Shown: piece after piece, positions 1 through 64,000 of the stretch
Layout of the letters: the number at the start of each line of letters is the position of its first letter
Position numbering within the stretch: the stretch's first letter is position 1
Source: Rhodamnia argentea
Taxonomy: Eukaryota > Streptophyta > Magnoliopsida > Myrtales > Myrtaceae
Direction: 5' to 3'
Assembly (NCBI RefSeq): GCF_020921035.1
Contig: NC_063154.1
Span: 16,651,861-16,715,860 of the forward strand
Length of the DNA: 64,000 nt
Translations under genes and position numbers: made by a program
Notes under the pieces: generated by a model
Database searches by the model: none
The model's input: the letters and a program-made list of their open reading frames with translations, nothing else
What the model was told of the DNA's origin: nothing

Positions 1-573
1 AGCGTTGGTGGCGGCGTAAGGTGGCAGAGCAGCGGCTCGACGTAACCGAGCGTGAAACAAGGGACGTCGAGCGAACGAGGAGAGGCTGGCCGGAGGTGTT
101 TCGGGGTTCCACAAGTGGCGATTGGCGTTCGGTGAGCTTGGGGAACTGTGAGGGGTTGAAGGTGGTTGTTGGGGCTGGAACCGCGGCTGTGGGGCTCGGC
201 GACGGAAAACAGAGCAGTGGGTCACCGGGCTGTTCTGGGGTTGATCGACGGTTTCATGGCAGCGCGCGGCGATAGGACGGCGTCGGGCGGTCGAAAGGGA
301 GGTGGAGTGACGATGGGTGGTGGTTAGAACGGGTGTGGGGCGGCCGGGCAGCTCGAGCAGCCCTCTGGACCCGAAATAGGGTAGTCCGGCGTTGGGGCTT
401 TCGGGGCTACTCACGGCGGCGCAGGCGGCTAACGACTGTGAGACGGCAACGAGCGGTGGTGAACGAAGGTTGGGGGTGGCTGTCGCACAAAAATCTTGGA
501 CGAAGGAGGAGGATGAAGGCTTCGGTTCAGCTGTGGGGGGAGGGGAGCTCGCACAGTGAACAAGGGAGGGGGA

Positions 574-630
<57 letters not shown>

Positions 631-1036
631 TGACTTTGACTGAGGGTGACTGGTGGTTGGGGGGAAAATTAATGGCAGGTGGGGCCCACAAGATTTTTTT
701 TTAATTATCTTGTCTTTTGGTCAATTATTGGAGGGCAATTTGGTAATCCGATAAATCGGGATTGATCGGATTTTTGGCTCAACCGATTGGGACTGAAATT
801 TAGATTTTCACGGGCTAGGTTCGGTTACGAAAAAGTCTAGGCGCGAGGATTAAAATCCTAGATTGCGGCGACAGAGATTTCAAGATCCAATCGAAATCGA
901 ACGACATTTCGGGACTCGTCCAAATTTCGTCACTTTTGTCCTTTCGATCCAAAAATTTACACCGACTAAAATTCAATTTTCTTCCTTTTTATTGAATTCG
1001 GGCAAAATACAAAACTCGAATTTCCTGGGCGTCACA
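1..1036 (-). mobile_element. Long LTR, truncated by window edge (family of the solo LTR at 14.4 kb)
   Basis: Read on the minus strand from 1036, this begins TGTGACGCCC and then closely follows the start of the LTR at 14390-17465. Shared features are the stretch ending in a poly-A/AAGGAAG tract, the sentence-like block around 700-1000, and a purine-rich microsatellite in the matching place. The terminal TG and the short inverted end identify it as the 5' end of an LTR. The rest lies left of the window, so whether an internal region exists is unknown. The open frames in its GC-rich part have no recognisable protein and fall inside the LTR, so I do not call genes there. Confidence 0.8.
576..626. 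repeat. (GA)n microsatellite inside the LTR
   Basis: About 25 uninterrupted AG dinucleotides. The related LTR at 14.8 kb has a CT-rich tract at the equivalent place, so this is an LTR-borne microsatellite. Confidence 0.95.
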
Positions 1037-1692
1037 ATAAGTCTATATTAGGTCACAAAAAATAAATAGCAATTAATTAAAAATTATTAGGAAATCCACT
1101 CTTTTAAGAATTTGTGGATCACAACACACCGACCCAAAGACTATTATGCTAATCAAGTCCTTTTAAATTCCTAGATATTGTCAAAAATGTACTTAGATTC
1201 CACACATTCAATTTCACTCAATTAACATTTCCTTACACTTAATTTAATGTGTTTGGATAGGACGAGGTTGTTTGTGAAATCAAAAGATTTGAATAACCCA
1301 CTTCTTATAAAAAAAATAATTTAAGAGCTCATAATAGTTATTGAGGTCACATATTATATATGTGGCATAGTTTACTTAGGAAGAAGAAAACGGTACGAGC
1401 GAAAGGTCCGTGATTAGCTGTACGTGATAATTAATTGTACTTAATTCAGCCAGTATGCATTACTGATATCATGTTGTTTGTGGTGGAGAGTTGGCTAAGA
1501 ATCTTCAACTAACGAATTGCATCATTACTAAGAAAATTAGCCTCTATAATGTGTGTTATTCAATGTCCAATGAATGGCTAATCAGTCACATTATTTGAAT
1601 TAAATCGAACGTCTGCCAACAAGAAGGGTCTATCACGTCCATCCTTTAGATTCGTATTAATCCCAAGACCTAATTATTTTCTTGGAGCGCTC
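1037..1692. other. AT-rich intergenic DNA upstream of the BAHD gene
   Basis: No coding sequence seen. It is ordinary AT-rich plant flank between the LTR end and the TATA element of the acyltransferase. Confidence 0.6.
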
Positions 1693-1699
1693 TATAAAA
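1693..1699 (+). promoter_or_regulatory. TATA box of the BAHD acyltransferase
   Basis: TATAAAA lies about 118 bases before the chosen ATG at 1811, leaving room for a 5' leader of about 85-90 bases. No in-frame ATG occurs in the open frame upstream of 1811. Confidence 0.55.
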
Positions 1700-1810
1700 C
1701 GAGCATTGCACTGGACATATCTTGTACACCACCATAGTCACCATCCTTGTTCGACGAAATTACTTCCAATTCATTGTACTTCTACGCATATCTTGAGAAG
1801 CAATCCAAGC

Positions 1811-2611
1811 ATGAAGGTGGAAGTGCAATGGAAGAAGTTGGTGAAACCGACAGCTCCAACGCCACATCACCGGCAAAAACTGAAGCTATCTCCGATTGAT
1901 GGGATTCAAGTTCCCTTTTATGTAGGCAGTAACTTCTGCTATAGAGATAATGCTGAGAATCGGGGAGTTGATACTCTTCAGAGGCTTCACCGGATGGAGA
2001 AGTCGCTTTCTGAAACCCTAACACTCTTCTATCCTATGGCAGGGAGATATACCGAGGACGACGGTTGTTTTATTGACTGTAACGACCTTGGAGTCGAGTT
2101 TGTCCATGCCAAAGTGGACGGCCAGATTGATCAGCTTCTCCATGGAGACCTCGACATGGAGTTGATCGGTCGTTTGTCGCAATTTCCCACCAACGTGGTA
2201 GGCAATCCATTAGTTGTGATTCAAGTGAATACATTTAAGCGCGGCGGATTAGTGGTTGGCCTTCGCTTTATACGCAACATCGGTGACGTGTGCACCTTCG
2301 CCATGTTCATTAATTCATGGGCTACCGCTTTCCAGGGTAACATAGACTTGGTAGAGTGCCCAAATTTTGAGTTGTACACTCTATTCTCAGGTAAAGAGCC
2401 GGTGGTTCGATATCAGCCTCCACCGCCTACTGGCAACGAGCAATTCGTCACGAGCAGGTTCAAGTTCAGCAGTGATGCTATATTAAAGCTGAAAGCTCTA
2501 GCTAGGGACGATGTGAAGGATTCGATGGCCAACAATTCCCAGCCTTCAAGAGTGGAGGTTGTTTCAGCACTAATAAGTAGGGCTCTCATTGATATTGATC
2601 GGAACAGATGA
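1811..2611 (+). pseudogene. BAHD acyltransferase (vinorine synthase-like), truncated, catalytic His lost
   Basis: BAHD enzymes transfer an acyl group from acyl-CoA to alcohols or amines in specialised metabolism, in the cytosol. The 266-residue frame starts MKVEVQWKKLVKPTAPTP, the usual N terminus of this clade, and contains the LFYPMAGR block near residue 75. The catalytic HXXXD site should be near residue 155, but the sequence reads R-N-I-G-D: His is replaced by Arg (codon CGC where CAC would be His) and Asp is kept. The frame ends after VVSALISRALIDIDRNR, at the point where family members continue for about 170 residues. The structural DFGWG motif is absent from this frame and I did not find it downstream. 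Loss of the base His and of the whole C-terminal half makes acyltransferase activity very unlikely. A shorter expressed protein is possible but not indicated. Confidence 0.8.
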
Positions 2612-3136
2612 TCCTTCAGAGACATACTTTGTCTATCACCTCCTACTTGAAAAGCACCATTGGTATGGGTAGAAATACCATTCAAGACATGCAAAAAAGC
2701 ACACGAGAAAAAAACGAAGATGCCTTTAACGATACCTTGGAAGTTCCTTGAGAGATCATATGGACATTGACTCCATTGGTTTGTAAAACATTAAAAGCTT
2801 GGCACAAAATCTAGCAAGAATAAGGAGAACGACAATAAGACTGAGTTAAGAGATGATTGGCTAATTCCCAGCAGATTGTGTGGCTGCAAAAATGCACGGA
2901 TGAGGCAATAATGGACGACATTCAACAGCAAAAGCGACAACCATTTTGTAGCTGACAAAAGCTAAACATAATAAGCAATGCGGGCACATGCAATGCTACA
3001 AATAAGAACAAAAAAAGAAGAAATGGTTTTCAAGTTTCAACAGTCAAAAACCAATGGTTGTGGTTCTATATCCATGGGACACCCTTATTAGCACAAAAGT
3101 ATACTCTCCAAGGATACATAGACATACAAATTCATA

Positions 3137-3177
<41 letters not shown>

Positions 3178-3206
3178 GGATTCAAAAGGAAAGTCCCTAA
3201 GCTTAC
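2612..3206. other. Unassigned sequence between BAHD remnant and UPF1 fragment
   Basis: No recognisable coding sequence. A (TA)n run lies near its right end. I looked here for the left CACTACAAAA terminus of the CACTA element ending at 7504 and did not find it. Confidence 0.5.
3139..3173. repeat. (TA)n microsatellite
   Basis: About 16 TA dinucleotides, next to the UPF1-like splice donor. Confidence 0.9.
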
Positions 3207-4497
3207 TTGCCCCTGTCCTTGTTTAGCCATGTGATAAACTATTGCCGCTGAAGTAACGGTTTTGCCCATGCCAGGAGGTTCCTGAATCAAACTTATGGGC
3301 TTCTGGAGAACGCTCTTCATAGCAAAAACCTGATATGCAACAACCATTCAGTAAGCATGCAGTGAAAACAAGAAACAAAGCAACACAGAAAAAGCAGAAA
3401 CTTGAATTAAGCCTCATGATTCACACATTATTCATGTTAAACACAAATGGATGCACACCCACAAAGAAAAGGAGGGAGGAGGGGAGAAACAACTAATTGA
3501 ATAGCCATGCTACAAAATGAATGCTTCAACCCATCGTTAGACAGGATGACGGACTAACACAAGAAATCAATTGATGCAGGAGAATTTCCAATTCACGCTT
3601 TACTCTTGCTGTGCTTTATGTAAACAAAGCCAAAATGATATCAGTAAATCTTTTCCACCCAAAAAAAGGATATGTATAAGTAGTTTACACCCAACAAGAT
3701 CAAGCATGCCAGAACTCCAAATTAACAAACATTAATACATGGTAAAACGGTCAAATACTATGCTAGAATGGATAATAAACCTCAGCCATACATGATAGAC
3801 GGTGAGACAGAAGACAAAAGTACCTGAGATGCATTGAGCTCAGAAGTCCAGGTGCACCAAACCGACGAGGCGATGTATTCCGGACCATTTGATCAACCTC
3901 ATGGCCCAACAAGTGGTGATAGACATATTTGTAAGAAGTAATAGCATTAAACAGACCCAAGTTGCAGATATAAAGTGTGGAGAGGCCAGCAAAGGCACAA
4001 GAGCAGATAAGACAAAATGCTCTATCAATAACAGGAGGCCGACAGGCATCAAAATCCCCAACTTCATTCATGGAAAAAGGACATCTAGGACATCCCCACA
4101 ATGAGGACAGTAGAGCATAATCTTGAATATTATGCTTGAATACGCTACAATGTGTACCACCACATGTTCTAAGACTCACACCCAACATTCCCCACCATAT
4201 TCAGATATCTAAAAGGACTGAACAATGATACATGTACTTATACATGGTCTGAGGGCATTACACCCTCAAAAATTAACAAGGATTACAAAAAATTGCTACT
4301 AAAAATCAACCCTGAAGGAAAAAGAATGTTAGACCAAAACAGATATTAAAAAAATGATGAAAATGGAGATTAACCCATCCACCGACACTTGTTTCGTCCA
4401 CAGCAAATGTCTTGATTGCTCCATGCATTCTATCAAAACTTGTACTCTTCCAAACAAAGTCAACACTGAAACCGTGGTTGACATCAACTGGAACACC
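3207..4497 (-). pseudogene. UPF1: UPF1 RNA helicase exon fragments (three exons)
   Basis: UPF1 is the ATP-dependent RNA helicase of nonsense-mediated mRNA decay. Three blocks on the minus strand are in the right order and orientation. Exon a (about 4378-4497) reads [18 protein letters not shown] and onward to the DETSV block. Exon b (about 3824-3928) has YVYHHLLGHEV and PRRFGAPGL. Exon c (3207-3329, exactly 41 codons) has [10 protein letters not shown] followed by the Walker A region. GT donors follow exons b and c and an AG acceptor precedes exon c, so this is a genomic copy and not a processed one. Damage: in Walker A the expected GPPGTGKT reads EPPGMGKT; one base is missing between PGL and SELNASQ; the acceptor before exon b reads CAA. 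The rest of the helicase core is absent. It is a fragment and cannot make UPF1. Confidence 0.85.
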
Positions 4498-4529
4498 CTA
4501 AACATTAAAGCAGCCTATAAGGACAGAAT

Positions 4530-4630
4530 GGCCTGATCTGGCGTGTCCTCAAGTTCTTCCAAACAAAGTCTTCTATCTTGTTTATTTGTTGTGCACTGAT
4601 CTGGCGTGCCCTCAAGTTCTTCTACCACAT
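4530..4630. repeat. Short direct repeat (64-bp spacing)
   Basis: The phrase GATCTGGCGTGYCCTCAAGT occurs at about 4534 and 4598, in sequence between the UPF1-like and poly(A)-polymerase-like exons. It may be a local duplication or a scar of rearrangement. Confidence 0.6.
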
Positions 4631-4893
4631 GATCAAGCTCCTACTCAGAAACTATCGATGGGTCCTAAATGGACTCTATTTTTCCACAGGATGCATACGA
4701 CACTTGAACCAACAACTCCAAACCTCAGATACCAACGGCATTTACAAATCAAATTTCATACTTGTGATTAGCACAAAAAAGTAACACAGAATGGCCTCAC
4801 TGCTTTCAATAAATCGTCAGATTTGGCAAAAACAAAAGATTAACCAACAACAGCTCCTCCCATGGAATATCAATTTAACTACGAATCATAGAC

Positions 4894-5499
4894 CTCTTGT
4901 GCAATACGACATAGATACGCAGATTTAAACTCAATCCAAGCAACAGCATCCTCAATATCTAAACCACATATAACCCACAATTTACCAGCCCAATCTGACG
5001 GAGAATCATTTCTATCTTCAAAGCCTCCTCTTGGCTCTCATAGAGTCCAGCATCGACCAAAACCTGCGTGCCCAAGAGAAATTCTAGTGAAACAAATGAA
5101 ATTCGCAAACACTAAACAAAAAACAAGATGCCAAGAAAACAAAAATCCAACCTTCTCCAACTCCATGCTTCTCTGGCAGGAGACGCCTCGATGCAGGCCA
5201 GCGGCTCGGATCGGCGTCTCGCAGTCAAGGAATGCAGCAGGCGATCGTCGTCTCCTAGAAGCCGAATCTTGGACAGCACCAAGGCCCTCGAAGCCATGAA
5301 CTTGGACCCCATCTCGCGCAACCCATTGAAGCGGAGGAACTCCTGGTTCAAGAGGTCGAGGCGCTCGAGAGGCAATGGGAACTATGCGATCTGGCGGAGG
5401 ACGAAGGACGGATTGCCGCGAAATGGGCTGAGGTTGATGGACTTGAGGGATGTGAAGCGCCGCGAGAGGAGGGAGTCGAGTCGCGGGGGTCAAAAGGTT
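4894..5499 (-). pseudogene. Poly(A) polymerase (PAPS-like) exon fragment, degraded
   Basis: Nuclear poly(A) polymerase adds poly(A) tails to pre-mRNA. On the minus strand an upstream exon ends MELEK at 5152 with a GT donor. After a short intron an acceptor CAG at 5064-5066 opens an exon reading VLVDAGLYESQEEA. Joined, this fits the ELEK-(F/V)LVDAGLYES block near the N terminus of plant PAPS proteins. Beyond it the frame meets a stop after about 35 codons. A second frame stays open to 4894 and contains EDAVAWIEFKSAYL, which resembles the later EDAxAxxF block only weakly. The GC-rich sequence above 5200 is not recognisable as PAPS and may be another gene's first exon. The family call rests on about 18 residues plus a matching splice junction. 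Confidence 0.5.
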
Positions 5500-5549
5500 G
5501 GGGATGAAAAGAGAAAAGCAAAAGAAAGAATGCCGTAAATGGGTTTTGT

Positions 5550-6420
5550 TGCGGTCTTTAGCGACGAAAACGTATTTTCGTCACCAACTTAGCAACGAAA
5601 AAAGGATATGTCACTAATTTAACGACGAATAATTTCTTTCGTCGCTAATTTAAATATTTTATTTTTTATTTTTATTCATATTTCATTAGCGACGAACTAT
5701 TTTTTCGTCGTTAAATTGAATATTTTATTTTTCATTTTTTCGTATTATATTAGCGACGAAAAATCTAATTCGTCACTAATTTGAATATTTTCTTTTTTCT
5801 TTTTATTCATATTCAATTAGCAACGAATCTTTCTTTTGTCGCTAATTTAGCAATAAATAATATGTTTCGTCGCTAACCTATTTTTTCGTCGCTAATTTGG
5901 TGAAGAATAATTTGTTTCACCACTAATTTAGCGACGAATGATTTGTTTCATCGCTAATTTAACGACGAGCCCTTTTTTCGTCACTAATTTTGCGACCAAA
6001 TAGTTTCGAAATAATTTATTCGTCCCTATTCTTTTTTATTTTTATTCATATTCTATTAGCTACGAATTTTTTTTTCGTCGCCAATTTAGCAACAAAAAAA
6101 TGAATTCATTGCTAATTTGAATATTTTATTTTTTTATTTTTATTCATATTCTATTTTCATATATTTTCAATTTCTTAATTTATTTAATTTTTATTTATTC
6201 TATTTATTATTAAATATTTTCTTTCTATTCTTATTTTTGAAAAAAATAGAATTCAAAATAATTCAAATTTGGAATTCTATCCTATTGGAAATTTCGTCGC
6301 TAAATGAGCAATGAAAAATGGAAACAAATTGAAGCTTCTTAAAGTTAGCAACGATTTCTATACTATAGAATTCAAAAGAATTCGCTAAATTAGTGATGAA
6401 ACAATCTTCGTCGGAAAAAG
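5550..6420. repeat. CACTA-type subterminal repeat array (GCGACGAA motifs)
   Basis: Dozens of copies of TCGTCGCTAATTTAGCGACGAA-like motifs in both orientations, each itself palindromic, separated by AT-rich spacers. The same motif fills both flanks of the complete CACTA element at 8251-20038. Such dense short subterminal repeats are the usual transposase-binding regions of En/Spm elements. Confidence 0.85.
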
Positions 6421-6689
6421 GCCTCATCCTTGCCTAGTAAAAAGATCTCATTCGCTAGCAGATTATCCATGCTCAATCTCACCAAGAACAGAAAAAGCGA
6501 CATCGGCCTCCTAAATGCATCAAAAGTAGATGTCACAATCTGAAACTTTTTAAAATGTATCACCACCGACCATCAGCATAGAAATAGAAATAAGCACAAG
6601 CATTATCTTATTATAAATCAGCATAGAAATCAACCAAGATAATTGGAAATAAAGAATTATTTGTAATTAGGATCAATAACAACAATGTA

Positions 6690-6830
6690 ATTGATAATGA
6701 TTTGTAATTGGGAGCAAAGTCTAGAAATTGATTCAACCCAATCTGAAACTCATCAACTAATCCTCGATGTTCGGGTAAGTTCTTATTATACATCCAAGCT
6801 CTATCTTTTTGCATTGTTCCCGCACACGAA
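6690..6830 (-). pseudogene. tnp2 transposase N-terminal remnant
   Basis: The minus strand reads MQKDRAWMYNKNLP followed by a DEFQIGLNQFLDFA block, nearly the same as the start of tnp2 at 18.7 kb. Coding similarity ends right after this transposase-associated domain start. This is an internally deleted sister copy of the larger element. Confidence 0.8.
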
Positions 6831-7049
6831 TTAAAAATTTGTAAAATATTAAAAATATCATATCTAATATTTAACACTCTTAATTAAGACCATAAAATTT
6901 AAAAAATTAAATTCTATTTGTGACAAGACAATTATTTTGAAATTGAAAAAAAAATAGCCATGTCAAAAACACTTACCCAAGTATTTGTTTGAATTATTTA
7001 TAGTAGAACATGGTTAATCTGATGAGAATTGCAAATTTCATCGTTAATT

Positions 7050-7504
7050 GTATAAATTAATGAAGAAAAGATGTTGGTGGACTATATAGCAACAAAAAAA
7101 ATCTGTAATTTAGCAACGAACTATTTTTTCGTCACTAAATTACAGAAGTTCATTTACCGATGAATCACTTTTTTGTCGCTAAATTAGCGATGAGTCACTT
7201 TTTCGTCGCTAATTTAGCGATGAAAAAGTTGTTCGTCGCTAATTTCATCGCAAATTAGAGACTAATTTTTTTTCGTTGCTATTTTTATCGCCAATTTAGC
7301 GACAAATATTTTTTCATCGCCAAATTGCAACGAAAAAGTTATTCGTCACTATTTTCATCGTTAATTAGAGACGAATTTTTTAGTCACTATTGTCATCACA
7401 AATAGCGACAAATTTGTTTTAGTCGCTATTTTCGTCATAAATTAGCCACGAATTTTTTTCGTCGCTAATTTTTCGTGGCTTAATCCTTGTGTTTTTTTGT
7501 AGTG
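7050..7504. repeat. Right subterminal array and terminus of the deleted CACTA
   Basis: GCGACGAA/TTCGTCGC motifs are packed up to the GTAGTG end at 7504, in the same arrangement as the last kilobase of the element ending at 20038. Confidence 0.85.
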
Positions 7505-8247
7505 ACTAGGCTAACTAAGTTTGGGCTGACTTCTTGTGAATTGGGTTTAATTCCATTGATTGTTGGCTTTTAGTATTAGATTTAGCTTAGTTTCGTTTCA
7601 TTAGAACTCATTTAGTTAGGAAAATTATATTTCTTGATTTCTAGGGTGACTCGTGCATTTACTTTGTTGATTGATGATTTGTGTGTTTGTTAACACTAGA
7701 TTTTAGTTGATGACTCATTAAGGTCAACAACTTGAAATTTAGATTTCTGATCGCGACAGTTTTTATTTTTCAAAAAAAAAAAAAAAGGGGAGTCATCTAG
7801 CATTTGAATTAGCGTAAGTTTTACATTTACAAGTCACTTGCATTTAGGTTTCATAGAGTCAAAATTTTAATTTGGAGTTGACTTTCTGGTTAAACTTTGA
7901 TTGAAAAGTCAAGCCTTGGTCAAAATGCGATTTTAGGATAACAACCATGAAATTACCCCTTTAGACTATAGTTGTATGATTCTACTCATATAGTCTAAAC
8001 ATAAGCAATATTGATATATATTTCTTTTCTCAAGTATCAGCTACATATGAAGACTTAGATGCATTTATCAAATTTAGAGATATAGATTATTGTTTTGTTG
8101 GCTTCAAAATCTATTAGGAATTTTTCTCAACATTATGGACTCAAACATAGAACATCCATTTGGCATTACCACTACCTTATCTTTAAATATTATGGTGGTT
8201 TAATGTTGAAACCTAATCATTTGGCTTCATTGAAAACCTGGATGTGC
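7505..8247 (+). other. Flank between two CACTA elements; last bases are copia reverse transcriptase
   Basis: Mostly unassigned AT-rich sequence. The last roughly 60 bases encode FGFIENLDVP, which belongs immediately before the copia segment resuming at 20042, so they mark the left half of the CACTA target site. Further left I could not read copia protein. Confidence 0.55.
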
Positions 8248-8250
8248 CTT

Positions 8251-9420
8251 CACTACAAAAAAACAAGCCTTTAGCCACGAAATTTGCCACGAAAATTTTG
8301 GCAAAATTCGTCGCTAATGGATTTTGCGACGAATTTTGCCACAAAAAAAAAATTGTGGCTAATACGGCGTCGCAAATATTAGCGACGGAAAATTTTAATT
8401 TTGTAGCCAATTTGTGACGAAATTTACGACGAACACAGTTTGTCGCCAATTTGTGACGAAACGTTATTGTCACTAATTTGCGACGACATTTGCGACGACC
8501 GTAGTTGATCGCAAATTTGCGACAATATTTGCGACTACAAGAGTTCGTCGCAATGGCGTTTGTCACAAAACTAAGGCCAATTATAAAGTTTTAGCACGGT
8601 ATTCGCGACCAAAATTGCCATGAAAAATTTTGGAAAAATTTTTCGCTAAATTATTTTTGCCATGAATTTTACGATGAAAACGTATTTGTGGCTAATACAG
8701 CGTCGCAAAATATAGCGACGAAACAATGAAATTGCGTCGCTAATTTACCACGAATATAATCCGTAGCTAAATTTTGCAATGAAAAGCATATTTCATCGCA
8801 AAATTCCGACAAACATTCTTCGTCGCTAAAACATGTTTTAGTGGCTAAACTTAGTGACAAAAATTTATTTCGTCACTAAATTTAGCAACGAATATTCGTT
8901 GTCGTCCCTACATTTAGCAATGAAAAATTTTATTTCGTCGCTAAATATTAGCGACGAAAAAACTTTTGGTCGCTAATATTTAGCAACGGAATTGTTTGTC
9001 GCTAAGTGTAGCGACAACATTTAGTATTCGTCGCTAACCGGAGCGACGAAGAATTTTTTCCGTTGCTAAATTTAGTGAGGAACAGTTATGAGGAAAGTGA
9101 ATTTCGTCGGTGAATATTTGATTTTAGCAACGAATAGTTTATTTCGCCCCTAAATTTAGTGACGAATTATTGAATCCGTCGCTAAATTTAGCGATTAGTA
9201 GTTCATTTTGTCGGGCAAAGAGCAGTTGATTTCGTACCCTTATTTGCGACGACTTGCCATGAAAATGTAGCGACGAATTTTTTTTTTTTTTGTTGCCACA
9301 AGCATTGTTTGGGAATAAATTTAGCAATGAATTTTGCAACGACCAGGCATGGAACGAATTTTGCAACGAAATTTTATAATTTATGATCATACAATAAAAT
9401 AATTTCTTGATGACCCCTCC
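8251..9420. repeat. Left subterminal repeat array
   Basis: Continuous TCGTCGCTAA/TTAGCGACGAA motifs in both orientations starting from the terminus. Open frames across it are products of the repeat and not genes. Confidence 0.85.
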
Positions 9421-9439
9421 TATTAGCTCTCTAACCAAT

Positions 9440-10640
9440 CAATTCCTCCCCCCCCCAAAAAAAAAAAGAAAATAAGATCCACTTTCAACCTACTTTCCTC
9501 TTCTTTTTTGCGCACCTCTGTGTGTGCCCTCCTACTAGTCCACGTAGAACAAAATTTTGCATCGGGTGCAAGGTATGATGCTTGGGGCCACTCTGCAGCA
9601 ACAATTTGACAACCGTCGAAGTCCGTTTTCACCCGAGCCCCATATTGAGAGAACAAATTAGTCTGCAGAAAGACAGCAAAGGGAACATAAAAGGGGAAAG
9701 GAATATTGAAAGTCAAAGGGATAGGGAAAGGAATTTGTGTACTGTGTAGCAATCCAGCTAACATAAGACAATGGCCAAAAACCAAAAAAATAAAAACAAG
9801 CATTATAATGAAAATAATGTGCCAAAAATATTGAAGTCATACATAAATGTCCAGATGAGTGAAAATGTCAAAGTGACCTCTATACAAAAGTGCCTCTATG
9901 ATCAAACACATTATCTAATCTAGAACCATCGAAAAGATTAAAACGAAAATACAAGCATGAGCTTGATCGACTCATACGAAAGTTCCTCTATGATCGATCA
10001 TGAAGATAGTGACCTCTATTTGTTTTTTTTTTTCAACACCCTAGACAGTGGTTTTTTAAACACCATCGGCAAGAAAAATTGGAGCATTCACTCATAAATT
10101 TCCTTAAGTTTGAGCTAACAAGTCAAATCCAGAGAAAAACCAGATCTACAAAAACCGCAATGCTGTAAACAAACAAACAAGCAAGCACAAAGGACTAACC
10201 CAACCAAACGAGGGTCGGATCTAAATCCACAAACGAGAAGAACAACACCACAACACCAACACAGCGGCTTATAAAAATAACTTGCCTTAAACGTCGCCAA
10301 GAGCTTAGGCGACAAAAGGATATGCGACGCCGGGTTGGAGTTTGTTCCTTCTTCTTACGGGGTGTTGCGGTTCTAGGGCGAGCGGGGGCCTCGGATGACT
10401 TTGAGGCGAGGAAGCCGAGAAGTGAAATTGGAAGGGCGAGGTTGAAGGTCGGACGACTATCGCCGTCGCACGTCGGTCGCTCGCCGGGGGTGGAGGACGA
10501 ACGAGGTTGCGATCGAGTTGGGGGAACTCACGATGAGGAATGGGTGTGTTCTGTTCACGCAGGGGGTGAATGAGAAGAGAAGAGAGAGAGGGAGGGTGTT
10601 ACGTAGCCAAAAATCAAGAGTGGAGAGATCCCATTATTGG
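9440..10640 (-). other. Exon-like, partly GC-rich insert between two subterminal arrays (possible captured gene)
   Basis: Unlike its AT-rich surroundings, 10310-10560 is GC-rich. On the minus strand it ends in AAGGCAAGT, a plausible splice donor, near 10285. About 600 bases further a plausible acceptor (TTTCTGCAG, around 9660) opens a frame including GARVKTDFDGCQIVAAEW and APDAKFCSTW down to about 9530. This looks like a first exon, intron and second exon of a host gene. I do not recognise the protein. It could instead be a diverged second transposon gene. Confidence 0.4.
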
Positions 10641-10659
10641 GCTACCCGCGGGACTTAAA

Positions 10660-11660
10660 AAAATTTGCACAAAAGGAGGTTAGCGACAAAGAATAATAAT
10701 TCGTTGCTAAATCGTACCTATTTTCCAACGACATATACTTTCTGTCGCTAAATTTGAAGAATAGAATTTGCGACAAAACAAGTAGTTCGTTGCTAATTGC
10801 TCAATAATAGCTTAGCGACAAAACTAACAAATTATTCGCTGATTATTTTTTTCATTTTTATTATATCATATTAGCCAAGAAAAAATATATTCGTCGCTAA
10901 ATTGAATAGTTTTTCATTTATATTTAAAACATGTAGCGACGACAAATATATATCGTCGCTAACTTAGCGACGCACATAGTTATTCATAGCTAAATTTAAT
11001 AATTTTTTAATTATATTTCTCCCATATTAGCAACGAAAACCATAATTTGTCGCTACATCGTTACTATTTTCCGACGAAATCAACGTTCGTCGTTAATTAG
11101 GGACGACATAAATTGTTCGTCACTAAATTTGAAAAAAAAATTGCAACGAAAAAAGTAGTTCGTTGCTAATTGCTTATTAGTAGGTTAGCCACAAAAATAA
11201 CAAATTAGTCGCTGATTATTTTTTTAATTTTTTTATATCATATTAGCCACGAACAGAGTCATTCGTCGCTAAATTAAATAATTTAGTTCTAATTTTCCGA
11301 CAAAATTACCGCTCGTCGTTAATTGGCGACGAACGAAACCTTTCGTCGCTAAATTTTGAGAATCGAATTTGCCAAAAAAAGAGTCATTCGTGGCCAATGG
11401 ATCAGTAGAAGATTAGTGACGATATGGATAAATTCATCACTAATTATTTTTCATTTTTATTTATGTAGTATTAGCGACGAATATTAAATTTTGTTGCTAA
11501 ATTAGGGACAAATATATTATTCGTCACTAATTTAGGGACGAATAATATATTTTGTCGCTAAATTAGCGACAATTTTACCAACGAACTTTTTCCGTTGCTA
11601 ATTAGCGACGAAAATTCTAATTAGAGACGAACTTTTTCCAAAAAATAAAATTGAAATATA
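10660..11660. repeat. Internal GCGACGAA repeat array
   Basis: The same motif family as the element ends, lying between the exon-like insert and the 3' end of tnp2. An internal array bounded by foreign sequence suggests the insert entered within the original subterminal region. Confidence 0.8.
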
Positions 11661-11900
11661 AAAACATAGCTGGCCATATAATAATCTACAACAACAATAA
11701 TAATGATAATGACAATTAAATTGTGTGGTTCGTCGCCATTTACCAACGAAACTTTTCGGACGCCCTATTACATTAATAATAACAACCATAATAATAACAA
11801 TAATTATGAAAATAACAATAGTAATTATGTCAACAACAATAACATACGTCGCAATAATAATAATAATAATTACACATAATTAGTAAAAAGTTATAAAATC

Positions 11901-14384
11901 CTAATCTTCATCTTCCTCATCATCTTCGTCTTCACATTCGTTATCGCCTTGATCTTCATCTTCATCGTCATCTTCTTCATGAACATCATCTTCATCTTCT
12001 GTCTCAAAATCAGATTTTTCAACACCTTCTTCATTTGATTCACGAATTTCAGTTGGATCCACATCTATCACCGCTCCACGTGGATCTCGTAAAGTCGGAA
12101 TGTTATATTCCTCGGTTTGAACCGTGTTACAAACTTCCTCTTGTTGATAAGCTGTATCCTTCCAGAGTTTCTCGATTTTTCTTCGAGCTTTTGTTTTACA
12201 TACAGCCCACCAATCAGCTTTGTCACATTTCAAACTAGGATATGATGCATAATATACTTGAATTGTTTATTGTGCCAAGACAAATGGTTCATATTTCATA
12301 TACATTTTCTTGTGATTTATTTCAACCAAATTAAACTTTGTATGCACCTTCATTCCTTTCACGGGGTCGAACCATATGCATTTAAATAACACAACCCGCA
12401 TTAATGGTCCAGGGTACTCTATCTCTATGATTTCATCCAACAAACCATAAAAATCATCTTTTGCATTGCCTCCATTAGATGACCGAACACACACACTACT
12501 ATTCATTGTAGCCTTTCCCATTCTGTACTCTCGAGTATGAAAATTATACCCGTTTATGAAATATGATGGCCAAGTTCGTACCCTTGATTGTGGATCCCAT
12601 GACAGATGATATAGCAATCCTTGCTCTCCGCCTTGATCATGATTATTGTGAACCTAAAGTTGCACACGCAAAGTCAATAATATTTTTTTAATTAATGATT
12701 TATAAAATATTAATAACTTGTTTTTTGTCCATAGGCAACTTACATGTGTTTTGAACCATGCTGCAAATTCTTCATCGCACAAACGGTCAAACTTATTTGG
12801 TGGTAGTCCATACATTGAAGTTTGAAAAATCCTACAAATACATTTTATATATTAGAAAATGTTTGACACACAATAAATAAAAATATTTTCAAAAGTACAC
12901 TTACTGGAAGTATGGCTCTACTTACGGACAATTTAGCGGAACATATGTATGGGCTGCCCGTCATTCTTCGTCTATTAAGTAACGAAACTTACATGCGCCG
13001 CTTGGTCGACCAACATAATTGAAAATAGAGAATGATTTGCAGTTTAGATCAATGGGGCCCTCATCATTTCTTCTTGCTCTCCGCCTCTTGCCTTGCACGT
13101 GTGGCTCAAAATAGTATGATGCAAATATTGTCACTTCTTCCACAATATATGCATTACAAATTGAAGCTTCTATACATGCCTTGTTTTTCACTTTTTTCTT
13201 CAAGTGATATAGGAACCTAGTTGCAATAGGAAGAAGTTTATCAGAACAATAACTAATAAAGTAATTCAAATTTATGTAAAAAATATTTTACCTCTCAAAT
13301 GGATACATCTAGCGAAATTGGACGGGACTCGCAACTTTGGCCTCATAAGGCAAGTGAACTAAGAGATGCTCCATTGAATCAAAGAACGATGGAGAAAATA
13401 TCCTTTCTAAGTTGCAAAGAATGATTGGAACATCTCTCTCCGGTTTCTCCATGTGTGATACTTTTAACACTGTCGAGCAAATATCATGAAGGAAATTGCT
13501 TAACTCTGTGATGGCGCCCCATACAAAGTTTGGTAGAAGTTCCTTCAAAGCTATTGGAATTAGTCTTTCCATAAATACGTGACAATTATGGCTCTTCAAA
13601 CCTGTTAACTTGCATTCATTCAAATCAACACATCTCCCAAGGTTCGAAGAGTATCCAGCAGGAAATCGCACATATTTCAACCATTGACAAACAACTCATC
13701 TCTGCTCCCTGTCCAATGTTTAAACCGCTTTTGATTTTGGTTCTCTGCTACTTGCATCTACATCTAGTGATGGTCGATCACAAATAACTCTCATATCTTT
13801 TCTTGCATTCAAGTTGTCTTTTGTTTTTCCAGTGACATCCATCACAGTATTTATGACATTGTCGAAAACATTCTTTTCTATGTGCATGACGTCGAGATTA
13901 TGATGAATAAGATGGGTCTTCCAATATGATAGATCCCAAAATATACTGCGTTTAGTCCACTTATGTGTGCTTCCGTACGCATTATTCGTGCCATGGGGGT
14001 TTTCAACAACAGTGGGAAAGTGATGCACTCGCTCCCAAATTTGATCACCGGTCAACCTCTATGGTAAGGGTGTTCTTTCAATCCTATTCTTGATGAACTC
14101 TTTTTTATTCCTTCTGAATGTATGATTTATCGGCAAAAATTGTCTATGGCAGTCAAAATAGCTGGCCTTTTTACCATGTTTTAATTTGAATGACTTTGAT
14201 CTCTCCATACATATCGAACATCCTAATATCCCAGCTATACTCCATCCGGATAACATTCCATAAGCTGGAAAGTCGTTTATCGTCCAAAGAAGAGCAGCCT
14301 TCATTACAAATGTTTGATCGGTAGAAACATTATACGTAAGAACACATTCATCCCATAACTATCGTAACTCCGCAATCAATGGTT
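11901..14384 (-). pseudogene. tnp2 transposase, C-terminal part
   Basis: Continuation of tnp2 on the other side of the nested LTR. In order on the minus strand: the end of the tnp2 catalytic region (HHNLDVMHIEKNVFDN at about 13890), a DUF4218-type block (ECKLTGLKSHNCHVFMERL, 13680-13309), a linker with intron-like gaps, a DUF4216-type block (YHLSWDPQ, PLMRVVLFKCIWFDP; 12617-12267), and a very acidic tail rich in Asp/Glu (11901-11990). In-frame TAG stops lie at 14359-14361 and 14059-14061, and the frame is lost again near 13690-13720. The order of blocks is normal for plant CACTA transposases. It is inactive as read. Confidence 0.88.
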
Positions 14385-14389
14385 GCATA

Positions 14390-17300
14390 TGTGACGCCCG
14401 GGAAATTTGGACTTTGTAAATTTGCCCGAATTCAATAAAAAGGAAGAAATTGAATTTTAGTCGGCGCAAATTTTTGGATCACAAGGACATAAGTGACGAT
14501 TTTTGGACGAGTCCCGGAATGTCGTTCGATTTCGATTGGGTCTCACAATCATGGTCATCGCGACTTAGGAATTTTATTCGTCGCGCCTAGACCTTTCCCC
14601 GGATCGAACCTAGCCCGTAGAAATCCAAATTTTATTCCCAATCGATTGAGCCAAAAATCCGATCAGTCCCGAATTGTCAAATTACGGAACCGCCCTTGGA
14701 TATTATACGTATAAGATGAAGAAAATAAATTTTGAAGTGATTGTGGACCCCACCTTCAGTCAATCCTCAGCCAACCCAGTCAAAACTCACATGACTTTTT
14801 CTCTCTCTCCTCCCTCTTCTCTCTCCCGCCGGTCTTCTTCTCCTCTGTTTCACGCGAGCTCCTTTCCCCCACGCTGAACCGAACACCATCCTTCTCCTTC
14901 GTCCAAGTTTTCTTTTGTGCGACAGCCACCCCCAACCTTCGTCCGCCATTGCTCCGCCACTCCACCACCTTTTCGACCACCGCGAGTCGCCGGACAGCCG
15001 GGGAACAGCCCGATCGCGCGCCTGCTCTGTTTTTGTGTACGTAGGCTGTTCGGGGCTCCGATCGCCCTTGCGGCCACTTCCGCCGCCTCCAACCACCAAG
15101 CCATCGTCGTTCACCCTCCCCACCGCCCTCTCAACCTTGTCCCGCCGTCCGTACCCCGTCGGACCCCCGCAATCAGCCCCGAAACAGAACCGACGCTCCT
15201 CTTCCCCTGTTTTCGCGTCGCCGGTTCGCGCCGCTGTTTCGGCCTCCTTCGCCGTGACCCACTGCCCGCCGACCACCCTAAACGGTCACCCTCGACCTCT
15301 CACAGCCCCACGAAGTCGCCGGAAGTCGATCGCCGCCCGTAGAGCTCGATTTGAGCCCCGGCCAACCTCCCCTGTTCTGCTCGTTTTCCCTTGTTTCTGC
15401 ACCGGTTTCTGCACCGCTGCTGTTTGGCTGCTTCCGGCCGCCGTCCGCCGCCCCCCGGTGATCCCAAAGGTCGGCCTCGACCTGTAAGTGAGTCCCCCAG
15501 CCTTCCCAACCTCGCCTCGGTTCTCGAGATCAAAATTTCCCTCAATTTAGCCCCGATTTCCCTGTTTTTACCACCACCGGTTCTGTTTTTTTCGGCTTCC
15601 GTCGCTCGCCGGAACTCCAATCGCCGAGCTGCTGCCATTTGCAGCGATTTCACCGCTGAACTCGTCCTTGTTTTCGGCCGTGAACAGTGTTCTTGGAACA
15701 GTACCGCCGGTGAACAGTGTTTCCGGCGTCAACAGTGTTTTACGGCGTGAATAGTGATTTTCGGGCCTGAGCCTCGAAAATCGTGTCCGACCCGACCTCG
15801 ACCACCGTTTTTGGTGAGTTGACCCTAATCCTTGGTTAGGGCGCTAATTGCGCCTAGAATTAGTTATCTAGTTGGTAAGGAATTTAGGTAGATTTGATTA
15901 TGGTCGGATTAGTTAGAAACCCGATTTAGGGTAAATGGCCATAATCGATTAAATTAGAATTGTCTATGGCTAATTGATGTTAGGCGAAATTGATTGTATG
16001 TTGTGATTTGATCGCGAGCGAGCGATAGGTTAAGGACGAGCGATCGATTAACGACTATAAATCAAATTGACTAATTAATGACTCTGGCACGAAATTGAGC
16101 CTTTATGTGGCCTAATCGAATTGGTTAATTCGTGTTGAATTGATGACTTTGTTTGGGCGGATCGCCGCGTTGAAATGTTGATTTGAGTGTCCTGATTGCT
16201 CGTTGTGTGAATTGGTGTTTGTTTGGGAATTAATTGTCCCGTGTGTCTTTGCGGCGTCTATTTGGTAGTCTGCATATGCATATGACCGTGTGCAAAATCA
16301 AAGACATATTTTAGCATGAAAATGGCCTTGGGCTGAGTCTTTGAGCACGTTGTGTGAGCATCCGGCCTAAATCAAAGAGAATAAATTGATTGATGTGTCG
16401 GGTGTGCTGTATGGTCATATGAAGGAACGATGATGGGTTTTCCTGGCAAGTTCGTACTGTACACTTAGTACACACCATACCATTTTTGTGGAACCACACG
16501 ACTTGCCAGAAGCATGATAATTCATGCCCCGTATGGTACGTACGGTTTTAAGGGATTATCAGATGCTGGTCGCAGCTTGTGATGGACCGAAGCCTCGTAT
16601 AGGGATGCCTACTTGCCGTGCCGTGCGGGGTGCACTGGATACACTGCTTGTAGTAGCCGTTGCCAAGAGGGAAAAGGAACGTAGCCTGGTCCCGCCGGAA
16701 GAGTGCGGGATTGCATTAATTGTGAGAGTCGATCACGCCGATCGCGTGGATCCTCATCACTGTGGCGCCATGAGCACGATCATCGTTAATAAATGGACTT
16801 GTGTGGTGTCCAGTGCATACTTGTGAGTGTGATGTGTGTTCAGTTGGTTGTCTGATGTGGTTGTTGAGTGGAGTCAAGCATTGCATTATGTGTGGTCAAG
16901 GTTTGGTAAGTATGCATGTGGGTGATTATTGCCATGTGATATGATCGCTAGATATATGTCTATATCGTGATTTTTATAATCCTCGTGTTTAGGAGGTTAC
17001 GGGTGAATCAATGTCCTAATCGAGCTTAGGCTTGATTCATTGAGATTTTTATCTCACCCCGTTGTGGGAACCACTTTCGGGTCCCAAGTGATGGAGCTTT
17101 GCGGATACCAAGGCCAGGTTATGAGAGTAGTCTTTTGGAGTAGATGAGAAGTTAACCTTATCTGACCCGGTAACCTTTTGAGGTCTTAGTGAGCTGCCCC
17201 GAAGTATGGGGTTGTATATATTTCTATAGCTCAGTAGGGTTAAGACTCATCCGCCGTCCCGTAACTACATATGCTACTTTTGATTATCCGCCTTGGTATG

Positions 17301-17465
17301 TATCTCCTGCTATGCTATCCATGTTTATTTATATGTTGTCAGGGAGTAAACCGTTTCCGCATGCGTATATAGTTGATAGGTCGATAACGCGCCTGGGACG
17401 TTATCCTTCGTGACCTCGTGGCGATTTGGTGGGGATGTCGCGGACTCGAGAGTCGGGGCGTGACA
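14390..17465 (+). mobile_element. Solo LTR, 3.08 kb, inserted in tnp2
   Basis: Begins TGTGACGCCCGGG and ends CGGGGCGTGACA (TG...CA with short inverted ends). It is flanked on both sides by the 5-bp duplication GCATA (14385-14389 and 17466-17470). There is no internal gag-pol and no second LTR. This is the mark of an LTR retrotransposon removed by recombination between its LTRs. The length and TGTGACG start suit a gypsy element, perhaps Tekay/Del or Tat, which is an inference. The GC-rich 14.9-15.7 kb part has long open frames on both strands with no recognisable protein. Confidence 0.93.
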
Positions 17466-18762
17466 GCATATAAACATCTATCAACTTTTTTGGATTTTGC
17501 GGGCCGGGCATGATCAATGTCAAAAACATATAAGGTGTCTTCATGCACATACCAGGTGGAAGATTGTATGGAGTTAAGATAAGCGGCCAACATGAATAAC
17601 TTTTTCCTGATTTCCCAAATGGGGCAAATCCATCAGCACAGAGACCTAACCCGATGTTTCGAGGCTCCATCGCAAACTCAAGGTATGTTCTATCAAAATG
17701 TTTCCATGCTTCTACATCCGAAGGATGACACATTAGGCCCTCTTCTGTTTCATGATTTGCATGCCAAGTCATGTGTTCTGCAATAGCTTGAGAAGCATAA
17801 AGCCTTTGCAATCTGGGTATTAAGGGCAGATAAAACAATTGCTTGCATGGTCTACGCTTCTGATTATGACCTTGCCTCTTGCTAATCTTGTATCTGGGTT
17901 GGCTGCAAAATTTACAAAATTCTGCATTTTCGTCATCCCTCCAATATAATATATAACCCCTACCACATACATCAATCCTTACAACTGGAAGACATAAGTT
18001 ATCCACTAGCTTCTTCATGTCGTAAAAATCACTTGGCATAATGTTATCGCGAGGCATTGCTTCACGCATTATGTCAACAAATGAGTTGAAACAATTCTCG
18101 GACACATTATGCTCTGTCTTGATATTTAACGAGTCTTGCCGTCACGATAACTTAGTGTGGTTGTCACAACCTGCCCATAAAAGTTCATCTGCTGCTTTCA
18201 ACACTTCCCACAACCGATTAGATGTAGAAGTTTCATTATCCACATTCTCATCAAAACCCGTTACTCCCGCCCCTTCCAATTTTGGTGCATAGCTAGTACC
18301 CACTTGTTCAAATGTAGGAGCAAAATCAATACTCGCATGGTTCAATTCTAAAATAAAATTCTGACCAGCTGCATCAATCACCATCTCTCGATATGGGTTC
18401 AATTGGTTATAATAGGTACATTCTTCCCTAACTGAAAATTGGTCACTTCTTCGATATTCTTCATCCGATATAAATGATTCACCATGATAAGTCCAATTAT
18501 AATAGTTCGGAGTGAACCCAAATCTATAAAAATGTTCTCTAACTCTGTCACCCACATGAAATTTACTATTACTGCATTTTTTACACGGACACCTTAACTT
18601 ATTTCCATCCATGAACTCAAATTTACTACTAGCAAAGTCCAAAAACAGTTCCAACCCAATCTGAAACTCATCGGTCAATCCTTGACATCTAGGTAAGTTC
18701 TTATTATACATCCAAGCCCTATCTCTTTGCATTGTGTCCGTATAAATATTAAAAAATCTCAT
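17466..18762 (-). pseudogene. tnp2 transposase, N-terminal part
   Basis: The first block, from 18762, is the transposase-associated domain: MQRDRAWMYNKNLP, then DGNKLRCPCKKCSNSKFH and YNWTYHGES. An in-frame TGA follows at 18142-18144. The same frame then continues with SENCFNSFVDIM and the tnp2 domain (AEFCKFCSQPRYK, LQRLYASQAIAEHMTWH, DPSD-like HPSDVEAWKHFD, RNIGLGLCADGFAPFG, PYNLPPGMCMK), reaching KLIDVYM exactly at the LTR junction. The reading resumes at 14384 with PLIAEL. The break is therefore the LTR insertion plus point stops. Confidence 0.92.
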
Positions 18763-19089
18763 AAAATATTAAAAATACCATATCTACTATTTAATATTGT
18801 TAATTAAAACCATGAAATCATAAAAATTAAAATTCTGTTTGTGGCGAAACAATTACTTTGAAATCAAAAAAATGAAAAAAAATAACCATGTCAACAAGAC
18901 TTACTCAAGTATTGGACTGAAATCTTTATAGTAGAAAGCAGTCAACTTGATGATAATTGCAACGTTCACTTGGATTGCGAGACCTTCAAATGGACACGTA
19001 CCTAAATAAAAAAAGAAAAAGAAAAATTACTTAAGAGTCATGAAGCTTATGGCAATTGATAGAAGAAAATGGTGAAATAAACAACAATT

Positions 19090-20038
19090 TATTCTATGAC
19101 TACCATAAGACAAGAATTTAGCCACAAAATTTTTTGTAACGAATTTAGTGACAATACTATAAAATCACGGCTAATTTTGCAACAAACCTTTATTTCGTCG
19201 CTAAGTATACAATTAGCGACGGAAACCTCATTTTCGTCTCTAATTAGAGACGAAAATAAAGTTTTCGTCGCTCATTAGCGATGGAAAATAAATTCCATCG
19301 CTAATTGGCGACGGAAACCTCGTTTTCGTCGCTAATTAGAGACGAAAATGAGGTTTCCATCGCCAATTAGCAACCAAAAACATTTCTCGTCGCTAATTAT
19401 TTTTTATTTTTATTATGATTTTTATTTTGTATCGTATTAGCGACGAAAAATCTATTTCGTCGTTAAATTGACCATTTTCTTTTTCTTAATTTTTTTCATA
19501 TTAGCGACGAATAATAAATTTTGTCGCTAATATTAGTGACGAAATTAATGATTCGTCGGTAATGTTAAAATTTTCTTTGTTATTTTTATTCAAAGTGCTA
19601 ATTTTGTGACGAAAAATAAAAGTTCGTTGCTAATTAGTGACAAACGTTGATTTTCGTCGCCAAGTTTAAGAGAAGAATTTGCGACAAAAAAGATATTCGT
19701 CGCTAATTAGCGACGAATCCTATTGTCATCGCAAAGGAGATTGCGGAGAAATATTTTTCGTGGCTATTTTAGTCGCAAATTAGTGACGAAGTATTTTTCG
19801 TGGCTATATGCGTCGCTATTTAGCGACGTATTATTTTTCGTGGCTGTATTCGTCGCTAATGGGCGACATATTTTTTTTGTGGCTATATTAGTCGCTAATT
19901 AGCGACTAATTATTTTGTCGCTATTTTAGTCGAAAATAGCGACGAATTTTAATTTTGTCGCTATTTTCGTCGGAAATTAGCAACGAATTTTTTCCGTCAC
20001 AAAATTTTCGTGGCTAAATCCGTTGTTTTTTTGTAGTG
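19090..20038. repeat. Right subterminal repeat array of the CACTA element
   Basis: GCGACGAA/TTCGTCGC motifs run to the GTAGTG terminus. They include near-perfect inverted pairs around 19210-19400, where GACGGAAACCTCATTTTCGTC-like units alternate in orientation. Confidence 0.85.
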
Positions 20039-20041
20039 CTT

Positions 20042-21008
20042 GTGTATGCAAGAAGGTTAGTGGGAGCGCAATTGTGTTTCTAGTTACGTACATCGATGAC
20101 ATATGTTTGATCGGGAATGATGTATTGACGATATTATTAATCAAACTGTTCTTTTCACAAAAATTCTCCATGAAATATTTAGGAGAGACAATTTGTATTT
20201 TAGATATCAAGATCTATAGAGATAGATTGAGATAACTGATTGGCCTCTCCCGGTTTATGTACATAAACAAAGTATTAACACGCTTTAACATGCAATGTCC
20301 CAAAAGAGGATTAGTGCCTTTTCAAGCATAAAATCTGTTTTTCCAAGGAGATGTGTCCCAACATTCTTGAAGAAAGAGAGCATATGGCAAAGACATCTAA
20401 CTCATAGGACTTGATATTGCACATTATGTAAGCATTACTAGCAGCTATCAGTCTAATCTAGGGGAAGAGCACTGGATAGCAGTAAAAAATATTCTTAAGA
20501 ACTTGCAAAGGACTAAGGATTTATATACGTAGAAGGAGAGTGTAACGTTGAAGCTTATACTGATTCTTATTTTTAGTCGAATCCTAATGATTATAAATCT
20601 ACATCTATGTATATCTTTACACTCAATGGTGGTGCAATTAGTTGGAAGAGTTTCAAACCGAGCATAACTGTTGATTCCACTACTAAGGTAGAGTATGTAG
20701 CTACTTTTGAAACAACGAAGGAAGTCGCATAAATGAAGAATTTCATTTCTGAATTTGAAGTAGTTCCTTCCATTGAGCAACTAATTACATTGTTTTGCGA
20801 TAACAATGGGGTAATATCTCAAGCTAAGGAATTAAGGTCTCACCGGAAGTCCAAGCACATTGAGAGACGCTTCTATCTCATCGGAGAAATTGTTGGGAGA
20901 GGTGATATCGCCTTGCAAAAAATTGCCTCATTGAAAAATGTAGTAGATCCCTTCACTAGGGCCTTGCCTCAGTCATCTTTTGAAAGACACTTTGACAAAA
21001 TGGTTTGA
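20042..21008 (+). pseudogene. Ty1/copia pol 3' part: reverse transcriptase end and RNase H
   Basis: Starts with the copia block containing YIDD, the reverse transcriptase active-site motif, at about 20090. A degraded connection follows, then RNase H with the TDS and STTKVEYVA motifs (about 20555-20700). The C-terminal block has NNGVISQAKE, RSHRKSKHIERRFYLI and the final SFERHFDKMV, ending at 21008. Several stops and shifts interrupt it (for example after YRDRLR near 20235). The left neighbour of this segment is at 8247, on the other side of the CACTA. Confidence 0.9.
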
Positions 21009-21029
21009 GGTACCAAACAAGTTGACTTT

Positions 21030-21045
21030 AGTGCAAGAGGGAGAT
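21030..21045 (+). promoter_or_regulatory. Copia polypurine tract
   Basis: AGTGCAAGAGGGAGAT lies directly before the LTR start, the usual place and composition for plus-strand priming in copia elements. Confidence 0.8.
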
Positions 21046-22813
21046 TGTTGGATTTAAGCCCTAAGGTAATCATATAATAGTTACATGTTAGGGGTTTCAG
21101 TTGTATTATCAATATTATTATTCAATGGAAAAGACATATTCATTTATTTTTCTGATTATTTAAAAATAAATGATTCCATAAAATCAGTTGTGACTTGACA
21201 TATTCTTGAGATATTAAAAATATGTGTGACAAATTTACAATTAGACTAAATCTTTAAACTACTTCGGTGATAAGTTCATCAAATGGATATTAGTGATCAT
21301 ATTGAGACCGGTGTGTTCTTAAATTCACCATTAAGTAACGGATACGTGAGGAGATGAAGAGTCATGAGTCATTGGATATTATGATGCCCAAGTTAGATAA
21401 TTTCAGTGAACGAGACACGCATAGGATGATTATCAACACGGAAGCTTTTAGCGTGGTCAAGTTTAATCGTTCATGCTCGGGTAAATAGTCCTTAAACTTG
21501 AGGTACGGTGTCGACTAGTATGTTGGATGGCTATGGTTACAAGTACGCATGTTGCCGGTTCATTAATCTGTCTCTGCACATTATGGTCATAGTTCGTTTA
21601 CATACGAAGTTACACATGTGCGCAAAATAGAATCTATCTCCTTGTTACATGCAAGGTGCAATAATGATATCATATGCGATCCAATCAAGACACTGCATTG
21701 AAATTCTCAATCGGGGTTGTCACCGAGAATGGACTGTTATGTTTCGTATAAAATGCATGTCGATTAAGTTCGTGCAAATGATCAAAATGGTGACTTGACA
21801 AAAAATTCCATTTGATTGGGACATAGTAAGATAGAGGATTGAATTATATAGTAGCTAAAGTTGACAGGTACATTATATTTTTAAAGCGTTTACACTATTT
21901 AGGTAGCCATCGTATATTATTAGATGTCAATAAGTGCTTGTAAGATCTAGAGGTCGATGGGGACAATCAATTCTCTTGGGAGTATTAATATGTTAGTACA
22001 AGTTTTACTACCAACTCAGTGATAAATCGAGGGATTTCATACGCCACAAACAAATTCAAGATGACGTTGAACGGGAGAGACAATATTGCAAATATGTTTA
22101 CAATCACGGTAATCGAATTGAGTTGGGCTAAAATTACATTAAATGAGATTTAATTTAATTTAATTTTTTCTGAGCGTGCGTGCATACGATGCATACACAC
22201 GCCCAAAATAGACACATATTAATGGGCCCAAAATGCGTACATGTGGTTATGTACTCTTTTATTCTAATACATATATATTAAGTGCACATGCACATGGTCA
22301 GCAACCGTTGTTGACCATGTGCAGCACCACTGTTCGCAACGGTAGCTGATCATGTATGTGATGCCCGATCAGCAATTACTGATCTGCGACGGTTGCCAAA
22401 AATATATTTCTGAGTGTGTACAATATGTGTAAAAAGGGAGAGACAAAAGGGGTTTTCTCTCTTTTGTTGGTATCACGACCTAAGTACCATAAGCACAGAG
22501 AATTGTGTTCACGAGATTGCTAGCACAATTAAAGTGATGGGTACCCGCGAGTTCTTTCTTCCGTTCAACGTGCGATTGATGCTGTGTCTGAATTAGAGAT
22601 CCGACATTTGTGGAGCTCAAATCAAGGTACATCTAAACCGATTCGCCTTAGGCACGCTACGAGAGGTAATTCGTTTGACCCCTTTTGTTTTTCTGATTTT
22701 TAATTGTAACGCGTGAACAGTGACTCTGGAGATACATATATGGTTGATTTCATTTTTTGCTTCTGCTGCGTCTACATTTTATTTAACCAACGCATATTTC
22801 GTGAAATCCAACA
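21046..22813 (+). mobile_element. 3' LTR of the copia element, 1.77 kb
   Basis: Begins TGTTGGATTT just after the polypurine tract and ends GAAATCCAACA, perfect short inverted ends. The following five bases, GAAAG, would be one target-site copy. No matching 5' LTR is in the window, so the element is truncated on the left. The long LTR and these ends suit the Angela/SIRE-like copia groups. Confidence 0.85.
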
Positions 22814-22881
22814 GAAAGAGATTTGTTTACTTTGTATTTTGAGTGAATAGTATTAATGTAAGTTGAACTCTCTCATATTAC

Positions 22882-23235
22882 GGAAAAAGTACACTAGAAG
22901 TGTCATAACTTGTGTACGACATTTACTTGAGTGTCATAACTTTCAAAACGTTCACTTAAGTGCCATAACTTTCAAAAATCGTTCACTTGAGTGCTATGTT
23001 GAAGCAAAATTGTCCACTTGAGTGCTACAGTAACTTTTCCGGCGTGCTACAGTAACTTTTCCAACGTGCCACGTCAGCTTTCCGGCTACCACGTCAGCTT
23101 TTCCGGCGTCCACGTCAACATGGCATACAAGTGAACGATTTTGAAAATTATGGCACTCAAGTGAACGTTTTAAAAATTATGGCACTCAATTCAACGTCGT
23201 ACAAAAATTATGGCATTTCTAGTGTATTTTTCCCC
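22882..23235. mobile_element. MITE-like inverted repeat, family A
   Basis: Ends are inverted copies of GGAAAAAGTACACTAGAAGT and its relative. The interior repeats phrases such as CACTTGAGTGCCATAACTTTC, first in one orientation and then in the other. Relatives lie at 24909, 34508 and 56106. Confidence 0.75.
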
Positions 23236-23590
23236 TCATCTTACAAAAGGTGATCTTGACATCTACATTAAAATTCACTGAAAAACCAAAACCGTAGTTT
23301 AAAAGCAAGGGGAGTACAGATGCTGAAAGATTTGGATAGGATGAGAGATTTGTTCCAAGTATAAATTGTTTTGCCACGCAGTCTTGGATGAAACAGCTAT
23401 CGAAATCCTCTCGTACTGTGTCTCTGTGTAAAGACGAGAAAGATAAGAAAAAGGAACTATTCAACTTTCCCATGTCAATGCAAGCAAACAGCAGAGAAGA
23501 TATCTCTGGTGCCTCTGAACTATTAGTTGCTTCTCTAGTACATATCAGCTAGCTGATTTCTACATTTTCATAGGCAGTAGAGAATATATG

Positions 23591-26445
23591 TTAAGCTTGG
23601 TTAAGTGTTGAAGTCCACCCAAACTCGTCTTCGGCTGTACCGGTATGAATTGCTGCAAGCTTTGTGCGAAGCCTTTCGGTCACGGTGTCGTCTCCGGTTT
23701 TGTACTCGCACCTGCAGTAATGCAACTGTCGATACTGGACGAACAACCTAGGATGAAGGAGAATGGCATATGCAGTTTTCTTTCGATAGGCGAACATCAA
23801 TAAACCAATTCTTGTTACCTTTCGCTCTGATAGGTTACACTGCCAACGGGAGTGGCACCCACAGCTGTTCCAGTACAGAATACTTCATCAGCATCCATCA
23901 CATCCTCCACCATCAGCAGACATTCTTCCACCTGGGCGAAAGCCTTTTTTTATGCACAGATTCTCGAGGTTGCAATATAGACGACTATGAAGAGAGTTCA
24001 AGCATGCCTTCTTCTGAGAGTTTCCTACTGCGCGAGTGTTTGGTAAGTCGAAAGAGAAATTCCTTTACCCTTTCCGAACGATCATTGATTCATTGTGTTC
24101 CTTATGGGCTTAATGTTCCATGTAGGAGTGTCAATTATATTTCTGCATCCTAAAACGAGAAAATTCTCTTAGCTGGACAAGAATCTCTAGTCCTAACTGG
24201 CTAAATCTAGTTGGATTAACGAATCTGTTTCCCTAAGTTGTCTTGTAGCCAAAGTAATCAGATTTCATTGTTTATTAGTCCCACACACCTGGTTTTTGAA
24301 GCTGAGAGCAATATCAATTATGCTCTTTCTTGTGATTCCCGGCAAGATGGTATCTTGTAATGCTGGTGTAGAGATGACATTACCCTGTGATAAATCGCAA
24401 ATGCGGAGTTGTCATTTTTAGCCGGAAGCAAAATTTGGTTGCCACTTATACTATATAGGCAATAAATACCTTGACTGTAAATACATTGCAAGAAGAAGCC
24501 TCTTCGATGAATTTTCCTGTTGCAACATCCAGGAACAGGATGTCGGAGAACCCCTGCGGCCTTTGCTTCACTTATGGGCTTGAAAACCTGTTGAAGAAAC
24601 TTGTAGTCACCCACATAGAAATGCCACTAAGAGTAGATCTCTATATGAAACTGATGCATTCGCATGAGCAGAGGCAGAGCACTAGTCATTCAAATTATGT
24701 GATGAGCAGAAATTTTTGCTGTTCGATGGCTTACAGGGGAGTAGTTTGTGATGGATTTGATTCCCCCGGTTCCTCCAGGAGTAGCTCTATGGGACTTATC
24801 CTGGATGACCAATTTCATGGACATCTGACCCTGGATACAAATATTTCAATGCGTTATCGAAATTTTTTCAACCCAGAAAACGAAAGAAAAAAAGATCCAA
24901 AGAATTCTGGCTTAAGTACACCCCAAGTGCCATAAGTTGTGTACGGCGCTCACTTTAGTGCTAAAACTTTCAAATCGATCACTTTAGTGCTAAGTTTTTG
25001 TAACTTCGATCACTTAAATGTCAACTTCTTTTAAAAACGATCACTTTAGTGCCAGAGCTAACATGGCTTGCCGAAAATTCGACACGTGGTATTTTTTATT
25101 AATATTTGAGATGACGTGGCTCGGTGAATTTGACACTAAAGTGATCGTTTTTAAAAGAAGTTGGCACTTAAGCGATCGAAGTTACAAAAACTTAGCACTA
25201 AAGTAATCGTTTTGAAAGTTTTGGCACTGAAGTGATCGAAGTTACAAAAACTTAGCACTAAAGTGATCGATTTGAAAGTTTTGGCACTAAAGTGAGCACC
25301 GTACACAACTTATGGCACTTGGGGTGTACTTAAGCCGAAGAATTCTTATTGTTCACAAGAAATGGATTGTCAGTGGCCTACCTTATGCAGATTACTAACC
25401 AGTGAAGCATATACCAGAAATGTATATTCTGGCACTGGCCCCATGCGCAAAACAGGTCCACTTCCGATGAGCAAAGGTCTAACATACAATGATCCTTTTC
25501 CTGGAGGAGGAAACTGCAGATTGCAGTATAAATCGAACATGTCGGTATCAAGTGTAATCGAGAAACACTTGAGGTCTAATGCTTTGGTTTTTCTGCTTGT
25601 TGAACTCATCATGTTCATGAAGAAAGTGCTGATACCCAATGCTGGTTGGCTAGGACAGTCTGCCTCAAGGCGTCAACGAATTGCTCTACGGATGGTGATG
25701 GCATGCAAAGCCTTTCGGCCCCCATCTTCATGCGCAAGCCGTTCTCTTCTGGCCGAAAGAGCAGGATCTGACCATTTTTTGCCCGTTGTGCCTTTAGGCC
25801 TTCCAGCAATCCCTACAAACAAGACATCATCATTCGATGGCCCGAACAGCAGCAATGTCACTTAACAACGTGCTCATTAGGTGACTCTTTTCCGTAAACT
25901 TTCCCACTGCAAATTTAACCCAATTAGAGTGACAAACACCAGTTTTGGCGCTATGGATGTTCATGTAACTCAACCAAAGCACAGGAATTGTGCCTTCACT
26001 CTTACCCATTGTTTTTCTATCTCAGAGAAGAGATTAACTGAATGTTGCTGATCACTGACCTGTCCGTAGTTGAGGATCGCAGCAGAAGGATCAAGCTCAA
26101 GCTTGGAATAGCGAGCAAGAGCTCCATGCAAAAAGCTCTCACCATCGGTGCACTGCATCATGTACATATAATCGGCCGGGATGAGAATGAGTCCCAACTC
26201 GTCCCAATTGACATCAGCTTATGCTGGTTCACAACTGCTGTCATAAAAAAGAGAAAAGGCGGTCACTTATTATCATATTAAGCAATAGGACTTTCTGAAT
26301 CTACAAGAGGATTTTATAGGATCACCTCTTTACAACTGCCTCGGTATAGGACTGCAGGTTCTGAGATACGATCGGAACTTGGTTCGGCGAATAGATCGAT
26401 AGGTACGCTGCAGAAGAAGAAACGACACACAAATGGACACAAGAC
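23591..26445 (-). CDS. BCAT: Branched-chain amino acid aminotransferase, multi-exon
   Basis: BCAT is a PLP enzyme interconverting Leu, Ile and Val with their 2-oxo acids using glutamate/2-oxoglutarate. Exons on the minus strand, mostly with GT-AG borders: 26060-about 26218 ([20 protein letters not shown]); 25636-25812 ([32 protein letters not shown]); 25382-25513 ([24 protein letters not shown]); 24735-24830 ([19 protein letters not shown], with the PLP-binding Lys); 24470-24587 (PISEAKAAG, then [13 protein letters not shown]); 24289-24384 ([17 protein letters not shown]); 23819-23931 ([18 protein letters not shown]); 23591-23711 (YKTGDD to the stop). Exon lengths match whole codons where checked. 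A probable 5' exon (about 26310-26445) does not join in frame as I read it, so the start is unresolved. One extra G in GGGG at 24551-24554 shifts the frame between KAAG and FSD: a pseudogene mark or a sequence error. Confidence 0.85.
24551..24554 (-). other. One-base frameshift in a G4 run of the BCAT gene
   Basis: Family alignment needs three G between the codons for Ala and Phe; four are present. Without the extra base the exon reads straight through from PISEAKAAG to FSDILFLD. Confidence 0.75.
24909..25337. mobile_element. Palindromic MITE in a BCAT intron, family A relative, 9-bp target duplication
   Basis: Both ends read GGCTTAAGTACACCCCAAGT inward for about 50 bases. AAGAATTCT is present on each side (24900-24908 and 25338-25346). 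A 9-bp duplication with long inverted ends is typical of Mutator-like elements. It lies wholly in the intron between the exons at 25382-25513 and 24735-24830. Confidence 0.85.
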
Positions 26446-26559
26446 GATGAATTCCACTTACTACTATTACTCTTCACAAAGATGAGCTCCCCATGGATGC
26501 AACATGATATAGGTAACGGTTTGAGCTGCCTCTGCGAATTGACGTTGCTTGTGTGGCAT

Positions 26560-26566
26560 TATATAA
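26560..26566 (-). promoter_or_regulatory. Possible TATA box of the BCAT gene
   Basis: TATATAA on the minus strand, about 115 bases before the first exon-like sequence. Placement is reasonable, but the transcription start is not otherwise supported. Confidence 0.35.
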
Positions 26567-26979
26567 GCGGAAGCCATCATCGGTAGCAGGTACAACACCT
26601 GCTCATGGCGGGTTTGATAGAGACGAAGTCCTTGACGTTAGGATTGAATTATGCCAGAGAAAATCAGGTTTTTGACCAGAACAGCCTGCACTCGAAGGAC
26701 TACGTTATATTGGATTCGATTACTTGCCCTCTTTTACTTGGTCAAAGACTCGAAGAAGACTCAGCCTTGTTTTCCCAGAGACCGCATAGGATGTCAGCAA
26801 TGAAACTAGAGATTGCAAATTGTTGAATACAGCTTATTGCTCATATATATAATCTGTTATTCTCACGGTAACCCAATACTGTTATACTACAAAATCTTTA
26901 TTATAAATTATTGAATACGACATATTATTCATTTATAGTCTGCCACATGTTTAGTATATTAATATGAAGGACTTGGCTA

Positions 26980-27720
26980 AGCTAACCATCCCCCAAATTT
27001 GATTTGTGGGACGGTCAGCTTGTGATCACAAATTTGATTTGTGGAAATCGGTCACTTGCTGATCCAATGTCAGCATTTTGACTCCACATTTTCCTTCTTC
27101 TTTTTCTTTTTACTTTATGTGTTTTTATTGTAAGCTAAAATTGGAAAATAAAATTATATAAGGGCCCACACAATCAAAGTTCTAATGAAACATATCTAAT
27201 TGTAATATTCAAACAATAAGTTGCAACTTTTAAAATAGTAGATATTATTCTCCAACCAAATAAAAAGATTACGTGGATATTGTTTCCTACATTACGAAAA
27301 AATACTTAAGGACTTTGCTAGGGTCATAGTACCATCACTCAATAGTGTAACTTGAGCCATACATGTTGTGAACTTCTGGCTCATAAGCATATCACGTGGA
27401 TATGTAGTGCGTGCATGTTAAACGTGGACTTTTGGTTGACAAGCATATCACGCGGATATGTGGTGCGAAAATATCGGACGTGGATATTTGGGTGACAAGC
27501 ATATCACGAGATTATGTGATACGCGTGGGTCCATCACTCTTATGGACTGTTATCTTAGCTTTTCTCAATTCTTAATAACTAAAAAAAAAATATAGAAACG
27601 TAATTATCTTGTATACTTTGTCTTCTAATTTTAGATTACAATAAAAACACATAAAAGTAAAAAAAGAAAAGAAAATGGAGAGTCAAAATACTGAAATTGG
27701 CCACATATCAAGTTTTTTCT
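26980..27720. mobile_element. Inverted-repeat element (unassigned MITE)
   Basis: The phrase TTACTTTATGTGTTTTTATTGTAA at 27105-27135 returns inverted at 27630-27665, as does the neighbouring run including the GACTCCA/TGGAGAGTC block. This gives arms of about 120 bases or more around a loop. Confidence 0.55.
27365..27530. repeat. Tandem repeat, 56-bp period, three units
   Basis: AAGCATATCACG recurs at 27385, 27441 and 27497, each followed by a GATATGT/GATTATGT phrase. Confidence 0.8.
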
Positions 27721-29302
27721 TGTTAGAAAACTAGCATAAGAACCTACCATCATAGCTACCCGCTTAAATTGGATTGCCCAAGATAACAACTGAAATGACC
27801 ACGTTAAAATTTTTAGCTGAAAGTATGAGAAACGCCCTCATCACTTATTTGGTTGGATTACTTAATAATCGGTTGAAGATCGTTATCAAACATTTGTTAT
27901 CAAATATGCTCTTAAACCTTTTTGGGTGAACCAACTCGGATTCTAAGACTTGAAGTCTCGTGTTCGCTTCTTGCATAAAAATCTTAATCTAGAATTACTT
28001 ATCTACATGTAAGGATGTATTTGTTTCGTCAATTACGTGAGGATTCACAAATCCATGGCTGAATATTCCGGACAAATGTGTAGTCAATTCATTCACTCTC
28101 AAAGTAGGCCAAGTCACCACGCTATCTTAGTAACTATTGAATAATATTTTAGTAGTTGATTTTGCATGAACAAAATGAGAAATGCTGATCATTTTTTTTT
28201 TTTTTTGGGTGGGCGGGGTTAAAGAACATCCTCTTTACTATTTGTAAATCTTTTATCCGACATGGGCATATATTTGTAAAAAATTAAGAACTAAATAGGG
28301 CTGGACACTGGCCAGGTGAGTCGGCCTCAATTCCTTTTTCGGGTTGGCCCGATAAGACTGGACTCGACTAGCAGGCAGGACCCATATTTAAATAAAATAA
28401 TCTGGTCCGAACTAGACCAGGTTGGTTTAAGACTAGACCGATTTATCTATAAGTAGAAATATATGAGTTGTTATATTTTGGACCTCAAATTCACTTTGTT
28501 GTATACTTATTATGTAACTTATTTACAAGTTTAGCAAAGTGTCTAGGATACAATTTGTGCATTTGTGATGATTAATGTTTATACTCGGGCTGATCTGGAC
28601 CAGTTCGAGCTTTAGAAATGGCTAGCTCGGACTGTCCAGAAAAAAGAATAATAAGAGGGAGCCTGAAATCCCAACTCGGGCCTATTTGGGCTTGAAAATT
28701 CGAGTCAGGCCTGGGCTGATTCGGTCTTTTTTCTTCATCACTAGAACTAAGTGCCACGTGAGACAAAGCGCTACATTTTGAGAGCCATCTCTTGAACCTC
28801 GTAAAGGAAAATTTTTACATGATTGGAATCCCCTCTTGAACCCGTGGGTGCCACCTCTATAATCCTTCAAGGGAGATCACTTGGGATATATCGGCAAAAT
28901 TTACTATATGGTATGCATCATCAAAGATCATCCGTGTGATTTACAACTATTGGCATTTCTGATCCCTAGATATGGTGAATTACTTGCTCGATCGATGATA
29001 AGCTTACTTAACATTGAGGTTGACCACTAAGAGTGTTTGCAGGAGTATACTATCTTATAACCGTAACATCTAATGACAGCTCAAAGTCTATTCGAGACAC
29101 TACGAGATTGTTTTAATAGGAATATATGTACGAGATTTGAGATAGATTAATTTCGTGGCTAGATATAATATTTAGCAGACATTTAAAACGTACCTCATAT
29201 TTAAGTGAATAATGGTAATGCCCAAGAAATCAATCCCACCACATCAAAAAGTAAGTGCAATATAAAGTATCCCACCACATTAAGTAATAAAATAATATGA
29301 GA

Positions 29303-29986
29303 GAAAGTCACTAAAAACCTCAAATTATATCAATTGTGACACATTTATTCTATTTTTTTTTTTTTGTGATGCCAAAAATCTCAAACTTGTACTGGTGTGA
29401 CACATCACCCTTCATCAAAGTTCTGTCAATGATAATCGTTAAAAATCTACCTACATGGATGCCAAAAAGCAAACGATGTTGACATGAACCTCATGAGACT
29501 TAAGTGAAATAAAATCGACATGATTTAAGGATTCTCATTGAGTAATCAAATAACATGGGCAAAAGCCACCAAAGACCTCAAATTATATCTATTATGACAC
29601 ATTTACCCTAAACTTTTTATGTAGTACCAAAAATATCAAACTTGTACCGATGTGACATATCACCCTCTGTCAAAGTTCCGTCAATAAGAATCATTAAAAA
29701 TCTGCCTACATGAATGCCAAAAAGCAAATGATGTTGACTTGACCCCTGCATGACTTAAGTGAAATAAAATCGACGTGATTTTGGTTGAAAATTCATTTGA
29801 TGGAACCTTGACGGAAAGTAAATGTGTTATACGGGTACAATTTTGAGGTTATTTATGTCACAAGAAAAATTATAGGGTAAATGTGTCACACTAGGCATAG
29901 TTTGGAATTTTTGATGTCACAAAAGAAGTTTATGATAAATATATTACATTGGGCATAATTTGAGATTTTTTGTGACCATTTCCTAA
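29303..29986. mobile_element. Inverted-repeat element with an internal tandem copy, family C
   Basis: Phrases such as CCTCAAATTATATCA and TTGTGACACATTTA occur near 29310 and again near 29575 in direct orientation, and inverted near 29850-29980. One arm is therefore duplicated relative to a simple MITE. Confidence 0.6.
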
Positions 29987-29989
29987 ATA

Positions 29990-30164
29990 TAATTTAGGGT
30001 TAATAGCACGAAAATCCCTAAATTAATTTTTTTGACCACAAAATATCCAAACCAGTAAAGCTATGAAAAATTTACCCCAAACTAATTTTTTGACCATAAA
30101 AAACGATACACCTATCACGCCCCCTACCCATCGGCATGCCAACATCCCTTCTTGGTCGTTAAGT
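29990..30164. mobile_element. Partial family B inverted-repeat element
   Basis: GGGTTAATAGCACGAAAATCCC and the ACCCCAAACTAATTTTTTGACC phrases match the family seen at 33590, 42070 and 42690. The copy stops at the LTR starting at 30165. Confidence 0.55.
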
Positions 30165-30799
30165 TGTGACGTCCTAGGACGCGTCACCGACCCAATTAGA
30201 ATTTTCTGTTTCAATTAAATGCACACGGAAGCACTTCACTTCCCCGGACAAAAATAACAATAGGGATAGACAGCAAGACGTCCCACCAATCTACATCAAC
30301 AAAATTCTATTTTATTAATAGTTATTCATTAATCATGGGAAGTACGTTTATACACATAAGCCCCACTTTAAGGCTACTTCCTATAACCCTCAAAAGTACC
30401 AGATTAGGGTTAGGGGTTAACACTACTCCCAGCTACTCCAAAAGAGATCCACATCTTTCTCAAAAATCAGGATTGCTCTCCCAAGCTAAGGGCCTAAAAA
30501 TTGGTTAACAACAAAGGGTGAGATATAAAATCTCAGCAAGTTAATGGCCTAAGCTTCGATTAAAAGGTTAACTCGGCTCGGATGCATTTAGAACCTATAA
30601 TGCAATACAGTATATATATGCACGAGTGTGCTATCACATAATCAAAGGCAACCTTACTTGCCTTGGCACAAGCCTTGCACATTATAATCTATAATCCATC
30701 GTATACAACTCAATGTAATTAATTCACTAATGCAAACAGAACACATGTCAACTTTCTCGTGGATAGTGCGCTCAAGCGTACTCTCATCATAGAGCCACT

Positions 30800-31300
30800 C
30801 ATGGCACGTCCGTTCTCACATGGGGGTCTTTCGATTCTGCTTGCATCTATTCGTTCGATCAATTACGGCCGATCAAGGGCATGCCCATTTTTCTACGAGG
30901 GTCTTCCGCGGGATTTTATCTAGTTGATCAATTACGGCCGATCAAAGGCATGTCCGTCTTTCTATGGGAGTCTCCTGGCTTACTCGGGAATATTTTCAGT
31001 CAATCAATTACGGCCGATCGAGGGCATGCCTGTCTTTCTATGGGGGTCTTCCAGCTTATCCGGGAATATTTTCGGTCGATTAATTACGATCGATCGAGGG
31101 CACACTCGTCTTCATACGGGGGTCTTCCAACTCATTTGGGTATTTATCCTTTCGATCAATTACGGCCAATCGAGGGCACGCGTCTTCATACGAGGGTCTT
31201 CTGACTCATTTGAGCATTTATCCTTTCGATCAATTACGGTCGATCGACGGCACGCCCGTCTCATACAGGGGTCTTCCGGCTTATCCGAAAATTCTCGAAT
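30800..31300. repeat. Tandem array of roughly 70-bp units in the LTR
   Basis: About seven units built on GATCAATTACGGCCGATCGA, GGGCAYGCCYGTCTT and GGGGGTCTTCC phrases. The inverse array lies at 62830-63250. Confidence 0.85.
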
Positions 31301-31549
31301 TGATGCAACTCTCATGTCGTGTATGCAATAAAGAAATTGAACGTGATCACATACACACAATTCAATCACCAATTCAGCATACTTTCCTATGCTTACATCA
31401 TTGAGAATTGTCAATCAATTAATTACATAAGCCAATTTATATGTCTATTCCCAATATCGACATCTACAATAGCATATTAATAAATAAAATGTCTAATTGC
31501 CAAAAATTAAATTACTTAATTAGAGAATAATATTAATCAAAATAATTCG

Positions 31550-31910
31550 ATAGCTTATCCTAAAATATTTGATAGCTTATCATAAAATTACCGATAGCTT
31601 ATCGTAAAATATCGATAGCTTATCATAAAAATACTTTATCATAAAAATTGTGATAGCTTATCATATAACATAGCAATAGCTTATCATAAAATAAAGATAG
31701 TTTATCATAAAATAACGATAGTTTATCATCCAAACCTAAATAACTTATCGTCAAAATCTCGATAACTTATCACAAAACCTCGATAGCTTATCATATAAAA
31801 TAGCGATAGCTTCTCATAAAATAGGTGATAGATTATCATTAAAATAGTGATAGCTTATCATATTTTGGATAACTTATCAAGTCCACTTATCACTTATCAT
31901 GATAGCTTAT
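31550..31910. repeat. GATAGCTTATCATAAAAT minisatellite
   Basis: More than a dozen units of about 20 bases, each containing the palindrome-like GATAGCTTATC. The inverse copy is at 62345-62585. Confidence 0.85.
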
Positions 31911-32448
31911 CGACCAAGGTTAACGAACCCAATCATGGTTAACAAAAGTAACTATGGTTAATTAAGCTAATCAAGGTTAACTAACTCAACCATGGTCAAC
32001 TAACCCAACTATGATTAACTAACCCAACCATGATCAATTAGATTAGTACTAAGCATATTTAGACTAATCTAAACACACCCTAATCAAGTTTAACATACTA
32101 ATCAAGGGATTAGGGTGATAACTCGCCCGATTTCAAATCCGAAAGCACCGGCGCGATGGCGGCGGCTAGGGCTACGCGTGGCTTGGTCCGACAACAACTC
32201 CGAATCACCTAGGATAGTTGACCAGCCACAAACAGAACCGAAGGGGCTATTTTTGGCTTGACGATGCTCGAATCGGCACGGAAACGACTCAAACGAAGCT
32301 TGTATGGTAACGGGAGGTCACAGTGGCTCTTAGAGGTGATTCTAATCAACAAAACAACAGCAAAAGAGGGTGATATGGTGCTGGTATGAGGGCTGGACGT
32401 GAGCAACAAGGAAGGAGGAGGTTTCGCCGAATGAAAAAAAAAAAAACA

Positions 32449-32475
32449 AAGAGAGAGAGAGAGAGAGAGAGAGAG
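32449..32475. repeat. (GA)n microsatellite in the LTR
   Basis: Thirteen or so GA units. The sister LTR has (CT)n at 61590-61651 in the matching place. Confidence 0.85.
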
Positions 32476-33514
32476 TCCAAGGGGGATTTATCTTCTAAAG
32501 CTTCTTGTGCAAGCTTGATTAGGATAAGATCCCCGCATTAATGCTTGTCACAAAAGTCTTCAACCAATTAAAGCTTCTTCTTTTTTGTTAATAATGCAAG
32601 AAGGGCAATTTGATCTTTTTATAAGACAAGAGCATTTTAGTGATTTCACAAAAGTATAGTATGAAGTATTATATGCGTATTTGAGCTAGTATTTTGTATG
32701 AATTGGTATAAATTGAAATTGGGCTCAAATGTATAGAGTTTGGGCTTTATAAAGCTTAATGGGCTTTAGTAAGCCCACTTAACTTGTTCTTGGGCCTAGA
32801 TGGCTGAAACTCGGTTGGGCTTGAGGCCCAATTTGTCCTCCTCTGACCCGTTCTTTCGCGGGCTCCAAATCTCGGCTCGTCAATCCTTAAACCGAGAGTC
32901 TTGAGAAATCGATAAATTAGTATCTCAATGAGGCAACATCTAAAAGTTTACTCATAAGATTCTCGAAGATTCGATTCCCATATTTGGATTATAATCCATG
33001 GTCAATTATCAATCGATCACAATTATAGTTCATCTCGAGCTAACGGGAGGCTTTGAGGAGTTACGCACACTCGACCCATAGTTGATTCGATATCAATTTA
33101 CGTTTAAGCTTTCTCAAACCATGGACGACCTCGGTTGTCATGTAATTACGGGGGTCAATCACCGGTTCCAATTTATTCGATCATTAGGAATCGGTTTAGG
33201 ATCGTTCGCAATCCATACAACGGTCAAACGGATTCACCCGCGATCCGATTGTATACTATCGTCGAAACATTCTATAGCCATTTCTTAATCGGTCCTCAAT
33301 GGCTCAAAATTGTCCCTCGTCAATCCTTATGGTCGAACTGTCATGCCATGATTGATTCTCAAGTCAAGCCTATTTAATTCCTTAATAGCCTTTCCCTTTT
33401 GATTAGCTTCTCATGAGTGATCACTTTAGAGCGAGAATTACTAAAAGTGCATCGATTAAAATCGTCACTTCATTACATCCCGAATATGGTCGAATTTGAG
33501 TATGTCACAACACC

Positions 33515-33870
33515 AAGAACAAATTTACCTCAAATTAATTTTTTTACCATGAAAAACCTCAAACTAGTACAGTTGTGACAAAAATCTACCCTCTGTTAGT
33601 GTCCGTTAAATTGGGCTAATAGCACAAAAAACTTCGAACCGGTACAACTATAAACCTCAAATTGGTATACTCGCCAACCGCCACATATCATAAAACTCAG
33701 AAATTTGACGGTAAAATTTAACGAAAAATAACGAAGGGTAAATTTATCATAGGTGTACTAGTTTGAGATTTTTGGGATCAAAAAATTAATTTTTGTAAAT
33801 TTATCATAGGTGTGCCGGTTTGGGATTTTTTGTAGCATTATCCCTAATATTTAGTTCTCTTGATTTAATA
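33515..33870. mobile_element. Family B inverted-repeat element
   Basis: GGGCTAATAGCACAAAAAACTTCG near 33615 and the inverse TTTTTTGTAGCATTATCCC near 33820 define the arms. A further inverted piece sits at 33515-33600, next to the LTR. Confidence 0.6.
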
Positions 33871-36740
33871 ATATAGTTGAGCGTACTTAATCATCATGCT
33901 ATTTTATTTCCTATTTCTCTATTTGTTTGAAAAAAATTAATTGTAATGATATCAATGAAAGTTAAATGTACAAAAGAAGATACAAGCTACATTATGCGTG
34001 CTATATGTCGTGTACAATTGCAAAACCCTGCTCACACGTCCCCACCTTAGTCCACCCTCCCCCCCAACCCTAGAAGGTGGGATTCGAGCCCCCCACCACC
34101 CTCTTCCCAAATAGAAAGAATGGCCACCGGAGCAAATCCCCAGTAGTTAAAAATGAAATTTAGTTAAAAAGGATGTATAGGTCCACACATTCATAAAACA
34201 GCTAATTTCTCTACATGCTAATTTATCTATATGCTAATTTTAAACTAAATTTCAATTTTTATGGTATTAAAAATTAGCATGTTCTCCTTACCCAAAAACA
34301 AATTAAAAGAAAAAAAAATCCTTACCAAAAAAAAAAATAGCATTTTCTTCAATTTTAAAAATCAAAATGTACAAAGAAATTTCTATTTTATTATTTATGC
34401 ATAGGTCCAACTCATTCATAAAAATAAGACAAGACAAAATCCGCAGCACCGTAAGTGGTTATAGTTATACGCTAATATCATATATATTAACGTGTAAAAA
34501 TACTAATGGGATAAGTACACCATGAGTGCCATAACTTGTGTACGGTGTACACTTGAGTGCCATAACTTTCAAAACGTTCACTTAGGTGCCACAATTTTCA
34601 AAAATCGTTCACTTGAGTGTCACGTCGAAGCAAAACCATTCACTCGAGTGCTACAAGAATTTTTCCGGCGTGCCATGTCGGCTTTCCGCGCGTGCCACGT
34701 CAGCTTTTCCAACGTCCACATCAACATGGCACTTAAGTGAACGCTTTTTGAAAATTATGGCACTTAAGTGAACATTTTAAAAATAATGGCACTCAAATGA
34801 ACGCCATACAAAAGTTATGGCATTTCTAGTGTACTTTTTTTAATACTAATATATGCCAATAAAAAAGCATATCCAAGTATGCCTCCGCAAAGCGCGGGCT
34901 TGTAACTAGTTACAAATGAAATCAAAACTTCTAGGCTAAAGATAATGATTTCCATTTAGAAATAGAAATTGTTTTTTGGTCGAATAGAAATGGGAATTGA
35001 ATTGTCAAATTTACTCCTACTTCGACTTAAAAGTTCAAATAAAAGAATAAATTTATCTGGTTTTTCATAAAATCTTAGAAATTATTTTGCACCTAACATC
35101 ACATTCCCAACTTGAGATTTCTTTCGCCTAACACTGCATTGACCATATTTGCAACAATATTTAATTGGACTTCTGTTTGGCTTACAACTCTAACGGCTTT
35201 TAAGTGATGGATTCAACTGAATATCGTAATGAGCTCGGACTTGGACTTCTGTTTCTCCCAAGTGAAGGTTCGGGTTTCTGTAGCGCATCCCCAACAAAGT
35301 GCCGATAATTGATTAGTAGCCCACTGTCTGTAAGTGTTATAAGTGTCGATAGTAAATTGGTGGCCGATTTTCAATATTTATCGGTGTCTGGAGATTATCT
35401 CAAGAATGAATCTTGATGACGGATGTTGTCCCTTGGCTTCCTACTGAACTCGATTGGGTCAAGACGATTGAGGAAAAGCCTGAAGGCATATGATGTTACT
35501 CAGCTCCAACTTATGCAAAATTTGGTCGGGTGAAGGTGAAGATTCGAGTTGAGATAACGTTGGTGTGGAAGGAATACATGCTTAAGGCGGAGGCCTCACA
35601 CCAATGGCTCGCATGTGCGAGGAAGATTTGATGAAGTGCACGTGTGAGGGTGCTAGGCACAAGAAATCCCGCATCAGGGATGTGCTGCAAGGTGAATCAT
35701 ATTAATATATATATATATCTAAAAAAGTTGAGATTTGATCACAAGTTTGAATTTGAGCTCTTTCTTAGTTTTGGTATCAAGTTTGTGATGCACAAACTCA
35801 TAAATTGGAATTCGTTAACCGCAAATCGTGGCGTGGTCATGTGTCTTCATTTGTTTGAAGCACGTGGTTTGAGACAAGGTGAAAACATCATTTAGGTAGT
35901 TATCCAAGCATATAGATTCCGGTGGGAAAGAATAATCTAGCAATGAGCCCATGACCTTTCAAAGTACTATAATGGGCTGCTATGGATAAAAAGGATTGAA
36001 ATCGAACACAAAGTTAGTCAATTTTGATAGCGCTTGTTGACACCTAATTTATCTTTTTTGCCGAAGTTTATCGACCCCTAGTTGACTAATCAGAGATAAT
36101 ATTCCTTACTCGATCAACTAAAGGAGTTCAATTCATCAATACATGATAAGTGTCGACGAATATGCCACCAATTCCAAGTTATTGAATAACATTGGTCCCA
36201 CATTTTGATCTTTTTGCCGTTGATGGATCAATTGATTCTATCGGATATAACTTATCGGATGGAACATATCTTTTTGTGATCGAGATGGCCGTTCTTATGT
36301 ACTCTAGTAGAGTAATTAAATATTAAATTACGCCTTCATCTAATAGTTTAAGCTTTTAGAACAATTGGCAGTGATTTCATAAAATCTCACATATTCAAAT
36401 CAATTGAGAGAGCAAATGTAATGAACTCAAGAGTGAATTCAGTCATAAAGATCATTTTTAGCTTCCCTTTCACAGTGTGAAAAGACTTCAGAGGATGGTG
36501 ATATGCTTGAGAGAATGGAGCTGAGGAGATTACATCAAGGATCGAAATTCCTTCACTTGAAAAATAGAATTTGCAAGAGAGAGAGAACTAATTATTGAAG
36601 GCGATTAACGATTTAATCGGCAAAGAGATTTAACTTCATCACTCATATGACTTTATTTAATTTTGGTGCATGTAAAGCTCTTGCCTCATCCTAATGGGGC
36701 ATTATTTTGACATGATAGTTCAGCATCTGACATACAACCT
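33871..36740. other. Gene-free stretch
   Basis: AT-rich intergenic DNA with one family A element at 34508. Short open frames (for example 35644-35895) have no recognisable similarity. Confidence 0.5.
34508..34840. mobile_element. MITE-like inverted repeat, family A
   Basis: Starts GGATAAGTACACCATGAGTGCC and ends with the inverse phrase ATGGCATTTCTAGTGTACTT. It is very similar in plan to 22882-23235, including the TTTTCCGGCGTGCCA-like centre. Confidence 0.75.
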
Positions 36741-36748
36741 TTTGTAAC

Positions 36749-37234
36749 TCAATAAGGCTTTTGGCCGACAACGTTCCCAGGAGGATCATAGTTACAGGTT
36801 ACCAAAGTACCGCCTGTCGCGCATCGAGCCTTCGCGCATCCAAGCCGAACCGAGTTGCGCCACACCACCTGAGTGTAATGCCCGCAAACCTTCCCTGGCG
36901 CGCACGAGTTGGAATTGTAGTTGTAGTAAGGCTTTTCCCCAACCCACATGTTCACCGCTCTTGTGCCGGTGAGATCAGGGGAAGCCCGAGCGAGGTTCTC
37001 CCCATATGGTCCGCCCGAGTGGACTAGACGTGTGCAATCTCTGGCAAGCTTTTTGGCGTAATCACTGGCATAACTAGCAACGCGCTCGTCCCAAACGATT
37101 TGGCCCACACCGACCTGAGAGCGGGCCGCATTGTGGGCTGCAACATAGTCCTGAGGCGAGTCCTGGGCGACAGACAGAGAAATCGACGCTAGGATTAGCA
37201 CGACGAGGAAAGTGATATGGAGAGGAACACTCAT
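36749..37234 (-). CDS. PR1: Pathogenesis-related protein 1 (CAP domain), secreted
   Basis: 161 residues from the chosen ATG at 37234. An upstream in-frame ATG exists at 37273, but starting at [13 protein letters not shown] gives a normal 23-residue signal peptide ending SVA before QDSPQDY, and the family's usual length. Motifs of the CAP fold: [13 protein letters not shown], the PYGENLA Glu, [11 protein letters not shown] with its His, six Cys, and CNYDPPGN. The protein ends [11 protein letters not shown], which fits the consensus of the CAPE1 defence peptide released from PR-1 tails. PR-1 proteins act in the apoplast and bind sterols; they are salicylate- and pathogen-induced in other plants. 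Single exon, intact. The second PR-1 lies 7 kb away in opposite orientation. Confidence 0.93.
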
Positions 37235-37322
37235 ACAGGAACTCATATTGTGGCAGATCATAAAAGTTGGCAAAGGAAAGATCTTAGTTGATTGATGAAG
37301 AGATGGGCAATAGCTAAGGGGG

Positions 37323-37330
37323 TATTTATA
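37323..37330 (-). promoter_or_regulatory. TATA box of the minus-strand PR-1 gene
   Basis: TATAAATA on the minus strand, about 90 bases before the ATG at 37234. This supports the downstream start choice and a leader of about 60 bases. Confidence 0.7.
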
Positions 37331-37402
37331 TGGCGATCATGTGGAAAAATTTGTCCATGGAAATGTTGAATGTTCAAGATGGGCCGCGATGACCAGAAGA
37401 GT

Positions 37403-37411
37403 GCCCGTCAA
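37403..37411 (-). promoter_or_regulatory. W-box core upstream of PR-1
   Basis: TTGACGGG-type core on the minus strand, about 80 bases above the TATA box. WRKY factors bind TTGAC cores in PR-1 promoters of other plants; a five-base core alone is weak evidence. Confidence 0.35.
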
Positions 37412-37739
37412 TATTGATCATCCTGCGATAATTTTCATAATCGGTACAACTTTAATTATCATACCAACTTTAATTTTCATCATATTATTATTTTTCTTTT
37501 TTATTTTAATTTTAGCTGTAGAAATATTGATGCCAAATAGCGACTCCATCGATTCGTTACGTGAACATTGGACATCTTAAAAGGTAACTTATGTTGAAAC
37601 CCTTTTCTATCTCTCCACAAATATTGTCGGCTCTTCTGTCCTGGGTTAAAGTTTTCTCCCCTACTTTTGACTGTTTCCTTCGGCGTCTTCTGTGGAATTG
37701 GTTTCGCGTCTAAGTCAATTATAATCATGAGTCAAGCAC

Positions 37740-40700
37740 CAAAAGCTGAAAGATCAAGCTCAAGTCGTCAAGCTTGATGCATTCTCTATTTTTATTTTTA
37801 TTTATTTCAAACTTATGTTAGCACGAAAGATGAATTTGGAAAATGTTACACACGAGTGAGATTTTTATTTGGGTTTCTATAATTACTTCTGAAAGTATTA
37901 TATGTTTCAAAATGCAACCGCCAGTTATTGAAATTATGATGCCCGGTTTGTGAAAAAGAAATGGCTTCGGAATTTTTTATATAAATAATATCACTTTTAT
38001 TGATTGAGATAATTAGATAACGAAAAATGTTTTCAATATTAGCAACGATATGTCATACATTTTCGTGGATGATTAGAATATTTTTCGTTTCTTCATTTTT
38101 ATAAGTGATACAATCAATCACTTTTAAATTAATATTTTTCTAAATCTTTCATTTTTCACTGAACAAACGGATCCTAAGAACATGTAGTGAATCCTCCCAT
38201 CCAATATTTGACCAGGCAAATTGCACATAAATTCATCGATATGACATATATAGAGAGAAAAAATCTGAGTGTGATGCACTAAGGTACTCCTAATTAGCCT
38301 TGATCATTGTATAGGCTCGGTTGAAACTTACGGGAGCCTTGCTGAATGAAAATTATTGGCCCAACAACATGGGCTATGTCTACTTTAAAAAAAAAATAAT
38401 TGAGCTAAATAATGTATAAAATGGAAGCATAAATAGGAAATAACTCCATATGGTTCTTCACTTCAGATGAGTCATAGAATATTTCTCTTCTAATGTTTGT
38501 GAATTTTGTATGAAGGTAGAGAAAAATAAATATCTTAGCAAACGATTTTTGACAAACCAATGGGCAAATTGGATCAAGCCTCGAAGCTTTTGCTCACTCA
38601 CTAACGAGCCCTAGAATGTATTGTCCAAGCCTGTCAGCGAGCTCAAAATATTTAACTAGACTCGCCAATTTAATTGGTATGCTTACAAATCGCCAAACCG
38701 ATAATCAGGTCTATACTTAATCTACCTAGCATCAATGGACACTTCTTTTGTAAGACAATCATTTAAAATGTCTAAACAAAAGTTATAGATGAGGTAGTTT
38801 GGTGATACTGCAAATTAAAAAGAACTAAAAGGAAAGTGTGCCAGCCCAATCCCCTTGCCAAGGTCAAAACTATTATAGAGGCAAAGGCATGCCGCAATGC
38901 CACTTTACCAAGCCCCAAAGTGGAGTTCTTCTCCTTGGGATCAACGGGTTAATCCCGATTTCCTTCTTTGAACTTTGAGGTAACGATCAACAATCGCTTC
39001 TTTGGTGACCATGAAGTTACCGGATGAATTGCCGATTATTATTCATTACAGCTCATTTTTTGTACGACTTTCTTGTCCGATCGCATCCGTGGTGGTATCG
39101 TATAGTTGATCACGGCTGCATTCTCCTAGTAATGCTTGCTTTGTAAAATGTATTCCCCTAGATTGTAGGACATTAAAAGTTTTAGGAAAGAAATAAAGGA
39201 AGAAAACGTAATATTTTTAGTAACTTGTTCACACCATCTACAAATGACTAGTGTATATGACAATTGTTCATTTTGAACAATCAAATACGAATATAAATAA
39301 TATTTGATGATTTTTTCATCTTCAGAATATTGTATGGGGTTTTGTCAAAAAATACGCGACATGATTTTGTCGCATGGGCCATATTTGAGTAATAAGCGTT
39401 TCAATTAGTGATTGATCATCTTCTAATTCCTATCGTTTAGATTTTATCTCTTATTAAGTTTAAACTTTAGGAAAGGGATAAATTAAAGAAAGTATGATAT
39501 AGAAGAAAGTTCATCAGTTTTAGTTTAAGTAATACAACGACTAATCTAATTAAATAGATAAAGATATAACATCTACAAAAAAAAAAAATACAATAATAGT
39601 TTATGTAAATCCATTTAGATTCATTAATTTTAATTTTGAGGAGATCAAATATAATAAGAAATTCTCTATACTTTAATAATACGAAAAAAGGCGATATTTA
39701 TTTTGAATTTGCACCATTTTCAAACTAAAAGAAAATATTAAATTGCAACTTATCTAAAACATAGAACATCTGGATTCTGTTTGATTTTATCTTATAATTT
39801 CATAATAGACTTATTTTAACATAGTTTTCATTATTGTAAGTACAATATAGAAGCATGAAGATTCATCTACCAGACATAGCTAATATTTTAACAAGACCTA
39901 GCCCTGCACCTTGGTGTGGCTATAAAAATTATAAATAAAAAAGAAGTATGTGAATTATGATATGTTTAAGTATAACATAGCTCAAAATTCTAAAAATTTA
40001 TGCATCAGTATTTTTTTTTTTTTTGAATAATCATATCACACGTACAAACTCACGAATCTGATATCATAAGTCATTATATACTTTGTGTTCTCTATAATGT
40101 CCTAGTCTTAGGTAATTTCATTGATATATACAGTGCTTGACTTGAGAATTCATTTTAATAGTGGGTTCGGCAAATGATCAATTTGGACAAACCGAACTAT
40201 TTTGGTCTCCTCTTTCCTCTTACGAGCGTAGTGTTTGACCTTTAGTATGAACTTCGGCCTTCTCTTCCTCTATCCTTGGGGAGAGGAACAATAAAACAGG
40301 TGAATATCTCAATACTCACTGCTAAATGAAAACAAATATATATTACATGCAGGTTATTGTTTAAATGAAATTTTGTATTTCAGGAAAAAATTAATTAAGC
40401 ACAAAATACAAAACCGGTAGCGGTGGACGAATCAATTAGAGAAGCATTGAAACTACTGGAAAGTGAATTTTTTTTTTCTTGAAGAAGAAATTATTGGATG
40501 AATCGGATGCATGCACTGTGAATTCATCTAGACCGTTGTGAATCTCATTACATCGGATGATCTAGAAACATTTGGTTCCCACACTCAATGCATGTTTTAA
40601 CCTTCTTTCTCTAGAAATGATGATCAATAGCGCTTAACGTAAACCACTCAATCGATGGGACAACTTATACACACATCCAACTATCCCACATTTTATTCGG

Positions 40701-41700
40701 CCAACTATTGCATCGTCACCGTGTCTCCCCAAACTTTAGGGGATAGAAGCATGTGTTTGTCATATGAATTCTCATTTTGATTGAATTACAAACCAACAAA
40801 GTTCCAAGGCAATAACAAAGTGAAAGTTTAGGGGTAACGAGTTCATAACAAAATTCACATTGCTTCCAAAATTTAGAGTGTTTATATAGTCTTCCCTAAA
40901 TTGAAAGTAAGGATAAACGATGTACAGGTGTAGCAGATGGACTCGACAAATCTGATGAATTAAAATTAAGTTTAAAGAATATTTTTTCGGTGGGAAATAC
41001 AGTCATTGTTGCTATCCCATCGACCATTTTCCGCAATCAAAGGAGGACAAAGCAAAGTAGTAAAAGAATAAAAGAGGAAGAGGACAACAAATCAAACGGC
41101 GGAAATCCGTCCGGTGATGCCGCTCCTCCCATCGTGGCTTTCCTCCGTTTCTCCAACCTCGCAGAACATGCTTGACTTTCCTTAATTCCAACGAAACCCT
41201 AGTTTCTTGTTCAGAACGTTTGTTGTCTTTAACAATCTTTTATTTTTCTGGACCCTTTTGAACTCCGGAATCTGATTGGCTCGAGCCAAGAATTTGCCCT
41301 ATTATTTTTTTTCAAACTTAATCAGGCAGTTATGTCGTTGGGATTTTATAACTGATTTGAACTGTTGAGTTGATTCTCATCTCCGGCAATCTTGCAAATA
41401 GACAAATTGAGATGCCATGCATGGAATCTACGTATCCTAAGCCTCCAATGTTTCATCTTTTAGGTTCTATTACGTATGCTTTTTCTTTCCCTTTTTTTTT
41501 TCCCTACAAATAGCGTGGAAACCGCAAATTCTGACTCGATGAAATATCCGACTAATCTCAACAATTAAGCATGACACAGATCAACATACGAGATGGATAA
41601 CCCGAACATGAGATTAGTTGCACTCGTAACATGCGGAGAAGAACTAACATCGTGCTTTTAACCCACCCACTCATGTCTATTTTTTTTTTTTTTTTTGGGG
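37740..41700. other. Gene-free stretch between the PR-1 genes
   Basis: AT-rich, no recognisable coding or element boundaries. At 40990-41175 an open frame rich in Lys/Glu is followed by AAACCCTAGTTTC, a sequence common in plant 5' leaders. It may be the start of a lost gene or chance. Confidence 0.45.
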
Positions 41701-41710
41701 GCGCGGGCAG

Positions 41711-42900
41711 ACATGTCTATTGTTTAGCCACTAAGCCAAGGCGAGGAATTGCATGTGATCTTTTTATGCAATGAATTGTAATATCATTTCAGAAATGACG
41801 GGTCTTCGTCTGTTGGGCCCATAAAGCAAGTGGAACACATGGTGAGCGGGTCCATACTTTAGGACAATAAAGCGACCTCACGATAAGCTCGGGAAAATGG
41901 TTTAAAATGTCGGGAACTTATTATACAACCTCCAATTCAATCTTAAATTTTTCAATTTAACCAGTTCAATCCTAAACTTTTTTTCATTGATTTTTCAGCT
42001 AAGGGTCAAAATGTAGGGTGCTTGCATGTATAATAAAAACTGTGAGTAGCGCATTTAGCCATGGTTATTATCTAGGGCTAATACTACGAAAAATCCCAAA
42101 CTAATACACCCATGATAAATTTATCCAAAATTATTTTCTGACCACCAAAAACTCCAAACCGATACACTTATGATAAATTTATCCCAAACCGGCACGCTTG
42201 TGATAAATTTACCCTCCGTTAGTTTTCGTTAAATGTAATCGTCATATTGCTAAGTTGGACAGCATGTGGCAGTTCGCGAGTGTACCGGTTTGGAATTTTT
42301 ACCCTCTATTTATCACATACATGTCTATTGTTTAGCTAGTAATCCAAGGCGAGGAATTGCATGTAATCTTTTTATGCTATGAATTCTAATATCATTTCAG
42401 AAATGGCGGGTCTTCGTCTGTTGGGCCCATAAAGCAAGTGGAGCACATGGTGAGCGGGTCCATACTTTAGGACAATAAAGCGACTTCACGATAAGCTCGG
42501 GAAAATGGTTTAAAATGTCAGGAACTTATTATACAACCTCCAATTCAATCTTAAATTTTTCAATTTGACCAGTTCAATCCTAAACTTTTTTTCATTGATT
42601 TTTCAGCTAAGGGTCAAAATGTAGGGTGCTTGCATGTACAATAAAAACTGTGAGTAGTGCATTTAGCCATGGTTATTATCTAGGGCTAATACTACGAAAA
42701 ACCCCAAATTAATACACCCGTGATAAATTTACCCCAAATTATTTTCTAACCACCAAAAACTTCAAACCGATACACTTGTGACAAATTTACCCTCCGTTAA
42801 TTTTCGTTAAATCTAACTGTCATATTGTTAAGTTGGACAACATGTGGCAGTTCACGAGTGTACCGATTTGGAATTTTTACCCTCTATTTGTCACAAATTT
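41711..42900. repeat. Direct tandem duplication, about 0.6 kb per unit
   Basis: The unit beginning ACATGTCTATTGTTTAGC at 41711 begins again at about 42317. The two run nearly identical through GGGCCCATAAAGCAAGTGG, AGCGACYTCACGATAAGC and the family B arm, with few differences. The second copy lacks a short piece of the B arm. Confidence 0.9.
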
Positions 42901-43060
42901 ATCAATTTAAGATTTTTCGTGGGATTAATCCAATTTAAAGAAGGGTAAATTTATCACAAAAGTACTAGTTTCAGGTTTTTCTTGGCCAAAAAAATTAATT
43001 TAGGGTATATTTGTCACAAAAATACCACTTTATGGTTTTTCATGGCCTTAACCCTATTAT
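42680..43060. mobile_element. Family B inverted-repeat element (closing arm)
   Basis: GGGCTAATACTACGAAAAACCCC near 42684 and inverse phrases around 42900-43050 (TTTTTCATGGCCTTAACCC) bracket the element whose first arm is shared with the tandem unit. Confidence 0.55.
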
Positions 43061-43479
43061 CTATATGGTGACTCTTACCAAGGCCGCTTAAATTATTATT
43101 ATTATTATTATTTTGTAGTGGTTAGTCCTTCATTATTTAATGATTTTCTTTCTTTTTTTCCCCGTAGGACTGCCTCGTGGCTTCGTTCATGCATGGCCTC
43201 GTATTCCATGATAACGAAACCCCACACATGTTAATTCACTGTGAGAAGCGCTAGTGATTACCCGCCCAGGGATTACTATGCTTTCGACTCGGGAGCCGAT
43301 GCTTATGAGTTTCGATTTCTATCTCGATGAGAACTTGTATTTAAGTGGGGCCACATAACGATGGATTGAGCTTTCCCTTAGCCGGCTAACTACGATTGCA
43401 CCTCTGAATGACGCTTCCAACGGGCGGGGCAGGGCGGGGCTACCACTTTACCTCTTTCCTTGTGCGCAAAGGACATGCA

Positions 43480-43880
43480 TCCTCAGTCAAGGCCTAATTC
43501 ACGGGGAGAGATGATTAAGGAGATTCCAGGTTTTCAACCTTCATAAAGTAAACTACCAGTCTAGAAGCTAGTTAGGATCCATGTGAGTTGTGTTGCCCAT
43601 TTGTCAACTCTTCTTTCAGATTTATAGTAATGAAACACGGCGTTGATAGAGAGCGCAATTGTTTTCTGTTGAAGTTTTCTTTATGGTGATGGAACTAGCA
43701 AGCTCTTTTCCTTTTAAATCTTTTATTTGTTCAGCCATTGCAAAATGTAGTTTTCCATTAATAATCAGCCAGGAGCTTCAAAAAATTGTGCTCAATGAGC
43801 TTAATTTGTATGCATTTGCTAACACAAAGTGGCTTTATTTATTTCTTATGTAAACTTTAAGACATAGCAGGTGCATGCAT
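43480..43880 (+). promoter_or_regulatory. Upstream region of the plus-strand PR-1, duplicated at 56-57.8 kb
   Basis: Phrases such as GGGGAGAGATGATTAAGGAG and TTTGTATGCATTTGCTAACA recur at 56040 and 57530/57720. The region ends about 220 bases before the PR-1 ATG, so it contains the distal promoter. A reverse W-box core (GTCAA) lies at about 43605. Confidence 0.6.
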
Positions 43881-43916
43881 ACAATACAAAACTCTCTCCT
43901 GTAGAACTTGTGAACT

Positions 43917-43921
43917 TTGAC
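43917..43921 (+). promoter_or_regulatory. W-box core (TTGAC) upstream of PR-1
   Basis: TTTGACTT context, 108 bases above the TATA box. This is a typical place for WRKY binding in PR-1 promoters, but is unproven here. Confidence 0.4.
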
Positions 43922-44029
43922 TTTTTTGTGCAATAACTGAAACCCTATCACCATCCTTTTTCAATCATTTGGTTTATATTATTTCCTTTCTATACAAGCA
44001 AAAGTTGTTAAGTGTAACCCTCTTTTGCC

Positions 44030-44037
44030 TATAAATA
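44030..44037 (+). promoter_or_regulatory. TATA box of the plus-strand PR-1 gene
   Basis: TATAAATA, 63 bases before the ATG at 44100. Confidence 0.75.
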
Positions 44038-44099
44038 CTTCACCCTATCGGTACTCATCATCATCACAAACACCCTCAAGCTCTTCAAATTGGTTGATC

Positions 44100-44591
44100 A
44101 TGGCTTCTTTTGTCAAACCCTCCCTAGCAATCACATGCCTCACCTTCCTCTTAGCCATTGCCGAAACCTCGCTAGCCCAAAGCACCCACCAGGACTTTGT
44201 CGACGCCCACAACGCAGCCCGCAGCCAGGTCGGGGTGGCCCCGCTCGCGTGGAATTACACCGTCGCGGCCTACGCCCAGAGATACGCCAACAAGCGCGCT
44301 GCCAGTGGCTGCAAAATGGAGCACTCGATGGGCCCGTACGGCGAGAACCTGGCCGAGGGCTATGGCGAGCTTAGCGGCCAAGATGCCGTGAAGATGTGGG
44401 TGGCCGAGAGGGCGAACTACAACCATGGCTCCAATGCTTGCGTCGGCGGCGAGTGCCTGCATTACACGCAGGTTGTGTGGAGGAGCTCGATTCATCTCGG
44501 GTGTGCTAGGGTTAAGTGTAGCAATGGGTGGTGGTTCGTGACTTGTAACTATGACCCTCCGGGGAATTACGAAGGCGAACGTCCCTATTAA
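44100..44591 (+). CDS. PR1: Pathogenesis-related protein 1 (CAP domain), secreted
   Basis: 163 residues, single exon. The ATG at 44100 is the first in frame after the TATA box and opens a signal peptide (MASFVKPSLAITCLTFLLAI, cleaved near SLAQ). The mature part starts [23 protein letters not shown] features follow in order: His of AHNAAR, Glu of [12 protein letters not shown], His of [12 protein letters not shown], six Cys, and CNYDPPGN. The C-terminal 11 residues PPGNYEGERPY fit the CAPE1 consensus. Compared with the 37-kb paralogue the CAP motifs are shared but many surface residues and the DNA differ, so the pair is not a recent copy. Coding DNA is much more GC-rich than its flanks. Expected role: apoplastic, sterol-binding defence protein. 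Confidence 0.95.
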   Translation: MASFVKPSLAITCLTFLLAIAETSLAQSTHQDFVDAHNAARSQVGVAPLAWNYTVAAYAQRYANKRAASGCKMEHSMGPYGENLAEGYGELSGQDAVKMWVAERANYNHGSNACVGGECLHYTQVVWRSSIHLGCARVKCSNGWWFVTCNYDPPGNYEGERPY

Positions 44592-44804
44592 TTTACAAGT
44601 GATGACGGTAAGCTAATGTGTACTAGAGACACTCACTGGCTATATGTTAAGCTAGGAGTTCTCCAGGTTGAAATCGAATATTAATGGATTACTATATGTA
44701 GTTGCCTTTCCTTACATATGGAGGATTCATGCTGATTAATTATTGCCTTCTTTCTAATGATGTAATGAAATATATAGAAGGCCTTTCCGCTCGTGCCCCT
44801 ACTC

Positions 44805-44831
44805 AATAATAATAATAATAATAATAATATA
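44805..44831. repeat. (AAT)n microsatellite downstream of PR-1
   Basis: Eight or nine AAT units. It may lie in or just after the 3' untranslated region. Confidence 0.85.
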
Positions 44832-44899
44832 TCGAATGAAAAAGATTTTGTTAACAAGTGGCTCTGTTCTAATGACAAGAACGTGTTATTTTAAAAATG

Positions 44900-46290
44900 T
44901 CTATTGTTCATTTATTATGTATACTTAGTGTTTTGAAAATGAAATCATTTCCTATGTATGGTTAGCTACTGTCTTAGGCACTTGTTGATAAGACTCTCAT
45001 AAAAAAAAAAAAAAAAAACACGCGGCCTCCATTTGTTTTGAGGAAAATTAACGATTTAGAAAATATTTTCCTAAAAAATAATCGATCATATTCATTTAAA
45101 AAAAATTATAATTATCAACAACAATTTATATCTAAATATTTTTAGGGGCAATAATTTTTTTTTTCCGTTTATTAACTTTTGTAAGTGATATGAGCGATCC
45201 TTTTCAGGAAAATATTTTCTAAATCATTCATTTTTTGTTAAACAAACAAAGCCGTATATCTATGTGCTTGAATCACAAGGTCCATATAGTCGAACGAGAT
45301 TACATGTCTCTCAAACCCTAAAACTCCAATTACTACACTCCGAGAGAGAGAGAGGCAAAAAAATGTCGAATCACGGTGAAGGTGGTGGCGATGATGCAGA
45401 GTCGAGGCACATCGTCGCCGAGAACGGGTGGTGACGGTCTGACAGTAGTGTGTTGGGGCTTCTTGAGGAAGAAGGTGGAAGGAGGGGAAAAAAATAGAGA
45501 AAAAAAAGATGAGAGCACTATTGATCATGACCTCCAGTACAATCCAGACCGAGGTCCCGCAACATCGCAATGGGAAAAGGAAGAGATTAGGAAACTCATC
45601 TTCTACCTGGTCCCAACCTAAAGCACGGGAGATGATTCAAACACGTGATAATGGGGCTTGTGCTTGCCATTCCACCATCTCATTAGTCGGTCGGGGAAGT
45701 GTATCGGAATTTTCAAACTAGTCAAATCGATTGAAATGTTCAGGGTTCGATTGTAATTTTTTTTATATAAAGGTGCAAGTTCATATCGAATTAATTGAAA
45801 GATTTAAAACTCGATTTGATTCTCTTCACAAAGAATGAGCCTCATCATTTACTCATCTACCAACTCCACCGATAAAATCGAAAGTGGCACGGAGAGATTG
45901 AGAGCGGAAACCGTGAAGTACGAAACTCCAACAATACATCACCATCGTGGATCGAGAAGTAATCAAACCAACGCTATCCATTTTGAGCATATGCCTCTTG
46001 AGTTCTAATGCTATATCACATGCCATCATTGTGTTACAGGCTACAAGACTGGGGTGATGTAGATTTGCAATTGAATTTCAGCCCAAAAAAAAAAAAAATT
46101 TTGCTTGCCGCGTCAGCCTATAACACGATACAATGCATCACTAAATGCTTTTCCGTTACCAAAACCCTCAAACTTTGGCATAGGGGCCTTAGGCCTTTGG
46201 GAATACCCTCCTCAACAGCCCCTATTATGTTCACAATGTGATCGCCCATTTCGGGCTTGGACCGGTCACTTTCGGTTCATTGGTTTTTTG
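44900..46290. other. Gene-poor stretch with low-complexity pieces
   Basis: A GC-richer part at 45300-45650 has open frames on both strands (for example 45376-45621 plus) with no recognisable product. Confidence 0.45.
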
Positions 46291-46309
46291 GAATGTGCTC
46301 AAAACATCG

Positions 46310-46600
46310 CTCTTTTTTTTTTTTTTTAAATGTGGTCTTTTTCTGACCAAAAAAAGAATAGTGGTCTCTTTTATCAGACCAAAAAAAAAAAAAAAACTAG
46401 TGGTCTCTTTTGACAAAAAAAAAAAAAGTAGTGGCTTCTTATGAAAAAAAAGCTAGTGGTCCATTTTTCTGGCATTTTTTTTTACTTGAGAGACCACTAT
46501 TTTTTTTTTCATAAGAAACCACTAGTTTTTTTCTTTTTGGGTCAAAAGAGACCACTAGTTTTTGTTTGTTCGGATAAAAGAGACCACTAATTTTTTTTTT
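46310..46600. repeat. Array of TAGTGGTCTCTTTT units, half direct, half inverted
   Basis: From 46332 to 46470 the motif AGTGGTCTCTTTTGAC recurs four to five times separated by A-runs. From 46480 to 46590 its reverse complement (GAGACCACTA) recurs four times separated by T-runs. The whole can fold into a long imperfect hairpin. Confidence 0.8.
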
Positions 46601-47039
46601 AATAAAAAAACTAGTTGGAAAATTTGCAAATATTGTTAAAAATTGCCACGTCGGCACTAGCGGCTCCACGCCATCACTGGACAGCCAAACTAACTGAATT
46701 GGCATAATTGCAAAAGGTTTAGGACTCAATTGGTAAAAAAATAAATTTTAAGACTGAATTGACATAATTACAATAGATGTAGATTTTTTTTCAATTATTC
46801 TCCCTCCTGACTTGAATTCCTAAGGAGAAAGTATTTGCGCCCGTTAGTGAGATAGGTGTGAATGGAACACCTTTACATTGTCTTTCTAAAGAAAGATACA
46901 AAGGATTATGTTAACCATCTCTTGCATGTATCCACAGCTGGGGTAATGCAACTTGGTTATGTAGAAAAAGAAGCCATGAATTGCTTCGGACAAAAGGAAA
47001 GCAGAAATTGATCTAGAGGTATAAAATGTCTTGCAGAAG

Positions 47040-47800
47040 TCGTAATGTTATTAGGATGCGTTTGGTCCAGCTTTTCCAAGAGGATTTAGACCACTAAAGC
47101 ATCTTGGGGAAATACTGGGGTGTTTGGTAAGCCTTTTTAAGGGGCATTGGGCCAAGTGCCAACCTTGCAAAGGCTGAGGGCCCTATTAATGAGAAATTCG
47201 TCATATACTTAGTTTACCCTTAAAATATTACTAAAAATTCATTTTTACCCTTCTTTTAAAAGAAACCCTAGATTGTTGTTATTCATTCTTCTTCAAGGTG
47301 GGGCCGGTGAAGGGCTAGTGAAGGGCCGGCGAAGGCTGCTTGGGTCGCGCGACCCTCGACAGCGATTGCCCGACTTGTGCGACCACCCACAACGAAGCCC
47401 GAGGTTGCGCGACCCAAACAATGTTGTCCGGCTGGCATGACCCTAGGTGGCCATCGCCGGGGTCGAACGACCTAGAGGACCTTTGCCGAAGGTCGCACGA
47501 CCCTAGGTGTTCTTCGGCGGCCTAAGGTGCCCTGGCCAACAGCCGCTGGTGGCCGAAGCCCTACATTGGCCGTCGAAGAGTTTTGATTTTTTTTAAATAA
47601 AAAATAAATACAAAAGAAAAAAAGAAATATGCAGCCAAAAGCCCCTTGCAAATTTTTGCCAATCACTAGTTAATCCAAAGTTGCATTTCCAAGTATTTGT
47701 TGCCAAACTCCATTTACCTTTCTCCAAAGCTAACTTAGGCTAAAGACATTTGTATTTGCTCAAAACCCATTTTCAAAGTCAAGCCAAACGATTCATGAAG
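47040..47800. mobile_element. Possible inverted-repeat element with GC-rich centre
   Basis: GATGCGTTTGGTCCAGCTTT near 47056 and the inverse AAGTCAAGCCAAACG near 47780 look like degraded ends. The centre (47290-47560) repeats GCGCGACCC phrases. No protein is recognised. Confidence 0.4.
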
Positions 47801-48119
47801 ATATCCCCGCCAATATTTCAAGTATTAAAATGATTGTCAGAATTGGTAAGGGAATGCATGGTATTTTCATAGTCGATTATCCATCATATTTGCTTTACAA
47901 CCGGAGATATCAACATTATGCTAATTTGTTGTAGTTTTTTCTTATGTTACCCATAAGACGTTCTTACATGAATGTGCTAAGATCATGTAATTCCAATGGC
48001 GAACTTTCTTACTGAAGATAAAAGTTTGATGGTCTTGGTTGGTGATGTTTTTGATGTACCTATTAGAAAAGATAGGATTCATTGTGCTGTGAGGTGGCAG
48101 CTTGCAAAACAATGTTGAT

Positions 48120-51100
48120 ACCTGATGTTTAGCCGATAAAGTCGTATAAAAGGAAAAAATCAAGAATGGGCTCATTGATCGTGGCGGGGCTCGAGAGTCG
48201 TTTTAGTGTTATCTTTTAATAGAAAAAATCAAGTTTCTTGGGGGTCTATCGAAACTAAGACTATCGAAACTAAGACATTAATTTCATCCATAATCCAAGA
48301 ATGTCGTTAAAGTTGACTATTTGCTCAACCAAGTGAAGTCCACCGAACAATTTTAAAAAAACTCGCAAAATTTGAAAAATCATCAAATCTAATCATCAAT
48401 TTTACAAAAGCCACCGAACCGAGAATTTTGACTTTTGATCGGCGGAATCAACAATTCGTTTCTTCAAACCGAGAGCGCAACCGATCAAGTCAAATCAACT
48501 CAATTTCAATATCAATTTCGGAAAAACCACGGCGATTCGGCGTGGGTTAACCGAAGCGACGAAGTAGGGCCGAGTCGACCCGATCAAATCGACTTGGTTC
48601 GACCCGATAGAGATGAGGCCCAATAAAATCTCACTTGGCCCAATTGAACTCACAAATCTCGAGTTCAGAAAACTGAGCGTGGGCCATGAAATTCGAGCAA
48701 AGCCCAAGAAAATCCGAAATGGGAGGATTGACCATAACAGAATCGCGCCTTCTCTCCCTGGTCGCGCGCTCTTTCTCTCTCTCTCTCTCCTATAACCGAC
48801 TACTACTGATTCGCTCAACGGAGAGAATTTCGCTTCGTCAGCAATATCTCCAGCTTAAAAACCAAGAGCATAAATTTTGAGTTGCAGAGAGTATGCCCAC
48901 TGATTTCTCTCTTTAGCAGAACCTTCATCATCGTTGCCAAGCTCTCTTGAGCGGAAGTTGCAGATCAACTCCTTCCCACGTTTCAGCCTTCGAGATCGTC
49001 TCCACGGCTGACCCATTTGTTCAGGGTCAGGCAGCCATTACTGCGGGTAACGGTCCTCTTCCTGATCGAAGTTTTAGGCGATTGCGGGGATGAAAACCGA
49101 GTTGAGAAATTCAGTCATGGTTTATGTAGGAATCGCTCGCAATTGAGGAGGTATTGATGATTTGTTGAGGATGAGTATGTTTAGAAGTGAATCCTGATCT
49201 GTTGTTGCATCTAGATCTCTGTGGCTAAGACGCTCGTTACCTATTCGATGAAATGTCTAAATCGCATTTGTATGAATACGTCTGTTTGTCGATTCGTTAT
49301 TCATTTTTGAGTTGATTTCCGAGAACCAAAGCTACGCTATACTCTTGCCTGAGTGATTTAGTTACGAACTTGTTCAGTTTATTCATACTCAAACACTCTA
49401 GTTTGAAGGCCTGCTACGTGTTCGATCAATTGCTTGAATCGCGTCAAACAATGTTGGAGTCTAAATTTGAGTGGGATTTGTCTTTGTGACTTGACTGGTG
49501 ATTGTGTGATTCCCACGGTGCTCAGAGATACTAGGTGATGATGCCTGGATGTGTTGCTGTCTTTGTAAAATGTTCAGTATCTATGGCTCTTTAATGAAGA
49601 CAATGACATATGCGTTCAGTATCTATGGCTCTTTAATGAAGACAATGGCATATGCTTCGGAATGGGTGTGCTTATTTGTTTAAGACAATAGCATGAATGT
49701 TTTGGCCCAGAATAAGGATGGCAAGGAGAATTAAATGATTAAACTCGAGAGCTTTACTTGACGGGAATTAGAGCTGGGATGTTTTCAAAAGAAAAGAAGA
49801 AAAAAATTAAAGAAAAAGTTATGAAATACATGCTTCAGGATTTCAAGCGCTGAGAAAGAGACAAGTGTTCGTGGATTCTGAGTGAAAGAACCTAGAGTTG
49901 TTTTTCGCTGTGATCTTTTTTGTTTCAATGCATATAAATACGTAATGTTTTTTTTTTTTTCTACTTGAGGATGTGTTGATGCAGATTACATATAGTCAAT
50001 CGGTCTGCTAGTATTTAGATTTGATTCTGGTTACATTTCAATGTGGTGAAAACCAAATCTGACTCCATTCTTCGATTCCTTTGTTCCGTGCTAGATTCTG
50101 GTGATTTTCCATGGTGGTTGGCGATGAGCATGTGGTCTGGACTCAACCTTCGTTTCTGATGATATCGGTGATTGAGGCTTCAATTGGGAAAGTGTCTGTG
50201 TTTGTGGGTTGAATGTGCTTGAATGTGATTTTGAAGGTATTCATAGATTTCTGCAAATTCAGAGTTCCTTCGACCTTCGCCTGTTCTTTGATTTTTAAGA
50301 GAGTTTTCCCAATGATATAACTTTTGGAAAAATGGGAGTTCATTTGATCAGCAAAAGTTTATCTTCAAAGTAGTAAAAGGTTTTTATGCTTGATTAGAGA
50401 TAGTTGATTCTACGCATTACGATTTTGTTTTGCAATTTTATAATAGTTGAAGTTCTTTTTGCAAAAACTCAAACAAATGTAAATCTGGAAAGTTTAAGGT
50501 CATTCAGCAACGTTTAAGGTTTCTTACGTGCAATAAATCAGACAAGTTTGACTAGCCTACAAAACTGTTTGCATTTGAGTCTTAACGAAAAATCTGCAAT
50601 TTTGTCCAATATGGAGGGCTTATTTGAAAATTGTTAAAACATGGAAGTTGTAGAGAACAAGCTAAGCTAGCTGTGTGTTTCTTACTTCATTTCATATTTT
50701 GCTTATCGTGTCTTTTTACTTCGTTCGCTATTTTCCCTCAATTCTTAAAATCGAGTCAGAACCGGGTTAATTTCTGGAGCAGTCGGGTTAAATTGGAAAT
50801 TTTGGGTTTTTGGGGTCTGAATTGGAGAAAATGGTCCGAATGAATATTAAACCGCACTTCTGAATCTTTCAATGGATACCTGAATCATTCAATTTCAATA
50901 CTGTTTGCTTGGTTAATCACATTAAAACATAGTCAGCCAGAATCAGGATAAAAACTGAGAAGCATGCATAGCTTCATCTACTGAGTAACACTTTGATTTT
51001 TGTTTACTGCTTTGAGAAGCATCTGAAATAAATGAGAAACCATTGGTATACTACCATCTTCCCATTGAATGGGTTATTTTATTTGCCCATAGTTTTAGAA

Positions 51101-51170
51101 TGCTGCATGTGTTTATTGCTCTGAGAAGCTTATGCGGAGATCGTTAATTGTGTTGATGGTTGATCTATAG
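48120..51170 (+). other. Intron-like 3 kb with promoter/leader-like sequence inside uL4
   Basis: At 48590-48720 there are several GGCCCA/TGGGCC elements, then (CT)n at 48770-48795 and a leader-like stretch to about 49080. This is the usual make-up of promoters of ribosomal-protein and other housekeeping genes. A T-rich intron-like stretch follows to 51170. It may be the real promoter and first intron of a uL4-type gene that landed inside an older copy, or an insertion from another gene. Confidence 0.4.
49605..49660. repeat. Short tandem duplication
   Basis: The phrase GTTCAGTATCTATGGCTCTTTAATGAAGACAATG occurs twice in a row, about 45 bases apart. Confidence 0.85.
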
Positions 51171-52094
51171 GGCACTCATTTGACGAAAATAATTAGTGAG
51201 GTCAGTGGGACAGGCAAAAACCATGGCGACAGAAGGTCGCTTCGAGCAAGGCATGGTTCTAAGCGTGGTCCCGAGGTTTGGTTATGTTTTGCCTAATGGT
51301 TATAAAGGTCTGTTTTTCTGACATGCTGTGTGTAAAATCTGACGAGGAAATTTGTGGATGACAGTTTAGAGGTGGTGCTACGATGCATGGCCCAAAGCCA
51401 CGAAGCCATGTATTAAGCTGAAAAAAAAGGTTAGGCACGTGGGGCTGAAGGGAGGAAAGGTAAATCTGTCTCACAGCTCTTGAATGTTCTACATGTTGAT
51501 TCTTTGATATGGTAAACCGCATCTAAGCAATGATTATAATTCTGTAGTCAAGTCTGTCCTTGACATGTTATGTCCTAGAGTCTGTTACTTGCTATCTTTG
51601 TTATCCTTGTGCACATGTCCTCCTTTTTGTGAGGAGCAATAGCTTGAGATTGATGGTCTGTTTCAATTGGATACGAACCTTTTTCTTTCCCTCCGAAATA
51701 TTGAAACCACAAAATTGTTATTAATAGTTGCAGCTTGGAAACAATTGAGGGTTTTGGGCTTTCAGTTATTCGACATTAAAAATACAAAGAAAAAGAAAAT
51801 GCAAAAGACTTTCAAAACAAATTTAGTCGTTCTGTTATTATTATTATTATTATTTTTTTCACTAGGAAGATTTGAATGTATATTATGAGTAATTTACCAA
51901 TTTGGAAGATACGAATATGTACAGCTATGTTCTCTGTTTGCTTGTGAATCAACCAGATATTCCCAGTGTATGAGTTCATATTAATATGTTGAATTGCAAA
52001 TCCTGTTTGCGGTGCGTATGTTCTCTATTTGTTTGTTCCTGATGGGAATACTCTAAATAATTTCTCATTGTCTCCCCATTTGCTTCACGGACAA

Positions 52095-52713
52095 GGTGAG
52101 ATCCAATTACTCTGAATAATTTATCAACTAATGGTAAGCCTGAAAGCGTCTCGATCATATAATAGTTGAACAGAGACTCTTGCATCCTATCAAAGTAGGT
52201 GCCATGTGGAAGGAAGATGCCGAGCAAAGGTGAGATCCAATTATTCTGAATAATTTCTCAACTAATGGTAAGCCTGAAAGCATCTCGATCGCATATAATA
52301 ATTGAACAGAGACTCTTGAATCCTATCAAAGTAGGTGCCACGTGGAAGGAAGATGCCAAGACCTTGACTATGAGCGTCTTCTCAAGCCAAATCACTGTAC
52401 CAGCGAAGAGATACACCAAGACCTTGGTCACCAACTGAAGGGCCTAACCATTGGTCTCTCTCTCAACCTTTTTAACAAACAGGAAGTGCCGTGCCACCAT
52501 CACCAGCCCCAACCAGAGACAATTCTGCACCGCTTTCCTCAACACGTAAACAAAATTAAGAACCCTCTTCCTCAGAACAAAGTTCCTCTTAATAGAGAAC
52601 ACCATGATCCTCTTGCCCCAACTAGAGACCAACCTCCCACATATCAACACCAACCTCCCAACTAGAGTCCAACCTCCCACCCCAACACCAACACCATTAC
52701 CTCCCACTTCCAC
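52095..52713 (-). pseudogene. Mechanosensitive channel (MSL10-like) fragment, minus arm of an inverted pair
   Basis: MSL10-type proteins are plasma-membrane mechanosensitive anion channels. The minus strand from 52713 reads through the transmembrane region: VSSWGKRIMVFSIKRNF, RKRVLNFVY, RKAVQNCLWLGLV, then LQLVTKVLVYLF and TLIVKVLASSFHV. It ends with the DRIQ-ESLFNYYMIETLSGLPL block, which is present twice in a 134-base direct repeat (52095-52228 and 52229-52362). Stops and shifts occur between pieces. Both N- and C-terminal parts are missing. Confidence 0.85.
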
Positions 52714-52747
52714 AGCATGAGCTCCACGGAGTCCTCTTCAAACAATA

Positions 52748-53740
52748 TTGTTTATGGTTTGAGGAAAGCAGTGAAAAATTGTCTGTGGTTGGGGGTAGTC
52801 CTAGTGGCATGGCACTTCCTGCTTGATAAAAAGGACGAGAGAGACCAATGCTAAGGCCCTTCAGTTAGTGACGAAGGTCGTGGTGTATCTTTTGTTTGGC
52901 ATGGTGATTTGGCTTGTGAAAACTCTTATAGTCAAGGTCTTGGCACCTTCCTTCCACATGAGCACCTACTTTGATAGGATTCAAAAGTCTCTGTTCAATT
53001 ATTATGTGATCGAGACGCTTTCAGGCTTACCATTAGTTGAGAAATTATTCAGAGTAATTGGATCTCACCTTTGCTTGGCATCTTCCTTCCACATGGCACC
53101 TACTTTGATAGGATTCAAGAGTCTCTATTCAATTATTATGTGATCGAGACGCTTTTAGGCTTACCATTAGTTGATAAATTATTAAGAGTAATTGGATCTC
53201 ACCTGGTAATTGGATCGAGACTGTTTCAGGCCCACTGTTAGTTGCAATGAGGAAAGCGTTGGAAGAGGAGAAAAAGATTGTAGTTGAAGTTAAGAAGCTG
53301 CAGTTGTTTTCACATTAGGAGTATCTTCAGGCAGTCCCGTGAAAGAAATTCTCCCCCAAGTGGACTTCTTGCGTCGCACTATGGATCCGCTGGGCTGGAT
53401 GATACCTCCTGACCTTAATGTGGTGGGAGAGTAAATAGGTAGTGGGAGAGTACAAGAGAGTAATAGAGGAAAGGGCAAGGAGGAAGAGGGGATTAGGATC
53501 GATCATTTGCAAAAACTAAGCCAAAAGAATTTATTTTCGTGGAATATGAAAAGGCTGATGAATTTGGTGCGATATAAGAATCTCACGACACTAGAAATTG
53601 CGTTGAATGTGTCTCAGCAGGGGATCCAAGAATGCCTCATTGTTGTTCAATTTTCATCAGAAAGCAGCTCCTATCAATGTTGTTCTACTCTCATTGTCCT
53701 TGCGCACAGACCTTACAGTGTCATTGCTTGTCCATATTAA
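52748..53740 (+). pseudogene. Mechanosensitive channel (MSL10-like) fragment, plus arm of an inverted pair
   Basis: The plus strand reads GLRKAVKNCLWLGVVLVAWH, then LQLVTKVVVYLLFGMVIWLV, TLIVKVLAPSFHMSTYFDRI and SLFNYYVIETLSGLPLVEK. The last block recurs with the same 134-base spacing as in the minus arm (52965 and 53099). After that this arm continues with KALEEEKKIVVEVKKLQ and, from about 53490, IRIDHLQKLSQKN and SWNMKRLMNLVRYKN, parts of the cytosolic loop and C-terminal region of MSL10. Frame breaks occur throughout. Confidence 0.85.
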
Positions 53741-53989
53741 GCCTTTATACTACACGGAAGCAAAAAAACTCGAGAATAAGCCCAAACTATGTCCAATTTA
53801 TCAATTTTGCCCTCATCTCGCAAAATTATTTTAGTAGCTTAATAGTTTGTTTTGCTACAATTCTGAACTCTCCATTTTGCATTACCCTATGCCGTGTTTT
53901 TCCACCTACGTTCTCTTTGTATCTCTATCAGCACTATGACCTTTCTATCCAGTGGTCCTGTTTTAGTTCGGTCTTTTGACTTGCTGTTT

Positions 53990-55130
53990 CTATGTCAGAC
54001 ACATATATCTAGAAGACTTGATGCGGTTTACGCCAGAAGATAAGGCTATAGGGTGTTCCGTACAAATTCTAGTATCATTTCGAAGTGCAATAGGAAGATC
54101 AGAAGAAGAAACCTCACTAGAAGGAGCAACAGAATCCGAATCCAGAGATGATAATTGAATAAGCAATATATCAGTGGTCTTATTGGTAGTGGGATCCCTA
54201 TGACGATATGTCTTCAATGTCTTGGTACTATCAATAGGTTGTCTAACAAGTGTGAGAGTAGTCTCCTTCTGAAGTGGTTGTTTTGTTATCTCCCCCTGTG
54301 GTACTGCACTATCCTCTTCTTGCGTTACATTGTTCTCCTCTTGAGAAAGAGAAGAAACATTAGAGACTATCAAAGGAGGGTAAGTAATATATGTCAGAAC
54401 ATTCAGAGTGGGGAGTACCTCTACACTAGGATACTTTCCCCGAAGAGGTGGAACCGAATAATAGAAATTAGACTCATGAAAACAACATTCATAAATACAA
54501 TGGTGCATCTAAAAGGAGGATGACAACACTAATAACCCTTTTTGAGTAGCTGAGTACCCAAAAAAAGTGTAGCGATGACCATGGGGTTCCAACTTACTCT
54601 TAGAGATGGTGTTACGAGCATAACAAACACAACCACAAATTTTTGGGATAAGAATAAAAGTCGACGAACCTTGTAAAACATCAATAGGTGTGTGAAAATC
54701 AAGAATTCTAGTCGGCGTCTGATTTATTAAATAGGCAACAGTTAATATAGCATTACTCCAAAATCGAGTCGGGACATGATGGGCAAATATAAGAAATGTA
54801 GCGACCTCTAACAAATGTCGATTCTTTCTTTCGATAACACCATTTTGTATCAACACAACTGGTATGATGAATAATAACATGATTGGAGAGATACAGTTGA
54901 AATTGACCCTCACTGTACTCAGTACCATTGTCATTACGAAGAATTTTCAAAGTGGCATTAAATTGAGTTTGAACCATTTAGTGAAAATTTTGAAAACTGT
55001 GAAAAACGCCACTCTTATGTTTTAAGAAATCAATTCAAGTTGTACTAGAATGACAATCGATAAAAGTAATAAACTATCGATGATCGGAAATAGAAGTATG
55101 CCGGGAAGGCCCTCACACATTAGTAAACTC
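53990..55130 (-). pseudogene. Ty1/copia integrase fragment
   Basis: On the minus strand: a degraded FITFID stretch and FLKHKSGVFHSFQNF near 55000-55100, then MVQTQFNATLKILRNDNGTEY (54977), QNGVIERKNRHLLEVATF with the catalytic Glu, FWSNAILTVAYLINQTPTR, and a FGYSATQKG block near 54540. Several frame changes occur. No LTR ends are recognised around it. It belongs to a different copia copy from that at 20-22.8 kb, since different domains are present. Confidence 0.85.
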
Positions 55131-55140
55131 GCCAATTACG

Positions 55141-56016
55141 GTCGTGCCTCCGAATTATTATTTTTTTAAAAAAATTCGCATGCATCTATGTCTTTTTTTT
55201 TACCCAACATATACTTGGAGTGAGTGATTCAATGTTCCACCTCTAAAACCTACCCGTCAGAATCGGTTGCCATTTGTTGGAACCTAAAACTTGAAACTTA
55301 TCATGTACTCGGGAACCTAGAATTCACTTACCATGTCACAAGTTTCAAAGTCTATAAGGTTCCACATATATTCTTAATTGAATGATTAAAGTGAATTATC
55401 AACTCTAATGATCACCATTCATTACTACAATTTATTGACCACACCTCATTAGGTACACAAAAAATATGAAATATTAACAAAATAAACGTTTCATTCATGA
55501 ATATCCCAGAAATAAAAGCTCGGACTAATGATTATATATTACATACTCATTATCGAGCGCCAAGGAATGTTGCAAAACCGCACGAAGATAAGAACAAGAA
55601 AAACACAAAGACTTGTTCCAAGATCTTGCTCGTCAAAACCGGTTCCCTAATTTTTGGAACCCGAAACCTTTTTTGTAACTTGGAACCTACCCTATTTCCA
55701 CCGGTCTAATTCTTCGGTTCCCGATTTTACCCTAAAACTATGCTCACCCATAACACATAAACACTCTTTCACTCTCTTTTAAGTTTTCGAAATTACCATT
55801 CCTTTCTTTATTTCACATCCACTCATTTGATAAATAACCATCTAGTTTCTTATCTCTTCACAGTTTTAGGGCCTTCAATTACCCTTTGTTTTCTCTATCC
55901 TATGCTCAGCTATTTCTTGGATAATTGCCCATGTTCTTTTTTTTGCATAATTACCTCATGATGTGCAGGCGCTCCAGAACATAAGGACGATGATACTGTG
56001 GATGAATTGCGGTGTC
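55141..56016. other. Unassigned AT-rich stretch
   Basis: Repeated phrases around GGAACCTAGAA/GGTTCC suggest a degraded repeat. No gene is recognised. Confidence 0.4.
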
Positions 56017-57797
56017 CATACTCAGTCAAGGCCCAATTCACGGGAGAGATGATTAAGGAGATCTAGGTTTTCAGCCATCATAAAGTAAACTACAAGCCTA
56101 GAAAATAATATAAGTGCCAAAAATTATGTATGGCGCTCACTTTGCTGCCAAAAGTTTCATCCAGATCACTTAAGTGCCAATTTTTTTTTAAAAAAAAAGA
56201 TCATTTGAGTGCCAACTCCGAAATACATTGCCGGAAATCCAACGTGGCATTTTTATTAATATTTGAAGTTGACATGGCTTGTTAGAGGTCCAATCATCAA
56301 TAAAAAAAAAAGGATAATTATTTGAAAATAATAATAATAATAATAATAAATACAAACTTAATTATTTTAAAAATTCAAAGAAGGCTAAAAATTTTAAAAA
56401 AATATATTAAAAATGAAAATAAATTTTTTATTTAAAATATATTTAAAATAACCTTAAAAATGTAACAAAAAAGCTAAAAATTAAAAAAAATTACAACATG
56501 GGATGGATAACCAGGAGGCGAGGGCTATGCAAGCCCTATCGCCCGGTGCTCTTTTTCTTTTTGATATTTTATCTTTATCTTTCTTGTTAAATTTTAGCTA
56601 TATTTAATTTAATTTTAAATAAAATTTGTATTTTAATTTTTTTTGTTTTGCTTTTTTGAAATATAATTTTATTTTTTTATATTTTTTATGTTTATTCAGG
56701 TTGTTTTTTTAATTATTTTTAATTTTTAGCTGATTTTTCAATTTATTTTAGATAAAATTTGTGTTTGAAAAAAATTGTTAATTTTTCTTTTTTTAATCTA
56801 ATATTATTTTTTTATTTTTTTTAAGTTTATAAGTCGACTTGGACTTAATTTTTTTTAAAAAATAATATCGCTTGATATTAAAAATTTAATTCAAAATGTC
56901 ACGTATTAATTTTGGCCAGAATTCCTCGCCGGAGGAACTAAAATGATCGTTTTGTCTCCAATTTGACACTTAAGTGATCCGGCTAAAACTTTTGGCACTA
57001 AAGGGAGCACCGTACAAAACTTTTGGCACTTATAGTGTTCTTCTCCTTGAATTCTCTTTTTAGGTTTATATACAATGAAATCTTCACATAAATGAAAATA
57101 GAAACTTTTCAAGGGGTTCTAATCGTTCCATGGAATTTTAACGAATTCTAATACATTTTCCAACATAGTATTTTTAGTCATTTTCTTTAACTCGAGTCGG
57201 TTGATATTCGTAATTTATTGTTCATTAATCTGTGATAATATATTCATCAATCCATTAAAATATTATTGAGTAATTATTGTTGGTTAAGATTTTACAGATA
57301 TTCGATCAACCTAATTGTAACACGTGGTTGATGAGTTTAATTGTTTCTTGTTGAAATTTTCGTTATTGTTATGGAACTAGCAAGTTCTTTTCCTTTAAAT
57401 TCTTTCATTTGATCAGCCCATTACAAAATGTAAATCTTGAGCATGCCTAATATATCTAGTTTTCCATTAATAATCGGCAAGGAGCTTAAAAAATTGTGCT
57501 CAATGAGTATAATTTGTATGCATTTGCTAACAAGAAGTGGCTTTTATTTATATGTTATGAAGGGTAAACTTTTAAGACATAGCAGGTTGTTATGGATCCT
57601 TTAAATTCTTTCATTTGATCAGCCCATTACAAAATGTAAATCTTGAGCATGCCTAATATATCTAGTTTTCCATTAATAATCGGCAAGGAGCTTAAAAAAT
57701 TGTGCTCAGTGAGTATAATTTGTATGCATTTGCTAACAAGAAGTGGCTTTTATTTATATGTTATGAAGGGTAAACTTTTAAGACATAGCAGGTTGGT
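56017..57797 (+). repeat. Degraded copy of the PR-1 upstream region, split by a family A element
   Basis: 56017-56105 matches 43485-43570 and 57310-57590 matches 43640-43880. The two halves are separated by the inverted-repeat element at 56106-57046. The second half is itself present twice (57390-57597 and 57600-57797). No PR-1 coding sequence follows; an LTR begins instead. Confidence 0.8.
56106..57046. mobile_element. Long family A inverted-repeat element
   Basis: Starts ATAAGTGCCAAAAATTATGTA near 56109 and ends with the inverse AAACTTTTGGCACTTATAG near 57036. The centre is very AT-rich, with arms carrying GATAAAATT/TTTAAATT runs in opposite orientation. It is longer than other family members. 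Confidence 0.65.
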
Positions 57798-59180
57798 AAC
57801 TCTATGTTATATAGAGTTTATTTATTATTTCAGACATAATATTTGCTTAGTTTTAATCGAATTTGATGTCCACCTTATTTATTTTTAACTAATTTTGTAG
57901 GTAATTGAAGTTAAAAGAAGCTTAGGGACTAATTCTGTAATTTGTCGGCTTAGCGGGACAAAAGTGTGGAAAAGCGCGTATAAGCTTCCTAAATCATACA
58001 AGCTTCCCAAATTGGAGATCACGACCATGCAAATTTGAAATCAAGGAGAATAAAGCCTATCTTGAGGAGAAATTCAAAATTCAAGCTAAATTAAGAGTTT
58101 TATTGTTGGGAGAAGTCAGATTTTGGAAGAATCTTGGATTGCAATCCTATTCCGGTGTGATTAAGTTTCTTTTTTTTTTTTTTAAAACAGGAGGAGGTCC
58201 ATATGGACGAGAAAAACGTGATTTTCAAGAGAGAGAGAGAGAGAGAGAGAGGTCTTTTTCATATGACATTTATGGTTTTCTATTCTTCCTTTCAATGTCA
58301 TATGCCAAGTGAAGAAGAAGAAGGCGAATTCAAAGTTAATCCTTGATTATTCTTGGTAAACTTGTTTTTAGTTTAATTTTCATTATGTTCTAGACTACTT
58401 CTTGTTAAAGCTATGATGTACATTAACTATGATTGATTAATTTTCTAGACTCGTTAATGCAATTCTAGAATTCATATGTGTGAGTTACATATCATGCTCT
58501 TAATGCTTTTAAGTGCTTGATCACTTCTTGAATGATTTTTGTTGCATGTTTGAGACCGAAAGGAGATTATACGCAAGTGCCTTATGATATATAGCCATGA
58601 ATTCAATGTAGATAGAGATATCTTAGGTTATTTATGTGGTTTCGATAGTCGGTAAATTGAAGGTGGTTTATTAAATATGGGAACATTCATAGTTCTTAAT
58701 ACATTTGGATTTACTTAAATTCACATGGACCAAGTGTGAGTTGCTAAATCCAAATAGGATTGCTATACGGGACCAATGATAGTGATTTGAATTAGGAAGT
58801 TTTACCATCACATTATGGATTCAATTTGATTGCATGACAAGATTGGTTAATTAATCTTGATTGGTTAAGTGACATCGGATGCTCTAAAGTTTTTCATTCT
58901 TGATAAAAATCCTTTATTCTTTGCTTCTCTATAATCGAAATTTCTAGGTTTAGTTTGTGAATTTCTATTTTTGATTTTGGTTTGCTGCATTGATTTATTT
59001 ATTTTTCTTTAGAATTTCGATTGTTTTATTGAATCTTTAATTGGTTAAATAAATTTGAGAATTGTTCACCTTTAGTAAGTAATTTGATTGATTTGTCTAC
59101 AATCTCCGCGGGAACGATACTTTTATTCATTACTTTATTACTTATTCGATCCCGCACTCACGTTGCTAATCAAGAGAACA
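57798..59180 (+). mobile_element. 5' LTR of an Athila/Tat-like gypsy element (left border approximate)
   Basis: The sequence ends just before a gypsy-type primer-binding site and has typical LTR content, including a (GA)n run at 58230-58250 and the block GATCCCGCACTCACGTTGC at the end. I could not fix the first base; it lies near 57798. Confidence 0.6.
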
Positions 59181-59186
59181 AGTTTT

Positions 59187-59204
59187 TGGTGCCGTTGTCG
59201 GGGA
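59187..59204 (+). promoter_or_regulatory. Gypsy primer-binding site
   Basis: TGGTGCCGTTGTCGGGGA, one or two bases from the TGGCGCCGTTGCCGGGGA site common in Athila/Tat elements (tRNA-Asp type). Confidence 0.8.
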
Positions 59205-59417
59205 TTGATTTGATAATTAATAATTAGTATTAATACCAAGCAATTCTTGATTTAGTCTAGATTTATTTTCTTGTATTCCATTTTATATTTTTTTTGTTTG
59301 ATTTTGCGGAAAAAAATAAGTAGAAAAGAAATAGAGAGGACAAGGGTTCAGCTTCAACTACAAAGCCTTCCCACTCGAAGCCAACATTGAGAACTTGAGA
59401 AGCTTGATCTTGAGATT

Positions 59418-61044
59418 GTGCGCACTTTCCTAAGGCGAAGACGAGAGCAAAATAACAAGACCATGGCTAATGAAACCAAAGATCAAAGGAGGACTTTAAA
59501 GGATAATGCCGCACCCATGGCCTTAGAATCAACGTCGAGCATTAGGAGGCCAACCATACAAGCTAACAATTTTGAAATTAAGCCTTTCCTAATTCGGATG
59601 CTTCAAAACGCAGTCCAATTTGTTGGATTGCCAAATGATGGTCTCAATATCCATTTAGATGCATTTTCTTGATATTTGTGACACCATACTATATAATGGC
59701 GTTACCGATGATGCTATTAAGTTGAGAATATTCCCTTTTTCCTTGTGTGACAAAGGCAAGTCGTGTTTAACTTCCCTTCCTACAGAATCTATCACGACGT
59801 GGGATGACCTAGCTAAAAAGTTCCTTAGTAAGTACTTTCCTCCTGCTAAATCTGCCAAGATGCGTAACGATATTTCTACTTTCATGCAGATGGATGGTGA
59901 ATCTCTATATGAAGTGTGGGAGAGGTTTAAAGAATTACTAAGGTGTTGTCCGCATCGGGTGTACCAAATTGGATGCAAGTGCATACATTCTATAATTAAG
60001 TTGAGAATATTCCCTTTTTCCTTGCGTGACAAAGGCAAGTCGTGTTTAACTTCCCTTCCTACGTAATCTATCACGACGTGGGTGACCTGGCTAAAAAGTT
60101 CCTTAGTAAGTACTTTCCTCTCGCTAAATCTGCCAAGATGCGTAACGATATTTCTACTTTCATGCAGATGGATGGTGAATCTCTATATGAAGTGTGGGAG
60201 AGGTTTAAAGAATTACTAAGGTGTTGTCCGCATCAGGTGTACCAAATTGGATGCAAGTGCATACATTCTATAATGAAGTGATGCCGAATTTTAGGTCCAC
60301 CATTGATGCTGTAGTTAGAGGGACGTTGAACAACAAATGACCTAAGGAAGCCTTTAATCTTTTAGAAGAGATGGCGTTTAATAGCTACCAATGGCCGATT
60401 GAGAGGCTATCTATTAGAAAGCCAAGTGGAATTTATGAAATCGGTGGCAATAATGCCATTGCCACACGATTTGCTATTTTAAACAAAAAGATCGACTCAG
60501 TTTTGAAGATTCTAGGCCTGTTTTGTGAATTTTGCAATGGAAGCCATGCTATCACCGAATGTCGGGTAGGTAATCCTTTTGTACATCCTTCTGTAAATAC
60601 TAACTTTGTTGCAAATTTCAGCAGGCCTCCCCGAACAATCCTTTTTCAAACACATAAAATCCTAGATGGCAAAACCACCCAAATTTCTCTTGGAGCAAGG
60701 GCTGAGACTTTCCCTACCATCACTTAGGCCTCCCGACGAGAAGCAAGACAACCATCTTGAGGAGATGGTTCATAAACTAGCTCAAACAACTCAAAACTTC
60801 ATTAAAGTGCTGATGTGAGGTTCTAAAATCGGGAGGCATCCATTCGGAATCTGGAGAAGTAGGTTGGCCGGTTAGCGAATTATTTGTTTGAAAGATCGTA
60901 TGGTGCTCTTCCAAGCAACACCGAGAAGAATCTAGTTGAGAATGCAAAAGCAATCACCTTGACGAGCGGAAATTTTTTTTGCAAAAATTTGTCTAATGAA
61001 CCAGCACGAAAAAAAGAAAGAAAATGAACCACCCGAAGTTGAAG
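59418..61044 (+). pseudogene. Gypsy (Athila-like) gag, with internal tandem duplication
   Basis: Blocks in order: an Arg-rich start followed by ANNFEIKPFLIRMLQNAVQF; the retrotransposon gag core (IKLRIFPFSLCDKGKSCLTSL, TWDDLAKKFLSKYFPPAKS, ESLYEVWERFKELLRCCPH); a repeat of that core; AFNSYQWPIERL; and a CX2CX3HX4C knuckle (CEFCNGSHAITEC). A degraded VGWPVSEL stretch follows at about 60860-60880. The second core copy begins 279 bases after the first and carries a TAA and a base deletion. The body is cut off at 61044 by another LTR, so protease and pol are not seen. Confidence 0.85.
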
Positions 61045-61589
61045 TGTGACATCTCGAAATTTTGAGGTCAGTAAGAAAATAAATTCGATGGATTTTAGTC
61101 TCGAATTTCGGTCCGGTGAATAAGATGGGATTTTTGAGATTTAAGGGATAATGATTAGACGCAATTGTAATTGATCCGAAAAGAGATTTGGATAATCCAA
61201 AGAGCATCGGTCGAGAAAATCAAGTCCGGATAGTCGAACTGTCGAACTAAAGTGTCGAGACATTTGCGGCCGAGCCTAACCTTGGCCGAACCTTAGAAGT
61301 GAATTTACCATTTTTCCCTTAAACGTAAATTTACTATGTTGTCCTTTTGCCTTGAAATAACCATTCTACTCCTTTGCAAAATTACCATTTTACTCTTAAT
61401 GCTAAATTACCAAAGTATCCTCAATCATTTGTGCCAAATGACTAACATATCCTTACCTTGTGAAATGACCAAAATGCCCTCTTTGCATTATTGAGAAAAC
61501 ACAAGAAACCATTATGGATGAAGAATTTAGAGGCATGGCATTTATTGATGGGATTTTATCTTGGATATGGCTTGTTCAAGAAGTTTAAG

Positions 61590-61594
61590 GGATA

Positions 61595-61651
<57 letters not shown>
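61590..61651. repeat. (CT)n microsatellite
   Basis: About 30 uninterrupted CT units within the LTR. Open frames of alternating Leu/Ser here are artefacts. Confidence 0.95.
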
Positions 61652-61654
<3 letters not shown>

Positions 61655-62344
61655 AATTTTCGTGGAAGCCTCCCCCATCCCAAGCTCCCTCTTTTTCTCA
61701 ATTTTCTATGTGCATCCGAGGAGAAATCTCTTGTTTGAGCTCGTCCGGAGGGCGAATCGAGCTCAATTTTCTCCTACGCGACCATAAGATCAAGGGCTAT
61801 TTGAATATGAGGGCTGATTGTCCATAAAGTTGATGGAATTTCATGGATCTGAGCTAGACAAAGGCTGGTTGGTGGAGACCTGATTTGTTCGGCGTCGATT
61901 CAAGTTCCGCCGTTCGTCATTCGTTGCCGTGCCGCCGCGAGTTGTCATTGCTAAGCCACGTACCACCCACGAGCTCAAGATGCCAACTATCATGCGGAGC
62001 CGAGAGCCGCCGAGGATCGCCGTTATCGAGCTCGAATCGTCGTCGCCGATCATTCATCATCGCCGTTTGTTGAGTTTGTGAGTTAACCCCTAAACTCCGA
62101 TTAGGACGTTAATTGGATTTAGAGATAGATTTGTTAGTGTTGATTATGGATTAGTGAGCTTAATGACAGATTAATTGGGTTAACCGTGGTTGGGTTAGTT
62201 AATTGACCCTAGTTAGGTTAACTAACTGTAGCTACTTTAATTTAACTATAGTTACTTTATGTTAACCATAGTTACTTTTTGTTAATCATGGTTGGGTTAG
62301 TTAACCTTGGTTACTTTTATTAACTAAGGTTAGGTTAGTTAATC

Positions 62345-62585
62345 GTGATCGATAAGCTATCAATAATTCTATGATAAGCTATTGATATTTTTATGATAAG
62401 CTATCGATATTTTATGATAGGTTATCACTATTTTATGATAATCTATCGAGGATTTGATGATAAGTTATCGAGAATTTTATGATAAGTTATCGAGGTTTGG
62501 ACAATAAGCTATCGAGGTTTGAACGATAAGTTATCGGGGTTTGAACGATAAGCTATAAAGGTTTTGACGATAAGCTATCGATTTA
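62345..62585. repeat. GATAAGCTATCGA minisatellite in the LTR
   Basis: Around a dozen units of about 20 bases, the inverse of the array at 31550-31910. Confidence 0.85.
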
Positions 62586-62829
62586 TTATTTTACTAATAT
62601 TATTGTGTAGTTTTAAAACTTGTCTCTAATTGTTCTATGCTTGAATTGTGATGTCGACATTGGGAATAGCCAAATAAATTGGCCTATGTAATTAATTTTG
62701 TTGATTGGCAATCCTCAATGATGTTTGGATATGAAAATATGCTGAGTTTGGTAATTGAATTGTGTGTATGTAATCACGTGCGATTTATTTATTACATATT
62801 TGGCATGAGAGTTGCATTAATTCGAGAAG

Positions 62830-63250
62830 TACTCGAATAAATCGGAAGATCCCCGTATGAAGATGGGCGTGCCCTTGATCAGCTGTAATTGATCGAATGA
62901 ATAAATACCTGAATAAGTCGGAAGACCTCCGTATGAAGACGGGCGCGCCCTCGATCGGTCGTACTTGATCAAATGGATAAATACTCGAATAAGTCGGAAG
63001 ACCTCCGTATGAAGATGGGCGTGCCTTCGATCGGCTGTGATTGATTGAATGGATAAATACTCGAATGAGTCGAAAGACCGCTATATGGAAACGGGTGTGC
63101 CCTCGATCGGCCATGATTGATAGAATGGATAAATTCCTGGTACAATGGGAAGACCCCCGTATGAAGATCGGCGAGCCCTCGATTGTTCGTGATTGATCAA
63201 ATGAATAAATACCCGGTAGTGCCCGAAGACATCCCGTGTGAGAACGGGCG
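62830..63250. repeat. Tandem array of roughly 70-bp units in the LTR
   Basis: About six units with GAAGACCTCCGTATGAAGA, GGGCGTGCCCTCGATCGG and ATGGATAAATACTCGAAT phrases, the inverse of the array at 30800-31300. Confidence 0.85.
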
Positions 63251-64000
63251 TGTCATGAGTGGCCGTAATGATGAGAGTACACTTAAGGATATTGTGCACG
63301 AGAAAGTGACACATGTTCTAATAATGCATTTATTTATTGCAATATGTTGCTTACATTGGGTTGTAACGTGTAACGCGCGTGCCAAGGCAAGTAACGTTGC
63401 CTATGATTATGTGATAGCATATTTGTGTATATTGTATTGCATTGCGCATGAAAGTTGTGATAAGGGTTCTAGCTAGGTGCCTTGGTTGTATACAATTGAT
63501 TGCATGTTATATATGTATTGTTCATTGTGTAGACCAAGGCGGGGTACAATTGCATGTGATTGAGGTTTAATCGTTGGGTTGTGTCTGATCCTATAATAGT
63601 TAGAGCGTAGCGCTATTTGCACGCTATTGATATGTTGTTGATAGTTGCCTTGTATATTTAGGCCGCCCTAAGCGAATCGGCGCTACTTGGACTTAGGCGT
63701 TGACTCATGGAGATTTTATATCTCACCCGTTGTTGTTAACCATTTTTCAAGACCCTAGCGGTAAAGAGCTTATTTTGAGGTAGATATGAATGTCAATTCC
63801 CTTTTGAGTAGTATGGAGTAGTGTTAACCCCAACCCCGATCTAGTATCTTTTGATGGTTGTAGGAAGTGGCCCTAAGGTCGGGCTTGTGTATGTATATAA
63901 ACTTTCCAGAGTTAACGAGATAAATAAATAAAAGTGATCTTTTGCTAATGTTGATGTGATGTTCTGCTATTTTATCCCTGTTATATATTTATTGTCGGGG

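Follow-up and report, generated by a model that had tools for sequence, protein, structure and literature searches.

Tgm-Express1, a 5.7 kb CACTA element of soybean, holds five host gene fragments and gives rise to chimeric transcripts (cited part of PMC1947982), and the En/Spm-related elements of the Tpn1 family in Ipomoea likewise capture host genes and yield chimeric transcripts (cited part of PMC5105172). How transposons with terminal inverted repeats (TIRs) take up such genes is still disputed. In their cited parts, the Pack-CACTA papers favour tandem insertion and re-mobilisation (PMC13317346, PMC8903248), while for animal Pack-TIRs the favoured route is template switching that fills a gap (FoSTeST), with plant Pack-MULEs left open (PMC8277862). 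Here we analysed a locus in Rhodamnia argentea within the window, by which we mean the whole 64,000-nucleotide stretch of DNA. We conclude, with a probability of about 0.88, that positions 2599-7504 are what is left of a non-autonomous Pack-CACTA (En/Spm) element, decayed and truncated on its left side, with host gene pieces as its interior. Multi-gene Pack-CACTAs are a kind of element already known; our literature search returned no paper joining a CACTA transposon with a captured UPF1. Sister copies show the before and after stages of one capture, with the gathering of genes readable from the DNA.

The window copy and its cargo

The window copy ends in a CACTA TIR, with subterminal repeats in both orientations, as expected of a CACTA element (Table 1). 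Its outermost part (7091-7504) is homologous (71%) to element 2, a complete CACTA at 8251-20038 of the window with both ends and equal TSDs, whose long open frames at 17401-18768 we take to be its transposase. In the transposase remnant retained in the window copy the N-terminal frame is open and begins with MQKDRAWMYN (ATG at 6814-6812); on it the Pfam model Transpos_assoc scored below the cut-off (E 0.019), and several sister copies, like element 2, have a similar peptide. From its autonomous relative the element retains the right-hand end and the start of the transposase, but host gene pieces have taken the place of its interior. In the 347 Mb of genome searched, at least 18 matches to 6500-7504, the window's own counted, span 890 or more of its 1005 bases, and all copy numbers given here are lower bounds. 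A pattern search of the window found no left CACTA terminus, since the copy breaks off at ~2600, where it abuts an interrupted acyltransferase gene (1812..2601), presumably of the BAHD type. In the relative of this gene the reading frame continues beyond the break, and the ~600 bp that follow there have no match in the window.

Table 1. Positions of the element, its parts and the adjoining host gene in the window
Feature	Position	Strand	Remarks
Acyltransferase host gene (presumed BAHD type), broken	1812..2601	+	outside the element; 92% to C5:16617121-16618704
Probable Pack-CACTA, left-truncated	2599..7504	-	right TIR; left break against host gene at ~2600; transposase-side end at 7504, reads leftwards
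CACTA-internal sequence	2599..2616	.	last bases left of the aspartokinase piece, then break; common to C1
Aspartokinase piece, left part	2617..3053	-	ACT-domain exon and flanking introns; C11:22831515-22832557
UPF1 piece with introns	3050..4521	-	exons ~4379-4497, 3824-3928, 3207-3329
Filler at internal UPF1 deletion	4522..4570	.	mosaic, three nearby templates
UPF1 piece, right remainder	4569..4623	-	contains UPF1/aspartokinase joint, CTCAA, 5 bp exactly shared
Aspartokinase piece, right remainder	4611..4651	-	
Poly(A) polymerase (PAPS) piece with introns	4647..5175	-	relative C8:1754493-1755019
80-bp piece, identity unassigned	5175..5254	.	90% to C10:7902433-7902512
F-box/LRR-like gene piece	5245..5505	-	8-10% from relative C3:34774710
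Inner subterminal-type repeat array	5557..6400 (approx.)	.	
Transposase 5' region remnant of autonomous element	6713..7040	-	78% to 18631-18968 of element 2
Subterminal repeat array	7080..7493 (to ~7490)	.	TTAGCGACGAA / TTCGTCGCTAA units
CACTA terminal inverted repeat	7494..7504	-	CACTACAAAAA, then ACT

No fewer than four host genes have contributed pieces to the interior (aspartokinase, UPF1, PAPS and an F-box/LRR-like gene), which also holds the unnamed 80-bp piece. Donors or relatives were located elsewhere, on C3 for UPF1 and the F-box piece, on C8 for PAPS and on C11 for aspartokinase, where C11:22831515-22832557 is the donor or a near relative; apart from UPF1, these loci could be paralogues of the genes actually captured. 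The UPF1 donor lies on a chromosome-scale contig other than that of the window and is uninterrupted across the captured part, and the UPF1 zinc-binding domain was found at a single locus, on C3 upstream of that part. Peptides of the first and third UPF1 exons had human UPF1 chains as their best PDB matches (E 1.7e-15 and 2.9e-14). The PAPS piece comprises an exon at ~4986-5063 and the tail of the preceding exon (to 5152), and in the C8 relative the Pfam PAP_NTPase model matched the corresponding exons weakly, below the cut-off (E 0.012 and 0.0025). No Pfam model reached the cut-off in the F-box relative or in seven frames (two in C2b, two in C6b, three in C6a) selected from a longer list of open frames; matches beneath it were ACT_9 and ACT in the C6a aspartokinase piece, an LRR model on the F-box relative (E 0.017) and Anti-TRAP in C2b (E 0.033). 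One C2b frame we take to resemble a DnaJ-type zinc-finger protein. The four named pieces share the minus strand, an arrangement with a chance of 1 in 8 that carries no weight as evidence.

We rejected the UPF1 piece as a live duplicate, as its Walker A motif has changed from GPPGTGK to EPPGMGK, four bases are deleted in exon B and two splice sites are lost (exon A donor GT to AT, exon B acceptor AG to AA). Across the UPF1 exons of the window copy pN was 0.033 and pS 0.048, from only 10 and 4 changes and with the donor's branch included; pN was also below pS in C5b, C5a and C2a, again from few changes (16, 23 and 11) and with that branch included.

A first-pass annotation of this DNA had recognised three UPF1 exons in one orientation, a PAPS-like exon pair on the same strand, a CACTA terminus with subterminal arrays and the absence of a left terminus, all of which our analysis bears out. 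It began the block at 3207, whereas element-derived sequence begins at ~2600, and it described the pieces of its two genes as arranged like successive exons of a single transcript, whereas with the lesions just described the UPF1 exons can no longer be spliced as consecutive exons. It overlooked the aspartokinase, F-box/LRR-like and 80-bp pieces. Its two unlinked source genes stand as captured DNA but not in number, there being at least four sources taken at different times, and its theme of RNA metabolism is not borne out.

Sister copies and mobility of the UPF1 block

At least five elements in the genome bear UPF1 (the window copy, C5a, C5b, C2a and C1), and three of the five have both CACTA ends and equal 3-bp TSDs (TAG in C5b, ACA in C5a and CAA in C2a), which indicates that the UPF1 block travels inside a CACTA element. 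These complete sisters are 6.3-6.4 kb long and enclose the UPF1, PAPS and F-box pieces between their ends, and in C6a, C7 and C10 aspartokinase and F-box pieces are likewise enclosed (TSDs ATT, TCA and TCA). Both ends with equal TSDs were found in 11 of the 13 non-window CACTA copies extracted as whole stretches; the TIR has one change at the right end of C6a and two at the left end of C5a. The PAPS-F-box part occurs at at least 12 loci, the window counted. As in other Pack-CACTAs, the host pieces have donors elsewhere and the same cargo sits at several loci. UPF1 was 95% alike against 81% for the element ends, a difference that mostly reflects misaligned repeat arrays and is about two-fold in non-repeat sequence.

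The recurrence of this block in other elements rules out a chance juxtaposition, and since capture is seen inside CACTA ends in the sisters, with which the window copy shares joints, it follows for the window copy too. This supports the capture that the first-pass annotation had proposed, and neither of the outcomes it had named as contrary was found: the block is not a normal tandem UPF1/PAPS segment, the UPF1 donor being on C3, and the left ends of the sisters lie left of UPF1 and not right of 5540. In the complete sisters the start of the transposase is followed downstream by the gene pieces in the same direction, so that read-through could, judging from this layout, produce a chimeric RNA.

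A Pack-MULE, which has long TIRs and a 9-bp TSD, was also considered and rejected, as in the sisters the pieces are bounded by CACTA ends and flanked by 3-bp TSDs. Among 117 inverted pairs at 2500-7600, the longest 25 all fell in the repeat arrays, the flanking A+T-rich stretch or an (AT)n run.

Order and route of capture

Where the window copy has UPF1, the C9 sister has an unbroken aspartokinase piece (645 bp aligned to C11, 89%), and comparison of the two shows that UPF1 replaced ~560 bp of an earlier aspartokinase capture. UPF1 differs from its donor by 3.0-4.1%, while aspartokinase, PAPS and F-box pieces differ from their donors or relatives by 8.6-10.2%, 8.8-9.6% and 8.0-9.6%, respectively; UPF1 is thus 2-3 times less diverged than the other named pieces, which indicates that it was captured last. 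A tree of the backbone placed C9 just outside (window,(C5a,(C5b,C2a))), with local supports of 0.92 and 0.82, although these supports are moderate and only short branches group C9 with the copies that carry UPF1. The left UPF1 joint is common to the window copy and C1, and the right joint to the window copy, C5a, C5b and C2a.

Five joints were examined, and three share exactly 5 bp (aspartokinase/UPF1, ACCAA; UPF1/aspartokinase, CTCAA; aspartokinase/PAPS, AGAAA), while the PAPS piece and the unnamed piece overlap by only 1 bp and the joint between the unnamed and F-box pieces cannot be placed exactly. When these sequences are joined at random, 5 bp or more are shared in 0.65-0.75% of cases, the microhomology figures being drawn from the first three joints. 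The filler in the window copy has templates at 4786-4797, 4596-4622 and 4446-4461.

The most likely route of UPF1 capture is microhomology-guided gap filling. The aspartokinase, PAPS and F-box pieces were present first, and ~2.4 kb of UPF1 then replaced the ~560 bp within aspartokinase. This UPF1 piece would have been copied in as the element repaired an internal break or gap, by a polymerase that switched into UPF1 and out of it again where short stretches of sequence are shared. The cargo-bearing element would later have been amplified with transposase supplied in trans. Its copies shed different parts by internal deletions, and the window copy its left end as well.

An unlikely competitor is that two copies which had inserted near each other, on either side of a portion of UPF1, were deprived of the ends facing inwards and moved on as a single hybrid element with UPF1 in its middle, a route put forward for the Pack-CACTAs of Arabidopsis, with support from rice and maize (cited parts of PMC13317346 and PMC8903248). 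A left-half element, a host piece and a right-half element in succession are the remnant this would leave, two termini of the same CACTA family do stand 746 bp apart in the window (7504 and 8251), and microhomology at the joints is permitted by this route too. However, both facing deletions must then end ~560 bp apart inside one earlier aspartokinase piece, and re-mobilisation would take the ~2.4 kb from UPF1, whereas the sole UPF1 locus found is uninterrupted. Furthermore, the 16 kb around the UPF1 donor match the window element in the UPF1 piece alone, with nothing beyond it, and the local serial copying of templates in the window scar favours repair synthesis.

It is considerably less probable that UPF1 was captured repeatedly, or kept alike by conversion from its donor, instead of being captured once. 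When copies are compared in pairs, the captured parts do diverge only about half as much as the transposase-side backbone (4.4% versus 9.5% between the window copy and C5b), and simple whole-element copying does not predict this; however, the joints are common to several copies, the lower divergence extends to PAPS and, less clearly, the F-box piece and is not special to UPF1, and the backbone tree is congruent with a single capture. Finally, that the pieces are a Helitron, a Pack-MULE or host DNA beside a CACTA with its left end near 5540 draws on the missing left terminus of the window copy and on a repeat array that starts at ~5557, adjoining the gene pieces, but is refuted, barring mis-assembly, by the complete sisters that hold such pieces between CACTA ends with TSDs (C5b, C5a and C2a; C6a, C7 and C10), and we give it almost no credence.

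We put at even odds the broader proposal that Pack-CACTAs grow by accretion, with gaps in a working element refilled from unrelated genes through microhomology-guided template switching, even in older cargo, before the products spread, and that gap filling is the main route of the family over tandem insertion; the retention of both UPF1 joints and of the triple-template scar in the window copy, together with the survival of a filler-free sister, argues for it. As a single genome keeps the pre-UPF1 element (C9), the later copies (C5a, C5b, C2a, C1 and the window copy), the donor and the exact joints, the route can be tested in relatives and in further family members. Likewise, because family copies carry UPF1 and aspartokinase pieces, cross-silencing of these donors is a possibility that can be checked.

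Comparison with known gene-capturing elements

Tgm-Express1 is similar in size, and between its CACTA ends it likewise carries fragments, with exons and introns, from several unrelated host genes; it differs in the genes concerned and, from the cited part of its description, in its demonstrated chimeric transcripts. For the Rhodamnia family, a sister that predates the capture, the donor and the precise joints are available as well. The Tpn1 elements, as far as the cited part of their description goes, are likewise non-autonomous, with an interior of host genic DNA, retained TIRs and subterminal repeats and 3-bp TSDs, although they belong to another plant and chimeric transcripts are reported only there; the likeness is one of architecture. 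With the animal Pack-TIRs, in the cited part of that work, the UPF1 event shares a filler inside an older transposable element, microhomology at the breakpoints and a donor that stays in place, though those are animal TIR elements and this is a plant CACTA. The Pack-CACTAs of Arabidopsis, rice and maize share the TIR CACTACAA and coding DNA from several loci per element (Catoni 2019 via PMC13317346; PMC8903248, both in their cited parts); the model published for them there is tandem insertion with re-mobilisation, whereas the UPF1 event in Rhodamnia fits gap filling better.

Host gene pieces between CACTA ends

The first-pass annotation had described pieces of two genes, UPF1 and poly(A) polymerase (PAPS), beside a CACTA end, with capture suspected and the left terminus missing. 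The right terminus was found with subterminal repeats beside it, and all three UPF1 exons are present on the minus strand, with human UPF1 as the best PDB match for the first (E 1.7e-15) and third (E 2.9e-14), followed by yeast NAM7. The PAPS-like exon pair was likewise recovered, but the tally of two genes was too low, as the element also holds aspartokinase, F-box/LRR-like and nameless 80-bp pieces.

Features of the window element and target-site duplications (TSDs) of its sister copies, labelled by contig
Feature	Position	Strand	Remark
Right CACTA terminus	7494-7504		terminal pattern
Subterminal repeats	~5557-6400 and 7080-7493
UPF1 exons, three	~4379-4497, 3824-3928, 3207-3329	minus	PDB matches of first and third
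PAPS piece	4647-5175	minus	one complete exon, tail of another
Aspartokinase piece, two parts	2617-3053 and 4611-4651	minus	donor or near relative C11:22831515-22832557
80-bp piece	5175-5254		match C10:7902433-7902512
TSDs, UPF1-bearing copies			C5b TAG, C5a ACA, C2a CAA
TSDs, other copies			C6a ATT, C7 TCA, C10 TCA, C2b ATC, C6b GTA
TSDs, remaining copies			C4a ATC, C6c AAG, C6d TAA

The exon in the larger aspartokinase part scored 26.8 bits against Pfam ACT_9 (cut-off 27; the query peptide included one donor letter), and the exon in the C9 sister matches the aspartokinase chain 2cdq in PDB (E 2e-15). A sequence search of the genome placed an F-box/LRR-like relative at C3:34774710, which matches F-box/LRR-repeat protein 17 weakly in PDB (E 9e-4 over the whole sequence, with no single stretch passing), and the label is in part our presumption. 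The aspartokinase, UPF1, PAPS and F-box pieces all lie in the sense of the transposase start kept at 6814.

Using 6500-7504 as a query against the genome (346.7 Mb, 74 contigs), in which the window occupies C5:16651861-16715860, we obtained 272 matching pieces, with the best 40 of 633 candidates scored; among the matches listed at least 18, the window's own counted, span 890 or more of the query's 1005 bases. Whole stretches were compared for 13 CACTA copies besides the window's and for the UPF1 donor. Both ends and equal 3-bp TSDs were found in 11 of the 13; eight further copies are known from partial stretches. The C5a left end has two changes from the terminal sequence, and the C1 and C9:15.73M copies each have one end within the stretch examined. 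In C5a, C2a and C5b, the last of which measures 6,377 bp between its termini, the TSD-flanked ends enclose UPF1, PAPS and F-box pieces. The UPF1-PAPS block is thus located within a CACTA, and the suspicion of capture is supported.

Seven of the eight copies known from partial stretches, at C4, C6 and C7 loci, have the PAPS-F-box junction (window 5004-5465) followed by ~400 bp of other sequence, with the match resuming at ~5466; a CACTA end is visible within the stretch examined in three of these. Complete family elements with other interiors lie at C2:21.17 Mb and C6:14.11 Mb, among which a minus-strand frame, NDLCSLICAGGTKCVFCKSGK..., presumably resembles a DnaJ-type zinc-finger protein; a Pfam scan of this frame gave nothing above cut-off.

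Donors, joints and order of capture

The parental UPF1 gene was found at C3:29.64 Mb, away from the window's C5 locus, and is the sole locus with the UPF1 zinc-binding domain found by genome search. All copies pooled, the captured stretch covers 2,393 bp and at least seven exons of it. The C11 aspartokinase source is the donor itself or a near relative, and the closest PAPS relative is C8:1754493-1755019, whose exons match Pfam PAP_NTPase below cut-off.

Substitution distances to donor or relative were 8.6-10.2% for aspartokinase (window, C1, C9), and 8.8-9.6% for PAPS and 8.0-9.6% for F-box (both window, C5a, C5b, C2a). For UPF1 they were 3.0-4.1% (window, C5a, C5b), with 2.7-2.9% in another part of it (C5a, C5b, C2a). 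The C9:16.99 Mb element has aspartokinase, PAPS and F-box pieces without UPF1, and its aspartokinase piece aligns unbroken to C11 over the site of the window's UPF1; it therefore represents the state before UPF1 capture, and UPF1 was not lost from it afterwards. In a tree built from the non-repeat parts of the backbone of 14 copies, this element falls immediately outside the group made up of C5a, C5b, C2a and the window copy, on short branches with local supports of 0.92 and 0.82.

Comparing the two donors at each joint, we found 5-bp microhomology at three of five: ACCAA at aspartokinase/UPF1, CTCAA at UPF1/aspartokinase and AGAAA at aspartokinase/PAPS. Random joins of the same sequences (100,000 trials per joint) shared at least 5 bp in 0.75%, 0.73% and 0.65% of cases, respectively. 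The joint of PAPS with the 80-bp piece shares 1 bp, and that of the latter with F-box allows no exact placement. The left UPF1 joint is kept in the window and C1, the right in the window, C5a, C5b and C2a, and both only in the window copy among the five UPF1-bearing elements.

Decay of the window copy and its surroundings

The left terminus is lost, and the element meets a broken acyltransferase gene (1812-2611) at ~2600, where TCG is common to both sides; an acyltransferase relative ~34 kb away continues unbroken past this point. This relative, at C5:16617121, is 92% identical to the broken gene; others are found on C5 at 15.4-15.5 and 28.2-28.4 Mb in mirrored order, as if the region had been duplicated and inverted.

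Between 4521 and 4569 the window copy lacks 886 bp of UPF1. Within the filler, 4523-4534 is identical to 4786-4797, 4533-4559 to 4596-4622 apart from a single base, and 4555-4570 to 4446-4461. Neighbouring segments overlap by 2 and 5 bp; among 2,000 shuffled fillers, a 12-bp match to the element occurred in 17 and a 15-bp match in none. Such a patchwork is the expected trace of serial template switching. The exon A donor and exon B acceptor sites of UPF1 are lost in the window and intact in C5b and C5a, and the window's ATP-binding motif has two changes. Exon comparison did not demonstrate selection on the captured UPF1 exons.

The backbone beside the transposase start (6413-7080), compared across the window, C5a, C5b, C2a, C6a, C7 and C10, diverges about two-fold or more relative to most captured pieces in the same copy pairs. 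Transversions are raised here as well, which means that cytosine decay by itself does not account for the excess, and exchange among family members is a possible source. Part of this backbone (6713-7040) has 78% identity to the transposase-region start of a second element, a complete 11.8-kb CACTA at 8251-20038. The second element is flanked by equal CTT target duplications and has an inner repeat array (~10680-11600) as well as long minus-strand frames of transposase-like appearance (17401-18768); just 746 bp separate its left end from the right end of the window element.

Elsewhere, a 1-kb sequence left of the acyltransferase gene (10-1036) recurs inverted within the second element (14390-15442) at 69% identity. 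A long inverted repeat (30243-32076 and 62186-64000, 63-70%, ~30 kb apart) contains three tandem-repeat arrays in mirror order and may represent one large element or two facing copies. Long open frames at 36749-37336 (minus) and 43941-44591 (plus) run in opposite directions, and we take them to resemble PR-1/CAP-type secreted proteins.

A probable route to the UPF1-bearing element

The best-supported reading is gap filling inside an already loaded element. A break or gap would have arisen in an element with aspartokinase, PAPS and F-box pieces, UPF1 would have been copied in with switches at short shared sequence, and the enlarged element would then have spread by transposition, probably with transposase in trans. 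The states before and after, the joints, the mobile copies and a donor unbroken over the captured part are observed. For animal Pack-TIRs, PMC8277862 gives a median microhomology of 2 bp and leaves plants open with regard to gap filling. Production of the UPF1-bearing element by tandem insertion, as outlined in PMC8903248 and PMC13317346, is the less likely alternative. It would demand two deletions both ending within one small aspartokinase piece and the disappearance of the source UPF1 allele.

The window element is a real, well-documented multi-gene Pack-CACTA, whose worth lies in the preserved succession of steps; it is of the same known kind as Tgm-Express1 and Tpn1.
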